Notes under the pieces: model-generated
The model's input: the letters and a program-made list of their open reading frames with translations, nothing else
What the model was told of the DNA's origin: nothing
Database searches by the model: none
Shown: piece by piece, positions 1-34,799 of the stretch
Position numbering within the stretch: position 1 is the stretch's first letter
How the letters are laid out: every line of letters starts with the position of its first letter
DNA from: a virus
DNA: 34,799 nucleotides
IMG/VR virus record: IMGVR_UViG_3300036760_000232
Coordinates: 1 to 34,799 of that record
Strand: one strand, 5' to 3'
Made by a program: the position numbers and the translations under genes

Positions 1-108
1 GGACATATTTCAGCGCCAGTTCTGCACAAGCACAGGCCGCGAGTACAACTTTCTCTCTTGTGGGCCAGCCTTCTTTGCCGACCATTCGGCCAGCGAGCCA
101 GAGCATCC
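1..108. repeat. Terminal direct repeat, left copy
   Basis: These 108 bases are identical to 34692-34799. The protein reading frame continues across the join, so the repeat is best read as the overlap left when a circular or circularly permuted genome was assembled. A true short direct terminal repeat at the virion DNA ends is possible but less likely, because the repeat lies inside a coding sequence. Confidence 0.95.
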
Positions 109-226
109 AGTCGCCACGCTCGCAGGTCTTCCAGACCACGGCCAGAGACTTGCCCTTGGCCCATTCGGTCGCATCTTCGCAAGCTCGCAACGATGCTAGA
201 AGCTCGGTAAATTCTTTAGCTTTCAT
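1..226 (-). CDS. Imm5-like alanine/tyrosine-repeat protein, N-terminal part (continues at 34354-34799)
   Basis: This is the first 75 codons of a 187-residue protein whose remainder lies at the other end of the window. The ATG at 226 overlaps the stop of the upstream gene (ATGA), which fixes the start. The N-terminal part has a compact pattern of Trp and Cys residues (CEDATEW, CERGDWMLWLAG, GWPTREK, AACACAELAL). This pattern is typical of small phage and bacterial proteins annotated as putative immunity proteins (Imm5-like). Biochemical function is unknown. It belongs to the leftward, probably early, operon. Codons from position 108 down are also present in the right-hand copy of the terminal repeat. 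Confidence 0.85.
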   Translation of the reverse strand, partial: MKAKEFTELLASLRACEDATEWAKGKSLAVVWKTCERGDWMLWLAGRMVGKEGWPTREKVVLAACACAELALKYV

Positions 227-441
227 GCGGCTCCCTTGGGAACATTCGGAACTTCCCCGAGATCGAGGGCGAAGATGCGGCCCTGGCTCCGTTTCTCTTC
301 TTGCTCCCGCAGGGCCAAAAACTCATCGCGCAGTTCAATCAAGCGAGTCACAATGAACTCGTCGGCCATTCCGTATTCTTTGCGGCGTGCAGCGCAATCC
401 GCAATCCCGAGAAACTTGCCCAACTCCCATGGATAGTTCAT
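223..441 (-). CDS. Hypothetical protein, 72 aa
   Basis: Small acidic-basic protein starting MNYPWELGKF, predicted mostly helical (EFIVTRLIELRDEFLALREQEE is amphipathic and may form a coiled coil). The ATG at 441 follows the stop of the upstream gene by 7 bases and has GAGG about 8 bases upstream. An extended reading to 576 is open but would overlap the upstream gene heavily, so it was not used. The stop overlaps the next ATG at 226. No family recognised. It is one of a chain of translationally coupled small genes in the leftward operon. Confidence 0.75.
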   Translation of the reverse strand: MNYPWELGKFLGIADCAARRKEYGMADEFIVTRLIELRDEFLALREQEEKRSQGRIFALDLGEVPNVPKGAA

Positions 442-448
442 GGTGTCC

Positions 449-685
449 TCAGTCGTAGTCGAAACGGTTGTGGTATACGCCCATAATGTCGGGGCCTGCG
501 GAGCGATCCTGGCAGCAGCTTTCGCAGTCGCAATCCGCTGCGTGTTCGTCGTCCAGAACTTCGTCCACGAGGTCAACGCGGTCTTGGATGGTGCTGCCGG
601 TGTGCGTCATACGGCACCCCTCGGCCGGCAATCCTTTGCTCCTGGTCGTGACTCCGATTCTCTCGCCGCAGCCCATCGTGGTCAT
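449..685 (-). CDS. Hypothetical protein with a cysteine cluster, 78 aa
   Basis: Starts at the ATG at 685, which overlaps the stop of the zinc-ribbon gene (ATGA), implying coupling. A second good start is the ATG at 610, preceded by GAGGGG at ideal distance, which would give a 53-residue product; both may be used. The C-terminal half is acidic and holds a tight cluster, CDCESCC (about residues 52-58), that could bind a metal. No family recognised. The reading frame is solid downstream of 610 and less certain between 610 and 685. Confidence 0.65.
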   Translation of the reverse strand: MTTMGCGERIGVTTRSKGLPAEGCRMTHTGSTIQDRVDLVDEVLDDEHAADCDCESCCQDRSAGPDIMGVYHNRFDYD

Positions 686-843
686 TGGCCTACTTCCTTT
701 TTCCGGTCCCAATATGGCGTCTTGCAGTTCGCGCAACGCACCGGCTTCTCTTCTGCTTTTGCTGTTCGCTCCGCGATCCAGTCATGCCCGCAGACTTCGC
801 AATGGCATTTCAGTGCTGGAATCACTGTTTCTTCTGTTCCCAT
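682..843 (-). CDS. Small zinc-ribbon protein, 53 aa
   Basis: The first gene of the leftward operon. The protein has two paired-cysteine knuckles: CHCEVCGHDW (about residues 13-22) and CANC (37-40), followed by a Tyr-Trp-Asp-Arg end, the usual shape of a rubredoxin-like zinc ribbon in small phage proteins. The role is unknown; such ribbons often bind nucleic acid or a protein partner. The ATG at 843 has no Shine-Dalgarno sequence but lies 7 bases from a good -10 box, so the mRNA is probably leaderless. The stop overlaps the next start (ATGA). Confidence 0.75.
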   Translation of the reverse strand: MGTEETVIPALKCHCEVCGHDWIAERTAKAEEKPVRCANCKTPYWDRKKEVGQ

Positions 844-850
844 GACTGCG

Positions 851-878
851 AGTGTACACCTGTTCTAATCAGTGTCAA
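851..878 (-). promoter_or_regulatory. Sigma70-type promoter of the leftward operon
   Basis: On the minus strand: TTGACA (873-878, perfect -35), 16-base spacer, TACACT (851-856, 4 of 6 to the -10 consensus). The predicted start of transcription falls at about 844-843, on the first base of the ATG of the zinc-ribbon gene. It is the only promoter-like element seen upstream of the roughly 6.3-kb leftward operon that crosses the circular join. Confidence 0.6.
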
Positions 879-890
879 GGAAAATCGCAC

Positions 891-955
891 GCTAGAGACT
901 TAAGTTTTCGTAGGGCCGAACGTCTCTATGCAAAAACTTCACAAAGTGGGTTGAC
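891..955. repeat. Fused fragments of the 1631-2226 unit (deletion scar)
   Basis: Two pieces that lie about 560 bp apart at 1631-2226 are adjacent here. Bases 891-908 match 1631-1649, the last codons and stop of the 83-aa leftward gene (GACTTAAGTTTT core). Bases 921-955 match 2192-2226, the upstream element of that same transcription unit, at 32 of 35 positions. The arrangement looks like a second copy of the unit that has lost its middle. Read leftward, the remnant still ends in the same Asn-Leu-Ser-x-stop. Confidence 0.6.
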
Positions 956-1273
956 GTGGGCGCGCCCAAGCCCTCCAGGTACAACAGGGCCTCGCCTGCT
1001 CGCCGCGCGACGTCACACTCGGTGGAAAGAAAGCAACCGCGCAGATGCAGCAATTGCTAGATCAGATCAAGGCTCAGGTTGAAACCGCGCGGTAGTAGAT
1101 CAGATGTCCGCCATCAACTCCGATAGCGTGCTCTGCTTGTATCGCCGCATTTTTTGGCGGCATGGCCCAGGTGCTTGCTGCAAAGGCTGATGTTGAGAAG
1201 GCAAAGGAAGAATGGAATGGAAAAGGCCGGGGGAGGTTTTAGCCGAACATCTCCCGGCCTAATCGCAGTGAAC
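956..1273. other. Intergenic region with no convincing gene
   Basis: No reading frame with a start, ribosome site and sensible composition was found. Two short protein-like runs without usable starts are present on the plus strand: one ends at about 1095 (…MQQLLDQIKAQVETAR, stop) and one ends at about 1242 (…MAQVLAAKADVEKAKEEW…, stop). They could be remnants of one decayed gene. A GC-rich hairpin lies at 1225-1259. This gap plus 1365-1512 is the largest non-coding area of the genome and is a candidate location for a replication origin, but no iterons or AT-rich unwinding element were seen. Confidence 0.5.
1225..1259 (-). terminator. Possible leftward terminator hairpin
   Basis: GGCCGGG at 1225-1231 pairs with CCCGGCC at 1253-1259, with two more pairs after a 2-base bulge. 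On the minus strand the stem is followed by TTTTCC, a weak U-tract. It would end transcripts from the 2106-1631 leftward genes before they reach the zinc-ribbon promoter. Confidence 0.35.
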
Positions 1274-1364
1274 GCGGGCGCGGCGAAATTGGCAGCCGCA
1301 GCCGATCTGGGATCGGCTGACGGATAATTCCGTCGTGGGGGTTCAATTCCCCCCGCCCGCACCA
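1274..1364 (+). tRNA. Class II (leucine-like) tRNA with positional anticodon TGG
   Basis: A complete cloverleaf reads directly. Acceptor stem GCGGGCG/CGCCCGC is perfect. The D arm GCGAAATTGGCAGCCGC is leucine-like and contains the invariant GG. The anticodon stem GCCGA/TCGGC has a 7-base loop TCTGGGA. The long variable arm GACGGA-TAAT-TCCGTC places it in class II. The T arm is GGGGG-TTCAATT-CCCCC, with discriminator A and encoded CCA. By position the anticodon is TGG (1308-1310), a proline anticodon on a leucine-type body. Position 33 is C instead of the near-universal T, and position 8 is C instead of T. It could be a relaxed or altered tRNA-Leu(TAG) derivative, a missense tRNA, or a non-functional relic. 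Confidence 0.85.
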
Positions 1365-1512
1365 CGAACTTCAACCTCAGTTTCTCAGCGGTAAGACTAG
1401 TCGTCAAATCTGAGTCAAATTCTTCTTTGGCGAAAAGTCCTCGCTGGGCACCTGGGCCGTTCAAGTGACTATTTCCTGATCCTGCTCTTCGATACCACGA
1501 AAACGGACGCCG

Positions 1513-1656
1513 ATGCAAGCACTTTCCGCACCAGTCGTGGAAAAAATCGTCCAAGGTGGAATCCTGCTGGTTACTCCGGTTACTCCGGTTCCATTTACAC
1601 GGTCTGATTTTGAGCGGTTGCTGCAAAGGGCTAGGGACTTAAGTTTTTCTGCCTGA
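1513..1656 (+). CDS. Doubtful small ORF, 47 aa
   Basis: An ATG-started frame whose sequence reads like a protein (VVEKIVQGGILLV, then a ValThrPro repeat, then SDFERLLQRARDL). It has no clear ribosome site. Its last 26 bases overlap the end of the convergent leftward gene at 1631. It is the only candidate gene between the tRNA and that leftward gene. Listed as a possibility only. Confidence 0.2.
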   Translation: MQALSAPVVEKIVQGGILLVTPVTPVPFTRSDFERLLQRARDLSFSA

Positions 1657-1882
1657 GTATTTCGTCTCTAATCTGCCGGAGGAACCCTGCCGCCACTCTG
1701 TCCCTCCGGGCGATGGAGTTGGCCGCCCGCCCGAGCTTGGCGGCAGCCCGCACAAGTTTTTGCCGAAGAAGGTACTTGGCCTTATTTCTGTGCCAGGCTG
1801 CGCGGTCGATGCATCGCACCTGCTCGGCATGTTGCCGCCGGTAGCGGCGCATCCTATCTCGCCAGTAGTGTTTCGGTCTCAC
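1631..1882 (-). CDS. Hypothetical basic protein, 83 aa
   Basis: Strongly basic, helix-rich protein (many Arg, Lys and Ala; HYWRDRMRRYRRQHAEQ near the start). It could bind nucleic acid, but no family was recognised. The GTG at 1882 overlaps the stop of the upstream gene (GTGA), which favours this start. An ATG at 1936 in the same frame would give 101 residues but overlaps the upstream gene by 58 bases. A fragment of its 3' end is repeated at 891-908. Confidence 0.6.
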   Translation of the reverse strand: MRPKHYWRDRMRRYRRQHAEQVRCIDRAAWHRNKAKYLLRQKLVRAAAKLGRAANSIARRDRVAAGFLRQIRDEILRQKNLSP

Positions 1883-2106
1883 GCCGGGAAAGCCGCTGCC
1901 GCTGCTTGCAAACGGTTCGCCGGAACGCGCAAGCAAGCGATTACAAACCCTGCTTTATCAACGCATTGCACGTGGTGGTCAGCTCGAAGTTTTCCGTCAA
2001 TGCGCCAGAGATCGCGGACGAAGATGTACTTTGCCGCCTGGACGAAAGCTCCATGGTAAAAGACCGCGCCGTCGGTGCGCCAGAAAGTTTTTGTAATTTG
2101 CGTCAT
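1879..2106 (-). CDS. Hypothetical protein, 75 aa
   Basis: First gene of a two-gene leftward unit. The ATG at 2106 has AAAGGAG 7 bases upstream, a strong ribosome site, and a promoter lies 25 bases further up. The product has a compact mixed alpha/beta look with aromatic residues and an Ala-rich C-terminus. No family recognised. Divergent orientation from the packaging genes and its own promoter suggest an early or regulatory product, but this is inference. Confidence 0.7.
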   Translation of the reverse strand: MTQITKTFWRTDGAVFYHGAFVQAAKYIFVRDLWRIDGKLRADHHVQCVDKAGFVIACLRVPANRLQAAAAAFPA

Positions 2107-2130
2107 TGCAGTTCTCCTTTACTGTTTTGT

Positions 2131-2160
2131 AGTGTACTTGAGTGCTAGAAGAATTGTAAA
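2131..2160 (-). promoter_or_regulatory. Promoter of the 2106-1631 leftward unit
   Basis: On the minus strand: TTTACA (2155-2160), 18-base spacer, TACACT (2131-2136). The -10 box is identical to that of the 851-878 promoter. Upstream lies an AT-rich stretch with the direct repeat AGAGTCCT (in 2160-2191), a possible operator pair. Confidence 0.55.
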
Positions 2161-2191
2161 GAGTCCTTTTACTTTTTTGTTTAGAGTCCTC

Positions 2192-2226
2192 CGTCTCTAT
2201 GCAAAAATTGCACAAAGGGGGTTGAC
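2192..2226 (+). repeat. 35-bp element, right copy; possible rightward -35 region
   Basis: Matches 921-955 at 32 of 35 positions. It holds a small palindrome TGCAA-AAA-TTGCA (2200-2212) and ends in GTTGAC. With the next base this makes a perfect TTGACA (2222-2227) pointing right, toward the packaging genes. The -10 at the expected distance (GAAACT, 2245-2250) is poor, so a regulated or activator-dependent late promoter is possible but not shown. Confidence 0.45.
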
Positions 2227-2375
2227 AACGGCTCGGGCCTGCGTGAAACTCCGCACAGCGGTAAGAATTACCCTGTTTCAGCGTAGCCCGCACGCTAAAG
2301 CGGTAGCCCACTGCTTCTCTCTTGAGAATTTCTGTCTTCGCCCGAGGCTCGAATCCTTCCATTGATAGGCCCATC

Positions 2376-2648
2376 ATGCGCAAGAGCATGTCCTACGTGC
2401 TCGCCCAGGTTGCTGCCGGCAATGCGCGCCGAGTGGTCGACACGGACATAACCGCCGGCATCATCTGCCGCGGCTTTCTCGCCTTTGGCCCGCGAGAACT
2501 TCCGCCCGACACCAACCTCCGCCTGGCCCCCGCCGAACTCCCCGGCTTACACTTCGAAGAGCCGCTCTCTGCCAAGCTGGGACGCAACTCAAACTGCCCC
2601 ATGCTCAGATTCCTGCAACACTCCGAGATTCAGGCGCAGAATGTCTGA
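2376..2648 (+). CDS. Hypothetical protein upstream of terminase, 90 aa
   Basis: First gene of the rightward operon. Third codon positions are strongly G/C like the structural genes, and the frame overlaps the next start by 8 bases. The ATG at 2376 is preceded by a weak TAGG; an in-frame TTG at 2322 is an alternative. The protein starts MRKSMSYVLAQVAAGNARR and ends in a Pro/Leu-rich stretch. No family recognised. Confidence 0.65.
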   Translation: MRKSMSYVLAQVAAGNARRVVDTDITAGIICRGFLAFGPRELPPDTNLRLAPAELPGLHFEEPLSAKLGRNSNCPMLRFLQHSEIQAQNV

Positions 2649-3132
2649 AAATCAGACAGTTAAGGCTGCTCCGAAATTCTCCAAACTTAACCTCCGCAAA
2701 CGCTTGTACTTACAAGGCATCGTTGCCGGCAAATCGAAGCGCCAGGCTGCTCTCGACGCTGGCTACTCTGACCAGACCGCACTCAAGGCCAAAGCCAGCA
2801 TTGAGACGCCAGACCTCCAAGCTGCCTTCGCTCGTCTGGTGCGTCAACGGGTCCCAGCCCACAAGCTTGGCCAGCGGATCGCTGAGGGCTTGGACGCGAT
2901 GGAAACCAAGTTCTTTCACAACAAGGGTGTGGTGACGGATTCGCGTGACGTTGTGAACTACACGGAGCGCAGAGAGTACGCTAAGCTCGCAGCGACGTTT
3001 GGAGGGTACGCCTCAGACGGTGACAAGCCCTCTGGCATTACTGCGGTCGGCGTGAAGGTGACGGTGGAGCACATTGGAACTCAAGATCAGGTTACAGCCG
3101 AAGCAAAGTGCGTTGTGGAAACTATGGGATGA
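2641..3132 (+). CDS. terS: Terminase small subunit (probable), 163 aa
   Basis: DNA-recognition subunit that would bind the packaging site and load the large subunit. A helix-turn-helix-like N-terminal segment (about residues 18-52, including AGKSKRQAALDAGYSDQTAL) is the usual small-terminase pattern. A helical middle and a C-terminal segment for oligomerisation or large-subunit contact follow. The ATG at 2641 overlaps the previous gene by 8 bases. The 3' end overlaps the large subunit gene by 59 bases. The call rests on the N-terminal pattern and on its place directly before the large subunit. Confidence 0.8.
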   Translation: MSENQTVKAAPKFSKLNLRKRLYLQGIVAGKSKRQAALDAGYSDQTALKAKASIETPDLQAAFARLVRQRVPAHKLGQRIAEGLDAMETKFFHNKGVVTDSRDVVNYTERREYAKLAATFGGYASDGDKPSGITAVGVKVTVEHIGTQDQVTAEAKCVVETMG

Positions 3133-4591
3133 CGACGGGACGACTGACATCGGCTTTGGTGGGGCGCGCGGCGGGGCAAAGTCTGGTGGTGGCCGGCGGT
3201 GCATGCTGCTGCGCCGGTTCAATTACGCCAACACTGCGGGGCTCATTCTGCGGCGAACTTTCCCAGAACTCTACAAATCCCACATTGTGAAGCTGTTCGA
3301 GGAATTCCCAGAGATTCGGCCCTGGTACAACGAGCAGCGCAAGGAAGTGGTATTCCCGAACGGCTCACGACTGTTCTTTGGCTCTGCCGAGCACGAAGCG
3401 GACATGAACGCCTTCTACTCCTCAGAATTCGCGGACATTATGCCGGATGAGGCGCAGGAGTTTTCCGAATCGGAACTCAACAAGCTGCGCGGCTCGAATC
3501 GCTGCACATCCAACCGTGACATCACCCCAAAGATGATCTACACCTTCATGCCAGGCGTAGGCCGTGGCCTCTCCTACCTGAAACGCCTCTTCATTGATAA
3601 GCAGTTCCAGCCCGAGGAAGGGCGTCGCAAGTGGGCTTTCGTGCAGGCATTCAGCTGGGACAACATCGAGTGGGCGCGTAAGGAGCTGGAACGCGACGGC
3701 GTGAGCGAGTCTCAGTTCTACGCCTGGCCAGAAGCTCAGAGACGTGACTACTTCATCAACCGCACGGAGTACGGTGCCAACCTTGCCTCCCTGACCGATG
3801 AATACCTGCGGGACGCGTGGCTCTACGGCAAGTGGAATGCCTTCGAAGGGCAGGTCTTTCCCGAATTGCGGGATGAGATTCACAACCTCGACAACTTCGC
3901 GCCGCCGAACTGGAAGCCGCCACTCTCTAAGCTGGTGTCGGCAATGGATTGGGCGGACTCAGGCGTCGCTGCTCTGCTGGGCACGGCTGTGGACCCGGAA
4001 GAGAACCTCTACGCGCTGCGCGAGTACTACGACCGCAACAAGACAGTGACCGAGCATGCGGCCAATGCTACGGGCCTGCTGGCCGAACTCGGACCACAGG
4101 ACTACACGCTCATGGATTTACCGGTCAACAACATCAACCAGCAGAACCTGTTCTCGATTCAGGATGCGTTTCGACGTGCCGGGCTGCATACGATCCAAGC
4201 GCACCGCGCCAACATCCAGATTGGCCTTGACCTGCTGAAAGAGATGCTGCGGGTTGACCCGAACCGCGTGCACCCCTTCACGCAGCAGCTGGGAGCACCA
4301 CGGCTGTTCATCTCGCGGCGCGGCTGCCCTAACCTGTGGAAAGAGGCGACGGAGCTACAGCGGGCGATTGACGCGGAGACGGGCAAAGTGAAGTACGTAG
4401 GCGCAGACCACGCGGTAGATGATCTCCGGTATATCGCTATGAGCCGCCCGAAAGCTCCAGAGCGGGCGAAGCTGGCCCCGAGCAACCTGCCCGTGTTCAC
4501 GTTTGACCAGAAGATTGCGGGCAGTCTGGGCAAGTTTGATAAGACGTTCGGGCGAGACCCGAGCGAAAACTCATGGTGGCCGAAGGCGTGA
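3074..4591 (+). CDS. terL: Terminase large subunit, 505 aa
   Basis: Packaging motor ATPase and headful or end-cutting nuclease. Walker A is GGARGGAKS (about residues 29-37). Walker B is FADIMPDEAQE (D125, E126). The RNase H-like nuclease half shows its acidic residues at D292 (SAMDWADSG), D348 (TLMDLP) and D450 (DHAVDDLRY). The start is the TTG at 3074, four bases after GGTGGAG. This places it inside the small-subunit gene and implies coupling. Length and motif order are normal for the family. Confidence 0.95.
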   Translation: MELKIRLQPKQSALWKLWDDDGTTDIGFGGARGGAKSGGGRRCMLLRRFNYANTAGLILRRTFPELYKSHIVKLFEEFPEIRPWYNEQRKEVVFPNGSRLFFGSAEHEADMNAFYSSEFADIMPDEAQEFSESELNKLRGSNRCTSNRDITPKMIYTFMPGVGRGLSYLKRLFIDKQFQPEEGRRKWAFVQAFSWDNIEWARKELERDGVSESQFYAWPEAQRRDYFINRTEYGANLASLTDEYLRDAWLYGKWNAFEGQVFPELRDEIHNLDNFAPPNWKPPLSKLVSAMDWADSGVAALLGTAVDPEENLYALREYYDRNKTVTEHAANATGLLAELGPQDYTLMDLPVNNINQQNLFSIQDAFRRAGLHTIQAHRANIQIGLDLLKEMLRVDPNRVHPFTQQLGAPRLFISRRGCPNLWKEATELQRAIDAETGKVKYVGADHAVDDLRYIAMSRPKAPERAKLAPSNLPVFTFDQKIAGSLGKFDKTFGRDPSENSWWPKA

Positions 4592-4710
4592 GATTGATCG
4601 TTCTGGTGCTGATCGTGGTGCTGACTACGGCGTGTCCGGTGGATCGTCACTGCATCCGTCTGCCGGACGGCGAAGTAGCCTGCCACGAGTTTGACCCGAA
4701 GCTGCCATAA
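4588..4710 (+). CDS. Small lipoprotein-like peptide, 40 aa
   Basis: GTG overlaps the terminase stop (GTGA). A hydrophobic run MRLIVLVLIVVLTTAC ends in a lipobox-like LTTAC, followed by about 25 polar residues with two further Cys. This predicts a membrane-anchored lipoprotein of the host envelope. Spanin outer subunits look like this, but the gene is far from the lysis cluster, so the role is open. An upstream ATG at 4573 in the same frame would add five residues. Confidence 0.55.
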   Translation: MRLIVLVLIVVLTTACPVDRHCIRLPDGEVACHEFDPKLP

Positions 4711-4902
4711 ATGCCCAGCGTCAGCGGTAACCAGCAACGCTTCATGGCGGCAGCCTACCAGCGGCGAGCGGCTGGAAGCCCGCGGGCAGGCGACCCGCAG
4801 ATGAGTATGCAGAAGCTACACGATTTCATGAGGAAGGCTCCGGGAGCGCCGGAGCGCAAAAACCAGCGATACGGCAGTTTGCCAGTGACGGAGCATACCT
4901 AA
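4711..4902 (+). CDS. Small phage protein resembling DUF3008, 63 aa
   Basis: Begins MPSVSGNQQRFMAAA, the pattern typical of a short conserved phage protein family (DUF3008-like), and continues as a basic polar helix. Starts directly after the previous stop. Its last residues, YGSLPVTEHT, resemble the last residues of the next gene product (YGSAPVTANT), suggesting a shared C-terminal tag or binding peptide. Function unknown; family members often sit among head genes. Confidence 0.65.
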   Translation: MPSVSGNQQRFMAAAYQRRAAGSPRAGDPQMSMQKLHDFMRKAPGAPERKNQRYGSLPVTEHT

Positions 4903-4903
4903 C

Positions 4904-5422
4904 ATGCCATCCCCAAAGTGGGCAGCAATGACCTCGCCGCAAGGCTCAATGATCTCGCCGGGCAACGACTCACGGCATAATCTGGCCGACCCAAACCAAG
5001 GCGGCTCGCCTCTTGGCGGCTCGGCGCAGAAGCGTATCCCCCAAGCACAACGAGGAGGCGTCGGACACCAAGGACGCGACCGCGTACATGTACGCGCAGG
5101 TGTTGGGGGTGGGCGGGGTTCTACAGGGAACCCCGCTTCTCGTGGTGCCGGATCGTTCCAGCCAGAAGCCCGTATCCCCGGCCACGGCGGATCGCCACAG
5201 CATCGCGGTGGGGCAGGCTCAGGAGCGCAATTCGGCAAGCCCGGCCAGGCAGGTGTGCCAGGGGGCAACCCCACACAGCCCCCAGCCGGTCCGGGGAACA
5301 CTTCGGGACGTTCCTACCGGCTGATTGCTGGCAGGTTCAAGCGGGCGGCGATGGGAGCGAAGGCTGGCCAGAACGATATGGGCGGAAAGTATGGAAGCGC
5401 CCCGGTGACAGCAAACACCTGA
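4904..5422 (+). CDS. Gly/Pro-rich hypothetical protein, 172 aa (reading frame uncertain in the middle)
   Basis: An ATG follows the previous stop by one base. The product is low-complexity, rich in Gly, Gln, Arg and Pro through about residues 30-135. It ends in a normal-looking basic tail (FKRAAMGAKAGQNDMGG, then YGSAPVTANT). In the middle, third-position G/C is only about half, while the +1 frame (5013-5324) shows the roughly 80% typical of this genome. Either the two frames are both coding, or this is one gene with frame changes. Function unknown. Confidence 0.5.
   Translation: MPSPKWAAMTSPQGSMISPGNDSRHNLADPNQGGSPLGGSAQKRIPQAQRGGVGHQGRDRVHVRAGVGGGRGSTGNPASRGAGSFQPEARIPGHGGSPQHRGGAGSGAQFGKPGQAGVPGGNPTQPPAGPGNTSGRSYRLIAGRFKRAAMGAKAGQNDMGGKYGSAPVTANT
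5013..5324 (+). CDS. Alternative-frame ORF overlapping 4904-5422, 103 aa
   Basis: This frame opens after a stop near 4950 and has genome-like codon use. It reads like a folded domain (EEASDTKDATAYMYAQVLGV, then GTPLLVVPDRSSQ). The only upstream start is the TTG at 5013, with AAGG 12 bases before it. Translation could instead enter by a +1 shift from the 4904 frame after MISPGNDSRH. It has no recognised family. Confidence 0.35.
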   Translation: MAARRRSVSPKHNEEASDTKDATAYMYAQVLGVGGVLQGTPLLVVPDRSSQKPVSPATADRHSIAVGQAQERNSASPARQVCQGATPHSPQPVRGTLRDVPTG

Positions 5423-5423
5423 C

Positions 5424-5516
5424 ATGGAGGATTTCTGGAAAGGCGTCTGCGTGGGCGTCATCGTCGGAGCGTTTGTTGTGATCTGTCTGTTTGGGTATGC
5501 CCTCTTCAACTACTGA
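5424..5516 (+). CDS. Single-pass membrane peptide, 30 aa
   Basis: MEDFWKG followed by about 20 hydrophobic residues (VCVGVIVGAFVVICLFGYAL) and FNY. Starts one base after the previous stop and ends directly at the ATG of the acetyltransferase-like gene, so it fits the operon tightly. One membrane segment, N-terminus probably cytoplasmic. Role unknown. Confidence 0.55.
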   Translation: MEDFWKGVCVGVIVGAFVVICLFGYALFNY

Positions 5517-5873
5517 ATGCTCGCCCGACCATACCACTTTTCCGATACCCCAAGTCTTGACCGTCTCTGCGAGCACCAAGGAATCACCGATCCCCGACTC
5601 GACCACATCGTTGTGGTTGGAGACCTGGGAGCACCAAGCGGAGTACTCGTTTATCGGCCTGGGGCGTTCGTTCACGAGCTTGAGTGTGGGGGCAGCAGAT
5701 TACGGGCGGAGGCACTCTCGAACTTCGCCATCGGTCAAGCCCGAGCGCAAGGACTGCATACGGCCATCTTCCTCATCCGGGCAGGCAACGAGCGCATGAT
5801 GCGCTTCGCTGAAAATCTGGGTGCGGTAAAGCAGACTGACCCCGGAGATGTGCTGTACACGCTGACGCCATGA
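5517..5873 (+). CDS. GNAT-like N-acetyltransferase domain protein, 118 aa
   Basis: The C-terminal half has the GNAT layout: a helix with small residues (ALSNFAIGQARAQGL), a beta strand (TAIFLIR), then a helix and final strand (NERMMRFAENLGAVKQ … VLYTLTP). That is the acetyl-CoA-binding and last-strand arrangement. The protein is shorter than typical members (about 140-160). Substrate unknown; similar small GNAT genes occur among phage head genes. ATG directly follows the previous stop. Confidence 0.6.
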   Translation: MLARPYHFSDTPSLDRLCEHQGITDPRLDHIVVVGDLGAPSGVLVYRPGAFVHELECGGSRLRAEALSNFAIGQARAQGLHTAIFLIRAGNERMMRFAENLGAVKQTDPGDVLYTLTP

Positions 5874-6040
5874 GAGCCGCCACCCCACGGAAGCTGGCCA
5901 TGCGGACGCTCTGGCATGTTGGGAAGTATCTGGAGCGGCGCAGATCAAAGAACCCAATGGAGTTCTACGCGACGTTGGCCGCGCTCGAAATCATTGTCAG
6001 GAAATACAACGAGGTGCTGAATGACGTTCCAAGGCAGTAA
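5870..6040 (+). CDS. Hypothetical basic protein, 56 aa
   Basis: Starts at an ATGA overlap with the GNAT-like gene and ends inside the next gene. Basic N-terminus (RAATPRKLAMRTLWHVGKYLERRRSK split by a Leu/Tyr helix) followed by a hydrophobic helix (FYATLAALEIIVRKYNEVL). No family recognised. Confidence 0.6.
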   Translation: MRAATPRKLAMRTLWHVGKYLERRRSKNPMEFYATLAALEIIVRKYNEVLNDVPRQ

Positions 6041-6368
6041 CCGCTTCAATCCTACCGGCGGCTCAGGGATTCGCAACAATGCCGCTGACTTCTCTGCGAG
6101 TGCCTCACCAGACCAGCGCGGCGGCAACGGCTCTGACGGCCAGACGCCGCACTCCTCAGCTGGCTTTCGCCACGCGCTCATGAAAACCGCGCGCTCTGGC
6201 AACCGGCTGAAAGATCAGCTGCCGAACAAGACGACATTCGGCGGCAAAGGCTTCAAGAAGCCAAACTACTTCTCGCAAGGCGGCCAGCGGCACGGTATGC
6301 ACATCGGTGCCGGCGCACCCTTCACCGGCCCGGCAGCTGGTGACGCGGGCGCGAGTTTCGGAGAGTAG
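6021..6368 (+). CDS. Hypothetical Gly/Asn-rich protein, 115 aa
   Basis: ATG at 6021 overlaps the previous gene by 20 bases. The protein is polar and low in predicted structure, with FNPTGGSGIRNN near the start and a basic middle (KTARSGNRLKDQLPNKTTF). It lies in the row of small genes between terminase and the first secreted-type protein. No family recognised. Confidence 0.6.
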   Translation: MTFQGSNRFNPTGGSGIRNNAADFSASASPDQRGGNGSDGQTPHSSAGFRHALMKTARSGNRLKDQLPNKTTFGGKGFKKPNYFSQGGQRHGMHIGAGAPFTGPAAGDAGASFGE

Positions 6369-6626
6369 TTGCCGAAGATCATCTCCAACGCCGTCTGGCA
6401 GGTGCTGACGCAGGAGCTTGACCGCAAGCACTTGGCGCTCGAACAGGCGCAAGCTCGCATTGACCGGCTCGTAGAAGCTCTCGGCAGACGTGATCGCGTA
6501 CCTATCTTCATGCCGCAAACCCCCACCATCAATTCCAACCCAGACATCGCGCTGGAAGCGAGCGAAGGCTGGTTCGACAAGGTTCCGTTTCCAGCGTTAA
6601 AACCACCCGGAGGAAATTCACAGTGA
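6369..6626 (+). CDS. Coiled-coil hypothetical protein, 85 aa
   Basis: TTG start directly after the previous stop. Residues 8-42 form an amphipathic helix with a heptad pattern (VWQVLTQELDRKHLALEQAQ, then ARIDRLVEALGRRD), then a Pro-rich tail. The stop overlaps the GTG of the next gene, and the tail contains the GGAGG that serves as that gene's ribosome site. Function unknown. Confidence 0.6.
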   Translation: MPKIISNAVWQVLTQELDRKHLALEQAQARIDRLVEALGRRDRVPIFMPQTPTINSNPDIALEASEGWFDKVPFPALKPPGGNSQ

Positions 6627-7396
6627 AAAAGAAACTGATCGCGTTTGTCAGCATGTTTGCTTTGATCTCGCTCGGCGTCTACCTGTTCCCTGCCATCAAG
6701 TCAGCGGCTCAGGCCACCGGCATTGTCACCGTGGTCGGAGGCGCTACGCCCGTCAACCAGTTCCCCCAGGCCGTAGCTACCGGCTTGGCCGGCGGCGTCA
6801 CCAACCCGGCGGCGAACTTCGTGCTCCAGGTTGCGGGCGGGCCTATCTATTTTGGCGGCTCGCAGCAGATCATCTCGCAGTCGCAGCTGACTCTGCCGGC
6901 TTCTTCCACCAACTTGATTGTGTGGAATGGAACGACAGAGCAGTTGTATGCGAAGCAGGCCGTGGCCGGGCCTGGTTCTTCGGGCACGAGCGTGGGCATT
7001 CCCACGTCGCTCCTGTTCGCCAATCCGGGCGTAGAAATCCCGCTGGCAACGGTGGTCTGCAACGCTACGGCATGCGGCAACGGCGGCAACGGGTCAATTA
7101 CCGACGCTCGACCTCTGGCAGCTTTCCCGGCTGGCGTTTACGTTGGCGGCCACTTGAACCAGGCGGCGGCGGGTACGGCAGCGGCGTTGAGCTTTGCCGG
7201 AACCTGTACGCTGGCGGGCAACACCTGTACCATGACCTTCCCGCAAGCCTTTCAGGTAGCTCCGGTCTGTCTGGCCACTGACCAGACTACGCCGCAGTTG
7301 GTAAAGGCTCCTGCTACCACGGCCTCTGTGATCGTGACGGACACGGTGGGCGCTACCGATGTAGTCAGCGTCGTCTGCTTCGGCAATCCCAACTAA
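6623..7396 (+). CDS. Secreted-type fibre or decoration protein, 257 aa
   Basis: GTG start at an overlap with the previous stop, preceded by GGAGGAAATTC. The N-terminus is a textbook Sec signal: MKKK, a hydrophobic core (LIAFVSMFALISLGVYLF) and a likely cleavage near SAAQA. The rest is beta-rich, with phrases common in phage appendage proteins (NLIVWNGTTEQLYAKQA; EIPLATVV). It has six Cys, arranged as close pairs near the middle and end. Position next to the portal argues for a virion protein, but the export signal is unusual. It could be a capsid decoration, a fibre, or a protein acting in the host envelope. Confidence 0.65.
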   Translation: MKKKLIAFVSMFALISLGVYLFPAIKSAAQATGIVTVVGGATPVNQFPQAVATGLAGGVTNPAANFVLQVAGGPIYFGGSQQIISQSQLTLPASSTNLIVWNGTTEQLYAKQAVAGPGSSGTSVGIPTSLLFANPGVEIPLATVVCNATACGNGGNGSITDARPLAAFPAGVYVGGHLNQAAAGTAAALSFAGTCTLAGNTCTMTFPQAFQVAPVCLATDQTTPQLVKAPATTASVIVTDTVGATDVVSVVCFGNPN

Positions 7397-7397
7397 C

Positions 7398-9593
7398 GTG
7401 GGCGGTTTGTTGGCAGCTGTGCGCGGCCTTCTCGGAGGCGGTGCGCAGGGACAATCCGACTCGCCTGCTCCTGATCAGTCCAAACAACTGAGCTTCACGC
7501 AGCAACGCTGGAACGATCTAAAAAATGCCTACGTCGTCCTGCACCAGTCCATCTGGCAAGCGTTGCTGTTCTATGCGAACCAGAGCTATCTGGATTGGGA
7601 CGACGCTCGCAAGGTCTGGCAGCCTCAGCAGCCTACCGATGAGTGGGTGCCACGTCCACGCATCAACCGTTTCTCTCCGACCGTTGACGCCATCGCTTCC
7701 AACTTCTACCAACTCCCGGAAGTTGAAGCGGTGCCAAAGTCAGAGGACGATGCGCAGGCGCATACCATCGCTGCCATCTGCTCGGATTTGGTCAAGTACG
7801 GCATCGTGAAAGAAGGGCTGAAACACCAGCAAGGGCAGCAGCAGGACAAGGTAGGCTCTGCCGCGCAGCAATTCGTTCTGGCCGGGGGATTGTTTTCCAT
7901 CCTCCGGGTGAAGCAGAAATCTCTCGGCCAGAAACCGCAGCAGGCGATGGGGCCAGCCTTCAACCTGACCTGCGAGATGTGCGACAAGGTAAACACCGTC
8001 CCTAACGATGGCAACCCGCCACAGTTCTGCTCGCAGTGTGGCAGCCCGCTGACTTCGGAAAACACGGAAACCATGCAGCCGCAGATGGACGAGTCGGGCC
8101 AGCCGCAAATGGAGGACGTTTCGGAAAATGAAGTCTCACTCGACATTGGCAATTCCCTGTTCGCCTTTCCGCGCCCCGGTGCCACCTCGCTTGAGGACTC
8201 CCCGTTCCTGCTCTGGGCGCAACGAAAAACTTTGGACGACATCTGGTATCGCTGGAAGTTTGAAGCCCAAGCCGACGCCGTTTGGCCCGACGGATATTCC
8301 GTTACCTACGAACACGCCCTCAACTTCTGGTACACCGGATATTCCTCCAGCACCATCCAGGTAAAAGATTCGTGCATGGTGCTCGAACTCTACGTGGCTC
8401 CGAACAAGGTGAAGGACTACCCCGAAGGCTTTCACTCCGTCGTCATCAACGACAAGCCTGTGAATGGCCAGCAGTGGACGTGGCAGTATCCCGACCACCC
8501 GGTCACGATGGCAAAGTACTTGGATTTGCCGACGCTGTTCTTTCCACGCTCGGTGGCGTTTGATCTAGTCGAATTGCAGCGCGAAACGAATGCCTACGAG
8601 TCGCTGATTAAGCTGCACTGCATGGTTTCCGCCGTCGATCCGTGGGTGATTGATTCCGACACTATCGTCACCGACATCACGGGACGCGCCGATAAGGTCA
8701 TCAAATACCGGAAAACGAATCCAGCCTCGGAAGCTCCCCACCGCGCCGGCCACGGGTCTTTGGATGAAGGTGTCTACAAGAAGCTGGACATGCTGCATGC
8801 GGAGTTTCAGAACGTGTCGATGGCGGTCAACGCCTTCCGTGGTCAGCAGGAAGGTGGAGTGACGGCGGCGGCGGCGATTCAGCAGCTTCGTTCGCAGGCG
8901 GAAATGATGTTCTCGAAGCCCGCCGCGAACTGGCGGAATTTCTGGCGCGATACGTTGCGCAAGTACGTGAAGTTTCTCCAGAAATTCTACAGCTTTGAAC
9001 AGTTGGTAAAGATTCTTGGCGAAGGGCGCGAAGAGGAAATCAGGGCGTTTACCGCTTGCGTCCTCGATGACACGGTGGATTGGGTCGCATCTGACCACGG
9101 CATGCCCCGAACGCGCGACGAACGCCGTCAAGAACTCATGGCACTGTGGGACAAGGGCGCGATTGATCCGAACGATGCTGCGGTACGTCAAAAGGCCGCT
9201 GAATTGTTCCCTGAGATTGGTTTTCAGGCTGCCTTCAACAAGGATGCCACGAACGCACGGCTCGAAAACCAGGCATTCAAGTCTGGGGCGGGACAGCAGG
9301 GTGAGCCTTACGTGCCACCGCATATTTCTCCGATGCACCCACCGCTTGAGGACAATGCTGTGCATCTGTATTTCCACGCCGATCAGGTGAAGTCGCAGGA
9401 CTTCAAGAAGTGGGACCCGATGGCACAGCAAGCTCTGATTCAGCACGTCATGGAAACGCAGATGTTGATGGAACCCCCGCCCATGCCCGCACAGCCGGGA
9501 CAAGGCGCGGCCCGGCTTGCCGCCCATAAAAACGTGCAGGGCCAGAACCCGCAACTGGCACCCCCGACCCCAACTCCAGGAGCACCGCAGTGA
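7398..9593 (+). CDS. Portal protein with zinc-ribbon insert, 731 aa
   Basis: Dodecameric head vertex through which DNA passes. The N-terminal part (WNDLKNAYVVLHQSIWQALLFYANQSYLDW) and the long helical second half (residues about 430-620, MLHAEFQNVSMAVNAFRG, QQLRSQAEMMFSKPAANWR) fit the SPP1/P22-type portal of podovirus-like phages. Residues 192-214 hold CEMC and CSQC 15 residues apart, a zinc ribbon inserted in the clip or wing region. The length is at the large end for portals. The GTG at 7398 has no clear ribosome site and depends on read-through from the gene above. The C-terminus is Pro/Gln-rich and disordered. Confidence 0.85.
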   Translation: MGGLLAAVRGLLGGGAQGQSDSPAPDQSKQLSFTQQRWNDLKNAYVVLHQSIWQALLFYANQSYLDWDDARKVWQPQQPTDEWVPRPRINRFSPTVDAIASNFYQLPEVEAVPKSEDDAQAHTIAAICSDLVKYGIVKEGLKHQQGQQQDKVGSAAQQFVLAGGLFSILRVKQKSLGQKPQQAMGPAFNLTCEMCDKVNTVPNDGNPPQFCSQCGSPLTSENTETMQPQMDESGQPQMEDVSENEVSLDIGNSLFAFPRPGATSLEDSPFLLWAQRKTLDDIWYRWKFEAQADAVWPDGYSVTYEHALNFWYTGYSSSTIQVKDSCMVLELYVAPNKVKDYPEGFHSVVINDKPVNGQQWTWQYPDHPVTMAKYLDLPTLFFPRSVAFDLVELQRETNAYESLIKLHCMVSAVDPWVIDSDTIVTDITGRADKVIKYRKTNPASEAPHRAGHGSLDEGVYKKLDMLHAEFQNVSMAVNAFRGQQEGGVTAAAAIQQLRSQAEMMFSKPAANWRNFWRDTLRKYVKFLQKFYSFEQLVKILGEGREEEIRAFTACVLDDTVDWVASDHGMPRTRDERRQELMALWDKGAIDPNDAAVRQKAAELFPEIGFQAAFNKDATNARLENQAFKSGAGQQGEPYVPPHISPMHPPLEDNAVHLYFHADQVKSQDFKKWDPMAQQALIQHVMETQMLMEPPPMPAQPGQGAARLAAHKNVQGQNPQLAPPTPTPGAPQ

Positions 9594-10369
9594 GAAAACT
9601 TCTGTTCATGCTGTTATTCGCTCTGCCAGTGATGGCGCAGCAAGCGCAGTTCATGGCTCCCGATTGCCAGTTTGAGTTTAGTTACAAAGTGGTGGCGAAC
9701 GTCATTACTTCGACCACTTCTCTGTCGGCTAACCGGCTCCCGCTTTCTCAGGGTGGTGGAAACGTGGTGGGGTACGACAATCGGAGTCAGGGCTGCACCA
9801 GTTGGACGATCACGGGGCAGACGCAAGGCATTTCGGCGATCAGCTTTGAGCTTGACCAAGCTGTAATTGCGGCGGGCGACATTCCCGGCTCTTGGGTAAC
9901 GTGGACGGCTCCGGCTCCTGGCACGGTTTTCCCGATTACGGCGACGGGAACGATTCAGGCGTCAGCGTTTGGCTATAACCCCTGGGTGTCGGTGAATCTG
10001 ACCTCGGCAACGGGAACGGGAACGGTCTATGGAAGGGTGTACGGCTGGCGCACGCAGGCCGGATCGGATGTGACCGCCCCAGGAAACTCTGTGGTGGTGG
10101 CGGGATTCGCTTACAAGCACATCTCGACCGGCACGAATACGCAAATCAAGGCTACGCCTGGCACATTGCACACGCTGGTGATCAACACCACCGTGGCCAG
10201 CACCATCACCGTAGTGGATACGTCTGCTGCTAACTGTAGCGGCGGCGTTAATATCGCAGTTTTCCCCGCCTCAGCGGTAGTTGGGACCTACACCTACGAC
10301 GTAGCGACCGTGAATGGGCTTTGCATCACCACCGCTGGAGCTTCTGATCTCACTGTCAGTTTCCGATGA
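9590..10369 (+). CDS. Secreted-type beta-rich structural protein, 259 aa
   Basis: GTG overlaps the portal stop, with GGAG upstream. A short clear Sec signal (MRKLLFMLLFALPVMA, then QQAQ) precedes a mature protein of beta strands with four Cys, which could make two disulfides. The C-terminal part (TPGTLHTLVINTTVASTITVVD) resembles the jelly-roll-like end seen in many phage decoration or minor head proteins. Its place between portal and scaffold suggests a head component. The signal peptide is hard to reconcile with cytoplasmic assembly unless it is retained as a membrane anchor. Confidence 0.65.
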   Translation: MRKLLFMLLFALPVMAQQAQFMAPDCQFEFSYKVVANVITSTTSLSANRLPLSQGGGNVVGYDNRSQGCTSWTITGQTQGISAISFELDQAVIAAGDIPGSWVTWTAPAPGTVFPITATGTIQASAFGYNPWVSVNLTSATGTGTVYGRVYGWRTQAGSDVTAPGNSVVVAGFAYKHISTGTNTQIKATPGTLHTLVINTTVASTITVVDTSAANCSGGVNIAVFPASAVVGTYTYDVATVNGLCITTAGASDLTVSFR

Positions 10370-11034
10370 GCCGCGAGAACCTCAAGAACGACGAATCGCG
10401 TCCCGGCTTTGCCGTGTACGGGCCAGAGCAGTTGCCGAAAGTCAATGCCATGCGCGTGGCCAAGTCGCAGCCAGACTTTCACGGCATCCCGATTCTTCAT
10501 GACCAGAATGTCACCTTCACTTCCGCCGATCAGCTGGGCGGGAATCCCGCTTCGTGCTTCTCCTGCGCGTTGTGGAACGAGTCGGACTACACCTGCATGC
10601 TGATGACCGAAAACATCATCGTGGACACGGTGACCGTGGAAGGCATTGAGTACTGGCCGCGCTGCGGGGAATTTGTTCCTGGACCGGGGAATTCCGGCAA
10701 CCCCATGCACCTGAGCGACCAGACACCCGATCAGTTGGGACTCGTGTGGATCAACGCTCCCGAAACCGGTCAAGAATATGGCGGCTCGAATTGCGGTGGC
10801 TGTGATGGTGGTGACGATTGCGACCACTATATGATCGAGTCCGGCGAGAAGTGGGACAACCCTACCGGCCACTGTCGTGTGCTCCAGCACCAGGTTTCCT
10901 GCGGCGATTATTGCGCGGCTTGGTGGGACGACGACATTTTACAGTGGCAGGAAGCACAGAACGCGCTCCAGTCTCCTGACGGTGAGCGCGACAAAAAGAA
11001 ACTAGCTAAGGACATCATCGGAAAGGATGCGTAA
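10366..11034 (+). CDS. Cysteine-rich hypothetical protein, 222 aa
   Basis: ATGA overlap with the gene above. Ten Cys occur in clusters: CFSC, C…C around an EYWPRCGEFVPG motif, CGGC…C, and CGDYC. The first half (Cys-x-x-Cys, then about 40 residues, then WPxCGE) resembles a small phage family of unknown function that may bind a metal or FeS cluster. No export signal is present. The position between a head protein and the scaffold suggests a head-assembly or virion role. Confidence 0.6.
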   Translation: MSRENLKNDESRPGFAVYGPEQLPKVNAMRVAKSQPDFHGIPILHDQNVTFTSADQLGGNPASCFSCALWNESDYTCMLMTENIIVDTVTVEGIEYWPRCGEFVPGPGNSGNPMHLSDQTPDQLGLVWINAPETGQEYGGSNCGGCDGGDDCDHYMIESGEKWDNPTGHCRVLQHQVSCGDYCAAWWDDDILQWQEAQNALQSPDGERDKKKLAKDIIGKDA

Positions 11035-11977
11035 CATGCTGAAACTCTTCTGGACTTGGTTCTTGTTTAGCGGGACGATGTTCTTTGCTGCGGGTGCGCC
11101 CGCAGTCGGAGGCGCAGATGCAGCGGCATCAACCGGAGGTGCAGGAGCCGGAAGTGCTACGCCTTCTACGCCAGCGCCGGGAGCAGATTCTTCAACGGCT
11201 GGTGCTGCTGGTGCAACCGCCGCGCCCGGACAAGCGGCAGAATCCCCGAACATGCGCCAACTGCGCGAAGCCTACGAAGGCATCAAGCAGAAATTCGAGC
11301 CTTACGAAAAGCTCGGCATCGGAGCCGACCAGATCACGCAGTACTCGGGCGTCTACCAAAAACTTCACGGCGAAGTAGCGTCTCTCGGGCGCGAACTCGG
11401 CTACGCGGACAACGAAATTGCCGAAGCCCTGGCGGAAGACCCGATCCGCACGCTCGACTTCCTGCGCAACGAAGCCAGCAAATCACAGGATGGCCAGCAG
11501 ACGCAAGGCGGGCAGGGAGAAAACCTCGCAGAACTCGTGCAGCAGCACGTAGAACAGGCCATCGGCCCGATTCAACAGCGCGAAAACGTCCGCATGACCT
11601 CGGAAGCCAACGCCCTGTTCGAGCGCACCGTACACCAACTGGCGGTTGAATCCTTCAAGGCCGAAGGGTTGGACGTGGCCAATATTCCCGCTGATGAAAT
11701 GTTCATGCTCACGTCGGCTGTCTCCGAAATCCTGAAATATGACGAAGGGGCGCTGCGCTCGTTGAAGTATGAAGGCAAAACAGCGCCGGTGCAAAAAGCC
11801 TTTCAGGAAGCGCGTACCTATCTGGACAAGTACTACGTGGCGCGCGCGGGCCGGGACAAGGCGCGTCTGCAACCGGGAGCAAGACCAGGGCAGACGGCGC
11901 AGCTGGGCCAGCAGAAGAAGTACTCGCTGGACGAAATGATTGACAATCCCGGCGTCATTTCCCAGAAGTACGCCTGA
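11027..11977 (+). CDS. Scaffold-like protein, 316 aa
   Basis: Sits where the capsid scaffold is expected, immediately before the major capsid gene. It has the scaffold look: an Ala/Gly/Pro-rich disordered N-terminus, then a helical charged body (RQLREAYEGIKQKFEPYEKL, LGRELGYADNEIAEALAEDP), Gln-rich stretches and a basic C-terminus. The first 24 residues read as a hydrophobic signal-like segment (MLKLFWTWFLFSGTMFFAAG). The ATG at 11078 would remove it (MFFAAGAPAVGG…) and may be the real start. The frame overlaps the gene above by 8 bases. Confidence 0.75.
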   Translation: MRNMLKLFWTWFLFSGTMFFAAGAPAVGGADAAASTGGAGAGSATPSTPAPGADSSTAGAAGATAAPGQAAESPNMRQLREAYEGIKQKFEPYEKLGIGADQITQYSGVYQKLHGEVASLGRELGYADNEIAEALAEDPIRTLDFLRNEASKSQDGQQTQGGQGENLAELVQQHVEQAIGPIQQRENVRMTSEANALFERTVHQLAVESFKAEGLDVANIPADEMFMLTSAVSEILKYDEGALRSLKYEGKTAPVQKAFQEARTYLDKYYVARAGRDKARLQPGARPGQTAQLGQQKKYSLDEMIDNPGVISQKYA

Positions 11978-12068
11978 ACAAGTTTGGACGCATTCGGAGC
12001 GTCGTCCACTCCACGGCTGGATTCGGACTCGCCACCCATTAAGGGGCTGTTCTGACGGTTCGCCCTCG
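11978..12068. other. Spacer between scaffold and antisense HNH gene
   Basis: Ninety-one bases without a gene on either strand. Together with the HNH gene it separates two head genes that are normally adjacent. No terminator hairpin was seen. Confidence 0.5.
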
Positions 12069-12518
12069 TCACCCGCGACGTTTGCGGTAAACCCTAGCCC
12101 ACATGCGAGCACAAGCCAAGCAATCGCGTTCCCCATCGGGACGAACAACCATGTTTTTCCCGTCAAGAGGGTGGCCGCGTTTGCAATGGGTTTTGCGAGC
12201 ATTGATGCCAGTGATCGTGTTCGCCCGGAGCGTATTTTCCCGCGGCGAAGCTGGTTTCAAGTGGGCCGGATTGACGCAGAGTCGCCGATTGCAAATGTGG
12301 TCAAGCTGCATTCCCTTGGCAATCACACCGTGAGAAAGCTCGTAAGCATAGCGATGAACGAGTTTCTGCGTCTGTTTTCCAGCGTGGCCATCTCGTTCAA
12401 GGCAAAACATGCCGTACCCGCTTCCACTCACGCCACCTTTCCACAGCCAACAGGAAGCCGTCTTTTCAACCTTTGCCCAAAACCTTTCCGTAGGGTCTTT
12501 CCGTGTGCGTATCTGCAT
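12069..12518 (-). CDS. HNH homing endonuclease, 149 aa (antisense insertion)
   Basis: A stand-alone mobile HNH enzyme lying antisense between scaffold and capsid. The N-terminal WLWKGG…GYG module is typical of phage HNH proteins. The HNH core is LDHICNRRLCVNPAHL (D73, H74, N83, H86), with Cys pairs that hold zinc. A second zinc knuckle follows at C112, H116, C133 and C136. Start chosen at the ATG at 12518, because a promoter places transcription initiation on that base; an ATG at 12548 in frame would overlap the -35 box. Its target is probably a head gene of related phages. Confidence 0.85.
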   Translation of the reverse strand: MQIRTRKDPTERFWAKVEKTASCWLWKGGVSGSGYGMFCLERDGHAGKQTQKLVHRYAYELSHGVIAKGMQLDHICNRRLCVNPAHLKPASPRENTLRANTITGINARKTHCKRGHPLDGKNMVVRPDGERDCLACARMWARVYRKRRG

Positions 12519-12524
12519 CCAACG

Positions 12525-12553
12525 ATGATGCAACCGTATACGCCGCATGTCAA
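12525..12553 (-). promoter_or_regulatory. Promoter of the HNH gene (predicts leaderless mRNA)
   Basis: Minus strand: TTGACA (12548-12553), 17-base spacer, CATCAT (12525-12530, 4 of 6). Counting 7 bases downstream of the -10 gives 12518, the A of the HNH start codon. It lies between the HNH gene and the capsid gene, so it does not interfere with the capsid ribosome site. Confidence 0.55.
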
Positions 12554-12579
12554 GAACAACTTGACGATGGAGTTAAACA

Positions 12580-13875
12580 ATGGCAGTTGATACGACTACC
12601 TACCTACCAGACGCAAAGATTGTTTATGGGGCTATCCAAGAACAGGTCAGCACGCTTCCAGCGGTGATGAACCTTTTCGGTGACGGCTCCAAGTTCGGCA
12701 AACCGATCAACAACGTTGGCGTGCGCGGCTACGTCTTTCTGGCCCGCGTTGCGCCCAACTGGAACATGGGCTACCGGGCAGAGGGCACCACGGGCGTCGG
12801 CGCAGCCGGCAACCAGGGGCTGACCAATGCCACCGTGACTCTGCGCTACTTCTACGTGCCCATCGTCATCACGGGCCAGGCGGAAAACCTGACCAAAGGC
12901 GAGTCGCGCGCTTTCATGCAGGCCAAGGCTCTTGAAGCCAAGTTCGACATGAAGGACGCGGTATCGCACGTCAACGTGGTGGTAACCGGCGCGGAACCCG
13001 GTGGCCAGCTCGCTCAGGCGGCTGCTCCCATCGTGGCCAACACCTCATTCACTGCTGACAACACTGGTCTGCTGCCCGGCGCGATCTTCTTGCGTGTTGG
13101 CCAGCCGATTGACTGTATCCCGGTCGGTGGTGGCGCTCCGTCGTTCGTAAACCAGAAAATCAGCGCCATCAACTACACCACTCGCGTGGTTTCGGTGCCC
13201 GCTACGGCGGTTGCTGGGCAGGCTATCGCGCTCACGGGTGAGTATCCTCAGGTGGCCATCGCTAATGATGGCTGGTTTGCCTCCAACGGCTTCCAAAACC
13301 TGGTGAACTCCTCGGGCGTAGTTGAAGGCATTGACCCCGGCGTGTTTCCGGCCTGGCAGTCGTTTCTGCTCGACAATGGCGGCGGCGCGCTTAGCTCGCA
13401 GCTCTTGCAGCAGTTGCGCCAGTTCGTGAAAAACCGTGGCGGCGTTGATGGGAACGTGTTCATCGTTCCTTCGGCGCAAATCAACCAGTATGTCGGCATC
13501 GCAACGACCACGCTGCGCTTCGACATCACCAACGAAGGCCCGGCGGCCAAGGTTGGCAAAAAAGCCCTCGATCTCGGCTTCAACGTATTTGATTACGCTG
13601 GCTTGCCGATGGTTGAGGACAAGGATGCCCGCACTGACCGCATTTTCCACGGCGACACGGAGATGATGAAGAAGTTTGAAGCCATCCCGCTCTCGCTCGC
13701 TGAGGATGAGGCTGGAACTTGGACTCGCGTCATCGGTGCCAACGGCATTGCTGATGCGGTGGCTGGGCTGCTCCGGTGGTATCACAACATCGGTATCGTG
13801 CAGCGTTCGGCTTGGGGCCGCTTGCAGAATTTGCAGGTGCCTGCTGGCTTTGCCACTGCGCCCCCGACGATCTAA
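12580..13875 (+). CDS. Major capsid protein, 431 aa
   Basis: Forms the shell. The position after the scaffold, the strong ribosome site (GGAG 9 bases before the ATG) and the length fit an HK97-fold capsid protein. The N-terminal helix and strands (AIQEQVSTLPAVMNLFGDGS), the central region with FVKNRGGVDGNVFIVP and the C-terminal DYAGLPMVEDKDA…RIFHGD are the usual phrases of this fold (spine helix, A-domain strand ending, then a loop carrying charged residues). It has one Cys. No signal peptide or maturation protease is evident, so scaffold removal may be by exit rather than cleavage. Confidence 0.85.
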   Translation: MAVDTTTYLPDAKIVYGAIQEQVSTLPAVMNLFGDGSKFGKPINNVGVRGYVFLARVAPNWNMGYRAEGTTGVGAAGNQGLTNATVTLRYFYVPIVITGQAENLTKGESRAFMQAKALEAKFDMKDAVSHVNVVVTGAEPGGQLAQAAAPIVANTSFTADNTGLLPGAIFLRVGQPIDCIPVGGGAPSFVNQKISAINYTTRVVSVPATAVAGQAIALTGEYPQVAIANDGWFASNGFQNLVNSSGVVEGIDPGVFPAWQSFLLDNGGGALSSQLLQQLRQFVKNRGGVDGNVFIVPSAQINQYVGIATTTLRFDITNEGPAAKVGKKALDLGFNVFDYAGLPMVEDKDARTDRIFHGDTEMMKKFEAIPLSLAEDEAGTWTRVIGANGIADAVAGLLRWYHNIGIVQRSAWGRLQNLQVPAGFATAPPTI

Positions 13876-13888
13876 ACCTTCTAACCGC

Positions 13889-13915
13889 GTGGGGGCTGCG
13901 CGTTATCAGCCCCAC
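13889..13915 (+). terminator. Hairpin after the capsid gene, possible partial terminator
   Basis: GTGGGG(G)CT pairs with AGCCCCAC across an 11-base loop, 14 bases after the capsid stop. The 3' side is CCCTTCC rather than a U-run, so it would weaken or stabilise rather than stop transcription. This is a common way to raise capsid mRNA relative to downstream genes. Confidence 0.45.
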
Positions 13916-13922
13916 CCTTCCA

Positions 13923-14636
13923 ATGCGTGTCGGCCCTGAATTGCAGGACATCGAAGTGGTGGCAAACTACCGCGCTTTGGAGCGCGGACTGTGGTCTGCG
14001 CATGAAGTTGAAGGCATCAAACGGCAGATCAGCGACCGCCAGCAACGGCTCCTAGCAGGCTTGCGCGATACCACTGCCGAATACTGGACGCGGAAACTTC
14101 GCGCCGAGGTGGAAGACAAGCTGCGTATGCGCAACGATCCGTTTGACGGGTTCGTGATTGACCGCTGGACGGGCGAGTACTGGCAGCAGATTCCCGGCAA
14201 GATTGGGAAAGCGCACATCCGTCCCGGCCTCTGTGACCGTATGCGTGGTGAATACGACATGCAGCGCGTCTCTTCCCCGGCACAAGATGCTGAGGCAATC
14301 TCGGGAGCAATTCGGCATCCCTACCTGGTGCAGAAAGACCAGGAGTCTGGGCAGGTGCGCAAGGAAAACGAGCAGAAAGCGACGGACAAAGTTCTTGCCG
14401 CCGTTGATTCGCTGTCAGAGAAGCAAGTGCAGAACTTCGTGGCCGTCGAACAAGCCCGCCACACCGGGGAAAAACTTGTTCATCATGGCCCTGACCTGAA
14501 ATTCGTTGAGCATGTGGCGGAAGCCGAAAAGACCAGCCCGTCTATCCCCGAGGACATGGGCGAGTACTGTGGGAATCCGGGCATGAATCCGCGCGTGTAC
14601 AAACGCGCTAAGGGAGGGAAACACATCCGTGAGTGA
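13923..14636 (+). CDS. Hypothetical structural-region protein, 237 aa
   Basis: Follows the capsid hairpin. The ATG at 13923 has no visible Shine-Dalgarno sequence. The N-terminal half is helical with many charged residues (SAHEVEGIKRQISDRQQRLL) and a Trp-rich stretch (VIDRWTGEYWQQIPGKIG); the second half is polar and probably extended. A small overlap with the next GTG (8 bases) supports the 3' end. No family recognised. Confidence 0.65.
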   Translation: MRVGPELQDIEVVANYRALERGLWSAHEVEGIKRQISDRQQRLLAGLRDTTAEYWTRKLRAEVEDKLRMRNDPFDGFVIDRWTGEYWQQIPGKIGKAHIRPGLCDRMRGEYDMQRVSSPAQDAEAISGAIRHPYLVQKDQESGQVRKENEQKATDKVLAAVDSLSEKQVQNFVAVEQARHTGEKLVHHGPDLKFVEHVAEAEKTSPSIPEDMGEYCGNPGMNPRVYKRAKGGKHIRE

Positions 14637-14841
14637 CATTCGTGTGGGTACGCAAGTAGACGTGGTTTCCGGGCCGCACCAAGGACGAGCGGGGAGAGTG
14701 CTGCAATTCCGTGACATCGCTCTCGACAACCGCGAGCCGGAAACGTATGCCGTCGTTGAGTATGCGGAAACCAACTGCTTCAAAGAGGTGCAAGTGGATC
14801 ACATTTCCGTGCCGGTCAGACGACTGGCACCAAGGAGCTAA
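14629..14841 (+). CDS. KOW-domain-like protein, 70 aa
   Basis: GTG start inside the previous gene. The sequence VGTQVDVVSGPHQGRAGRV matches the KOW pattern (valine-rich strand, Gly-Pro-x-x-Gly, then Gly-x-Val), an SH3-like fold found in NusG and ribosomal proteins that binds RNA or protein. Here it is a stand-alone domain in the head-gene cluster, so it may be a small virion or assembly protein. Whether it touches RNA is unknown. Confidence 0.6.
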   Translation: MSDIRVGTQVDVVSGPHQGRAGRVLQFRDIALDNREPETYAVVEYAETNCFKEVQVDHISVPVRRLAPRS

Positions 14842-14843
14842 TC

Positions 14844-15458
14844 ATGGGAAGCATGGCATTGCCGGGCCAGACCGTCATCCCGCGTGGGTGGGGAGAATCA
14901 ATGGTGCTGTACAGCGAAGATGGCTGCGCTGCCGTCGTAGACGGAGCCCCTCCGGGGATCAACGGGCGGCTCTACAAAATTCCCGCTGGCAAACCGATTA
15001 AGGTGCCGTTCGAGGTCGGACGCCACCTGCTCAACATGGATCAGTTTCCCTACCTGGATGTGGTTCGGGTCAGCGAAACCGAAACCGAAGCCGGAATCAC
15101 TTACGACACCGAAGGCGCGAAGCAGGCGTCACTGGAGCGCAGTTCGCAGGCCGATGACATGATGTTCAAGCGGTACGTGTCGGATTGCGTTGAGGACTTC
15201 GTAAAGAAGAACAAGCCTGTGCCGCAGCCCTCGGATCGCATTCTGCAAATCCTGAAACGGCGCGCTTATCGGCTGGAAGATTATGGCATCTTCCCGATTG
15301 GCTGGAAGCGCCCCGTGGATGAACAGGTGGCCGGTCTGCAATCGCAGTTGAAGGAAATGCAGGACAAAATGGCGCAGTTCCAGTCCGGCACTGCTGCTGA
15401 CGATGAGCTGGCCAAACTGCGCGCGGAAAACTTAGCACTCAGGGCCAAGAAAGGCTGA
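14844..15458 (+). CDS. Hypothetical protein with C-terminal coiled coil, 204 aa
   Basis: AAGGAG lies 7 bases before the ATG. The N-terminal 90 residues look beta-rich (SMVLYSEDGCAAVVDGAPP, LYKIPAGKPIKVPFEVG). The C-terminal 40 residues form a coiled coil (QVAGLQSQLKEMQDKMAQFQ; DELAKLRAENLALRAKKG). It could be a head-tail joining or head-completion protein by position, but the sequence alone does not show this. Confidence 0.65.
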   Translation: MGSMALPGQTVIPRGWGESMVLYSEDGCAAVVDGAPPGINGRLYKIPAGKPIKVPFEVGRHLLNMDQFPYLDVVRVSETETEAGITYDTEGAKQASLERSSQADDMMFKRYVSDCVEDFVKKNKPVPQPSDRILQILKRRAYRLEDYGIFPIGWKRPVDEQVAGLQSQLKEMQDKMAQFQSGTAADDELAKLRAENLALRAKKG

Positions 15459-15461
15459 TCC

Positions 15462-15635
15462 ATGCCGCACTATCACCTTTGCAAAGTCTGCCAGATTCAG
15501 GTGGCCAACTGCTCGGACGATTCTTGTCTGGGCGAGGACCACGCGAATGCCGGGGAGCACTACTGCTCGATTCATCACCCGGACGAGAAAATCCGCGTTG
15601 AAGTGGTAGCACCGCCTAGCAAAGCCAAGAAATAA
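15462..15635 (+). CDS. Small Cys/His-rich protein, 57 aa
   Basis: An ATG follows the previous stop by a few bases. It has CKVC near the start and further Cys and His (NCSDDSC, EHYCSIHH) in spacing that fits one zinc site, then a charged tail. TAATG overlap with the next gene. Metal binding is inferred from the Cys/His pattern. Confidence 0.6.
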   Translation: MPHYHLCKVCQIQVANCSDDSCLGEDHANAGEHYCSIHHPDEKIRVEVVAPPSKAKK

Positions 15636-16714
15636 TGTCAGACACGCTCGGGTCCCTGCGGGCAGAAATCCTCTCGTGGCTGCGGGGCGACCTCGCCACG
15701 ATTGATGATGTTCTGCTGCTCAACGCAGCCATCAACGATTCCATTGAAGACATCTGGATGACCATGATGCCGGTGCAACTCGCTCGGTTTATGGGTTTGG
15801 ATTCCCCGGTGACCTTCACGTTGGCGGCGGGCGCAGAGAGGGTGCAACTGGTGACTATCGCTGATCCAACGGTGGTGCCAGTGCTTGGTCAATTCGCAGG
15901 TGGAGCACTAGCGCAGCACACGATTCTGGTGGGCTACACCTACGTCACCGAATCAGGCTCGGAAACGCAGATGTCGCCCACGGCCCAGCTGGTTGTTGCC
16001 ATCAACAATCTGGGCCAGGTAACCGCTCCGGGGCCACTCGCAGGCGCGTTTGGCTGGAATTGTTACGTGTCAGTTTCTGGTACTGCCGGTTTGATGGCGC
16101 TCCAGAATCAGCAGCCGCTTCCATTCAATGCGTTGTTTCAAGAGCCTCCGGCGGGCTGGCAGGACTACTCGCTGGCCCAGCAACAGCCACCCATCCCACA
16201 GGTGGCCAGTTCTGCTACGCCCGCCGGATCGCCTCCGCCGTCGGAAAACTCCACTGGCGACAACATCTCGTACATCACCCACATGGAAATCCGCACGTCA
16301 GACACCCTTCTGCGTTCGTGGAACCAGTACGGGATTGATTCGGAAATCATGCGGCGCTATGGGCGCACCATGTCATCCGCGTCGGAGTATCAGACCTACG
16401 TCTGGGACTTGATTAACGGGAACCGGATTGAAATCCGCCCATCTGCCGGGATCACGTTCACGCCTCGATACTTCTACGTGGCGAAACCGCGCAGATTGCG
16501 TTACGACCAGGCCGCCGTGCCCTACACCCAGATTGCTGGCGTGCATGAATTCCTGGTGAACAAGACTTTGGCGCGCGCCAAGCTTGCGATTGATGAGTAC
16601 TTGTCCTCGGAAGGTTTCGGGAAAGAAGCGGACAAGGGCAAAGGAAGCATCATCCGCGCCCTCACGCAGGAATCCTGGGCCAAAGAGATGAGGGTGCAAC
16701 CGCACCTGTACTGA
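15635..16714 (+). CDS. Head-tail connector-like protein with Ig/FN3-like insert, 359 aa
   Basis: The N-terminal 45 residues (LRAEILSWLRGDLATIDDVL, LLNAAINDSIEDIW) match the helical start of gp4/gp6-type adaptor proteins, which attach below the portal. Residues about 70-190 are a beta sandwich insertion (VGYTYVTESGSETQMSPTAQ). The end returns to helix (VHEFLVNKTLARAKLAIDEY). The gene lies directly before the nozzle gene, as expected for an adaptor. The insert is probably exposed on the outside. Confidence 0.6.
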   Translation: MSDTLGSLRAEILSWLRGDLATIDDVLLLNAAINDSIEDIWMTMMPVQLARFMGLDSPVTFTLAAGAERVQLVTIADPTVVPVLGQFAGGALAQHTILVGYTYVTESGSETQMSPTAQLVVAINNLGQVTAPGPLAGAFGWNCYVSVSGTAGLMALQNQQPLPFNALFQEPPAGWQDYSLAQQQPPIPQVASSATPAGSPPPSENSTGDNISYITHMEIRTSDTLLRSWNQYGIDSEIMRRYGRTMSSASEYQTYVWDLINGNRIEIRPSAGITFTPRYFYVAKPRRLRYDQAAVPYTQIAGVHEFLVNKTLARAKLAIDEYLSSEGFGKEADKGKGSIIRALTQESWAKEMRVQPHLY

Positions 16715-16715
16715 G

Positions 16716-19439
16716 ATGGCAGCCACTCAATCACCATTTGCTTCGTCTCCCGCGATTGAGCCAGTTCGCCGTGGACTGATGTCGCAAAGCATTCAGCGGT
16801 TTCGTGGCATCAACTCGTATTCCACGCTGGCCACGCTTGGCCCGGAGTGGGCGCAAGACTTGATCAACGTCGTAGTGTCAGGTTCAGGCGGATTGTCGAA
16901 AATGCGCCTCCCGGTTCCGCTGAGTGTAGCCATCGGCGGCATCAACACTGGACCCAACTCCTTCTGGGACTTCCAGCAAGGCAATGGCACCCGGCAAGTT
17001 CTCGCGTTCTTCGGCGCGTCGCTCTACTACTTTACGAATGACCTGGCGAACGCGACGCTGATTGAGAACAACGGCGCGAACACTGGCCAGTGGTCGCTCG
17101 CGGTAGCGAACAATATCCTGTTCGGCGCGAACGGCCAGCGCATGCAGAAGTGGACGGGAACCAACTGGCAAATCTGGGGCATCCAGCCCGCCGTGGTGCC
17201 TCCGACCGTGCAACTGGTCACTTTCAACACCAGCAGCCTAACGGGAATCACGCTGAATGGAACAACGCAGTTTGTTTCCACCACCACCCAGATTTCCGCT
17301 CCTGTGGCCTTCTCATGGGAAGTTTGGTTTAAGACTTCGGCGGTTACCAACCAGGCGTTGGTGGGATTTGATGACGTGAAGACCGGCCTCGGCACCAAAG
17401 CTGACCGGACGCTATGGATTGGCTCGAATGGCAGCCTGAATTTCGGCGTCTTTGACTCTCCCGCGAATGTGGTGCGCATCATCAGCGCGGCTGGGCCATA
17501 CAACGATGGCGCGTTACACCAAGCATGCGTCACGATTACTGCCGGCAAGATCGTCACGCTCTTTGTGGATGGTGTGCAGGTGGCTGCGACGGGGACGGCC
17601 ATCATGGGGGCTGCACTGCTCTCCTATAACGGCTTCTGGAGAATTGGCGAGGCCCAGGGCGGAACTCCTGCATGGCCATTTGCCACCGCATTTTTCAACG
17701 GCTCAATCTCGCACGCCTACTTCTGGAACAACACGATCATCACGCTGGCGCAATTTGCCGCGCACTTCAACGCGCTTTCTGCGAATGGACAGGCAGCCTA
17801 CGAAGCCGCTGTCACTGCTGACAATCCGAAGTATGCTTGGAAGCTGAATGAGGCGGTTGGCCCGGTCGCCGCTGATTCTGCTGACGCTAACCCCGGAACC
17901 TACCAAGCGGCTCCAACCCTGAATCAGAATCTCGCCTTGGCTGCTGGACTTTCTCCGGCTTTCGGCTACAGCTACTCCTATGCCTGGAAAAACAGCGTCA
18001 CCGGCCACGTTGGGAATGTTTCTATTGCCGATGCTGCGAGTGGTGCCTTCACCAAGAAAGCAAACCAGGCCATTGCCAGCCCGCCAAATCCAGCGGACGC
18101 ACAGATTGATACGATTGTGTGGTTCCGCTCGCTGGACGGAGGAGGTGATCAGTTCCGACTCTGCGAAGTGAACCTCGCCACGGGAGCCATCACGACATTT
18201 TCCAGCGGAACGCAGATCACCGCTCAAATTATTGGCGCGCAGTACCTCCAGATCACTGATGCCTCGCCGGATTCCTCGATTGACCAGGCTACACGTGGCC
18301 CGCTGATCAACAATCCGCCGGTGCAAGGAAACTACGTTGCCCTTGGCCAGTCACGGCTGTTCGTGTTTAATCTCGCCGGTTCGCCGCAAGACATCATCTA
18401 CTCCGGGTATGAGCAAATCCTGCTGGGCAGACCGGAAGAGAGTTTCCCGCCGAATAATCGGCTTCGCCTCTCGATTGGCGCGGAACAGATTGCCGGAGGC
18501 GGGGTTTTACAGGCTGGCGTCGTCGCTTTCTCGCAAACCGGGCGCATGTACATGCTGCGGGGCCAGGTAGAGGACATTTCGCTCGCCGTGCCGGTGAATT
18601 TCTCCGCGTATTTAGAGGAATTGCCGTGGACTCTGGGCTGCGCTTCCCATTTCACGATCCAGAGCACTCCCTATGGCCTGATCTGGCTGGCCGGTGACAA
18701 GACGGTGCAACTCTTCGATGGCCGGTCGGAGCCGGTAGACATTTCCGCTCCGATTTACCCGTATTTGCGCCGGATCACGCCAGGAACCGAAAGCCAGTGC
18801 GTTGCTTCCTACTTCAACTGGCTGGAGCGCGACTGGTACGTGCTTTTGGCCGCCTTAGATGGCTCTCTGACCATCAATCGCATGTTCATGTTCGCGGCCA
18901 ACAAGATTCCGCAGTCAAACGATCTCGAATCTATGGAACTGTTCGTTTCGGACATCCCCGCCAATCTTCCCGCAGGCACAGTGCCGTGGATTGGACTGAT
19001 CACCACATCCACCTTGCAGCGCGAACTCTGCATCGCTTCCCAAGGGAGAATCCAGAACCTGCCCGTGACCAGCGATACGGTCAACGGTGTCACAGTAGAC
19101 TTCACGATCAACCCATCGACCGCCGGGAACCTCAATGCGTTTTGGCGCGGTGGATATTTTGGGAATATCAATCCGCAGCGGTCAAAGCTGTGGCGCTGGT
19201 TGCGGCTGATTACCGACCAGGACCCGAAAGCCTTCAAAGTTCTCATGCGCTACGTGGACGATGAGCAGAGGACGTTTACGCAGCCGGAGATTCAAGGGCC
19301 ATTCACTCTCCGAACCTCTAAGCAGGGATTGAACCATCGCTCGAATCGTGCCTCGGTAGAAATTGATTTCCCCGCGCAAGACGCTCCAGCTAATGTTCTG
19401 GAACTGACGGTGACAGGCATTCCCACGGCTGACCGATGA
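16716..19439 (+). CDS. Tail nozzle-like protein with LamG-type insert, 907 aa
   Basis: The N-terminal start (RFRGINSYSTLATLGPEWAQ, DLINVVVSGSGGLSKM) and the repeated beta-blade phrases up to the C-terminus (VAFSQTGRMYMLRGQVEDIS, GLIWLAGDKTVQLFDG, RITPGTESQCVASYFNWLER) fit the P22 gp10/T7 gp12-type nozzle, a six-fold beta-propeller-like tail protein of podoviruses. Residues about 172-345 are an insert with the pattern of a laminin-G/concanavalin-type jelly roll (SWEVWFKTSA, HQACVTITAGKIVTLFVDGVQ). The insert probably binds sugars on the host. A second beta insert follows at about 400-470. Confidence 0.7.
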   Translation: MAATQSPFASSPAIEPVRRGLMSQSIQRFRGINSYSTLATLGPEWAQDLINVVVSGSGGLSKMRLPVPLSVAIGGINTGPNSFWDFQQGNGTRQVLAFFGASLYYFTNDLANATLIENNGANTGQWSLAVANNILFGANGQRMQKWTGTNWQIWGIQPAVVPPTVQLVTFNTSSLTGITLNGTTQFVSTTTQISAPVAFSWEVWFKTSAVTNQALVGFDDVKTGLGTKADRTLWIGSNGSLNFGVFDSPANVVRIISAAGPYNDGALHQACVTITAGKIVTLFVDGVQVAATGTAIMGAALLSYNGFWRIGEAQGGTPAWPFATAFFNGSISHAYFWNNTIITLAQFAAHFNALSANGQAAYEAAVTADNPKYAWKLNEAVGPVAADSADANPGTYQAAPTLNQNLALAAGLSPAFGYSYSYAWKNSVTGHVGNVSIADAASGAFTKKANQAIASPPNPADAQIDTIVWFRSLDGGGDQFRLCEVNLATGAITTFSSGTQITAQIIGAQYLQITDASPDSSIDQATRGPLINNPPVQGNYVALGQSRLFVFNLAGSPQDIIYSGYEQILLGRPEESFPPNNRLRLSIGAEQIAGGGVLQAGVVAFSQTGRMYMLRGQVEDISLAVPVNFSAYLEELPWTLGCASHFTIQSTPYGLIWLAGDKTVQLFDGRSEPVDISAPIYPYLRRITPGTESQCVASYFNWLERDWYVLLAALDGSLTINRMFMFAANKIPQSNDLESMELFVSDIPANLPAGTVPWIGLITTSTLQRELCIASQGRIQNLPVTSDTVNGVTVDFTINPSTAGNLNAFWRGGYFGNINPQRSKLWRWLRLITDQDPKAFKVLMRYVDDEQRTFTQPEIQGPFTLRTSKQGLNHRSNRASVEIDFPAQDAPANVLELTVTGIPTADR

Positions 19440-19936
19440 CCACGCGCGGCGTTCCCGAAGTTCCGATGCTGCCGGAGATGCACCCGCAAGTGCGACGGTT
19501 TCTCCAAGACTTGCGCGAGTCGGTAATTGAGCTTCGCTCGACGCAAGCGCCGCCGAATCCACCAACGAATTTCCGATTGACGGCACAGCCGTTCGGGAAC
19601 CTGTTGCAGTGGACTCGGGGCACGAATGCTGATTTCTACGAAGTGCTGTGGTCTACGACTTCACAGTTGGCGCAGGCGCAAATCTTGCAGGTCGGAAACT
19701 CAGCGCAGTACGTTGACCACATTGGGCAAGTTGGCATCCAGCGGTTCTATTGGGTGCGTGCGGCGAAAAATACGGGTGGGCGGTCGGTAGAAGTCGGCCC
19801 GCTGAGTGGCACCAGCCTGGCATCGAATGCAGGCGTGAATCCGCCGGATCCTCCTCCACCTGCGCAACAGCAGCCGATTGACCAGCGTACCGGACACCGT
19901 ACCATCCGCAACCATCCCACGGACGGGAAACTATGA
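19436..19936 (+). CDS. Fibronectin type III domain protein, 166 aa
   Basis: ATGA overlap with the nozzle gene. Residues 40-125 form a single FN3 sandwich (PPTNFRLTAQPFGNLLQWTR, YEVLWSTTSQ, VDHIGQVGIQRFYWVRAAKN). A helical N-terminus (MHPQVRRFLQDLRESVIELR) may attach it to the virion, and a Pro-rich tail follows. Such domains commonly give weak sugar or surface binding on phage particles. Confidence 0.7.
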   Translation: MTTRGVPEVPMLPEMHPQVRRFLQDLRESVIELRSTQAPPNPPTNFRLTAQPFGNLLQWTRGTNADFYEVLWSTTSQLAQAQILQVGNSAQYVDHIGQVGIQRFYWVRAAKNTGGRSVEVGPLSGTSLASNAGVNPPDPPPPAQQQPIDQRTGHRTIRNHPTDGKL

Positions 19937-20580
19937 ACTTCTCAAAAGCCTTACTGGACGGCACTTTTGACCATGCTTCACTGAAATACTGCTTCCACCA
20001 CGGCAAGAGTGGCCAACAGAAGGTTGCAGAAAACCAGACCGGCTACGCCCTGGGACAGCAGAAGTACCTCTCCGACAAGTCCCAAGGAACTCTCAACCAG
20101 TTTGAAGGGCCGGTACAGGATTCCCCGTTCTACAAGGCTCTAACCACCACAGGAATTGAGAACACATCACGCGCCTATGACCGGGCCAAATCGGGCATGA
20201 GGGAACGGGCGAACATGTCCGGCTTCGGATACAACCAGCCAGTTGAGCAGGGCGGAGAGAATCAGCTGGCCTCGCAAGAGGCGTCGTCTCTGGCGGAAGT
20301 TCCGCGCGACGCCATGCTATCAGTAGCGCCGCTGGCCCTTGGTGCTGCGGGGCAGACAGGCAACGCGGCGTTGGAGTTTGGGCGTCAGGGCATGGACGCA
20401 AACCAGATGGCTTACGGGATGAACAAGCAGCGCGGCTCAATCTGGGATGACCTGTTCAAGGTCGGAGCACTTACTTCGAAATTCGTCGCGCCATTCATCG
20501 GTGGTGGGGCGGGCGCTGTCGCTGGCGGCGGTGGTGGTGGCGGCGGCGGATCGTCAGACGCCGGGAGTATGGGCTTCTAG
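19933..20580 (+). CDS. Probable internal virion protein, 215 aa
   Basis: ATGA overlap. A polar, Gln/Gly-rich protein with a helical middle and a C-terminal Ala/Gly stretch with nine consecutive Gly after VAPFIGGGAGAVAGG. Its place after the nozzle gene and before two long helical proteins is where podoviruses carry their ejection (pilot) proteins. The Gly/Ala C-terminus could insert in a membrane. Family not recognised. Confidence 0.55.
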   Translation: MNFSKALLDGTFDHASLKYCFHHGKSGQQKVAENQTGYALGQQKYLSDKSQGTLNQFEGPVQDSPFYKALTTTGIENTSRAYDRAKSGMRERANMSGFGYNQPVEQGGENQLASQEASSLAEVPRDAMLSVAPLALGAAGQTGNAALEFGRQGMDANQMAYGMNKQRGSIWDDLFKVGALTSKFVAPFIGGGAGAVAGGGGGGGGGSSDAGSMGF

Positions 20581-20582
20581 TC

Positions 20583-21944
20583 ATGCGCGGCTTCAACATG
20601 CTGGGCGGTGACTCACCGATGACGGGCAACTTCGCTCTGGGCCAAGGTGCCGATGACGTGACGCAACAAATGCGGAAGCGGGGCCTTCTTTCTGCTCTAG
20701 CGGGAATCCTACCGCAACCGCAGATGGATCGGATCGAAGATGACAAGACGCGGCATCCCGAAGGGCAAGACAGCGAATTGCCACGGATACCGATGCAAGT
20801 TCCCGACTCGCCGGGCATGGCGGGCGCAGACATCAACGAGAACGGCCCACCGACGATGGGGCATCATCTGGCCGACTTGCAAAGTCAGTATTACCAGACC
20901 AACCAGCCGGAAGCACCGGTATCACTCAAGCAGAAACTTCTGCGCGGTTTCGTAGGAGCTTTTGGCGGGCCAGAACTAAATCAGCGGCTCCAGCAGCGGG
21001 AAGAATTCGGGCTGTCCCAGAGAAGCGACAGGCGCAACCGACTCCTGCAAGCCATCGAAGAAGAACGGCGAATGCAGGAACAAGAACAGATGGGCACGCA
21101 GCGGATGACGCTGCAAGAAAAGATGCAGGCCGCGCGGGAGAAAGCGGCACAAGAAGCGCAGGGCAGACTGTTCACGCAACAGAATGAATTGGAAGGAACG
21201 CGGCAAGCTGCTCGGGACAAGACTCTCAAGGAAACGATCGCTGCGCAGAGTGCCACCGAACAACAGAGAGAAGATGCTCGTTCTCGCGACCTCGACAAGC
21301 GCCTGGCAGCGCAGGGCGGTAAAGACGTAGGCACCTGGCAACTCAAAGATGGTGATGACGGTAAGCCCGTAATGTGGAACAGCAAAACGGGGCAGGTAAA
21401 AGATGCTCCACCGGGGATTCGCGGGAAACCTACTGCGGACGAACAGCGGCGCGCAGACCTTGCGAACAACATGGAAAAGAACCTCGACTCTCTGGAAGAG
21501 ATCGTTGATCGGCGTCATGATTTGTTCGGAAAGTTTGCTGGACGCATGACTGCCATGCAGCAAAGTGATTCCCCTTGGAATCCATTTGCCGGAACCGGCG
21601 ATGCTGACGTAGCAAAACTAAAAGCGATAACGGAATATCTCGGCATGGCCTCGGTGGGCGCTCACGCCATGCGCAATGCGCAACACGTCGCCCAAGCCGC
21701 CAAGGCTGTGACGGCTGGATTCATGAATTCTCCAGAAGCAACGAAGGCTGCGATTGGGGAAGCGCGCGCGAGTCTTGCGACCTTCAAGCAGGACGTGCAA
21801 GACCCCGGTAGGTCTGGGCGAGGAACGCCGAACGCTCCGCCGCTCAAAACCAAAGTGCAGAGCGCGGCTCCTGAGGGGCATCGCATCACCAACGGAAGTC
21901 AGACTCTTGAGAAACGACACGGACAATGGGTGCCAGTCCAGTAA
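20583..21944 (+). CDS. Coiled-coil internal virion protein, 453 aa
   Basis: Starts 3 bases after the previous stop. Residues about 135-245 are a continuous charged coiled coil rich in Arg, Glu and Gln (RRMQEQEQM, EKMQAAREKAAQEAQG). The second half has a helical Ala-rich domain (AKLKAITEYLGMASVGAHAM). This fits an ejected core protein. It ends in HGQWVPVQ. The gene overlaps the next one by 19 bases. Confidence 0.55.
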   Translation: MRGFNMLGGDSPMTGNFALGQGADDVTQQMRKRGLLSALAGILPQPQMDRIEDDKTRHPEGQDSELPRIPMQVPDSPGMAGADINENGPPTMGHHLADLQSQYYQTNQPEAPVSLKQKLLRGFVGAFGGPELNQRLQQREEFGLSQRSDRRNRLLQAIEEERRMQEQEQMGTQRMTLQEKMQAAREKAAQEAQGRLFTQQNELEGTRQAARDKTLKETIAAQSATEQQREDARSRDLDKRLAAQGGKDVGTWQLKDGDDGKPVMWNSKTGQVKDAPPGIRGKPTADEQRRADLANNMEKNLDSLEEIVDRRHDLFGKFAGRMTAMQQSDSPWNPFAGTGDADVAKLKAITEYLGMASVGAHAMRNAQHVAQAAKAVTAGFMNSPEATKAAIGEARASLATFKQDVQDPGRSGRGTPNAPPLKTKVQSAAPEGHRITNGSQTLEKRHGQWVPVQ

Positions 21945-23275
21945 CATTTTCTGATATTCCTCCTGGGTTTAAGTCTGTCCCAGAAGCAGGCGGGCAGGAA
22001 TTCAGCGACATCCCCGAGGGGTTCAAGTCTCTTGCTCCCGAGCAGGGATTCAGCATCGGTGCGCGCCACGAGCCAAAGACGCTGGCAGAGAAGGTGCAAC
22101 GTCTTGCCGGGGATTTTGGAGACGACTTGCGGTACGGCACCGGCCAGACGATGGCAGGGAGCCTCTTGCGGAAAATGGGGGCGCAGCCTCTGTATTCCGG
22201 CACGTCCGAAGGGGCAGCCGAGATGGTGGAGTCGCTGCCCTTGGGATTGACGAAAGCTGTTGAGGGTGGAGCACAACTCGCGCAGCCGGGCCGGAGATGG
22301 CAGGGAACGAAAGACGTTGCAAGCGGTCTACTTCAAGCCTCAACACTTCCAGGAGGATTTGTCGCGCCCGAAGCAGCAGAGGCAAGTACGGCACTCGCGG
22401 GGAAGCTAGGCCCACCAGTCGGGAAGACTCTAAAGGAAGCCGTCAAGGGTGTGGCGAAGCTAGCGATTGATGTGCCTCTATTCGGTAGAGGCAAAGCCGC
22501 GCTGGATGCGGTCGGCGAAGCTGGCGGGAACATCAAGAAGATATGGCAAAAGCCGCCCGTTTACCCTGGTGCGTTTCTGCCTGAGCATCCGGGTGTCTTT
22601 CCGGGCGCGAACCTACCTGCGACGCCTCCCCCAGAGTTTTTGAACCCGAGCTTGGTCAGCCCGGCGCGAACCCTTCCGGGGCAGCTTTCCAGAGAGGTAA
22701 CGCGCGCACCCAGAGTAGCCCCGGCAGCACCACTTCCCTCCCGGCAAGGGTTGATGCTACCGGGCAAGGTTGACCCCGCAGCGGCCTTAGCACGGCCTGC
22801 GCAGAGCGGTGTACCCCTGCCAGGGGAGGCGCTAGGCAAAATTCCGGCTCGCCCCAGCCTGATTGAGCAGATGGGTGGAAAGCCTGTGGAGACGATCACG
22901 GAACGATCCGCGTGGCCTCCAGAAAGACCTGAAATCTTCCCACCGCGCGGACCCGCTACTGGCAGCGCGGAGGACATCGCTGAAACGCGGCAAATCCAAG
23001 ATCGCATCAGGAACGCAGCAGAAGGCGAAGATCGTTCTCGGTTAGGGATCATGCGCAAGGATTGGTTCGCCCGCAATCAGCCTGGGCTAACTAAGGGCGA
23101 ACTGACCGGGACGCCGGAGAAACCCGTGCGCTATTCAAAGACGCCCGGCGTGAGACTCGCCGACAAGGTGCGCCAGGCTTCGGCTCAGGGAACAAAGGTT
23201 CCTGGCCCGGCTGAGGATATGACTCCTCTTCTAAAAAAGTCTCTGAAAGATGCGATGCGGAAGAAGGCTGATTGA
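21926..23275 (+). CDS. Internal virion protein with N-terminal FSDIP repeats, 449 aa
   Basis: Begins inside the gene above. The N-terminus carries two copies of FSDIPxGFKS (FSDIPPGFKS, then FSDIPEGFKS), a motif seen in phage proteins that are ejected or cargo-like. Ala/Gly-rich amphipathic helices follow (residues about 85-200), then a long Pro-rich linker and a basic C-terminus (LLKKSLKDAMRKKAD). A role as ejection protein with membrane-active helices is inferred. Confidence 0.55.
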   Translation: MGASPVTFSDIPPGFKSVPEAGGQEFSDIPEGFKSLAPEQGFSIGARHEPKTLAEKVQRLAGDFGDDLRYGTGQTMAGSLLRKMGAQPLYSGTSEGAAEMVESLPLGLTKAVEGGAQLAQPGRRWQGTKDVASGLLQASTLPGGFVAPEAAEASTALAGKLGPPVGKTLKEAVKGVAKLAIDVPLFGRGKAALDAVGEAGGNIKKIWQKPPVYPGAFLPEHPGVFPGANLPATPPPEFLNPSLVSPARTLPGQLSREVTRAPRVAPAAPLPSRQGLMLPGKVDPAAALARPAQSGVPLPGEALGKIPARPSLIEQMGGKPVETITERSAWPPERPEIFPPRGPATGSAEDIAETRQIQDRIRNAAEGEDRSRLGIMRKDWFARNQPGLTKGELTGTPEKPVRYSKTPGVRLADKVRQASAQGTKVPGPAEDMTPLLKKSLKDAMRKKAD

Positions 23276-23317
23276 AGATTCCTCCCCACGGCGCGTACAT
23301 GTCTGACCCGTCGTACC

Positions 23318-23503
23318 TCACCGCATGCCCATGTAGGAGAGGAAGTCAGTGCGGAATTCTCTGCACAAGTTTCGCAGGGCTGAAATGATGCCCCTAATTA
23401 TAGCTAGGGCCAGCGCGAGCAACGTGCCTAGCACCCCGAACACGACCGCAAACAGGCAGATACCAACGGCAAACCAGAAGCCGAATACCAAGCCATTCTC
23501 CAT
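23318..23503 (-). CDS. Antisense small membrane protein, 61 aa
   Basis: A convincing membrane protein on the strand opposite the late operon: MENGLVFGFWFAVGICLFAV and LGTLLALALAIIRGIISAL form two hydrophobic segments, followed by a polar tail. The ribosome site is weak. A CATGAT box 9 bases before the ATG might be a -10, giving an almost leaderless transcript like the other antisense genes. The plus strand here has a competing 60-aa frame from GTG 23349 with a good GGAGAGGAAG upstream, but its Ser/Pro/Thr/Asn-rich product looks like a shadow. Could be a holin-like or exclusion protein; unproven. Confidence 0.45.
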   Translation of the reverse strand: MENGLVFGFWFAVGICLFAVVFGVLGTLLALALAIIRGIISALRNLCREFRTDFLSYMGMR

Positions 23504-23562
23504 TACCCAGCCATCATGTTCCCTTTCCTAAAATCCCGCAAGCCGGGAAGAAAAGGCGAAAG

Positions 23563-24942
23563 ATGAAACGATTTGCGACCCTATGCACTTTTTTGCTACT
23601 CGCCGCCTGCGCCGGGGCCACCACTACGACCCTGACCGGCTCTATTAAGGATGCGCAGGGCAACCCGCTCAACGGCACCCTGATTATGAGCCTGCCCGTC
23701 CCGGCCATCGACACCACCACCAACACTGCCGTGATGCAGGGGCCAGTGTTCTTCCGCGTAGTCAACGGGGCAGTGACGGGCGGAGCGGCCCTGTACGACA
23801 CAGCGACCATGCAGCCGCAAGGACTCTATTACAGAGCGCGCGGCTATGACGCGATGGGCAACCTGATGTTCTACGGGAACTACGTGGTCACCGGGGCGAG
23901 CTTCAACATGGGCGCGGCCATCCCGACCAGCGTCACCACGTCCAACATTTCCTACCTGAATCCAGCGACGACGAACGGGAACAACACGTTTACGGGAACA
24001 AACATCTTCTCGAATGGCGTGCAGGTCAACGTCTCTGGGACGGGCTGCGGGAAAGCACTTTACCTGCTGAATACGGATGCAACGCCCACCAGCCCGAACA
24101 AGTACTTTCGCATCAACCAGACCACGGGTGCGTTGGAACTGGTGAACTCGCTGTGCAACTCCGTGCTCTTGTCCATTGCGGACAACGGAGCCATCACAAA
24201 CTCTTCCGTCTTTGGCCCGACGTTTGGCGGCACGATTACCGCACCCTCGTTGGCCAGCGTAGCTGGTCTTGGGATTATCGTTTTTGGGTCGCAGGCGGCA
24301 AGTCCAAACGGAACTGCCACCTTGCAGGGAGGCCGGGACAGCACTTCCCTGGCGAACATTAAAGGACTGGATGCCATTGTCACCGGAGGAAATAGCTCTG
24401 GGGCGGGAGGCTTCATCGGTGGCGCAGTGCAACTCCTCGGTGGAGCGGCTGGCGTAGGCTGCTTTGGCTCGCCACCGTGCCCTGGCCCCATCAACACCAA
24501 CACGATTTTCGGACTCTATAACAACATCGCCACCGCTGGGGACACGCAAGGGATCGCCAGTGAGTACGCTGCGGTTGAGCTGATCGGCCAGAATGCCAAC
24601 ATTGGCGGCACCACGCTCTATGCCGTCCCAGCAGTCTCCGGCATACAGTACACTTCCTTCTACTACCGCGTTTCTTGCTACGTCGTCGTGACCACAGTGG
24701 CGGGCGTCAGTTCCACGCTACCCTCCTGCGTCATTGGCTGGACGGACAAAGACAACGCCACGGTGGAAACATTCACGCTGACACCGACCAACGCTGGCAA
24801 TCTCCTGACCACTTTCCAGCAAGCCACGATGGTACTGAGCGCGAAAGCCTCAACCAATATCACGTTTTCTACTACCGGCTACGCCTCAAACGGTGCCGGG
24901 ATCATGCAGTACGCAATTCACATTCGACTTGAAGCCCTCTAG
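23563..24942 (+). CDS. Lipoprotein-type tail fibre protein, 459 aa
   Basis: AAAGGCGAAAG precedes the ATG. The N-terminus MKRFATLCTFLLLAAC is a signal with a lipobox (LAAC), so Cys16 would be lipidated if exported. A beta domain of carboxypeptidase-regulatory type follows (GSIKDAQGNPLNGTLIMSLP), similar to the one at the start of the tailspike. A long Gly/Thr/Asn-rich fibre then has six further Cys, and a beta-rich C-terminus. Position directly before the tailspike suggests a fibre that holds or accompanies it. Confidence 0.7.
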   Translation: MKRFATLCTFLLLAACAGATTTTLTGSIKDAQGNPLNGTLIMSLPVPAIDTTTNTAVMQGPVFFRVVNGAVTGGAALYDTATMQPQGLYYRARGYDAMGNLMFYGNYVVTGASFNMGAAIPTSVTTSNISYLNPATTNGNNTFTGTNIFSNGVQVNVSGTGCGKALYLLNTDATPTSPNKYFRINQTTGALELVNSLCNSVLLSIADNGAITNSSVFGPTFGGTITAPSLASVAGLGIIVFGSQAASPNGTATLQGGRDSTSLANIKGLDAIVTGGNSSGAGGFIGGAVQLLGGAAGVGCFGSPPCPGPINTNTIFGLYNNIATAGDTQGIASEYAAVELIGQNANIGGTTLYAVPAVSGIQYTSFYYRVSCYVVVTTVAGVSSTLPSCVIGWTDKDNATVETFTLTPTNAGNLLTTFQQATMVLSAKASTNITFSTTGYASNGAGIMQYAIHIRLEAL

Positions 24943-24956
24943 GGCCGGGAAACCCC

Positions 24957-27365
24957 ATGAAACAACTGTTGTTGTTTTTGCTGCTCTTGGCAGCTCCACT
25001 CTTTGCACAGACCGCCGTCAGTGGTGCCGTGGTAGACCCCAACGGCAACCCCTATGCCAACGGAACTGTCTCTGCGTTTTCGACTGGCAACACGGGGCAG
25101 CCTTCTTCGTCCAGCGGCCCGTTCGCGCTCAGTTCGCTCGGAGCCTTCACCATCACACTCAATACCAACACCTATGTATTCACAGTTTGCGCCCCGCCAG
25201 TGAACTTGGGGCCAACGGTCAACCTGACTCCGAAACAAATCTGTTTCAACAGTCCCCCAATCGCAATTTCGGGCGGCGTACAGGATGTCAGCGGCAATCT
25301 CAATGCAGTGGCGGTGTCGCTTGGCCCACGTCCCCCGGTCACGCCGACCACCGGCACCGGGCAATGGCTCTATGCCTCAACGCAGACAGGCACGTTCGCT
25401 TCCGACAAGATCAACACTGCAATTACCGCGCTCAATGCTTTAGGCGGAGGCACAATTTATGCCGACTTCGTAGGCGCTCAGACGATCCACAGCAACATCG
25501 TGCTCGGGCCTAATATTCATCTCGTTTTGGGTTGCGGGCTGACGCTTTCTCCTGATGCGATCAACCTCGGCATCGTCCTCGGCAACGCCGTTGATCAGAG
25601 CAACATTCGTGTGAGCGGTTGCGGTGAGTCCAGCATCCTTGACTTTAGCGGCCAAGGATCATCCGGGAACAATGCTCATGTCCGCTGCAACGCGACGAAC
25701 CGCTGCGGCTCGAATCTCCGGATCGACCACTTCAACATCAAAGGCAACCGTCTTGCCGTATCCGGCTCCATCTCCGCAGCCTCGAACGATGGTGCCGGCG
25801 GTCACGGAACGATCACGGTTTCGGGCGTCGGGAACATCACGAATAACGGCACGGTCTACGTCAACAACGTCAACCCCTCAACCTACAACTGCCAAAATTG
25901 CGCCATCACTTCGAGCACGCCCACCACGATCACCTACAACTGCCCAACCTGTAACGGCGCGGTCTACATAGCCGGCGGTAATTACGAAGCACCAAGTTCA
26001 GCCTGCACCTTGCTGGCACAGAACAACTCGGTGCAAAGCGGCGTCTACATCGAGGACATGAGATTCCAGCAGTGCGGAGCCATCGGTGCTCACGTGCAGT
26101 CAATGTCTGATGTCCACCTACGCCGCAATCGGTTCGATCAGACCATGTCTCCGGCCATCCAGATGAACTGCTCGATTGCAGCGGCCCGCTGTATGCAGTG
26201 GGAAGCCGCCGATAACGTGCTCTGGGATGACGATGTTGTGGACGTTTCTGGTTCGGCCCTGCTCAACATCATCAACACTGGAGCAGCTTCGATCACGCAG
26301 GGCATTGTCCTCAAGGGCAATCACGTCATCAACGACATTCTCGGCTCAACCAAGACCACGGCAGATGACGTTTGCAATCACAAGGCAGATGCGACGGCAA
26401 CCGGCTGCGGCCAGCTCATCGAAATCAACGGCGCGCTCGACCTCGACGTAATCGACAACGTGATGCGCCTAACGAATCATGAGTGCATCTCCGTCCTGAA
26501 TGGCGGCGCGGGCCACATCAACATTTCGAATAACATCATGTCGCTATGCGGTGCGAACGTGGGCGGAACTCCGGCACTGGTGACTACGGCTGGCGCTGGA
26601 GCCATTGAACTCTTTGCAGGGGTCGGCGCACCAACGCTGACGCAGGGCTTTACGAACATCATCGGAAACAATGTCTATGATTCAGGCTATTGCATTGCGC
26701 TTCAGCTTGGCAATGCCATCACCGATGACACTCACATCATGGCCAATGTTCTGGCGAGCGGGAACAACTGTCACAGCGTTTCGCAGCCCATCGTGCGGGG
26801 CATCTTCGTCACGAACCTCACCGGCGCTTCGGCCTGCGGTGGTGCTACCCGAAAATGCAACTGGGCCACGCAGAACGTCAACCTGATCGGCAACATCATC
26901 TCCAACGGAACGGCAAACTGCAATGGTGGAGGCGCGAACCATTGTTTCCTGTCGCTTGGCCTGCAATCGGGAACTTCCGATGAGCGGAACACCCTTGGGG
27001 CATCCTGCGCCAATCCCGGGTCATGCGCGATTCAGGTGCTGGATAACACGCTCGGCTTAGGCGGCGGTGTAGGAGCGGTCTGCTCCAGTTCCGGCGGCAC
27101 TTGCGGCGATGCTTCCGAAGGTTCTTTCAGCATGGCTGCCGCAGCGACCACGGCCACGGTCACGACGACTCAGGTGGGCACGAACAGCCAAATCCTCATC
27201 ACCGAGGACATGACGCTGGGGACGCGGTTGTCGGTCACCTGCAACACCACGCAGGGACGCACCTATGCCGTGACCACGCGAACCGCTGGCACCAGTTTCA
27301 TCATCACGGCATCTGCGGCCCCGGCAGCAAACCCGGCGTGCTTGAGCTTCAAGATCATCAATTAA
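24957..27365 (+). CDS. Tailspike-like beta-helix protein with signal peptide, 802 aa
   Basis: A classical Sec signal (MKQLLLFLLLLAAPLFA, then QTAVSG) is followed by a regulatory-type beta domain (GAVVDPNGNPYANGTVSAF). Residues about 150-700 are a parallel right-handed beta-helix (AITALNALGGGTIYADF; repeated GxHINISNNI, DLDVIDNVMRL, NIIGNNVYDSG strands) of the pectate-lyase-like type used by polysaccharide-degrading spikes. It has 30 Cys, many in adjacent helix turns. The C-terminal 80 residues form a separate beta domain. Receptor binding or depolymerase activity is inferred from the fold. The signal and the cysteines point to folding in the periplasm. Confidence 0.8.
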   Translation: MKQLLLFLLLLAAPLFAQTAVSGAVVDPNGNPYANGTVSAFSTGNTGQPSSSSGPFALSSLGAFTITLNTNTYVFTVCAPPVNLGPTVNLTPKQICFNSPPIAISGGVQDVSGNLNAVAVSLGPRPPVTPTTGTGQWLYASTQTGTFASDKINTAITALNALGGGTIYADFVGAQTIHSNIVLGPNIHLVLGCGLTLSPDAINLGIVLGNAVDQSNIRVSGCGESSILDFSGQGSSGNNAHVRCNATNRCGSNLRIDHFNIKGNRLAVSGSISAASNDGAGGHGTITVSGVGNITNNGTVYVNNVNPSTYNCQNCAITSSTPTTITYNCPTCNGAVYIAGGNYEAPSSACTLLAQNNSVQSGVYIEDMRFQQCGAIGAHVQSMSDVHLRRNRFDQTMSPAIQMNCSIAAARCMQWEAADNVLWDDDVVDVSGSALLNIINTGAASITQGIVLKGNHVINDILGSTKTTADDVCNHKADATATGCGQLIEINGALDLDVIDNVMRLTNHECISVLNGGAGHINISNNIMSLCGANVGGTPALVTTAGAGAIELFAGVGAPTLTQGFTNIIGNNVYDSGYCIALQLGNAITDDTHIMANVLASGNNCHSVSQPIVRGIFVTNLTGASACGGATRKCNWATQNVNLIGNIISNGTANCNGGGANHCFLSLGLQSGTSDERNTLGASCANPGSCAIQVLDNTLGLGGGVGAVCSSSGGTCGDASEGSFSMAAAATTATVTTTQVGTNSQILITEDMTLGTRLSVTCNTTQGRTYAVTTRTAGTSFIITASAAPAANPACLSFKIIN

Positions 27366-27377
27366 ACGGAGGCAACA

Positions 27378-27545
27378 GTGGACAAGCACGTAATTTGGCT
27401 ATGGATTATTGGAGCTTATCCGACTCTGCATGTTCTGCTAAAAATTGCGGTGAAATACATGCCCGACCCTCCAGAGAAGGGCTGGTATGCGGTGGTCTAT
27501 CACCTGCTGGACTACTTCGCCATTGGGAATGGCGCGAAGCCCTGA
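27378..27545 (+). CDS. Small membrane-associated protein, 55 aa
   Basis: GTG start with GGAGG 6 bases upstream. One hydrophobic segment (VIWLWIIGAYPTLHVLLKIA) and a Trp/Tyr-rich C-terminal part. Overlaps the next ATG by one base (TGATG). It opens the lysis cluster and is a candidate holin or antiholin, though only one clear membrane segment is visible. Confidence 0.55.
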   Translation: MDKHVIWLWIIGAYPTLHVLLKIAVKYMPDPPEKGWYAVVYHLLDYFAIGNGAKP

Positions 27546-27823
27546 TGCGACCGCCACTCACTGCCGCGATGGTGCAAGTCGGTGATGCCTTGGTGCGCTG
27601 CCGGAATTATGCGGACATCAGCAGCGAACTTGGCATTGCGATTGTGTCCGTGAAGGCGAGGATTGAGCGGCTCACGAATGCGCTGGTACGCACTGGCGAC
27701 CTGCCGCTGCCTGACCCAAACTTCTACGCTATGCGGCGCGTTCGCCTGGCAGAAGTGTGGACTCGTCCGATGTTCCAAGAAGGACTGATTGCGCTCGGCT
27801 GTCGGAAGGGATTCACAAATTAA
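27545..27823 (+). CDS. Hypothetical protein with HTH-like segment, 92 aa
   Basis: A TGATG overlap fixes the start. Residues 23-43 (YADISSELGIAIVSVKARIE) look like a helix-turn-helix of the sigma-region-4 or LuxR kind. A basic C-terminal part rich in Arg and aromatic residues follows. It could be a DNA-binding regulator placed within the late operon; no family confirmed. Confidence 0.55.
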   Translation: MRPPLTAAMVQVGDALVRCRNYADISSELGIAIVSVKARIERLTNALVRTGDLPLPDPNFYAMRRVRLAEVWTRPMFQEGLIALGCRKGFTN

Positions 27824-28038
27824 TGGAACGCTGGCTGCCGGAAATCGTTGGTGCGGTGCTGGGTCTTTTCGGACAAATCGTGATTGCTGCTTATGTCTAC
27901 GGGAAATTGACGCAGGCGACCGTAGCGCACGGGCATCGGCTCATGAACATCGAAGGCGAGCAGGTGCGCCAGTGGCAGTCGCTTGATGCTCACGGCCAGC
28001 GCATTGCCAAGATCGAAGGGGCGCATCGGCATGAATGA
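27823..28038 (+). CDS. XhlA-like membrane/coiled-coil protein, 71 aa
   Basis: TAATG overlap. One membrane segment (IVGAVLGLFGQIVIAAYVYG) followed by a heptad coiled coil with repeated Arg/Gln-Ile/Leu-x-x-Ile-Glu (HRLMNIEGEQVRQWQSLDAH, RIAKIEGAH). This is the layout of haemolysin XhlA-type or inner-membrane spanin-like accessory lysis proteins. Directly precedes further lysis genes. Confidence 0.55.
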   Translation: MERWLPEIVGAVLGLFGQIVIAAYVYGKLTQATVAHGHRLMNIEGEQVRQWQSLDAHGQRIAKIEGAHRHE

Positions 28039-28079
28039 GCGCAGGGGGGAGGGAGGCGTAAAGAAGGCCAGCGTGCCCA

Positions 28080-28223
28080 ATGTCTTATGAGGCTTGGATC
28101 AGTACTCTCATTGGTGCCCTCCTTTGCGCTATCGGCTGGCTTCTTATGCGCTTTGTGGGCCGCGTGGACGCGGGGCCGACCCGCCAAAGAAGCCGCCGAA
28201 CCCGCCTGATGGTGGCTAGATGA
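28080..28223 (+). CDS. Small single-pass membrane protein, 47 aa (possible holin)
   Basis: MSYEAWISTLIGALLCAIGWLLMRF-type membrane segment followed by a strongly basic tail (RQRSRRTRLMVAR). The ATG at 28080 has AAGG 13 bases upstream and the stop overlaps the endolysin ATG (ATGA). A membrane segment plus basic C-tail directly before an endolysin is the common class III holin arrangement. Confidence 0.5.
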   Translation: MSYEAWISTLIGALLCAIGWLLMRFVGRVDAGPTRQRSRRTRLMVAR

Positions 28224-28702
28224 ACGACCACTCCAAGGAGCGGCTGAAACTCATCAACCCGCATCTGGCGAAGGCCGTGCTCCAGATGGCTGAGATGTAC
28301 GAAACGCAGTTTCCCGGCGATGTGCTGGAAGTGGAGCAGGGGTTGCGGTCATGGGCTGAACAGCAACGGCTCTACGCTCAGGGGAGAACAACACCAGGAA
28401 ACGTCGTGACGCAGGCGCAGGCGGGGCACTCATGGCACGAATACGGCCTTGCCGTGGACGTATGCCCTGCCAGCCTGCTCAATCAGCCGAACTGGGCACC
28501 CGCAGATGCGAAGTGGAAGCGCGTGATGGCGATGGGCGAATCGTGTGGCCTCTATCCCGGTGCGAAGTTCTCACACCCCGACCAGCCGCATTTTCAACTC
28601 ACAGGCCGCTTCGGACTCTCCCCAGATGACGAAGCGCGGCAACTCTTTCGGGATGGTGGGATGACCGCCGTTTGGCAAGAAGCCGGACTACTCGATACCT
28701 AA
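28220..28702 (+). CDS. Endolysin, M15-family L-Ala-D-Glu-type peptidase, 160 aa
   Basis: Cuts peptidoglycan stem peptides to release progeny. The zinc motif SWHEYGLAVDV (H73, D80) and the third ligand in HPDQPHFQL (H124) identify the M15/VanY family. The family start, EQGLRSWAEQQRLYAQGR, is also present. There is no signal peptide, so a holin is needed for release, consistent with the membrane genes upstream. ATGA overlap with the 47-aa membrane gene. Confidence 0.9.
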   Translation: MNDHSKERLKLINPHLAKAVLQMAEMYETQFPGDVLEVEQGLRSWAEQQRLYAQGRTTPGNVVTQAQAGHSWHEYGLAVDVCPASLLNQPNWAPADAKWKRVMAMGESCGLYPGAKFSHPDQPHFQLTGRFGLSPDDEARQLFRDGGMTAVWQEAGLLDT

Positions 28703-28714
28703 AAGGAGAGCATC

Positions 28715-29074
28715 ATGAGTTTCTTGAAAAAACTGGGCAGCGTTGTACTGAAAGTCATTGGCATCTGGACGGGCTTTGCGCCGCTGGTACAGAGCGTGAT
28801 CCCGCAGAGTCCCACCGCTGTAGCGGTTGAGGACAAACTGGCGAAAGCCATCAGCCTGATTGTGACCGTGGAACAGACGTTTGCGGCAGCCTTCGGGCCG
28901 GATGCGAAGCTCGGCTCTGACAAGCTGCGGGCGGCGCAGCCGTTCATCGCGCAACTGATTCAGCAGACCGACTTGCTGGCCGGGAAGAAGCCGAAGGATG
29001 AAGCGATGTTCCAGAAGGGCTGCACGGAACTGACCGGAGCCTTGGCTGACATCTTGAACGCCTACGGGGAATGA
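28715..29074 (+). CDS. Hypothetical protein, 119 aa (end of late operon)
   Basis: AAAGGAG lies 6 bases before the ATG. The first 30 residues are amphipathic to hydrophobic (FLKKLGSVVLKVIGIWTGFA), the rest helical and polar. A common unknown phage protein type found next to endolysins. It might associate with the membrane. Last gene before the convergent region. Confidence 0.65.
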   Translation: MSFLKKLGSVVLKVIGIWTGFAPLVQSVIPQSPTAVAVEDKLAKAISLIVTVEQTFAAAFGPDAKLGSDKLRAAQPFIAQLIQQTDLLAGKKPKDEAMFQKGCTELTGALADILNAYGE

Positions 29075-29132
29075 GGTAGGCTTTTCTCACCTACTGCGTC
29101 TCGATTCTTCTTTCTGAGGCGAGTCACCACGG

Positions 29133-29161
29133 AGGCCAGTCTGCTCACTGCGGGCTGGCCT
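29133..29161. terminator. Convergent terminator hairpin
   Basis: AGGCCAG pairs with CTGGCCT (7 bp) across a 15-base loop, followed by TTTCGT on the plus strand. It lies in the 177-base gap where the rightward late operon meets the leftward operon. A second weaker hairpin (GTAGG/CCTAC, about 29076-29100) precedes it. It would stop the late transcript; on the minus strand the U-tract is poor. Confidence 0.6.
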
Positions 29162-29251
29162 TTCGTGCGTCACGGCTTCTCCTTCCGTAGCGGCGGCGGG
29201 GCGGGCACGGTGAGGAACTCCCTATAAGCACCAGGCCGCGCCGCCAGAAAC

Positions 29252-29326
29252 TCAGTCCCTCCTACGACTCAAACCACCGAGGATGAACAGTATTACCAAG
29301 ACAAATAGCCACATAATGCCGCTCAC
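29252..29326 (-). CDS. Tiny membrane peptide, 24 aa
   Basis: GTG overlaps the stop of the VRR-NUC gene (GTGA), with AGGAGGGG directly upstream. Product MSGIMWLFVLVILFILGGLS plus RRRD: one membrane segment with a positive C-terminal end. It is the last gene of the leftward operon. The coupling and ribosome site make it likely to be translated. Role unknown. Confidence 0.5.
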   Translation of the reverse strand: MSGIMWLFVLVILFILGGLSRRRD

Positions 29327-29715
29327 GCGCCCCTCCTCATCAGGTACTTCCTGAAAATCCCGTCTAACTCCCGCGAATCCCGGCAGACCAAGTAGCCCAT
29401 GCCCCGGCGCTTCACGTCAGCCTCGAAACTCTTCTGGAATTCCGTCTGCTTGCCGGAGCCTGTTTTTGCCTCGATCCACCACGCGCTATGCAGGCGGCGA
29501 TTCAGCTCGGGCATTCTGGCCGAAACTAAGTCTTCCAAGCCGGCCTCGTCTACGATTGCCAGCACGTCCGCCTGCCCTTTGACGCCAGCCCGGAACGCCC
29601 GTCCCTCAAAGAACATGCTCCCCGTTTGCATTTTTAGAGCAAAGACGCCGTAAACGGCACAAGTGTCTAAAATCTCTTTCACTAGGCGGTTGTGGGCCGC
29701 GTTATTACTGGGCAT
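29323..29715 (-). CDS. VRR-NUC-type nuclease (PD-(D/E)xK), 130 aa
   Basis: The catalytic pattern is G-x-ADVLAI (D50), then WWIEAKTGSGKQT (E82, K84) and a following helix FEADVKRRG with YLVCRD. This is the small phage VRR-NUC nuclease, a virus-type Holliday-junction or branched-DNA resolvase relative. It probably trims replication or recombination intermediates. The ATG at 29715 overlaps the end of the HNH gene by 11 bases. Its N-terminus (AAHNRLVKEI) resembles that of the HNH protein upstream. Confidence 0.8.
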   Translation of the reverse strand: MPSNNAAHNRLVKEILDTCAVYGVFALKMQTGSMFFEGRAFRAGVKGQADVLAIVDEAGLEDLVSARMPELNRRLHSAWWIEAKTGSGKQTEFQKSFEADVKRRGMGYLVCRDSRELDGIFRKYLMRRGA

Positions 29716-30250
29716 CGAGACACCGCCAAGTCTTGCGTATCCCGATTCTTCGTACCAAGTCCCATGATGTGCGATACTTGGCGGACAATTCTTTGGATGT
29801 CGCGCCAGCACGGAATTCCCCCAGAATTGCCCTAGCGGTGGCGCTGGAAATTTTGGCATTGTAATTGTTCTCGCCACACGCAGTACCATTCCTCCCGCGC
29901 CCCTGCACATCCCGATCGCGAGCATTAGCCAAAGCATCGCCAGCATAGAGGTGCTCTACTCTCACGCACGAGGGAAAGTCGCATTTATGCAGACAGAACG
30001 GTTCTGGCCAGTACCCATGGTGCAGAAACCAAGCTAGCCGGGCTGCACGAAATGTTTTCAAGGTGCCGTTAATTCTTATGCCGAAGGAACCGTAGCGCTT
30101 ATTCTGCCCTCCAACCCACGCCCAGCAATCTCCGTTCGGGCCATACCCGGGACGTTTGTCCACAAATTTCCAGAATCTGGACACGGCCAATGGTGTGATA
30201 AATTCTTCTTTGACCAACCGCGTGTGCGCTTTGTTGTGAGAGGCGCTCAT
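29705..30250 (-). CDS. HNH homing endonuclease with C-terminal HTH, 181 aa
   Basis: ATGA overlap with the gene above and GGAGG upstream fix the start. The core CWAWVGG…YGSF and LHKCDFPSCVRVEHLYAGDA (H88, H100, zinc Cys pairs) is that of phage HNH homing enzymes. The C-terminal 50 residues (NNYNAKISSATARAILGEF, then SKELSAKYRTSWDLVRRIG) are a DNA-binding HTH module of the NUMOD type. Residues 1-14 (SHNKAHTRLVKEE) match the start of the downstream VRR-NUC protein, suggesting a gene chimera. Same orientation as the operon, so it is probably co-expressed. Confidence 0.85.
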   Translation of the reverse strand: MSASHNKAHTRLVKEEFITPLAVSRFWKFVDKRPGYGPNGDCWAWVGGQNKRYGSFGIRINGTLKTFRAARLAWFLHHGYWPEPFCLHKCDFPSCVRVEHLYAGDALANARDRDVQGRGRNGTACGENNYNAKISSATARAILGEFRAGATSKELSAKYRTSWDLVRRIGIRKTWRCLDAQ

Positions 30251-30522
30251 CCCGCCAACCTCCACTCGATTCTCCCGCCCGGATGCTTCCGGTTAATGCG
30301 GGATGGTTCATCACTCGTTTCCTCGGCCACGTAAGGATTCAGCCAGGCCCAGCTAGGCGGAAAGTAGGTATAGACCCATTCCGGCTCCCGACCTGGCTCT
30401 TGCCACTCAAAATCTCCCTTTACGCGCAATGGCAGCCTGCCCTGCGCATTTCTGAGGCTGGTAGAGCCTCCTGATGCCACAAACTGCCTGCCGCCTCTTA
30501 AATCGCTTGCAATCGCGCTCAT
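30247..30522 (-). CDS. Hypothetical protein, 91 aa
   Basis: Both ends are ATGA overlaps. N-terminal SAIASDLRGGRQFVASGGST, then a basic strand and an aromatic stretch (EWVYTYFPPSWAWLNPY). No family recognised. Its position between the replication protein and nucleases suggests a DNA-metabolism accessory. Confidence 0.6.
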   Translation of the reverse strand: MSAIASDLRGGRQFVASGGSTSLRNAQGRLPLRVKGDFEWQEPGREPEWVYTYFPPSWAWLNPYVAEETSDEPSRINRKHPGGRIEWRLAG

Positions 30523-31412
30523 GGCTTCATCCCCACAGCCCGCGCTTTCTCGTGCTCTTTCAAGGCCACAGCTTCTGGCACCCACTTCCCACTCCAGAAC
30601 CGCCACTTCTTTCCGCAAGAGCACGTCCAAGGCGATGGCACTCCATACCGATTCGCGGTTTCCAGTTCAGCTTCAGTCGGGCCAATTGGTTTACAGTCAT
30701 GTGGCGGCTTTTCATTCTTTCTCCCGCCTTGTTTTGCCCCATTGACCTCTACCCCTGCTGCGTTCCAGCGCAAGTCTGTGAACCAGAACTTGTCAATCCG
30801 CTCCCCGTTCGCCGCGCCTTCTTTCACGGTCGTTCTGACCTGCTCGAAAGATCGCGGAATCGACCAGCCCGTTGCTTTGGAACATGCAGTGATTGTGTCC
30901 GCTGCGGCCATGAGATTTGCCAGTGCGCACGATAGGCCAACCTGCTCCATGAGCATTCTTGCTAACTGCATTGCTGGCAGGTCGGGTGTCTCTCCATTTC
31001 CGGGCGGTTCTTTCCTTTCTTTCTCTGAAAAATCAGAGAGAGAGTTAAAGGGGAGAGGCGTTCCCCCCTCGGTCTTTCGTCGCTTTCGACGGGAATACTG
31101 CACCTCCAGTGTGTGAAGAAGTCGCTCGTTGTAAATCCAAGACTGACCCTCCATCTCTCGAACCTTGAAGCAGGCCAACACACACGCCTTATGGCTTTCC
31201 CAGAAGTCGCTGCGTTTCGCCCCTGCAATCGTCCAGAGATTCGAGTCCAGGCGCAGGAACCCCGGCAACTCAGACCTCACACTGCGTAACAAAAGCTGAA
31301 AATACCAACCGCGCTGAAAGTCCCGCATGTCCGTCCACGCAGGACTGCTCAGAAGGCTGTCAATCTCAATCGGAAGCCAGTAAAGCTCGTTTGCTTGGGC
31401 CTTGGTGAGCAC
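30519..31412 (-). CDS. DUF1376-like replication protein, 297 aa
   Basis: The N-terminal 90 residues (YWLPIEIDSLLSSPAWTDMR, RGWYFQLLLRSVRSELPGFL) match the DUF1376/replication-initiator winged-helix pattern used by phages to start replication. A linker and a helical domain follow, then a C-terminal Cys pair (CSCGKKWRFW) that may bind zinc. It is probably an origin-binding or helicase-loading protein working with the helicase next to it. The GTG at 31412 has GGAGGGAG upstream and starts one base after the previous stop. Confidence 0.65.
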   Translation of the reverse strand: MLTKAQANELYWLPIEIDSLLSSPAWTDMRDFQRGWYFQLLLRSVRSELPGFLRLDSNLWTIAGAKRSDFWESHKACVLACFKVREMEGQSWIYNERLLHTLEVQYSRRKRRKTEGGTPLPFNSLSDFSEKERKEPPGNGETPDLPAMQLARMLMEQVGLSCALANLMAAADTITACSKATGWSIPRSFEQVRTTVKEGAANGERIDKFWFTDLRWNAAGVEVNGAKQGGRKNEKPPHDCKPIGPTEAELETANRYGVPSPWTCSCGKKWRFWSGKWVPEAVALKEHEKARAVGMKP

Positions 31413-31413
31413 G

Positions 31414-33645
31414 CTAGCTGGCTCCCTCCGCGTCCCGGCTCGCTGGTTGGAGTTCTGGAAAGAACATTGATTCCGTCTTTCTGTGGGCGATTCTCAAGTT
31501 CTCGCACGCTTGCTTCCAGTAGCTTTCTTTAAGTTCCACGCCGATGAATTGGCGACCCTCTTGTACGGCCACATAGCCCTCAGAACCGATGCCCGCGAAG
31601 GGACTGAACACGGTATCCTCCGGGTTGCTCCACAGTTCGATGCCGCGCCGAATCACTCCAAGCTGGAGCGGGCAGATGTGGCGCTCATCTTCATGTTCGC
31701 GGGCCGATGTGCGCTGTAGAGTGTCGCTGGGGTCAATGTCCATCCAGACCGGGCTGGCATACCGCTGCCAGATGGACACTGGGAAGCTCTCTCCGGTATG
31801 AGTCACGCGCTGCTGGTTTTCCCCCGGCTTCCGCATTGTTACTAAGTAATCCGCGATGCCTTGGCGCGACATGCAAGAGTCTTTCTTTAACTGTTTGTGC
31901 AGCAGCCCTAGTGCCTTGGTGCGCTGCATCGCCGTCACAGGGTCTTTCCAGATGCAAACTTCGGAGTGATAGATAAATCCACCCTCGCGGAACATGCGAA
32001 TCAGATCACCGCGAAAATCTGCAATGCCGATATAGCCATCCCGCTCTTTGGAAATGGGTAGGTTCATGCAGTGGAAGCTGAGACACCTTCCCGGCATCAT
32101 CACGCGATACAGTTCTTTCACCAGAAAGCGGAAGTGCTCGTAAAACTCGGCATGATTGCGGCAATTACCCATGTCCTGTGCATGGGCTGAGTAGGTGTAG
32201 AGGCTGGCGAACGGCGGAGAGAAAATCGAATAGTGCATCGAATCGGCGGGCATCTGTGCTGTGACCTCCACGCAATCGCCAAGGTGCATCGTCCAAGCCC
32301 GACCGGAATCGAGCCGATGAACAAGGACGTTGGTGCGGTGCTTCGCGCTTCCTCGCACTTCTTGTTGATTCAATTCGTGCATATTGTTGACCATCTCCTC
32401 GGCCATCTTTTGCGCATCTGCTTCTTTGCGCTTGATGTTTTCCGTTACGGCGCCCTCGGTTGAGCTAGTTACGATGAAGCACCGCACGGGGTGCGTTTGG
32501 CCGAACCTCCAGCAGCGCCGCACCGCTTGATAGAACTGCTCATAGGAATCGCTCAGTCCTAGGAATACGACATTGGCGCAGTGTTGCCAGTTCATGCCAA
32601 ACCCAGCGATAGAAGGTTTCGTGACTAGCACGCGAATCTCCCCGCGAGAAAAGCCCATCATGCGAGCTTCTTTGACGCTGCGGTCATCGGAGCCTGCTAC
32701 TTGCACCGCCCCCGGAATTAGGCTGGCTACCATTTCACTTTCGATATTCAGGTTGCACCAAATCAGCCATGACTCATTCGGGCGAGAGGCAACTAACTCC
32801 GCGACCTTGGCAGAACGTTCGTCTGTGCTATTGCTTCGCGCCGAGCGTCGTTCCTGTAAGGTGATTGCTGGAAGTGCAAATAGTCGGCCATCGGTGGGCT
32901 TGTGGACTTCAATCGAAATGTCCTCAATCTCCAGCGGGGGAAGGATGAACTGCGCGTCTTCATAGCCTAGGTCGCTGGGCTTCCGCAGCATCACCGCCCA
33001 GGAGCAGACCCACTTCCAGAAGTCTTGCGCGGCGTGCTTTTTAACTCGCCATTTCGCCGTATCGCCACCGTCATGCACGAAGAAAGTAGAAAGCATTTCG
33101 GTGCGCGTCAATGCCGCGAGAAATTCCGCATGGTTTCCAAGCTCCATGTAGTCATTGGGTGCAGGTGTCGCAGTGCAGGCTAGCTTGAAAGGTGTGCGCT
33201 CGAAGCTAGAAATAATCTGATTGCGGAACATGCCATCATAAGATTTCAGGATGCTGCTTTCGTCGAGCACAATCCCCTGGTACTCGCTTGGGTCAAAGTG
33301 CTCGATCATGTCGTAATTCGTAATGCTAATTTGCGGCGCGGGATCGGACTTGCGCACATACTTGACAGGGATACCGAATTTCTCCCCTTCGCGCACGGTC
33401 TGCTGTGCGACAGCTAGAGGAGCAAGAATCAGCACGCGGCCAGGGACATGACGTGCCCATTCCAACTGCATCGGAGTTTTCCCCATGCCACAATCGCAGA
33501 ACAGAGCGGCTCGCCCCTTGCGCAAGGCCCACGCGACAATATCTCGCTGAAAGTCGTACAGCATGGGATTCAAGGCAGGCACTTTCTGCAGGCCAGTATG
33601 GGGATGGCTGATCGTCTTTTGTGCCAAGAACTCTTTATAGGTCAT
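31414..33645 (-). CDS. SF2 (SNF2-type) helicase fused to DNA N6-adenine or N4-cytosine methyltransferase, 743 aa
   Basis: Two enzymes in one chain. Residues 1-420: SNF2-type helicase with Walker A GMGKT (53-57), VLDES (motif II, 126-130), CTATPAPND (157-165) and motif VI QAVRRCWRFGQ (373-383). Residues 440-735: amino-methyltransferase of the beta arrangement, with the catalytic SPPF (476-479) before the AdoMet-binding FSPFAGIGSEG (680-690). No endonuclease is present, so it acts in replication, packaging or protection of phage DNA rather than as a restriction system. SPPF suggests N4-cytosine or N6-adenine. ATGA overlap at the start; the end QPASRDAEGAS repeats the tail of the previous gene product. 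Confidence 0.9.
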   Translation of the reverse strand: MTYKEFLAQKTISHPHTGLQKVPALNPMLYDFQRDIVAWALRKGRAALFCDCGMGKTPMQLEWARHVPGRVLILAPLAVAQQTVREGEKFGIPVKYVRKSDPAPQISITNYDMIEHFDPSEYQGIVLDESSILKSYDGMFRNQIISSFERTPFKLACTATPAPNDYMELGNHAEFLAALTRTEMLSTFFVHDGGDTAKWRVKKHAAQDFWKWVCSWAVMLRKPSDLGYEDAQFILPPLEIEDISIEVHKPTDGRLFALPAITLQERRSARSNSTDERSAKVAELVASRPNESWLIWCNLNIESEMVASLIPGAVQVAGSDDRSVKEARMMGFSRGEIRVLVTKPSIAGFGMNWQHCANVVFLGLSDSYEQFYQAVRRCWRFGQTHPVRCFIVTSSTEGAVTENIKRKEADAQKMAEEMVNNMHELNQQEVRGSAKHRTNVLVHRLDSGRAWTMHLGDCVEVTAQMPADSMHYSIFSPPFASLYTYSAHAQDMGNCRNHAEFYEHFRFLVKELYRVMMPGRCLSFHCMNLPISKERDGYIGIADFRGDLIRMFREGGFIYHSEVCIWKDPVTAMQRTKALGLLHKQLKKDSCMSRQGIADYLVTMRKPGENQQRVTHTGESFPVSIWQRYASPVWMDIDPSDTLQRTSAREHEDERHICPLQLGVIRRGIELWSNPEDTVFSPFAGIGSEGYVAVQEGRQFIGVELKESYWKQACENLRIAHRKTESMFFPELQPASRDAEGAS
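31426..31450. repeat. Gene-junction repeat, copy 3
   Basis: Twenty-five bases identical to 33654-33678. It encodes the C-terminal tail PASRDAE of the helicase-methyltransferase and ends just before its stop. The part of the repeat that supplies the next ribosome site in the other copies is replaced here. Confidence 0.85.
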
Positions 33646-33678
33646 TTCCCCTGCTCCGCGTCCCGGCTCGCTGGTTGG
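33642..33678. repeat. Gene-junction repeat, copy 2
   Basis: Bases 33642-33669 are identical to 34301-34328 (28 of 28), and 33654-33678 are identical to 31426-31450 (25 of 25). It encodes the tail PASRDAEQGK of the C5 methyltransferase and also the ribosome site and ATGA start of the next gene. Confidence 0.9.
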
Positions 33679-34304
33679 CTCTCGCGTTGTTCCAAAAGTC
33701 TCTCCGCATAGTCCGCTACGCAGTTGGCAAGTTCGGGCGGAATCGTGGCGGCACGCGCTGTGAGTTCTCCGTTTGAGGCCAACTCTGAACCGTTTGCTTT
33801 TCCACCCCCTCGCCCTGTTGGGCCTTGGTCACGCACCCTGCCCTGCTTATCAATCCATTTGCGGCTCCAGCCTTTAATGATTCCCTTGTGAAGTAGGACC
33901 GGCACCCCACTGCCCCACAGATAGAACGGCCCGCAATGATGCACAGCTTGGCCGACAAACTTCTGCGCCGCCCTCACGTTCTCCATGACATATGGCACGC
34001 CTGATTTCTCGCAGAGTGATCGCGTGTGGTTGAAAAGCAGCCGGCCAAGGTAAGGGTATGGCGGATTCGGGTGGAAGTGCTTCATCCCATGCACCGAGAA
34101 CTGCTCGCACGGAGAACTGGCGCAAATGAAGTCAAAGCTGGCAATCGCATAAGCGGTCACGTTCAAAACATCCATCTTCTGAAAGTGGCAGTGCTCAGGA
34201 ATCTCTGGCGGCTCAACCAGATCAATCCCAAAGCACTCCCATCCCCTTGCGGCAAAAGCCTTGCTCCAGCCCCAGCGCCCGCAAAATAGATCGAGCATTC
34301 TCAT
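33642..34304 (-). CDS. Cytosine-C5 DNA methyltransferase (small phage type), 220 aa
   Basis: Motif I DLFCGRWGWSKAFAARGWE (residues 5-23) binds AdoMet. Motif IV SSPCEQFS carries the catalytic C66. ENV (108-110) is motif VI. The protein is shorter than bacterial Dcm enzymes, with a reduced target-recognition region, as in other phage members. It probably modifies phage DNA against host restriction. Starts at an ATGA overlap with an 18-codon frame; a second ATG is two codons in. The tail is encoded by the junction repeat. Confidence 0.9.
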   Translation of the reverse strand: MRMLDLFCGRWGWSKAFAARGWECFGIDLVEPPEIPEHCHFQKMDVLNVTAYAIASFDFICASSPCEQFSVHGMKHFHPNPPYPYLGRLLFNHTRSLCEKSGVPYVMENVRAAQKFVGQAVHHCGPFYLWGSGVPVLLHKGIIKGWSRKWIDKQGRVRDQGPTGRGGGKANGSELASNGELTARAATIPPELANCVADYAERLLEQRESQPASRDAEQGK

Positions 34305-34328
34305 TTCCCCTGCTCCGCGTCCCGGCTC
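34301..34328. repeat. Gene-junction repeat, copy 1
   Basis: Twenty-eight bases identical to 33642-33669. It encodes the last residues (SRDAEQGK) of the 18-codon frame and the ribosome site and ATGA start of the C5 methyltransferase. Confidence 0.9.
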
Positions 34329-34357
34329 TCCTGGGCCACTTTTTGCTGTCGGCTCAT
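34301..34357 (-). CDS. 18-codon coupled peptide, possibly the remnant of a lost gene
   Basis: A frame from an ATGA overlap with the Imm5-like gene to an ATGA overlap with the C5 methyltransferase (MSRQQKVAQE then SRDAEQGK). It carries the same tail as the next two proteins, so it may be what is left of a deleted gene between two repeats, kept as a coupling cistron. No function claimed. Confidence 0.4.
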   Translation of the reverse strand: MSRQQKVAQESRDAEQGK

Positions 34358-34799
34358 TTCGTTCTCGCTCCCCGCGATGCCCGTCCGGGCACCTTGAGCA
34401 TCTTGCGAGCGATGTCAGCGCACTGCCCGAGCGTTTTCTTTCGAGCGGCGTAGGCGGCGTCGGCGTCGGAGGCGGCGGCGTAGGCGGCGTCGGAGGCGGC
34501 GGAGGCGGCGGCGTAGGCGGCGTAGGCGGCGTAGGCGGCGTTGGCGGCGGCGTAGGCGGCGGAGGCGGCGGCGTAGGCGGCGTCGGCGTAGGCGGCGGCG
34601 TTGGCGGCGTTTACCTCTTGGAGAGTTGCTTCGCCGCGTGCCCACTTCCGCGCGGTTTCAATTGCCTGCTTGGGGCGTTCCTCGCCAGCCGGGACATATT
34701 TCAGCGCCAGTTCTGCACAAGCACAGGCCGCGAGTACAACTTTCTCTCTTGTGGGCCAGCCTTCTTTGCCGACCATTCGGCCAGCGAGCCAGAGCATCC
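34354..34799 (-). CDS. Imm5-like alanine/tyrosine-repeat protein, C-terminal part (begins at 226)
   Basis: Continuation of the gene that starts at 226 on the other side of the circular join; complete length 187 residues. After the conserved Trp/Cys half (GWPTREK, AACACAELALKYVP) come about 55 residues made almost wholly of Ala and Tyr in AAYAA-type units, with occasional Ser, Asp and Asn. A basic tail follows (KKTLGQCADIARKML). The pattern is that of small proteins called putative immunity proteins, Imm5-like. The repeat probably forms a long helix. Function in phages is unknown; protection from a toxin is suggested only by the family name. Cys-Asp-Ile-Ala-Arg after the repeat is conserved in similar proteins. 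Confidence 0.8.
   Translation of the reverse strand, partial: MLWLAGRMVGKEGWPTREKVVLAACACAELALKYVPAGEERPKQAIETARKWARGEATLQEVNAANAAAYADAAYAAASAAYAAANAAYAAYAAYAAASAASDAAYAAASDADAAYAARKKTLGQCADIARKMLKVPGRASRGARTK
34446..34605. repeat. Degenerate tandem repeat (GCCGCCTACGCC-type, minus strand)
   Basis: On the plus strand, units of GGCGTAGGCGGC and GGCGGCGGC variants run for about 160 bases. They encode the Ala-Ala-Tyr-Ala repeats of the Imm5-like protein. Such repeats expand or contract easily, so repeat number may vary between isolates and assembly may be imprecise here. Confidence 0.85.
34692..34799. repeat. Terminal direct repeat, right copy
   Basis: Identical to bases 1-108. See the left copy: evidence of a circular assembly. 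Confidence 0.95.

Follow-up and report, generated by a model that had tools for sequence, protein, structure and literature searches.

Leucine- and serine-type tRNAs with proline or alanine anticodons recur in IS1595-family transposons and occur in a phage record

Introduction

tRNAs that join the body of one amino acid's tRNA to the anticodon of another have been described in several organisms. In Streptomyces, tRNA-ProA and tRNA-ProX are reported as dual-identity tRNAs shown to mistranslate sense codons; they combine a proline body with an alanine, asparagine or threonine anticodon and often lie beside a gene for an unusual prolyl-tRNA synthetase (ProRS) (PMC10365949). Allo-tRNAs, reported from Clostridia, Proteobacteria and Acidobacteria, have 12-bp acceptor branches of 8/4 or 9/3 architecture and are thought to use the anticodon-blind seryl-tRNA synthetase (SerRS) (PMC7609411). 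A yeast tRNA-Ser engineered to carry a proline anticodon causes missense at proline codons by way of an anticodon-blind synthetase (PMC6827378), and the CUG-Ser tRNA of Candida and its relatives represents a natural sense-codon change in which one identity is joined to another amino acid's anticodon (PMC11415595). Mistranslating tRNAs of swapped identity are so far known from a few chromosomes (Streptomyces, yeasts).

Here we analyse a tRNA gene in a window of 34,799 nucleotides, which is the whole stretch of DNA under study and an entire IMG/VR virus record (IMGVR_UViG_3300036760_000232), together with its relatives. Like the Streptomyces tRNAs, these tRNAs draw body and anticodon from different amino acids; unlike there, the body is of the leucine (or serine) type, the anticodon belongs to proline or alanine, and transposons and phages serve as carriers. 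No synthetase gene was seen among the neighbours scanned. Allo-tRNAs are likewise unusual bacterial tRNAs and partly overlap in host range, but the tRNA in the window has the 7/5 arrangement. The engineered yeast tRNA-Ser follows the same logic as the present family, although it is a laboratory construct, delivers serine and operates in a eukaryote; one relative found here (L342), a natural serine-bodied tRNA with a UGG anticodon, is its counterpart. The Candida tRNA reflects a nuclear codon change in a eukaryote and is not a gene of a mobile element. Among known systems, the Streptomyces tRNA-ProX family and the allo-tRNAs come nearest; each has another kind of carrier and departs from the present tRNAs in body, anticodon or architecture.

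On the carrier side, IS1595-family insertion sequences share with the elements described below a PF12762 and PF12760 transposase, inverted ends and an 8-bp target duplication. They differ in that we found no tRNA passenger described for them in the titles and abstract openings of the open-licence literature, which likewise yielded no phage tRNA with a leucine body and a proline anticodon; the window, for its part, lacks such a transposase. Phages of the tRNA-dependent-lysogeny type also carry a tRNA gene, but theirs matches the isotype of the host and complements the gene that is broken (PMC10865867), whereas the anticodon in the window is mismatched to the body.

Results

Structure of the tRNA gene in the window

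The sequence and ARAGORN agree on one intact class II tRNA gene of 91 nt with the anticodon TGG (Table 1), called Pro(TGG) by ARAGORN and the sole tRNA in the record. An earlier note, made from the letters of this DNA, had described a leucine-type body (D arm, long variable arm, A73 and encoded CCA) that carries TGG at positions 34-36 of the loop TCTGGGA, with C33 and C8. The body was confirmed by sequence, ARAGORN and fold, and the loop and the two unusual bases by sequence and ARAGORN. Every stem is perfectly paired, and the predicted fold was far better than that of shuffled sequences (z -5.9; 0 of 200 shuffles as good). The long variable arm, the D arm and A73 are those of tRNA-Leu; because positions 34-36 read UGG, without A35, and no register of the loop spells a leucine anticodon, the gene was not filed as a tRNA-Leu.

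Table 1. Features of the tRNA gene and its upstream flank, in window coordinates.
Feature	Position	Strand	Basis or remark
Class II leucine-type tRNA gene, UGG (Pro) anticodon, CCA encoded	1274..1364	+	sequence, ARAGORN, fold
Acceptor stem, 5' strand, 7/7 paired with 1354-1360	1274..1280	+	sequence
C8	1281..1281	+	sequence; T in 25/26 family alignment rows
Anticodon arm GCCGA-TCTGGGA-TCGGC	1301..1317	+	sequence, fold
Anticodon stem, 5/5 paired	1301-1305 with 1313-1317	+	sequence
Anticodon loop TCTGGGA	1306-1312	+	C33 1307, TGG 1308-1310, G37 1311
Long variable arm, 6-bp stem, class II mark	1319..1334	+	sequence, fold
T arm, 5/5 paired	1337..1353	+	sequence
A73 discriminator and encoded CCA	1361..1364 (A73 1361, CCA 1362-1364)	+	sequence
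GC-rich hairpin just upstream of the tRNA	1222..1261	.	fold, z -3.6

The anticodon loop has a further peculiarity, which the earlier note did not contain. U32-A38 and C33-G37 can pair, giving a predicted 8-bp helix capped by a UGG triloop, and the predicted fold places this form 4.0 kcal/mol below the open seven-base loop. The hairpin upstream lies 12 nt 5' of the tRNA and is followed by TTTT on the minus strand, so that it is terminator-like for leftward transcription; a search of the plus strand 5' of the tRNA gave no sigma-70-like promoter. An Rfam scan of the window at gathering scores gave no match. A relaxed scan returned a below-threshold tmRNA match that coincides exactly with 1274-1364 (28.5 bits; gathering 47). 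We rejected a tmRNA identity on this score, the length of just 91 nt and the ARAGORN call, and read the match as a tRNA with a long variable arm picked up by a related model.

The surrounding phage record

The record is that of a phage, with small and large terminase subunits, portal, major head protein, endolysin, helicase and methyltransferases; 1.7 kb separates the tRNA from the large terminase gene downstream of it. Proline codons in 17 ORFs of the window include CCA as an ordinary codon (92 of 435). No integrase occurred among the 30 window proteins scanned (from 215 mechanical ORFs). Eight related phage loci were retrieved through the terminase (44-63% identity), and neither ARAGORN nor the family model detected a tRNA of any kind in them. 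The earlier note had allowed that homologous phages might carry a normal tRNA-Leu, with a sequencing error in this copy; these loci offer no such homologue, and the independent recurrence of leucine-bodied UGG tRNAs described below makes an error unlikely.

One related phage, L007, has an IS1595 transposase fragment (4186-4611) upstream of its terminase, without a tRNA. In the window, two pairs of direct repeats flank the tRNA (921-964/2192-2235, 44 nt, 84%; 891-908/1630-1647, 18 nt, 94%). They lie in stretches without clear genes, are absent from the eight related loci, and could represent promoters or operators of the phage or scars of recombination.

Recurrence of leucine-bodied tRNAs with unexpected anticodons

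We searched IMG/VR and bacterial genomes with a pattern that required Y33-TGG in register downstream of a leucine-type D arm. The pattern occurred at 57 places in IMG/VR, 15 of them with a full cloverleaf; L045 was discounted as it has no tRNA-like T loop, leaving 14. Bacterial genomes gave at least 118 places, at least six of them cloverleaf-valid, and among the matches listed the bearers belong to Acidobacteriota, Gemmatimonadota, Planctomycetota and one Acetobacteraceae genome. Chance as the source of the window tRNA was rejected in view of its perfect stems and these recurring relatives.

Control scans of the viruses with other anticodons returned 4 cloverleaf-valid leucine-bodied tRNAs among 21 pattern matches for UCC, none beside a transposase, and none among 22 for UGC in the same D-arm context. 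UGG is thus not the sole odd anticodon on leucine bodies, and a claim of selection for UGG alone in viruses at large loses force. Among the matches listed, the viral scan also gave many leucine-bodied tRNAs with asparagine, aspartate, glycine, histidine, serine or stop anticodons, some of them in tRNA arrays, and these count against a narrow UGG reading. Among those listed and fetched, L241 is the only one with an IS1595 transposase match.

Residence in IS1595-family transposons

Counted on the loci as fetched, some of which end close to the tRNA, a transposase was present at 8 of the 14 viral UGG cloverleaf loci, against 0 of 43 other pattern loci (Fisher p 2e-6); for the genome loci among the matches listed, the figures were 5 of 6 cloverleaf-valid loci against 0 of 112 others (Fisher p 3e-8). 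All four transposases scanned against Pfam (L041, L122, L071 and L033) have both the DDE_Tnp_IS1595 and the Zn_ribbon_IS1595 domains. Of 24 distinct loci examined, 13 are elements in which transposase and tRNA lie together between inverted ends (consensus CGGrAnTrTGnACTT) bordered by a perfect 8-bp target duplication (L041, L122, L071, L035, L095, L056/L384, L131, L342, L340, L353, L357, L359 and L370), where loci representing the same place were counted once (L056/L384, L041/L337, L122/L339, L035/L338, L033/L368, L022/L388 and L052/L367). None of 30 random positions had paired ends at 15/20 together with an 8/8 duplication. Since the ends and duplications enclose both genes, the tRNA is transposon cargo and not a chance neighbour. 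Most relatives of the window tRNA are therefore cargo inside IS1595-family transposons, a link that is absent from the earlier note.

The tRNA of L021 lies in a different element of 1,128 bp, with identical 20-bp ends (GGTAGTGGGTCAGTTTGAAA) and a perfect 8-bp duplication, and there is no IS1595 transposase in its record. The same ends were observed at L334 in an Acidobacteriota genome (G168), where a 167-bp stretch (1461-1627) bounded by GGTAGTGGGTCAGTTTGAAA/GGTAGTGGGTCACTCTGATG, with flanks alike at 6 of 8 bases, holds little besides a broken-looking tRNA-Leu-like gene.

A complementary search started from the transposases (alignment A1, built from those at UGG loci) and was blind to tRNAs. 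The best 80 of 237 viral relatives were examined for tRNAs; among Acidobacteriota genomes, 6 of 149 matched one transposase at E 1e-60. This search gave eleven tRNAs near a transposase that the anticodon pattern had missed, with the anticodons UGG (six: L342, L352, L353, L357, L370 and L376), UGC (three: L340, L359 and L360) and AGG (two: L354 and L377). None has a leucine anticodon, and all eleven have G35 where tRNA-Leu has A35. As they came from a search blind to the anticodon, the anticodon is not what selects these relatives. The tRNA of L342 has a serine-type body with G73 and UGG, and L352 has a second, serine-like tRNA with CGC besides its UGG tRNA. Most of the best 80 viral relatives have no such tRNA, and none was found at six IS1595 loci from 36 plasmid records.

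In a tree of 95 transposases, the tRNA bearers account for 23 of 38 rows in one supported clade (99/97) and for 0 of 44 rows in its sister clade (100/96). The bearer label covers 24 rows and was assigned from the earlier tRNA and transposase results; one labelled row, L430, is doubtful as its tRNA (L066) lies at the other end of the record. The label changes 11 times along the tree by gain or loss (at least eight by starred branches), so that the tRNA may have been lost, captured more than once, or overlooked where loci were cut. The tRNA is kept across transposases down to about 40% identity.

Other cargo of the elements

The smallest elements, L370 (1,787 bp), L342 (1,921 bp) and L357 (2,128 bp), contain the transposase, the tRNA, one small ORF and little else. 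The small protein has a coiled-coil-like start and a winged-helix-like end, with weak Pfam matches to winged-helix or HARE-HTH families, and its ORF adjoins the tRNA in L041, L122, L342, L357 and L370. By a profile of eight such proteins picked by eye, whose matches to those eight are circular, a similar ORF also adjoins the tRNA in L019 and L126, where the DNA fetched contains no IS1595 transposase, and no partner gene of this kind was detected in the window. The sole match below 0.01 outside the profile's own eight was L450 (E 4e-5), a viral contig in which a leucine-bodied tRNA with the glycine anticodon UCC overlaps or lies beside the matching ORF (about 940-1485).

Larger elements carry additional genes, including an NYN nuclease-like gene (L071) and an AlbA_2/Schlafen-type gene (L035). 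HTH-ImmA/IrrE genes that PADLOC classes as RmrA-like were observed as IS1595-element cargo in L353 (2521-3624) and L095 (6292-7398). When anticodon arm and remaining element were compared for antisense pairing, L071 showed a 20-nt stretch of 90% complementarity; such pairing was rejected, as the 16-nt scores over 13 elements (11-14 of 16) look like chance.

Place of the window copy in the family

We aligned the window tRNA with its relatives (alignment A2, 26 rows including the window) and built a family model, R1, from these rows; the window tRNA, itself among the 26, scores 84.1 bits against it. Pairing is maintained through two-sided changes, with 98.3% of cells paired and a covariation of 0.792; shuffled versions gave 0.189 and slid alignments no more than 0.150. 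The long variable arm is kept and A73 is present in 25 of the 26 rows. The window copy has the class II body and one of the three anticodons (UGG, UGC or AGG) by which the group is defined, and its nearest sequences in the fetched set are L027 (81%), L122 (78%) and L041 (76%), a small margin over the best ordinary tRNA-Leu (75%). Just 5' of the 3' strand of the D stem, the window, L041, L122, L021, L027 and L057 share C in place of the A found in 30 of 32 ordinary tRNA-Leu genes.

C8 is peculiar to the window; position 8 is T in the other 25 rows and in 54 of the 55 ordinary tRNA-Leu genes that ARAGORN called in the fetched loci. C33 occurs in six rows (window, L033, L022, L095, L067 and L354), with U33 in the remaining 20. 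All six C33 rows have G30-A31 and U39, a combination found in just one of the U33 rows (L360).

A protein search of the window record gave no IS1595 transposase, and near the tRNA we found neither the end motif at up to two mismatches nor paired ends with a duplication; placement within an IS1595 element was accordingly rejected. An element of the L021 type was not accepted either, as the best window match to its ends has six mismatches. An IS1595 transposase is also missing from the records of L019, L027, L057 and L063, so that residence in such an element is common but not universal among leucine- or serine-bodied tRNAs with proline or alanine anticodons. Lacking transposase, ends and duplication, the window copy is either a stand-alone phage member of the family or a leftover.

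Discussion

Leucine- and serine-type tRNAs with proline or alanine anticodons form a recurrent family, whose members other than the window copy lie mostly inside IS1595-family transposons. Leucyl-tRNA synthetase (LeuRS), in bacteria, and SerRS ignore the anticodon. The preservation of leucine features with UGG, UGC or AGG fits charging by an anticodon-blind synthetase, and the two body types recruited, leucine in most members and serine in L342, are both served by such enzymes. Bodies and anticodons so combined are what a missense tRNA would look like. We therefore propose, with a confidence somewhat short of even, that the window tRNA, a stand-alone phage member of this leucine/serine-type family, acts as a missense RNA, charged with leucine and reading CCA. 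Further points in favour are the intact fold, the pairing preserved across the 26 rows, the lack of any leucine anticodon among the eleven tRNAs of the transposase-based search, the persistence of the tRNA across divergent transposases, the scant other cargo of the smallest elements, and the nearest relatives of the window copy, which belong to the family. The RNA would be transcribed and matured, host LeuRS would attach leucine, the charged RNA would read CCA and perhaps other CCN codons, and a fraction of proline codons would be translated as leucine during expression of the element or phage. C33 together with C8 is poor for an elongator tRNA, and these bases and the closable loop should lower decoding by the window copy. 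G36-G37 is the recognition mark of TrmD; methylation of G37 by this enzyme would prevent pairing with C33, so that the loop stays open.

The earlier note had suggested counting CCA codons at conserved leucine positions of phage proteins. In the terminase, the sole window protein compared, nine CCA codons align with proline in 35 homologous cells and with leucine in none, and the transposases adjoining UGG tRNAs use CCA with no convincing position at which it stands for leucine. These codon patterns count against leucine at CCA, which such comparisons have not supported so far, and the negative promoter search upstream of the tRNA also weighs against the missense proposal. Leucine at a carrier's own conserved CCA codons is expected only if the carrier relies on missense, and the terminase gives no sign of this. 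The combination of leucine body and proline anticodon is thus real and recurrent, in relatives that keep their leucine features, while the leucine-at-CCA part of the original reading finds no signal in the phage terminase.

A broader version of the missense proposal, which we hold more tentatively and regard as doubtful, is that a deep lineage within the IS1595 family carries, as a conserved functional component, a tRNA that uncouples amino acid from codon, and that these transposons, and phages like the present one that acquired the tRNA, mistranslate proline or alanine codons on purpose. Such missense might disturb host proteins, unlock the element's own gene expression or serve as an addiction device. 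If this is true, programmed mistranslation would be a mobile trait, a horizontally spread missense code carried as transposon or phage cargo with two body types and a narrow set of anticodons, and annotation tools would be listing its genes as plain tRNA-Pro or tRNA-Ala. We found no functional test of any family member in the open-licence literature; the smallest elements, at 1.8-2.1 kb and encoding just a transposase, a single tRNA and a single small protein, lend themselves to direct laboratory test.

Somewhat unlikely, in our judgement, is that the gene encodes a non-decoding mimic, a stable tRNA-shaped RNA that is charged or bound without reading codons. Such a mimic may decoy a nuclease that cuts tRNAs in defence or as a toxin, or may be the RNA partner or a regulator of the transposon's small coiled-coil/winged-helix-like protein. 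The closing of the window arm to a triloop (ddG -4.0), C33 in six rows and C8 in the window are in keeping with this, as are the nuclease-, toxin- or defence-like cargo of some elements (the NYN, AlbA_2/Schlafen-type and RmrA-like genes of L071, L035, L095 and L353) and the seven loci at which the small ORF adjoins the tRNA. A pure decoy, however, would need neither the U33 of 20 of the 26 rows nor an open loop, and 20 of the 26 loops cannot form the triloop through 32-38 and 33-37 pairs. The restriction to UGG, UGC and AGG also speaks against a mimic, and the window has no partner gene by the profile used.

The window tRNA may instead be a decaying leftover that arrived with a transposon or from a relative phage, lost its partners and is drifting without present function, which we regard as distinctly unlikely. 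The missing transposase, ends and target duplication, the eight related phage loci without a tRNA and the C8 found in no other row would be explained in this way. Decay is harder to reconcile with stems that are all perfectly paired and with the intact A73 and CCA. C33 alone is not a mark of decay, as five relatives have it too, each together with G30-A31 and U39, and one of these (L095) lies in a complete element.

An ordinary phage tRNA-Pro, charged by ProRS and endowed by chance with a long variable arm, is very improbable. G35 and G36 are ProRS determinants, and both are present in the UGG anticodon. Bacterial tRNA-Pro, however, is a class I tRNA with a short variable loop and C1-G72, whereas the window tRNA has a leucine-type D arm, a class II variable arm and G1-C72, and its nearest ordinary relatives are tRNA-Leu genes. 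A phage tRNA may substitute for a host copy that the phage disrupts, but retention of the gene through integration in a host tRNA-Leu gene, as an attP piece or for tRNA-dependent lysogeny, is already disfavoured and scarcely probable, since the lysogeny system needs the isotype of the broken host tRNA (PMC10865867), a leucine body with UGG cannot replace a tRNA-Leu, and no integrase was among the 30 window proteins scanned.

Besides the missense candidates, viral contigs show a wider habit of odd anticodons on leucine bodies. Class II leucine-bodied tRNAs with asparagine, aspartate, glycine or histidine anticodons, some of them inside tRNA arrays, were observed on 13 viral contigs (L189, L190, L191, L207, L212, L238, L240, L242, L244, L262, L275, L278 and L281). 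Three more (L234, L258 and L299) carry leucine-bodied tRNAs with the stop anticodons CTA or TTA, which are likely suppressor tRNAs. In genome G009, which also holds the L122 element, a tRNA array at L335 (1488-1566) includes a tRNA with a leucine-type D arm and a loop that ARAGORN reads as ccaa.

Follow-up and report, generated by a model that had tools for sequence, protein, structure and literature searches.

Assembly of tailed phages is taught as an entirely cytoplasmic process in which receptor-binding proteins are reduced and Cys-poor, and to our knowledge the well-studied tailspikes all fold in the cytoplasm. Among the closest described systems to the proteins reported here are the P22-type tailspikes (P22 gp9, Sf6 gp14, Pam1 and Pan3), with which many signal-bearing spikes of the relatives share the predicted fold of the N-terminal domain, a detectable sequence match over it, and long variable C-terminal modules beyond it. 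These spikes differ from the P22-type tailspikes in having a Sec signal peptide ahead of that domain and an extra Cys pair (VTVC...PCSP) that is missing from the signal-less proteins. Export of phage late proteins by Sec is itself known from signal-peptide and SAR endolysins, but those are lysis enzymes and not virion receptor-binding proteins (PMC6116005). We found no description of Sec-exported tailspikes in the open-access literature, so that novelty is not proven; as far as that literature shows, they are an undescribed variant of tailspike biogenesis.

The stretch of DNA analysed here (the window) comes from a soil phage and is one complete IMG/VR virus record, IMGVR_UViG_3300036760_000232, of 34,799 nucleotides, the features of which are collected in Table 1. 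The gene of interest encodes P0001, a product of 802 aa with the N-terminus MKQLLLFLLLLAAPLFAQTA. Translation gives exactly 30 Cys (3.7%), the number counted in an earlier note on this DNA, all of them in the mature part and none in the signal peptide. Sec signal peptides were called by a transparent rule consisting of a basic n-region, a hydrophobic core and a small-x-small cut site. The N-terminus of P0001 passes this rule. Shuffling its first 44 residues gave passing sequences in 2.8% of cases, and among 11,707 internal segments taken from signal-less proteins of these phages 0.35% passed. The start codon, preceded by a GGGA-type ribosome site, is the sole ATG up to codon 260. A downstream start that excludes the signal, which the earlier note had raised as a counterargument, is not credible in the P0001 sequence because the next start with a ribosome-site-like sequence upstream is a GTG at codon 219, already inside the body of the protein; an artefact of this kind was therefore rejected. 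Judged by the rule, the shuffles and the start, P0001 has the Sec-type signal peptide that the earlier note had proposed, at an unambiguous start. That note had placed the cut between A17 and Q18 (mature QTA), a position that the rule permits and that agrees with the many relatives in which the mature chain starts with Q, although the rule itself prefers residue 22. No Cys lies near the cut site of P0001, and hence there is no lipobox.

Directly behind the signal peptide, residues 18-131 of P0001 share 37-41% identity with the post-signal-peptide domain of an SGNH-esterase spike and other spikes of the relatives described below. This domain is also distantly related to gp14 and gp15 of the cultured phage Tunturi_3 (best of 5001 with 5000 shuffles; hhalign 92%), two proteins of the tail cluster, gp15 being annotated as a tail fiber, that have no signal peptide. 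Against the head-binding-domain profile of the relatives, the match of the P0001 N-domain family spans only 26 columns, and a comparison of the family with solved structures gave no match. The N-domain of P0001 would therefore belong to a related but separate family, the identity of which with the P22-type head-binding domain is only putative. Further along the chain, the motif INTAITALNALGGGTIYAD and a weak match to the K1-lyase C-terminal domain suggest a beta-helix depolymerase body. An AlphaFold2 model of P0001 made without relatives reached a pLDDT of 37.8 and is unusable for Cys-Cys geometry, and it gave no confirmation of the earlier note's placement of many Cys in facing turns of a beta-helix, which is thus only putative. 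For P0001 itself, a beta-helix and a head-binding role are proposed from a motif, from distant homology and from the position of the gene.

Table 1. Features of the window, with positions counted from its first nucleotide
Feature	Position	Strand	Basis
Large terminase, query for finding relatives	3074..4591	+	
Predicted exported Cys-containing protein, 257 aa, between terminase and portal	6623..7396	+	Signal rule
Portal protein	7398..9593	+	phrog_156, E 3e-19
Predicted exported Cys-containing protein, 259 aa (MRKLLFMLLFALPVMA/QQAQ), after portal gene	9590..10369	+	Signal rule
Major head protein	12580..13875	+	phrog_14242, E 3e-21
Cys-free internal-virion-type protein, upstream of spikes	20583..21944	+	
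Second Cys-free internal-virion-type protein	21926..23275	+	Weak similarity to G003 22608-23900
Second predicted exported spike/fibre-like gene, 459 aa, directly upstream of P0001, 6 mature Cys	23563..24942	+	Signal peptide with lipobox-like LAAC
Predicted exported tailspike-like protein P0001, 802 aa, 30 Cys	24957..27365	+	Translation
Sec-type signal peptide of P0001, residues 1-17 (MKQLLLFLLLLAAPLFA); cut after 17 or up to 22	24957..25007	+	Rule test, start analysis
N-terminal beta-sandwich-type domain, residues 18-131	25008..25349	+	Sequence comparison; weak CarboxypepD_reg (transthyretin-like) match
Putative beta-helix entry motif, residues 148-170 (ASDKINTAITALNALGGGTIYAD)	25398..25466	+	Sequence; helix then short strands in low-confidence model (pLDDT <60, weak)
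Weak K1 capsule lyase C-terminal domain match, residues 729-788	27141..27320	+	E 0.0073, below cut-off
Endolysin (VanY/M15 peptidase), without signal peptide	28220..28702	+	

Genes of the operon follow the order terminase, portal, scaffold-like protein, head protein, tail genes, the two Cys-free genes at 20583 and 21926, the two spike-like genes at 23563 and 24957, and the M15 endolysin. P0001 is thus encoded at a tailspike-type position, in the late operon after internal-virion-type genes and before the lysis gene. Four genes of the window carry signal peptides (those starting at 6623, 9590, 23563 and 24957), and all are in this one late operon. The endolysin has no signal peptide, and holin-dependent lysis is therefore expected. 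A Cys-free pair resembling that of the window precedes the spike in relatives G004, G008, G024 and G026, and the G003 gene listed in Table 1 likewise precedes a signal-bearing spike. The N-domain of the spike-like product encoded directly upstream of P0001 is related to Tunturi_3 gp14 (E 4e-4).

Several other genes of the window deserve mention. The two genes flanking the portal gene represent a second exported Cys-containing gene with counterparts in G007 (12701), G008 (12408), G018 (3423), G020 (14109) and G028 (7659); in the relatives, this gene, found either between terminase and portal or immediately downstream of the portal, forms a conserved family of ~570 aa, with Cys conserved better than any other residue, and it is possibly another fibre. 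Between the portal and scaffold genes, 10366-11034 encodes a 222-aa protein that lacks a signal peptide and contains 10 Cys, spaced in a way that suggests metal binding and not disulfides. The scaffold-like protein (11027-11977), just upstream of the head protein, has few or no Cys and a conserved hydrophobic N-terminus (for example MRNMLKLFWTWFLFSGTMFFAAGA), which is the best conserved part among its counterparts (G004 15103-16473, G007 17911-19305, G008 17978-19375 and G019 10018-11472); a gene at the head-protein position of G019 (11722-13032) has a similar start, MFTKLLLRLLNHLMFGSTLFFGD. Near the left end, a tRNA-Pro (tgg) lies at 1274-1364 with no other clear genes in that end, and on the minus strand 31414-33645 encodes a helicase C-terminal domain fused with an N6/N4 DNA methylase.

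No close relatives of P0001 were found in IMG/VR, GTDB genomes or INPHARED, and PHROGs gave no match to it; relatives of the phage were therefore gathered via the terminase. This yielded 37 IMG/VR loci, 27-64% identical, with near-copies removed before counting. A search of genomes with the terminase alignment found no prophage, and a portal-based search gave no matches. Almost every long relative contig has between one and four signal-bearing, Cys-rich spike-like genes, located at the spike position and, in many cases, between the terminase and portal genes as well. The exception is G024, in which the spike position is occupied by a 1099-aa spike with 8 Cys and without a signal peptide. The earlier note had treated P0001 as a single odd gene, which it is not, given that dozens of relatives share signal-bearing Cys-rich spikes; by sequence, such spikes are a general property of the whole phage group.

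In many of these relatives, a domain of ~70-90 aa directly follows the signal peptide. A model of this domain built from 24 sequences reached a pLDDT of 82.7. When it was compared with solved structures, the top 13 aligned chains were all tailspike head-binding domains (Pan3 Z 10.6, Pam1 9.1, Sf6 8.9 and P22 8.6), followed in 14th place by carboxypeptidase D (Z 7.7). Foldseek returned the same tailspike group with a best E of 1.3e-3, carboxypeptidase D chains being interspersed, and viral models matched the domain with E down to 2e-5, including several pectate-lyase and tail spike proteins. At the sequence level, the domain profile matches 7eeq 'Tailspike head-binding domain' with E 5e-6 when signal-less sisters are included and 2e-3 from the signal-bearing copies only, and one of these sisters (L107:5000-5935) matches proteins annotated as tailspikes or tail fibres in the cultured podophages PBR31, X14 and VvAW1. 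From model and sequence together, we identify the post-signal domain of the relatives as a tailspike head-binding domain. With this domain and the gene position, the tailspike identity proposed for P0001 holds for the gene class. The same evidence disfavours capture of a host secreted protein, because the signal-bearing genes have phage head-binding domains and their signal-less sisters match tailspikes of cultured podophages.

Cysteine content of the head-binding domain follows the signal peptide. At least two Cys are found in 22 of 22 signal-bearing copies, three of which (G008, G020 and L109) were identified with a longer cut or on visual inspection, versus 0 or 1 Cys in all 7 signal-less copies from the same phage contigs and in 6 cultured podophage proteins. 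The added pair is typically VTVC...PCSP, flanking a short insert. Signal-bearing and signal-less copies sit side by side on four contigs (G029, L107, L108 and L113). L110:4542-5711 combines a signal peptide with a domain of the cytoplasmic type; its Cys pair occupies other positions and looks independently gained. In a tree of the domain with Cys masked, the signal state changes on three supported branches and the Cys pair follows in all three, although these co-changes are by themselves not significant.

The association extends to whole proteins. Among genes of at least 240 aa, pooled Cys content is 1.82% in signal-bearing versus 0.93% in signal-less proteins of the same phages (P 8e-9). Of the 68 signal-bearing proteins with Cys, 59 have an even mature count, versus 192 of 394 signal-less proteins (Fisher 1e-9), in a set where counts span 1 to 40 and homologues are not fully independent; the 30 Cys of P0001 agree with this pattern. 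Furthermore, five homologous spikes of 1.8-2.0 kaa show 20 neighbouring pairs of variable Cys columns with the same pattern, compared with 9.0 expected (P 2e-4). This paired gain and loss, measured in the giant spikes of relatives rather than in P0001, has its highest excess for Cys of the twelve residues tested, the other eleven reaching 0.8-1.6 fold with weaker excesses for W, Y and R. Parity, paired changes and the signal-confined Cys pair together support export of the signal-bearing spikes to an oxidising compartment and their disulfide bonding, as the earlier note had interpreted P0001.

Cultured phages offer parallels. Tunturi_2 is a podovirus with a host in Tunturiibacter (Acidobacteriota; laboratory host Tunturiibacter psychrotolerans X5P2) (PMC11924767), and the main text of that paper makes no mention of signal peptides. 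We find them in five of six consecutive tail-cluster genes of this phage (L090, 9802-22744), at or near the annotated starts of gp12, gp13 'tail fiber', gp14 'pectin lyase', gp16 and gp17 'virion structural protein', and in none of portal, head, gp7, gp11, gp31, gp32, gp37 and gp38. Mature Cys counts are all even (20 in gp12, 10 in gp13, 20 in gp14 and 34 in gp17), two IMG/VR spikes share stretches of 32-44% identity with gp12 and gp13, and gp113 and gp114 of the siphovirus Tunturi_4 resemble the signal-bearing genes of Tunturi_2 in these signal peptide and Cys features. A weak tblastn match of the head-binding domain to a small Tunturi_2 ORF was taken as chance. Both phages are like the window group in signal peptides, high even Cys content and tail gene cluster, but unlike it in terminase and gene order. 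These parallels, and they only, suggest Acidobacteriota as host of the window's lineage. Tunturi_3, which shares its host strain with Tunturi_2, has signal-less, mostly Cys-poor tail fibres, with no signal peptide among its tail genes; export is therefore the phage's choice and not forced by the host. The cultured proteobacterial podophages PBR31 and BcepC6B are alike in having a signal-bearing gene immediately downstream of that for the tail spike or fibre (orf035 'putative structural protein', L121:75-881, and gp19 'tail fiber protein', L122:2501-3574, respectively). They differ in that these are small accessory proteins with 2-4 mature Cys, the main spike or fibre being signal-less. Such small signal-bearing genes after the spike may be a wider, unnoticed class.

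We conclude from the sequence evidence that the signal-bearing proteins are real virion-type spikes, exported and disulfide-bonded. For P0001, the best overall explanation, to which we give a probability of roughly two in three, is a Sec-exported, periplasm-folded tailspike that docks onto virions at lysis; the signal, the Cys, the head-binding domain of many relatives and the gene position carry this reading, and its remaining steps are drawn from them. P0001 would be a tailspike that binds the host surface and probably acts on polysaccharide. It would be synthesised as a Sec precursor, pass the inner membrane unfolded, lose its signal peptide and fold in the periplasm with ~15 disulfide bonds, while virions without spikes are assembled in the cytoplasm. 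Once holin and endolysin open the cell, virions would meet mature spikes, which as the last assembly step would dock via their N-terminal domain. In vitro, tailspikes of P22 add to heads that lack them. The earlier note had offered three fates for P0001 (joining virions at lysis, acting as a free depolymerase, or staying anchored in the membrane), none of which is singled out by the evidence; joining virions is the likeliest route because in many relatives the signal peptide is immediately followed by an intact head-binding domain.

The signs of export and disulfide bonding would also be expected of a protein that never joins the virion, such as a free depolymerase or a surface protein. It might strip or mask the host surface, either ahead of lysis or during it, help release, or block superinfection. 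The presence of several signal-bearing genes per phage, one copy lying between terminase and portal, and of a GDSL/SGNH esterase domain on one spike fits such a protein as well. However, a virion head-binding domain opens the mature chain in many relatives and would be useless to a free enzyme, the genes lie in the late operon downstream of Cys-free genes of the internal-virion type, a position at which G024 carries the same domain on a spike without a signal peptide, and Tunturi_2 is without any other obvious spike set. We consider a free protein unlikely. Less probable still is a spike held by a retained or lipidated N-terminal hydrophobic stretch, either until pick-up by virions or permanently. 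Lipobox-like sequences do occur (LAAC in the gene directly upstream of P0001 and LSGC in G003 29215-35142), and the hydrophobic N-terminus of the scaffold-like protein hints at membrane-near assembly, but most signal peptides, including that of P0001, end in an ordinary small-x-small site without a lipobox. A non-working signal, with the spike folding in the cytoplasm and its Cys free, would bring P0001 into line with the well-studied tailspikes but is very improbable, as even parity, paired Cys changes and a signal-confined Cys pair are unexpected for cytoplasmic proteins.

We see about an even chance that soil tailed phages of a large group, some of them on Acidobacteriota, assemble in two compartments, with heads and tails made in the cytoplasm, spikes exported beforehand by Sec and oxidised in the periplasm, and completion only at lysis; the hydrophobic N-terminus of the scaffold-like protein may in addition place procapsids at the membrane. 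If true, exported disulfide-stapled spikes would amount to a split assembly line, could account for high stability in soil, and would place free spikes outside the membrane before lysis, where they might serve in superinfection control. Such depolymerases would be better expressed in an oxidising compartment, and caution would be due in pipelines where late genes with a signal are removed as belonging to the host. With Tunturi_2 and Tunturi_4 in culture, the idea of exported spikes is directly testable.
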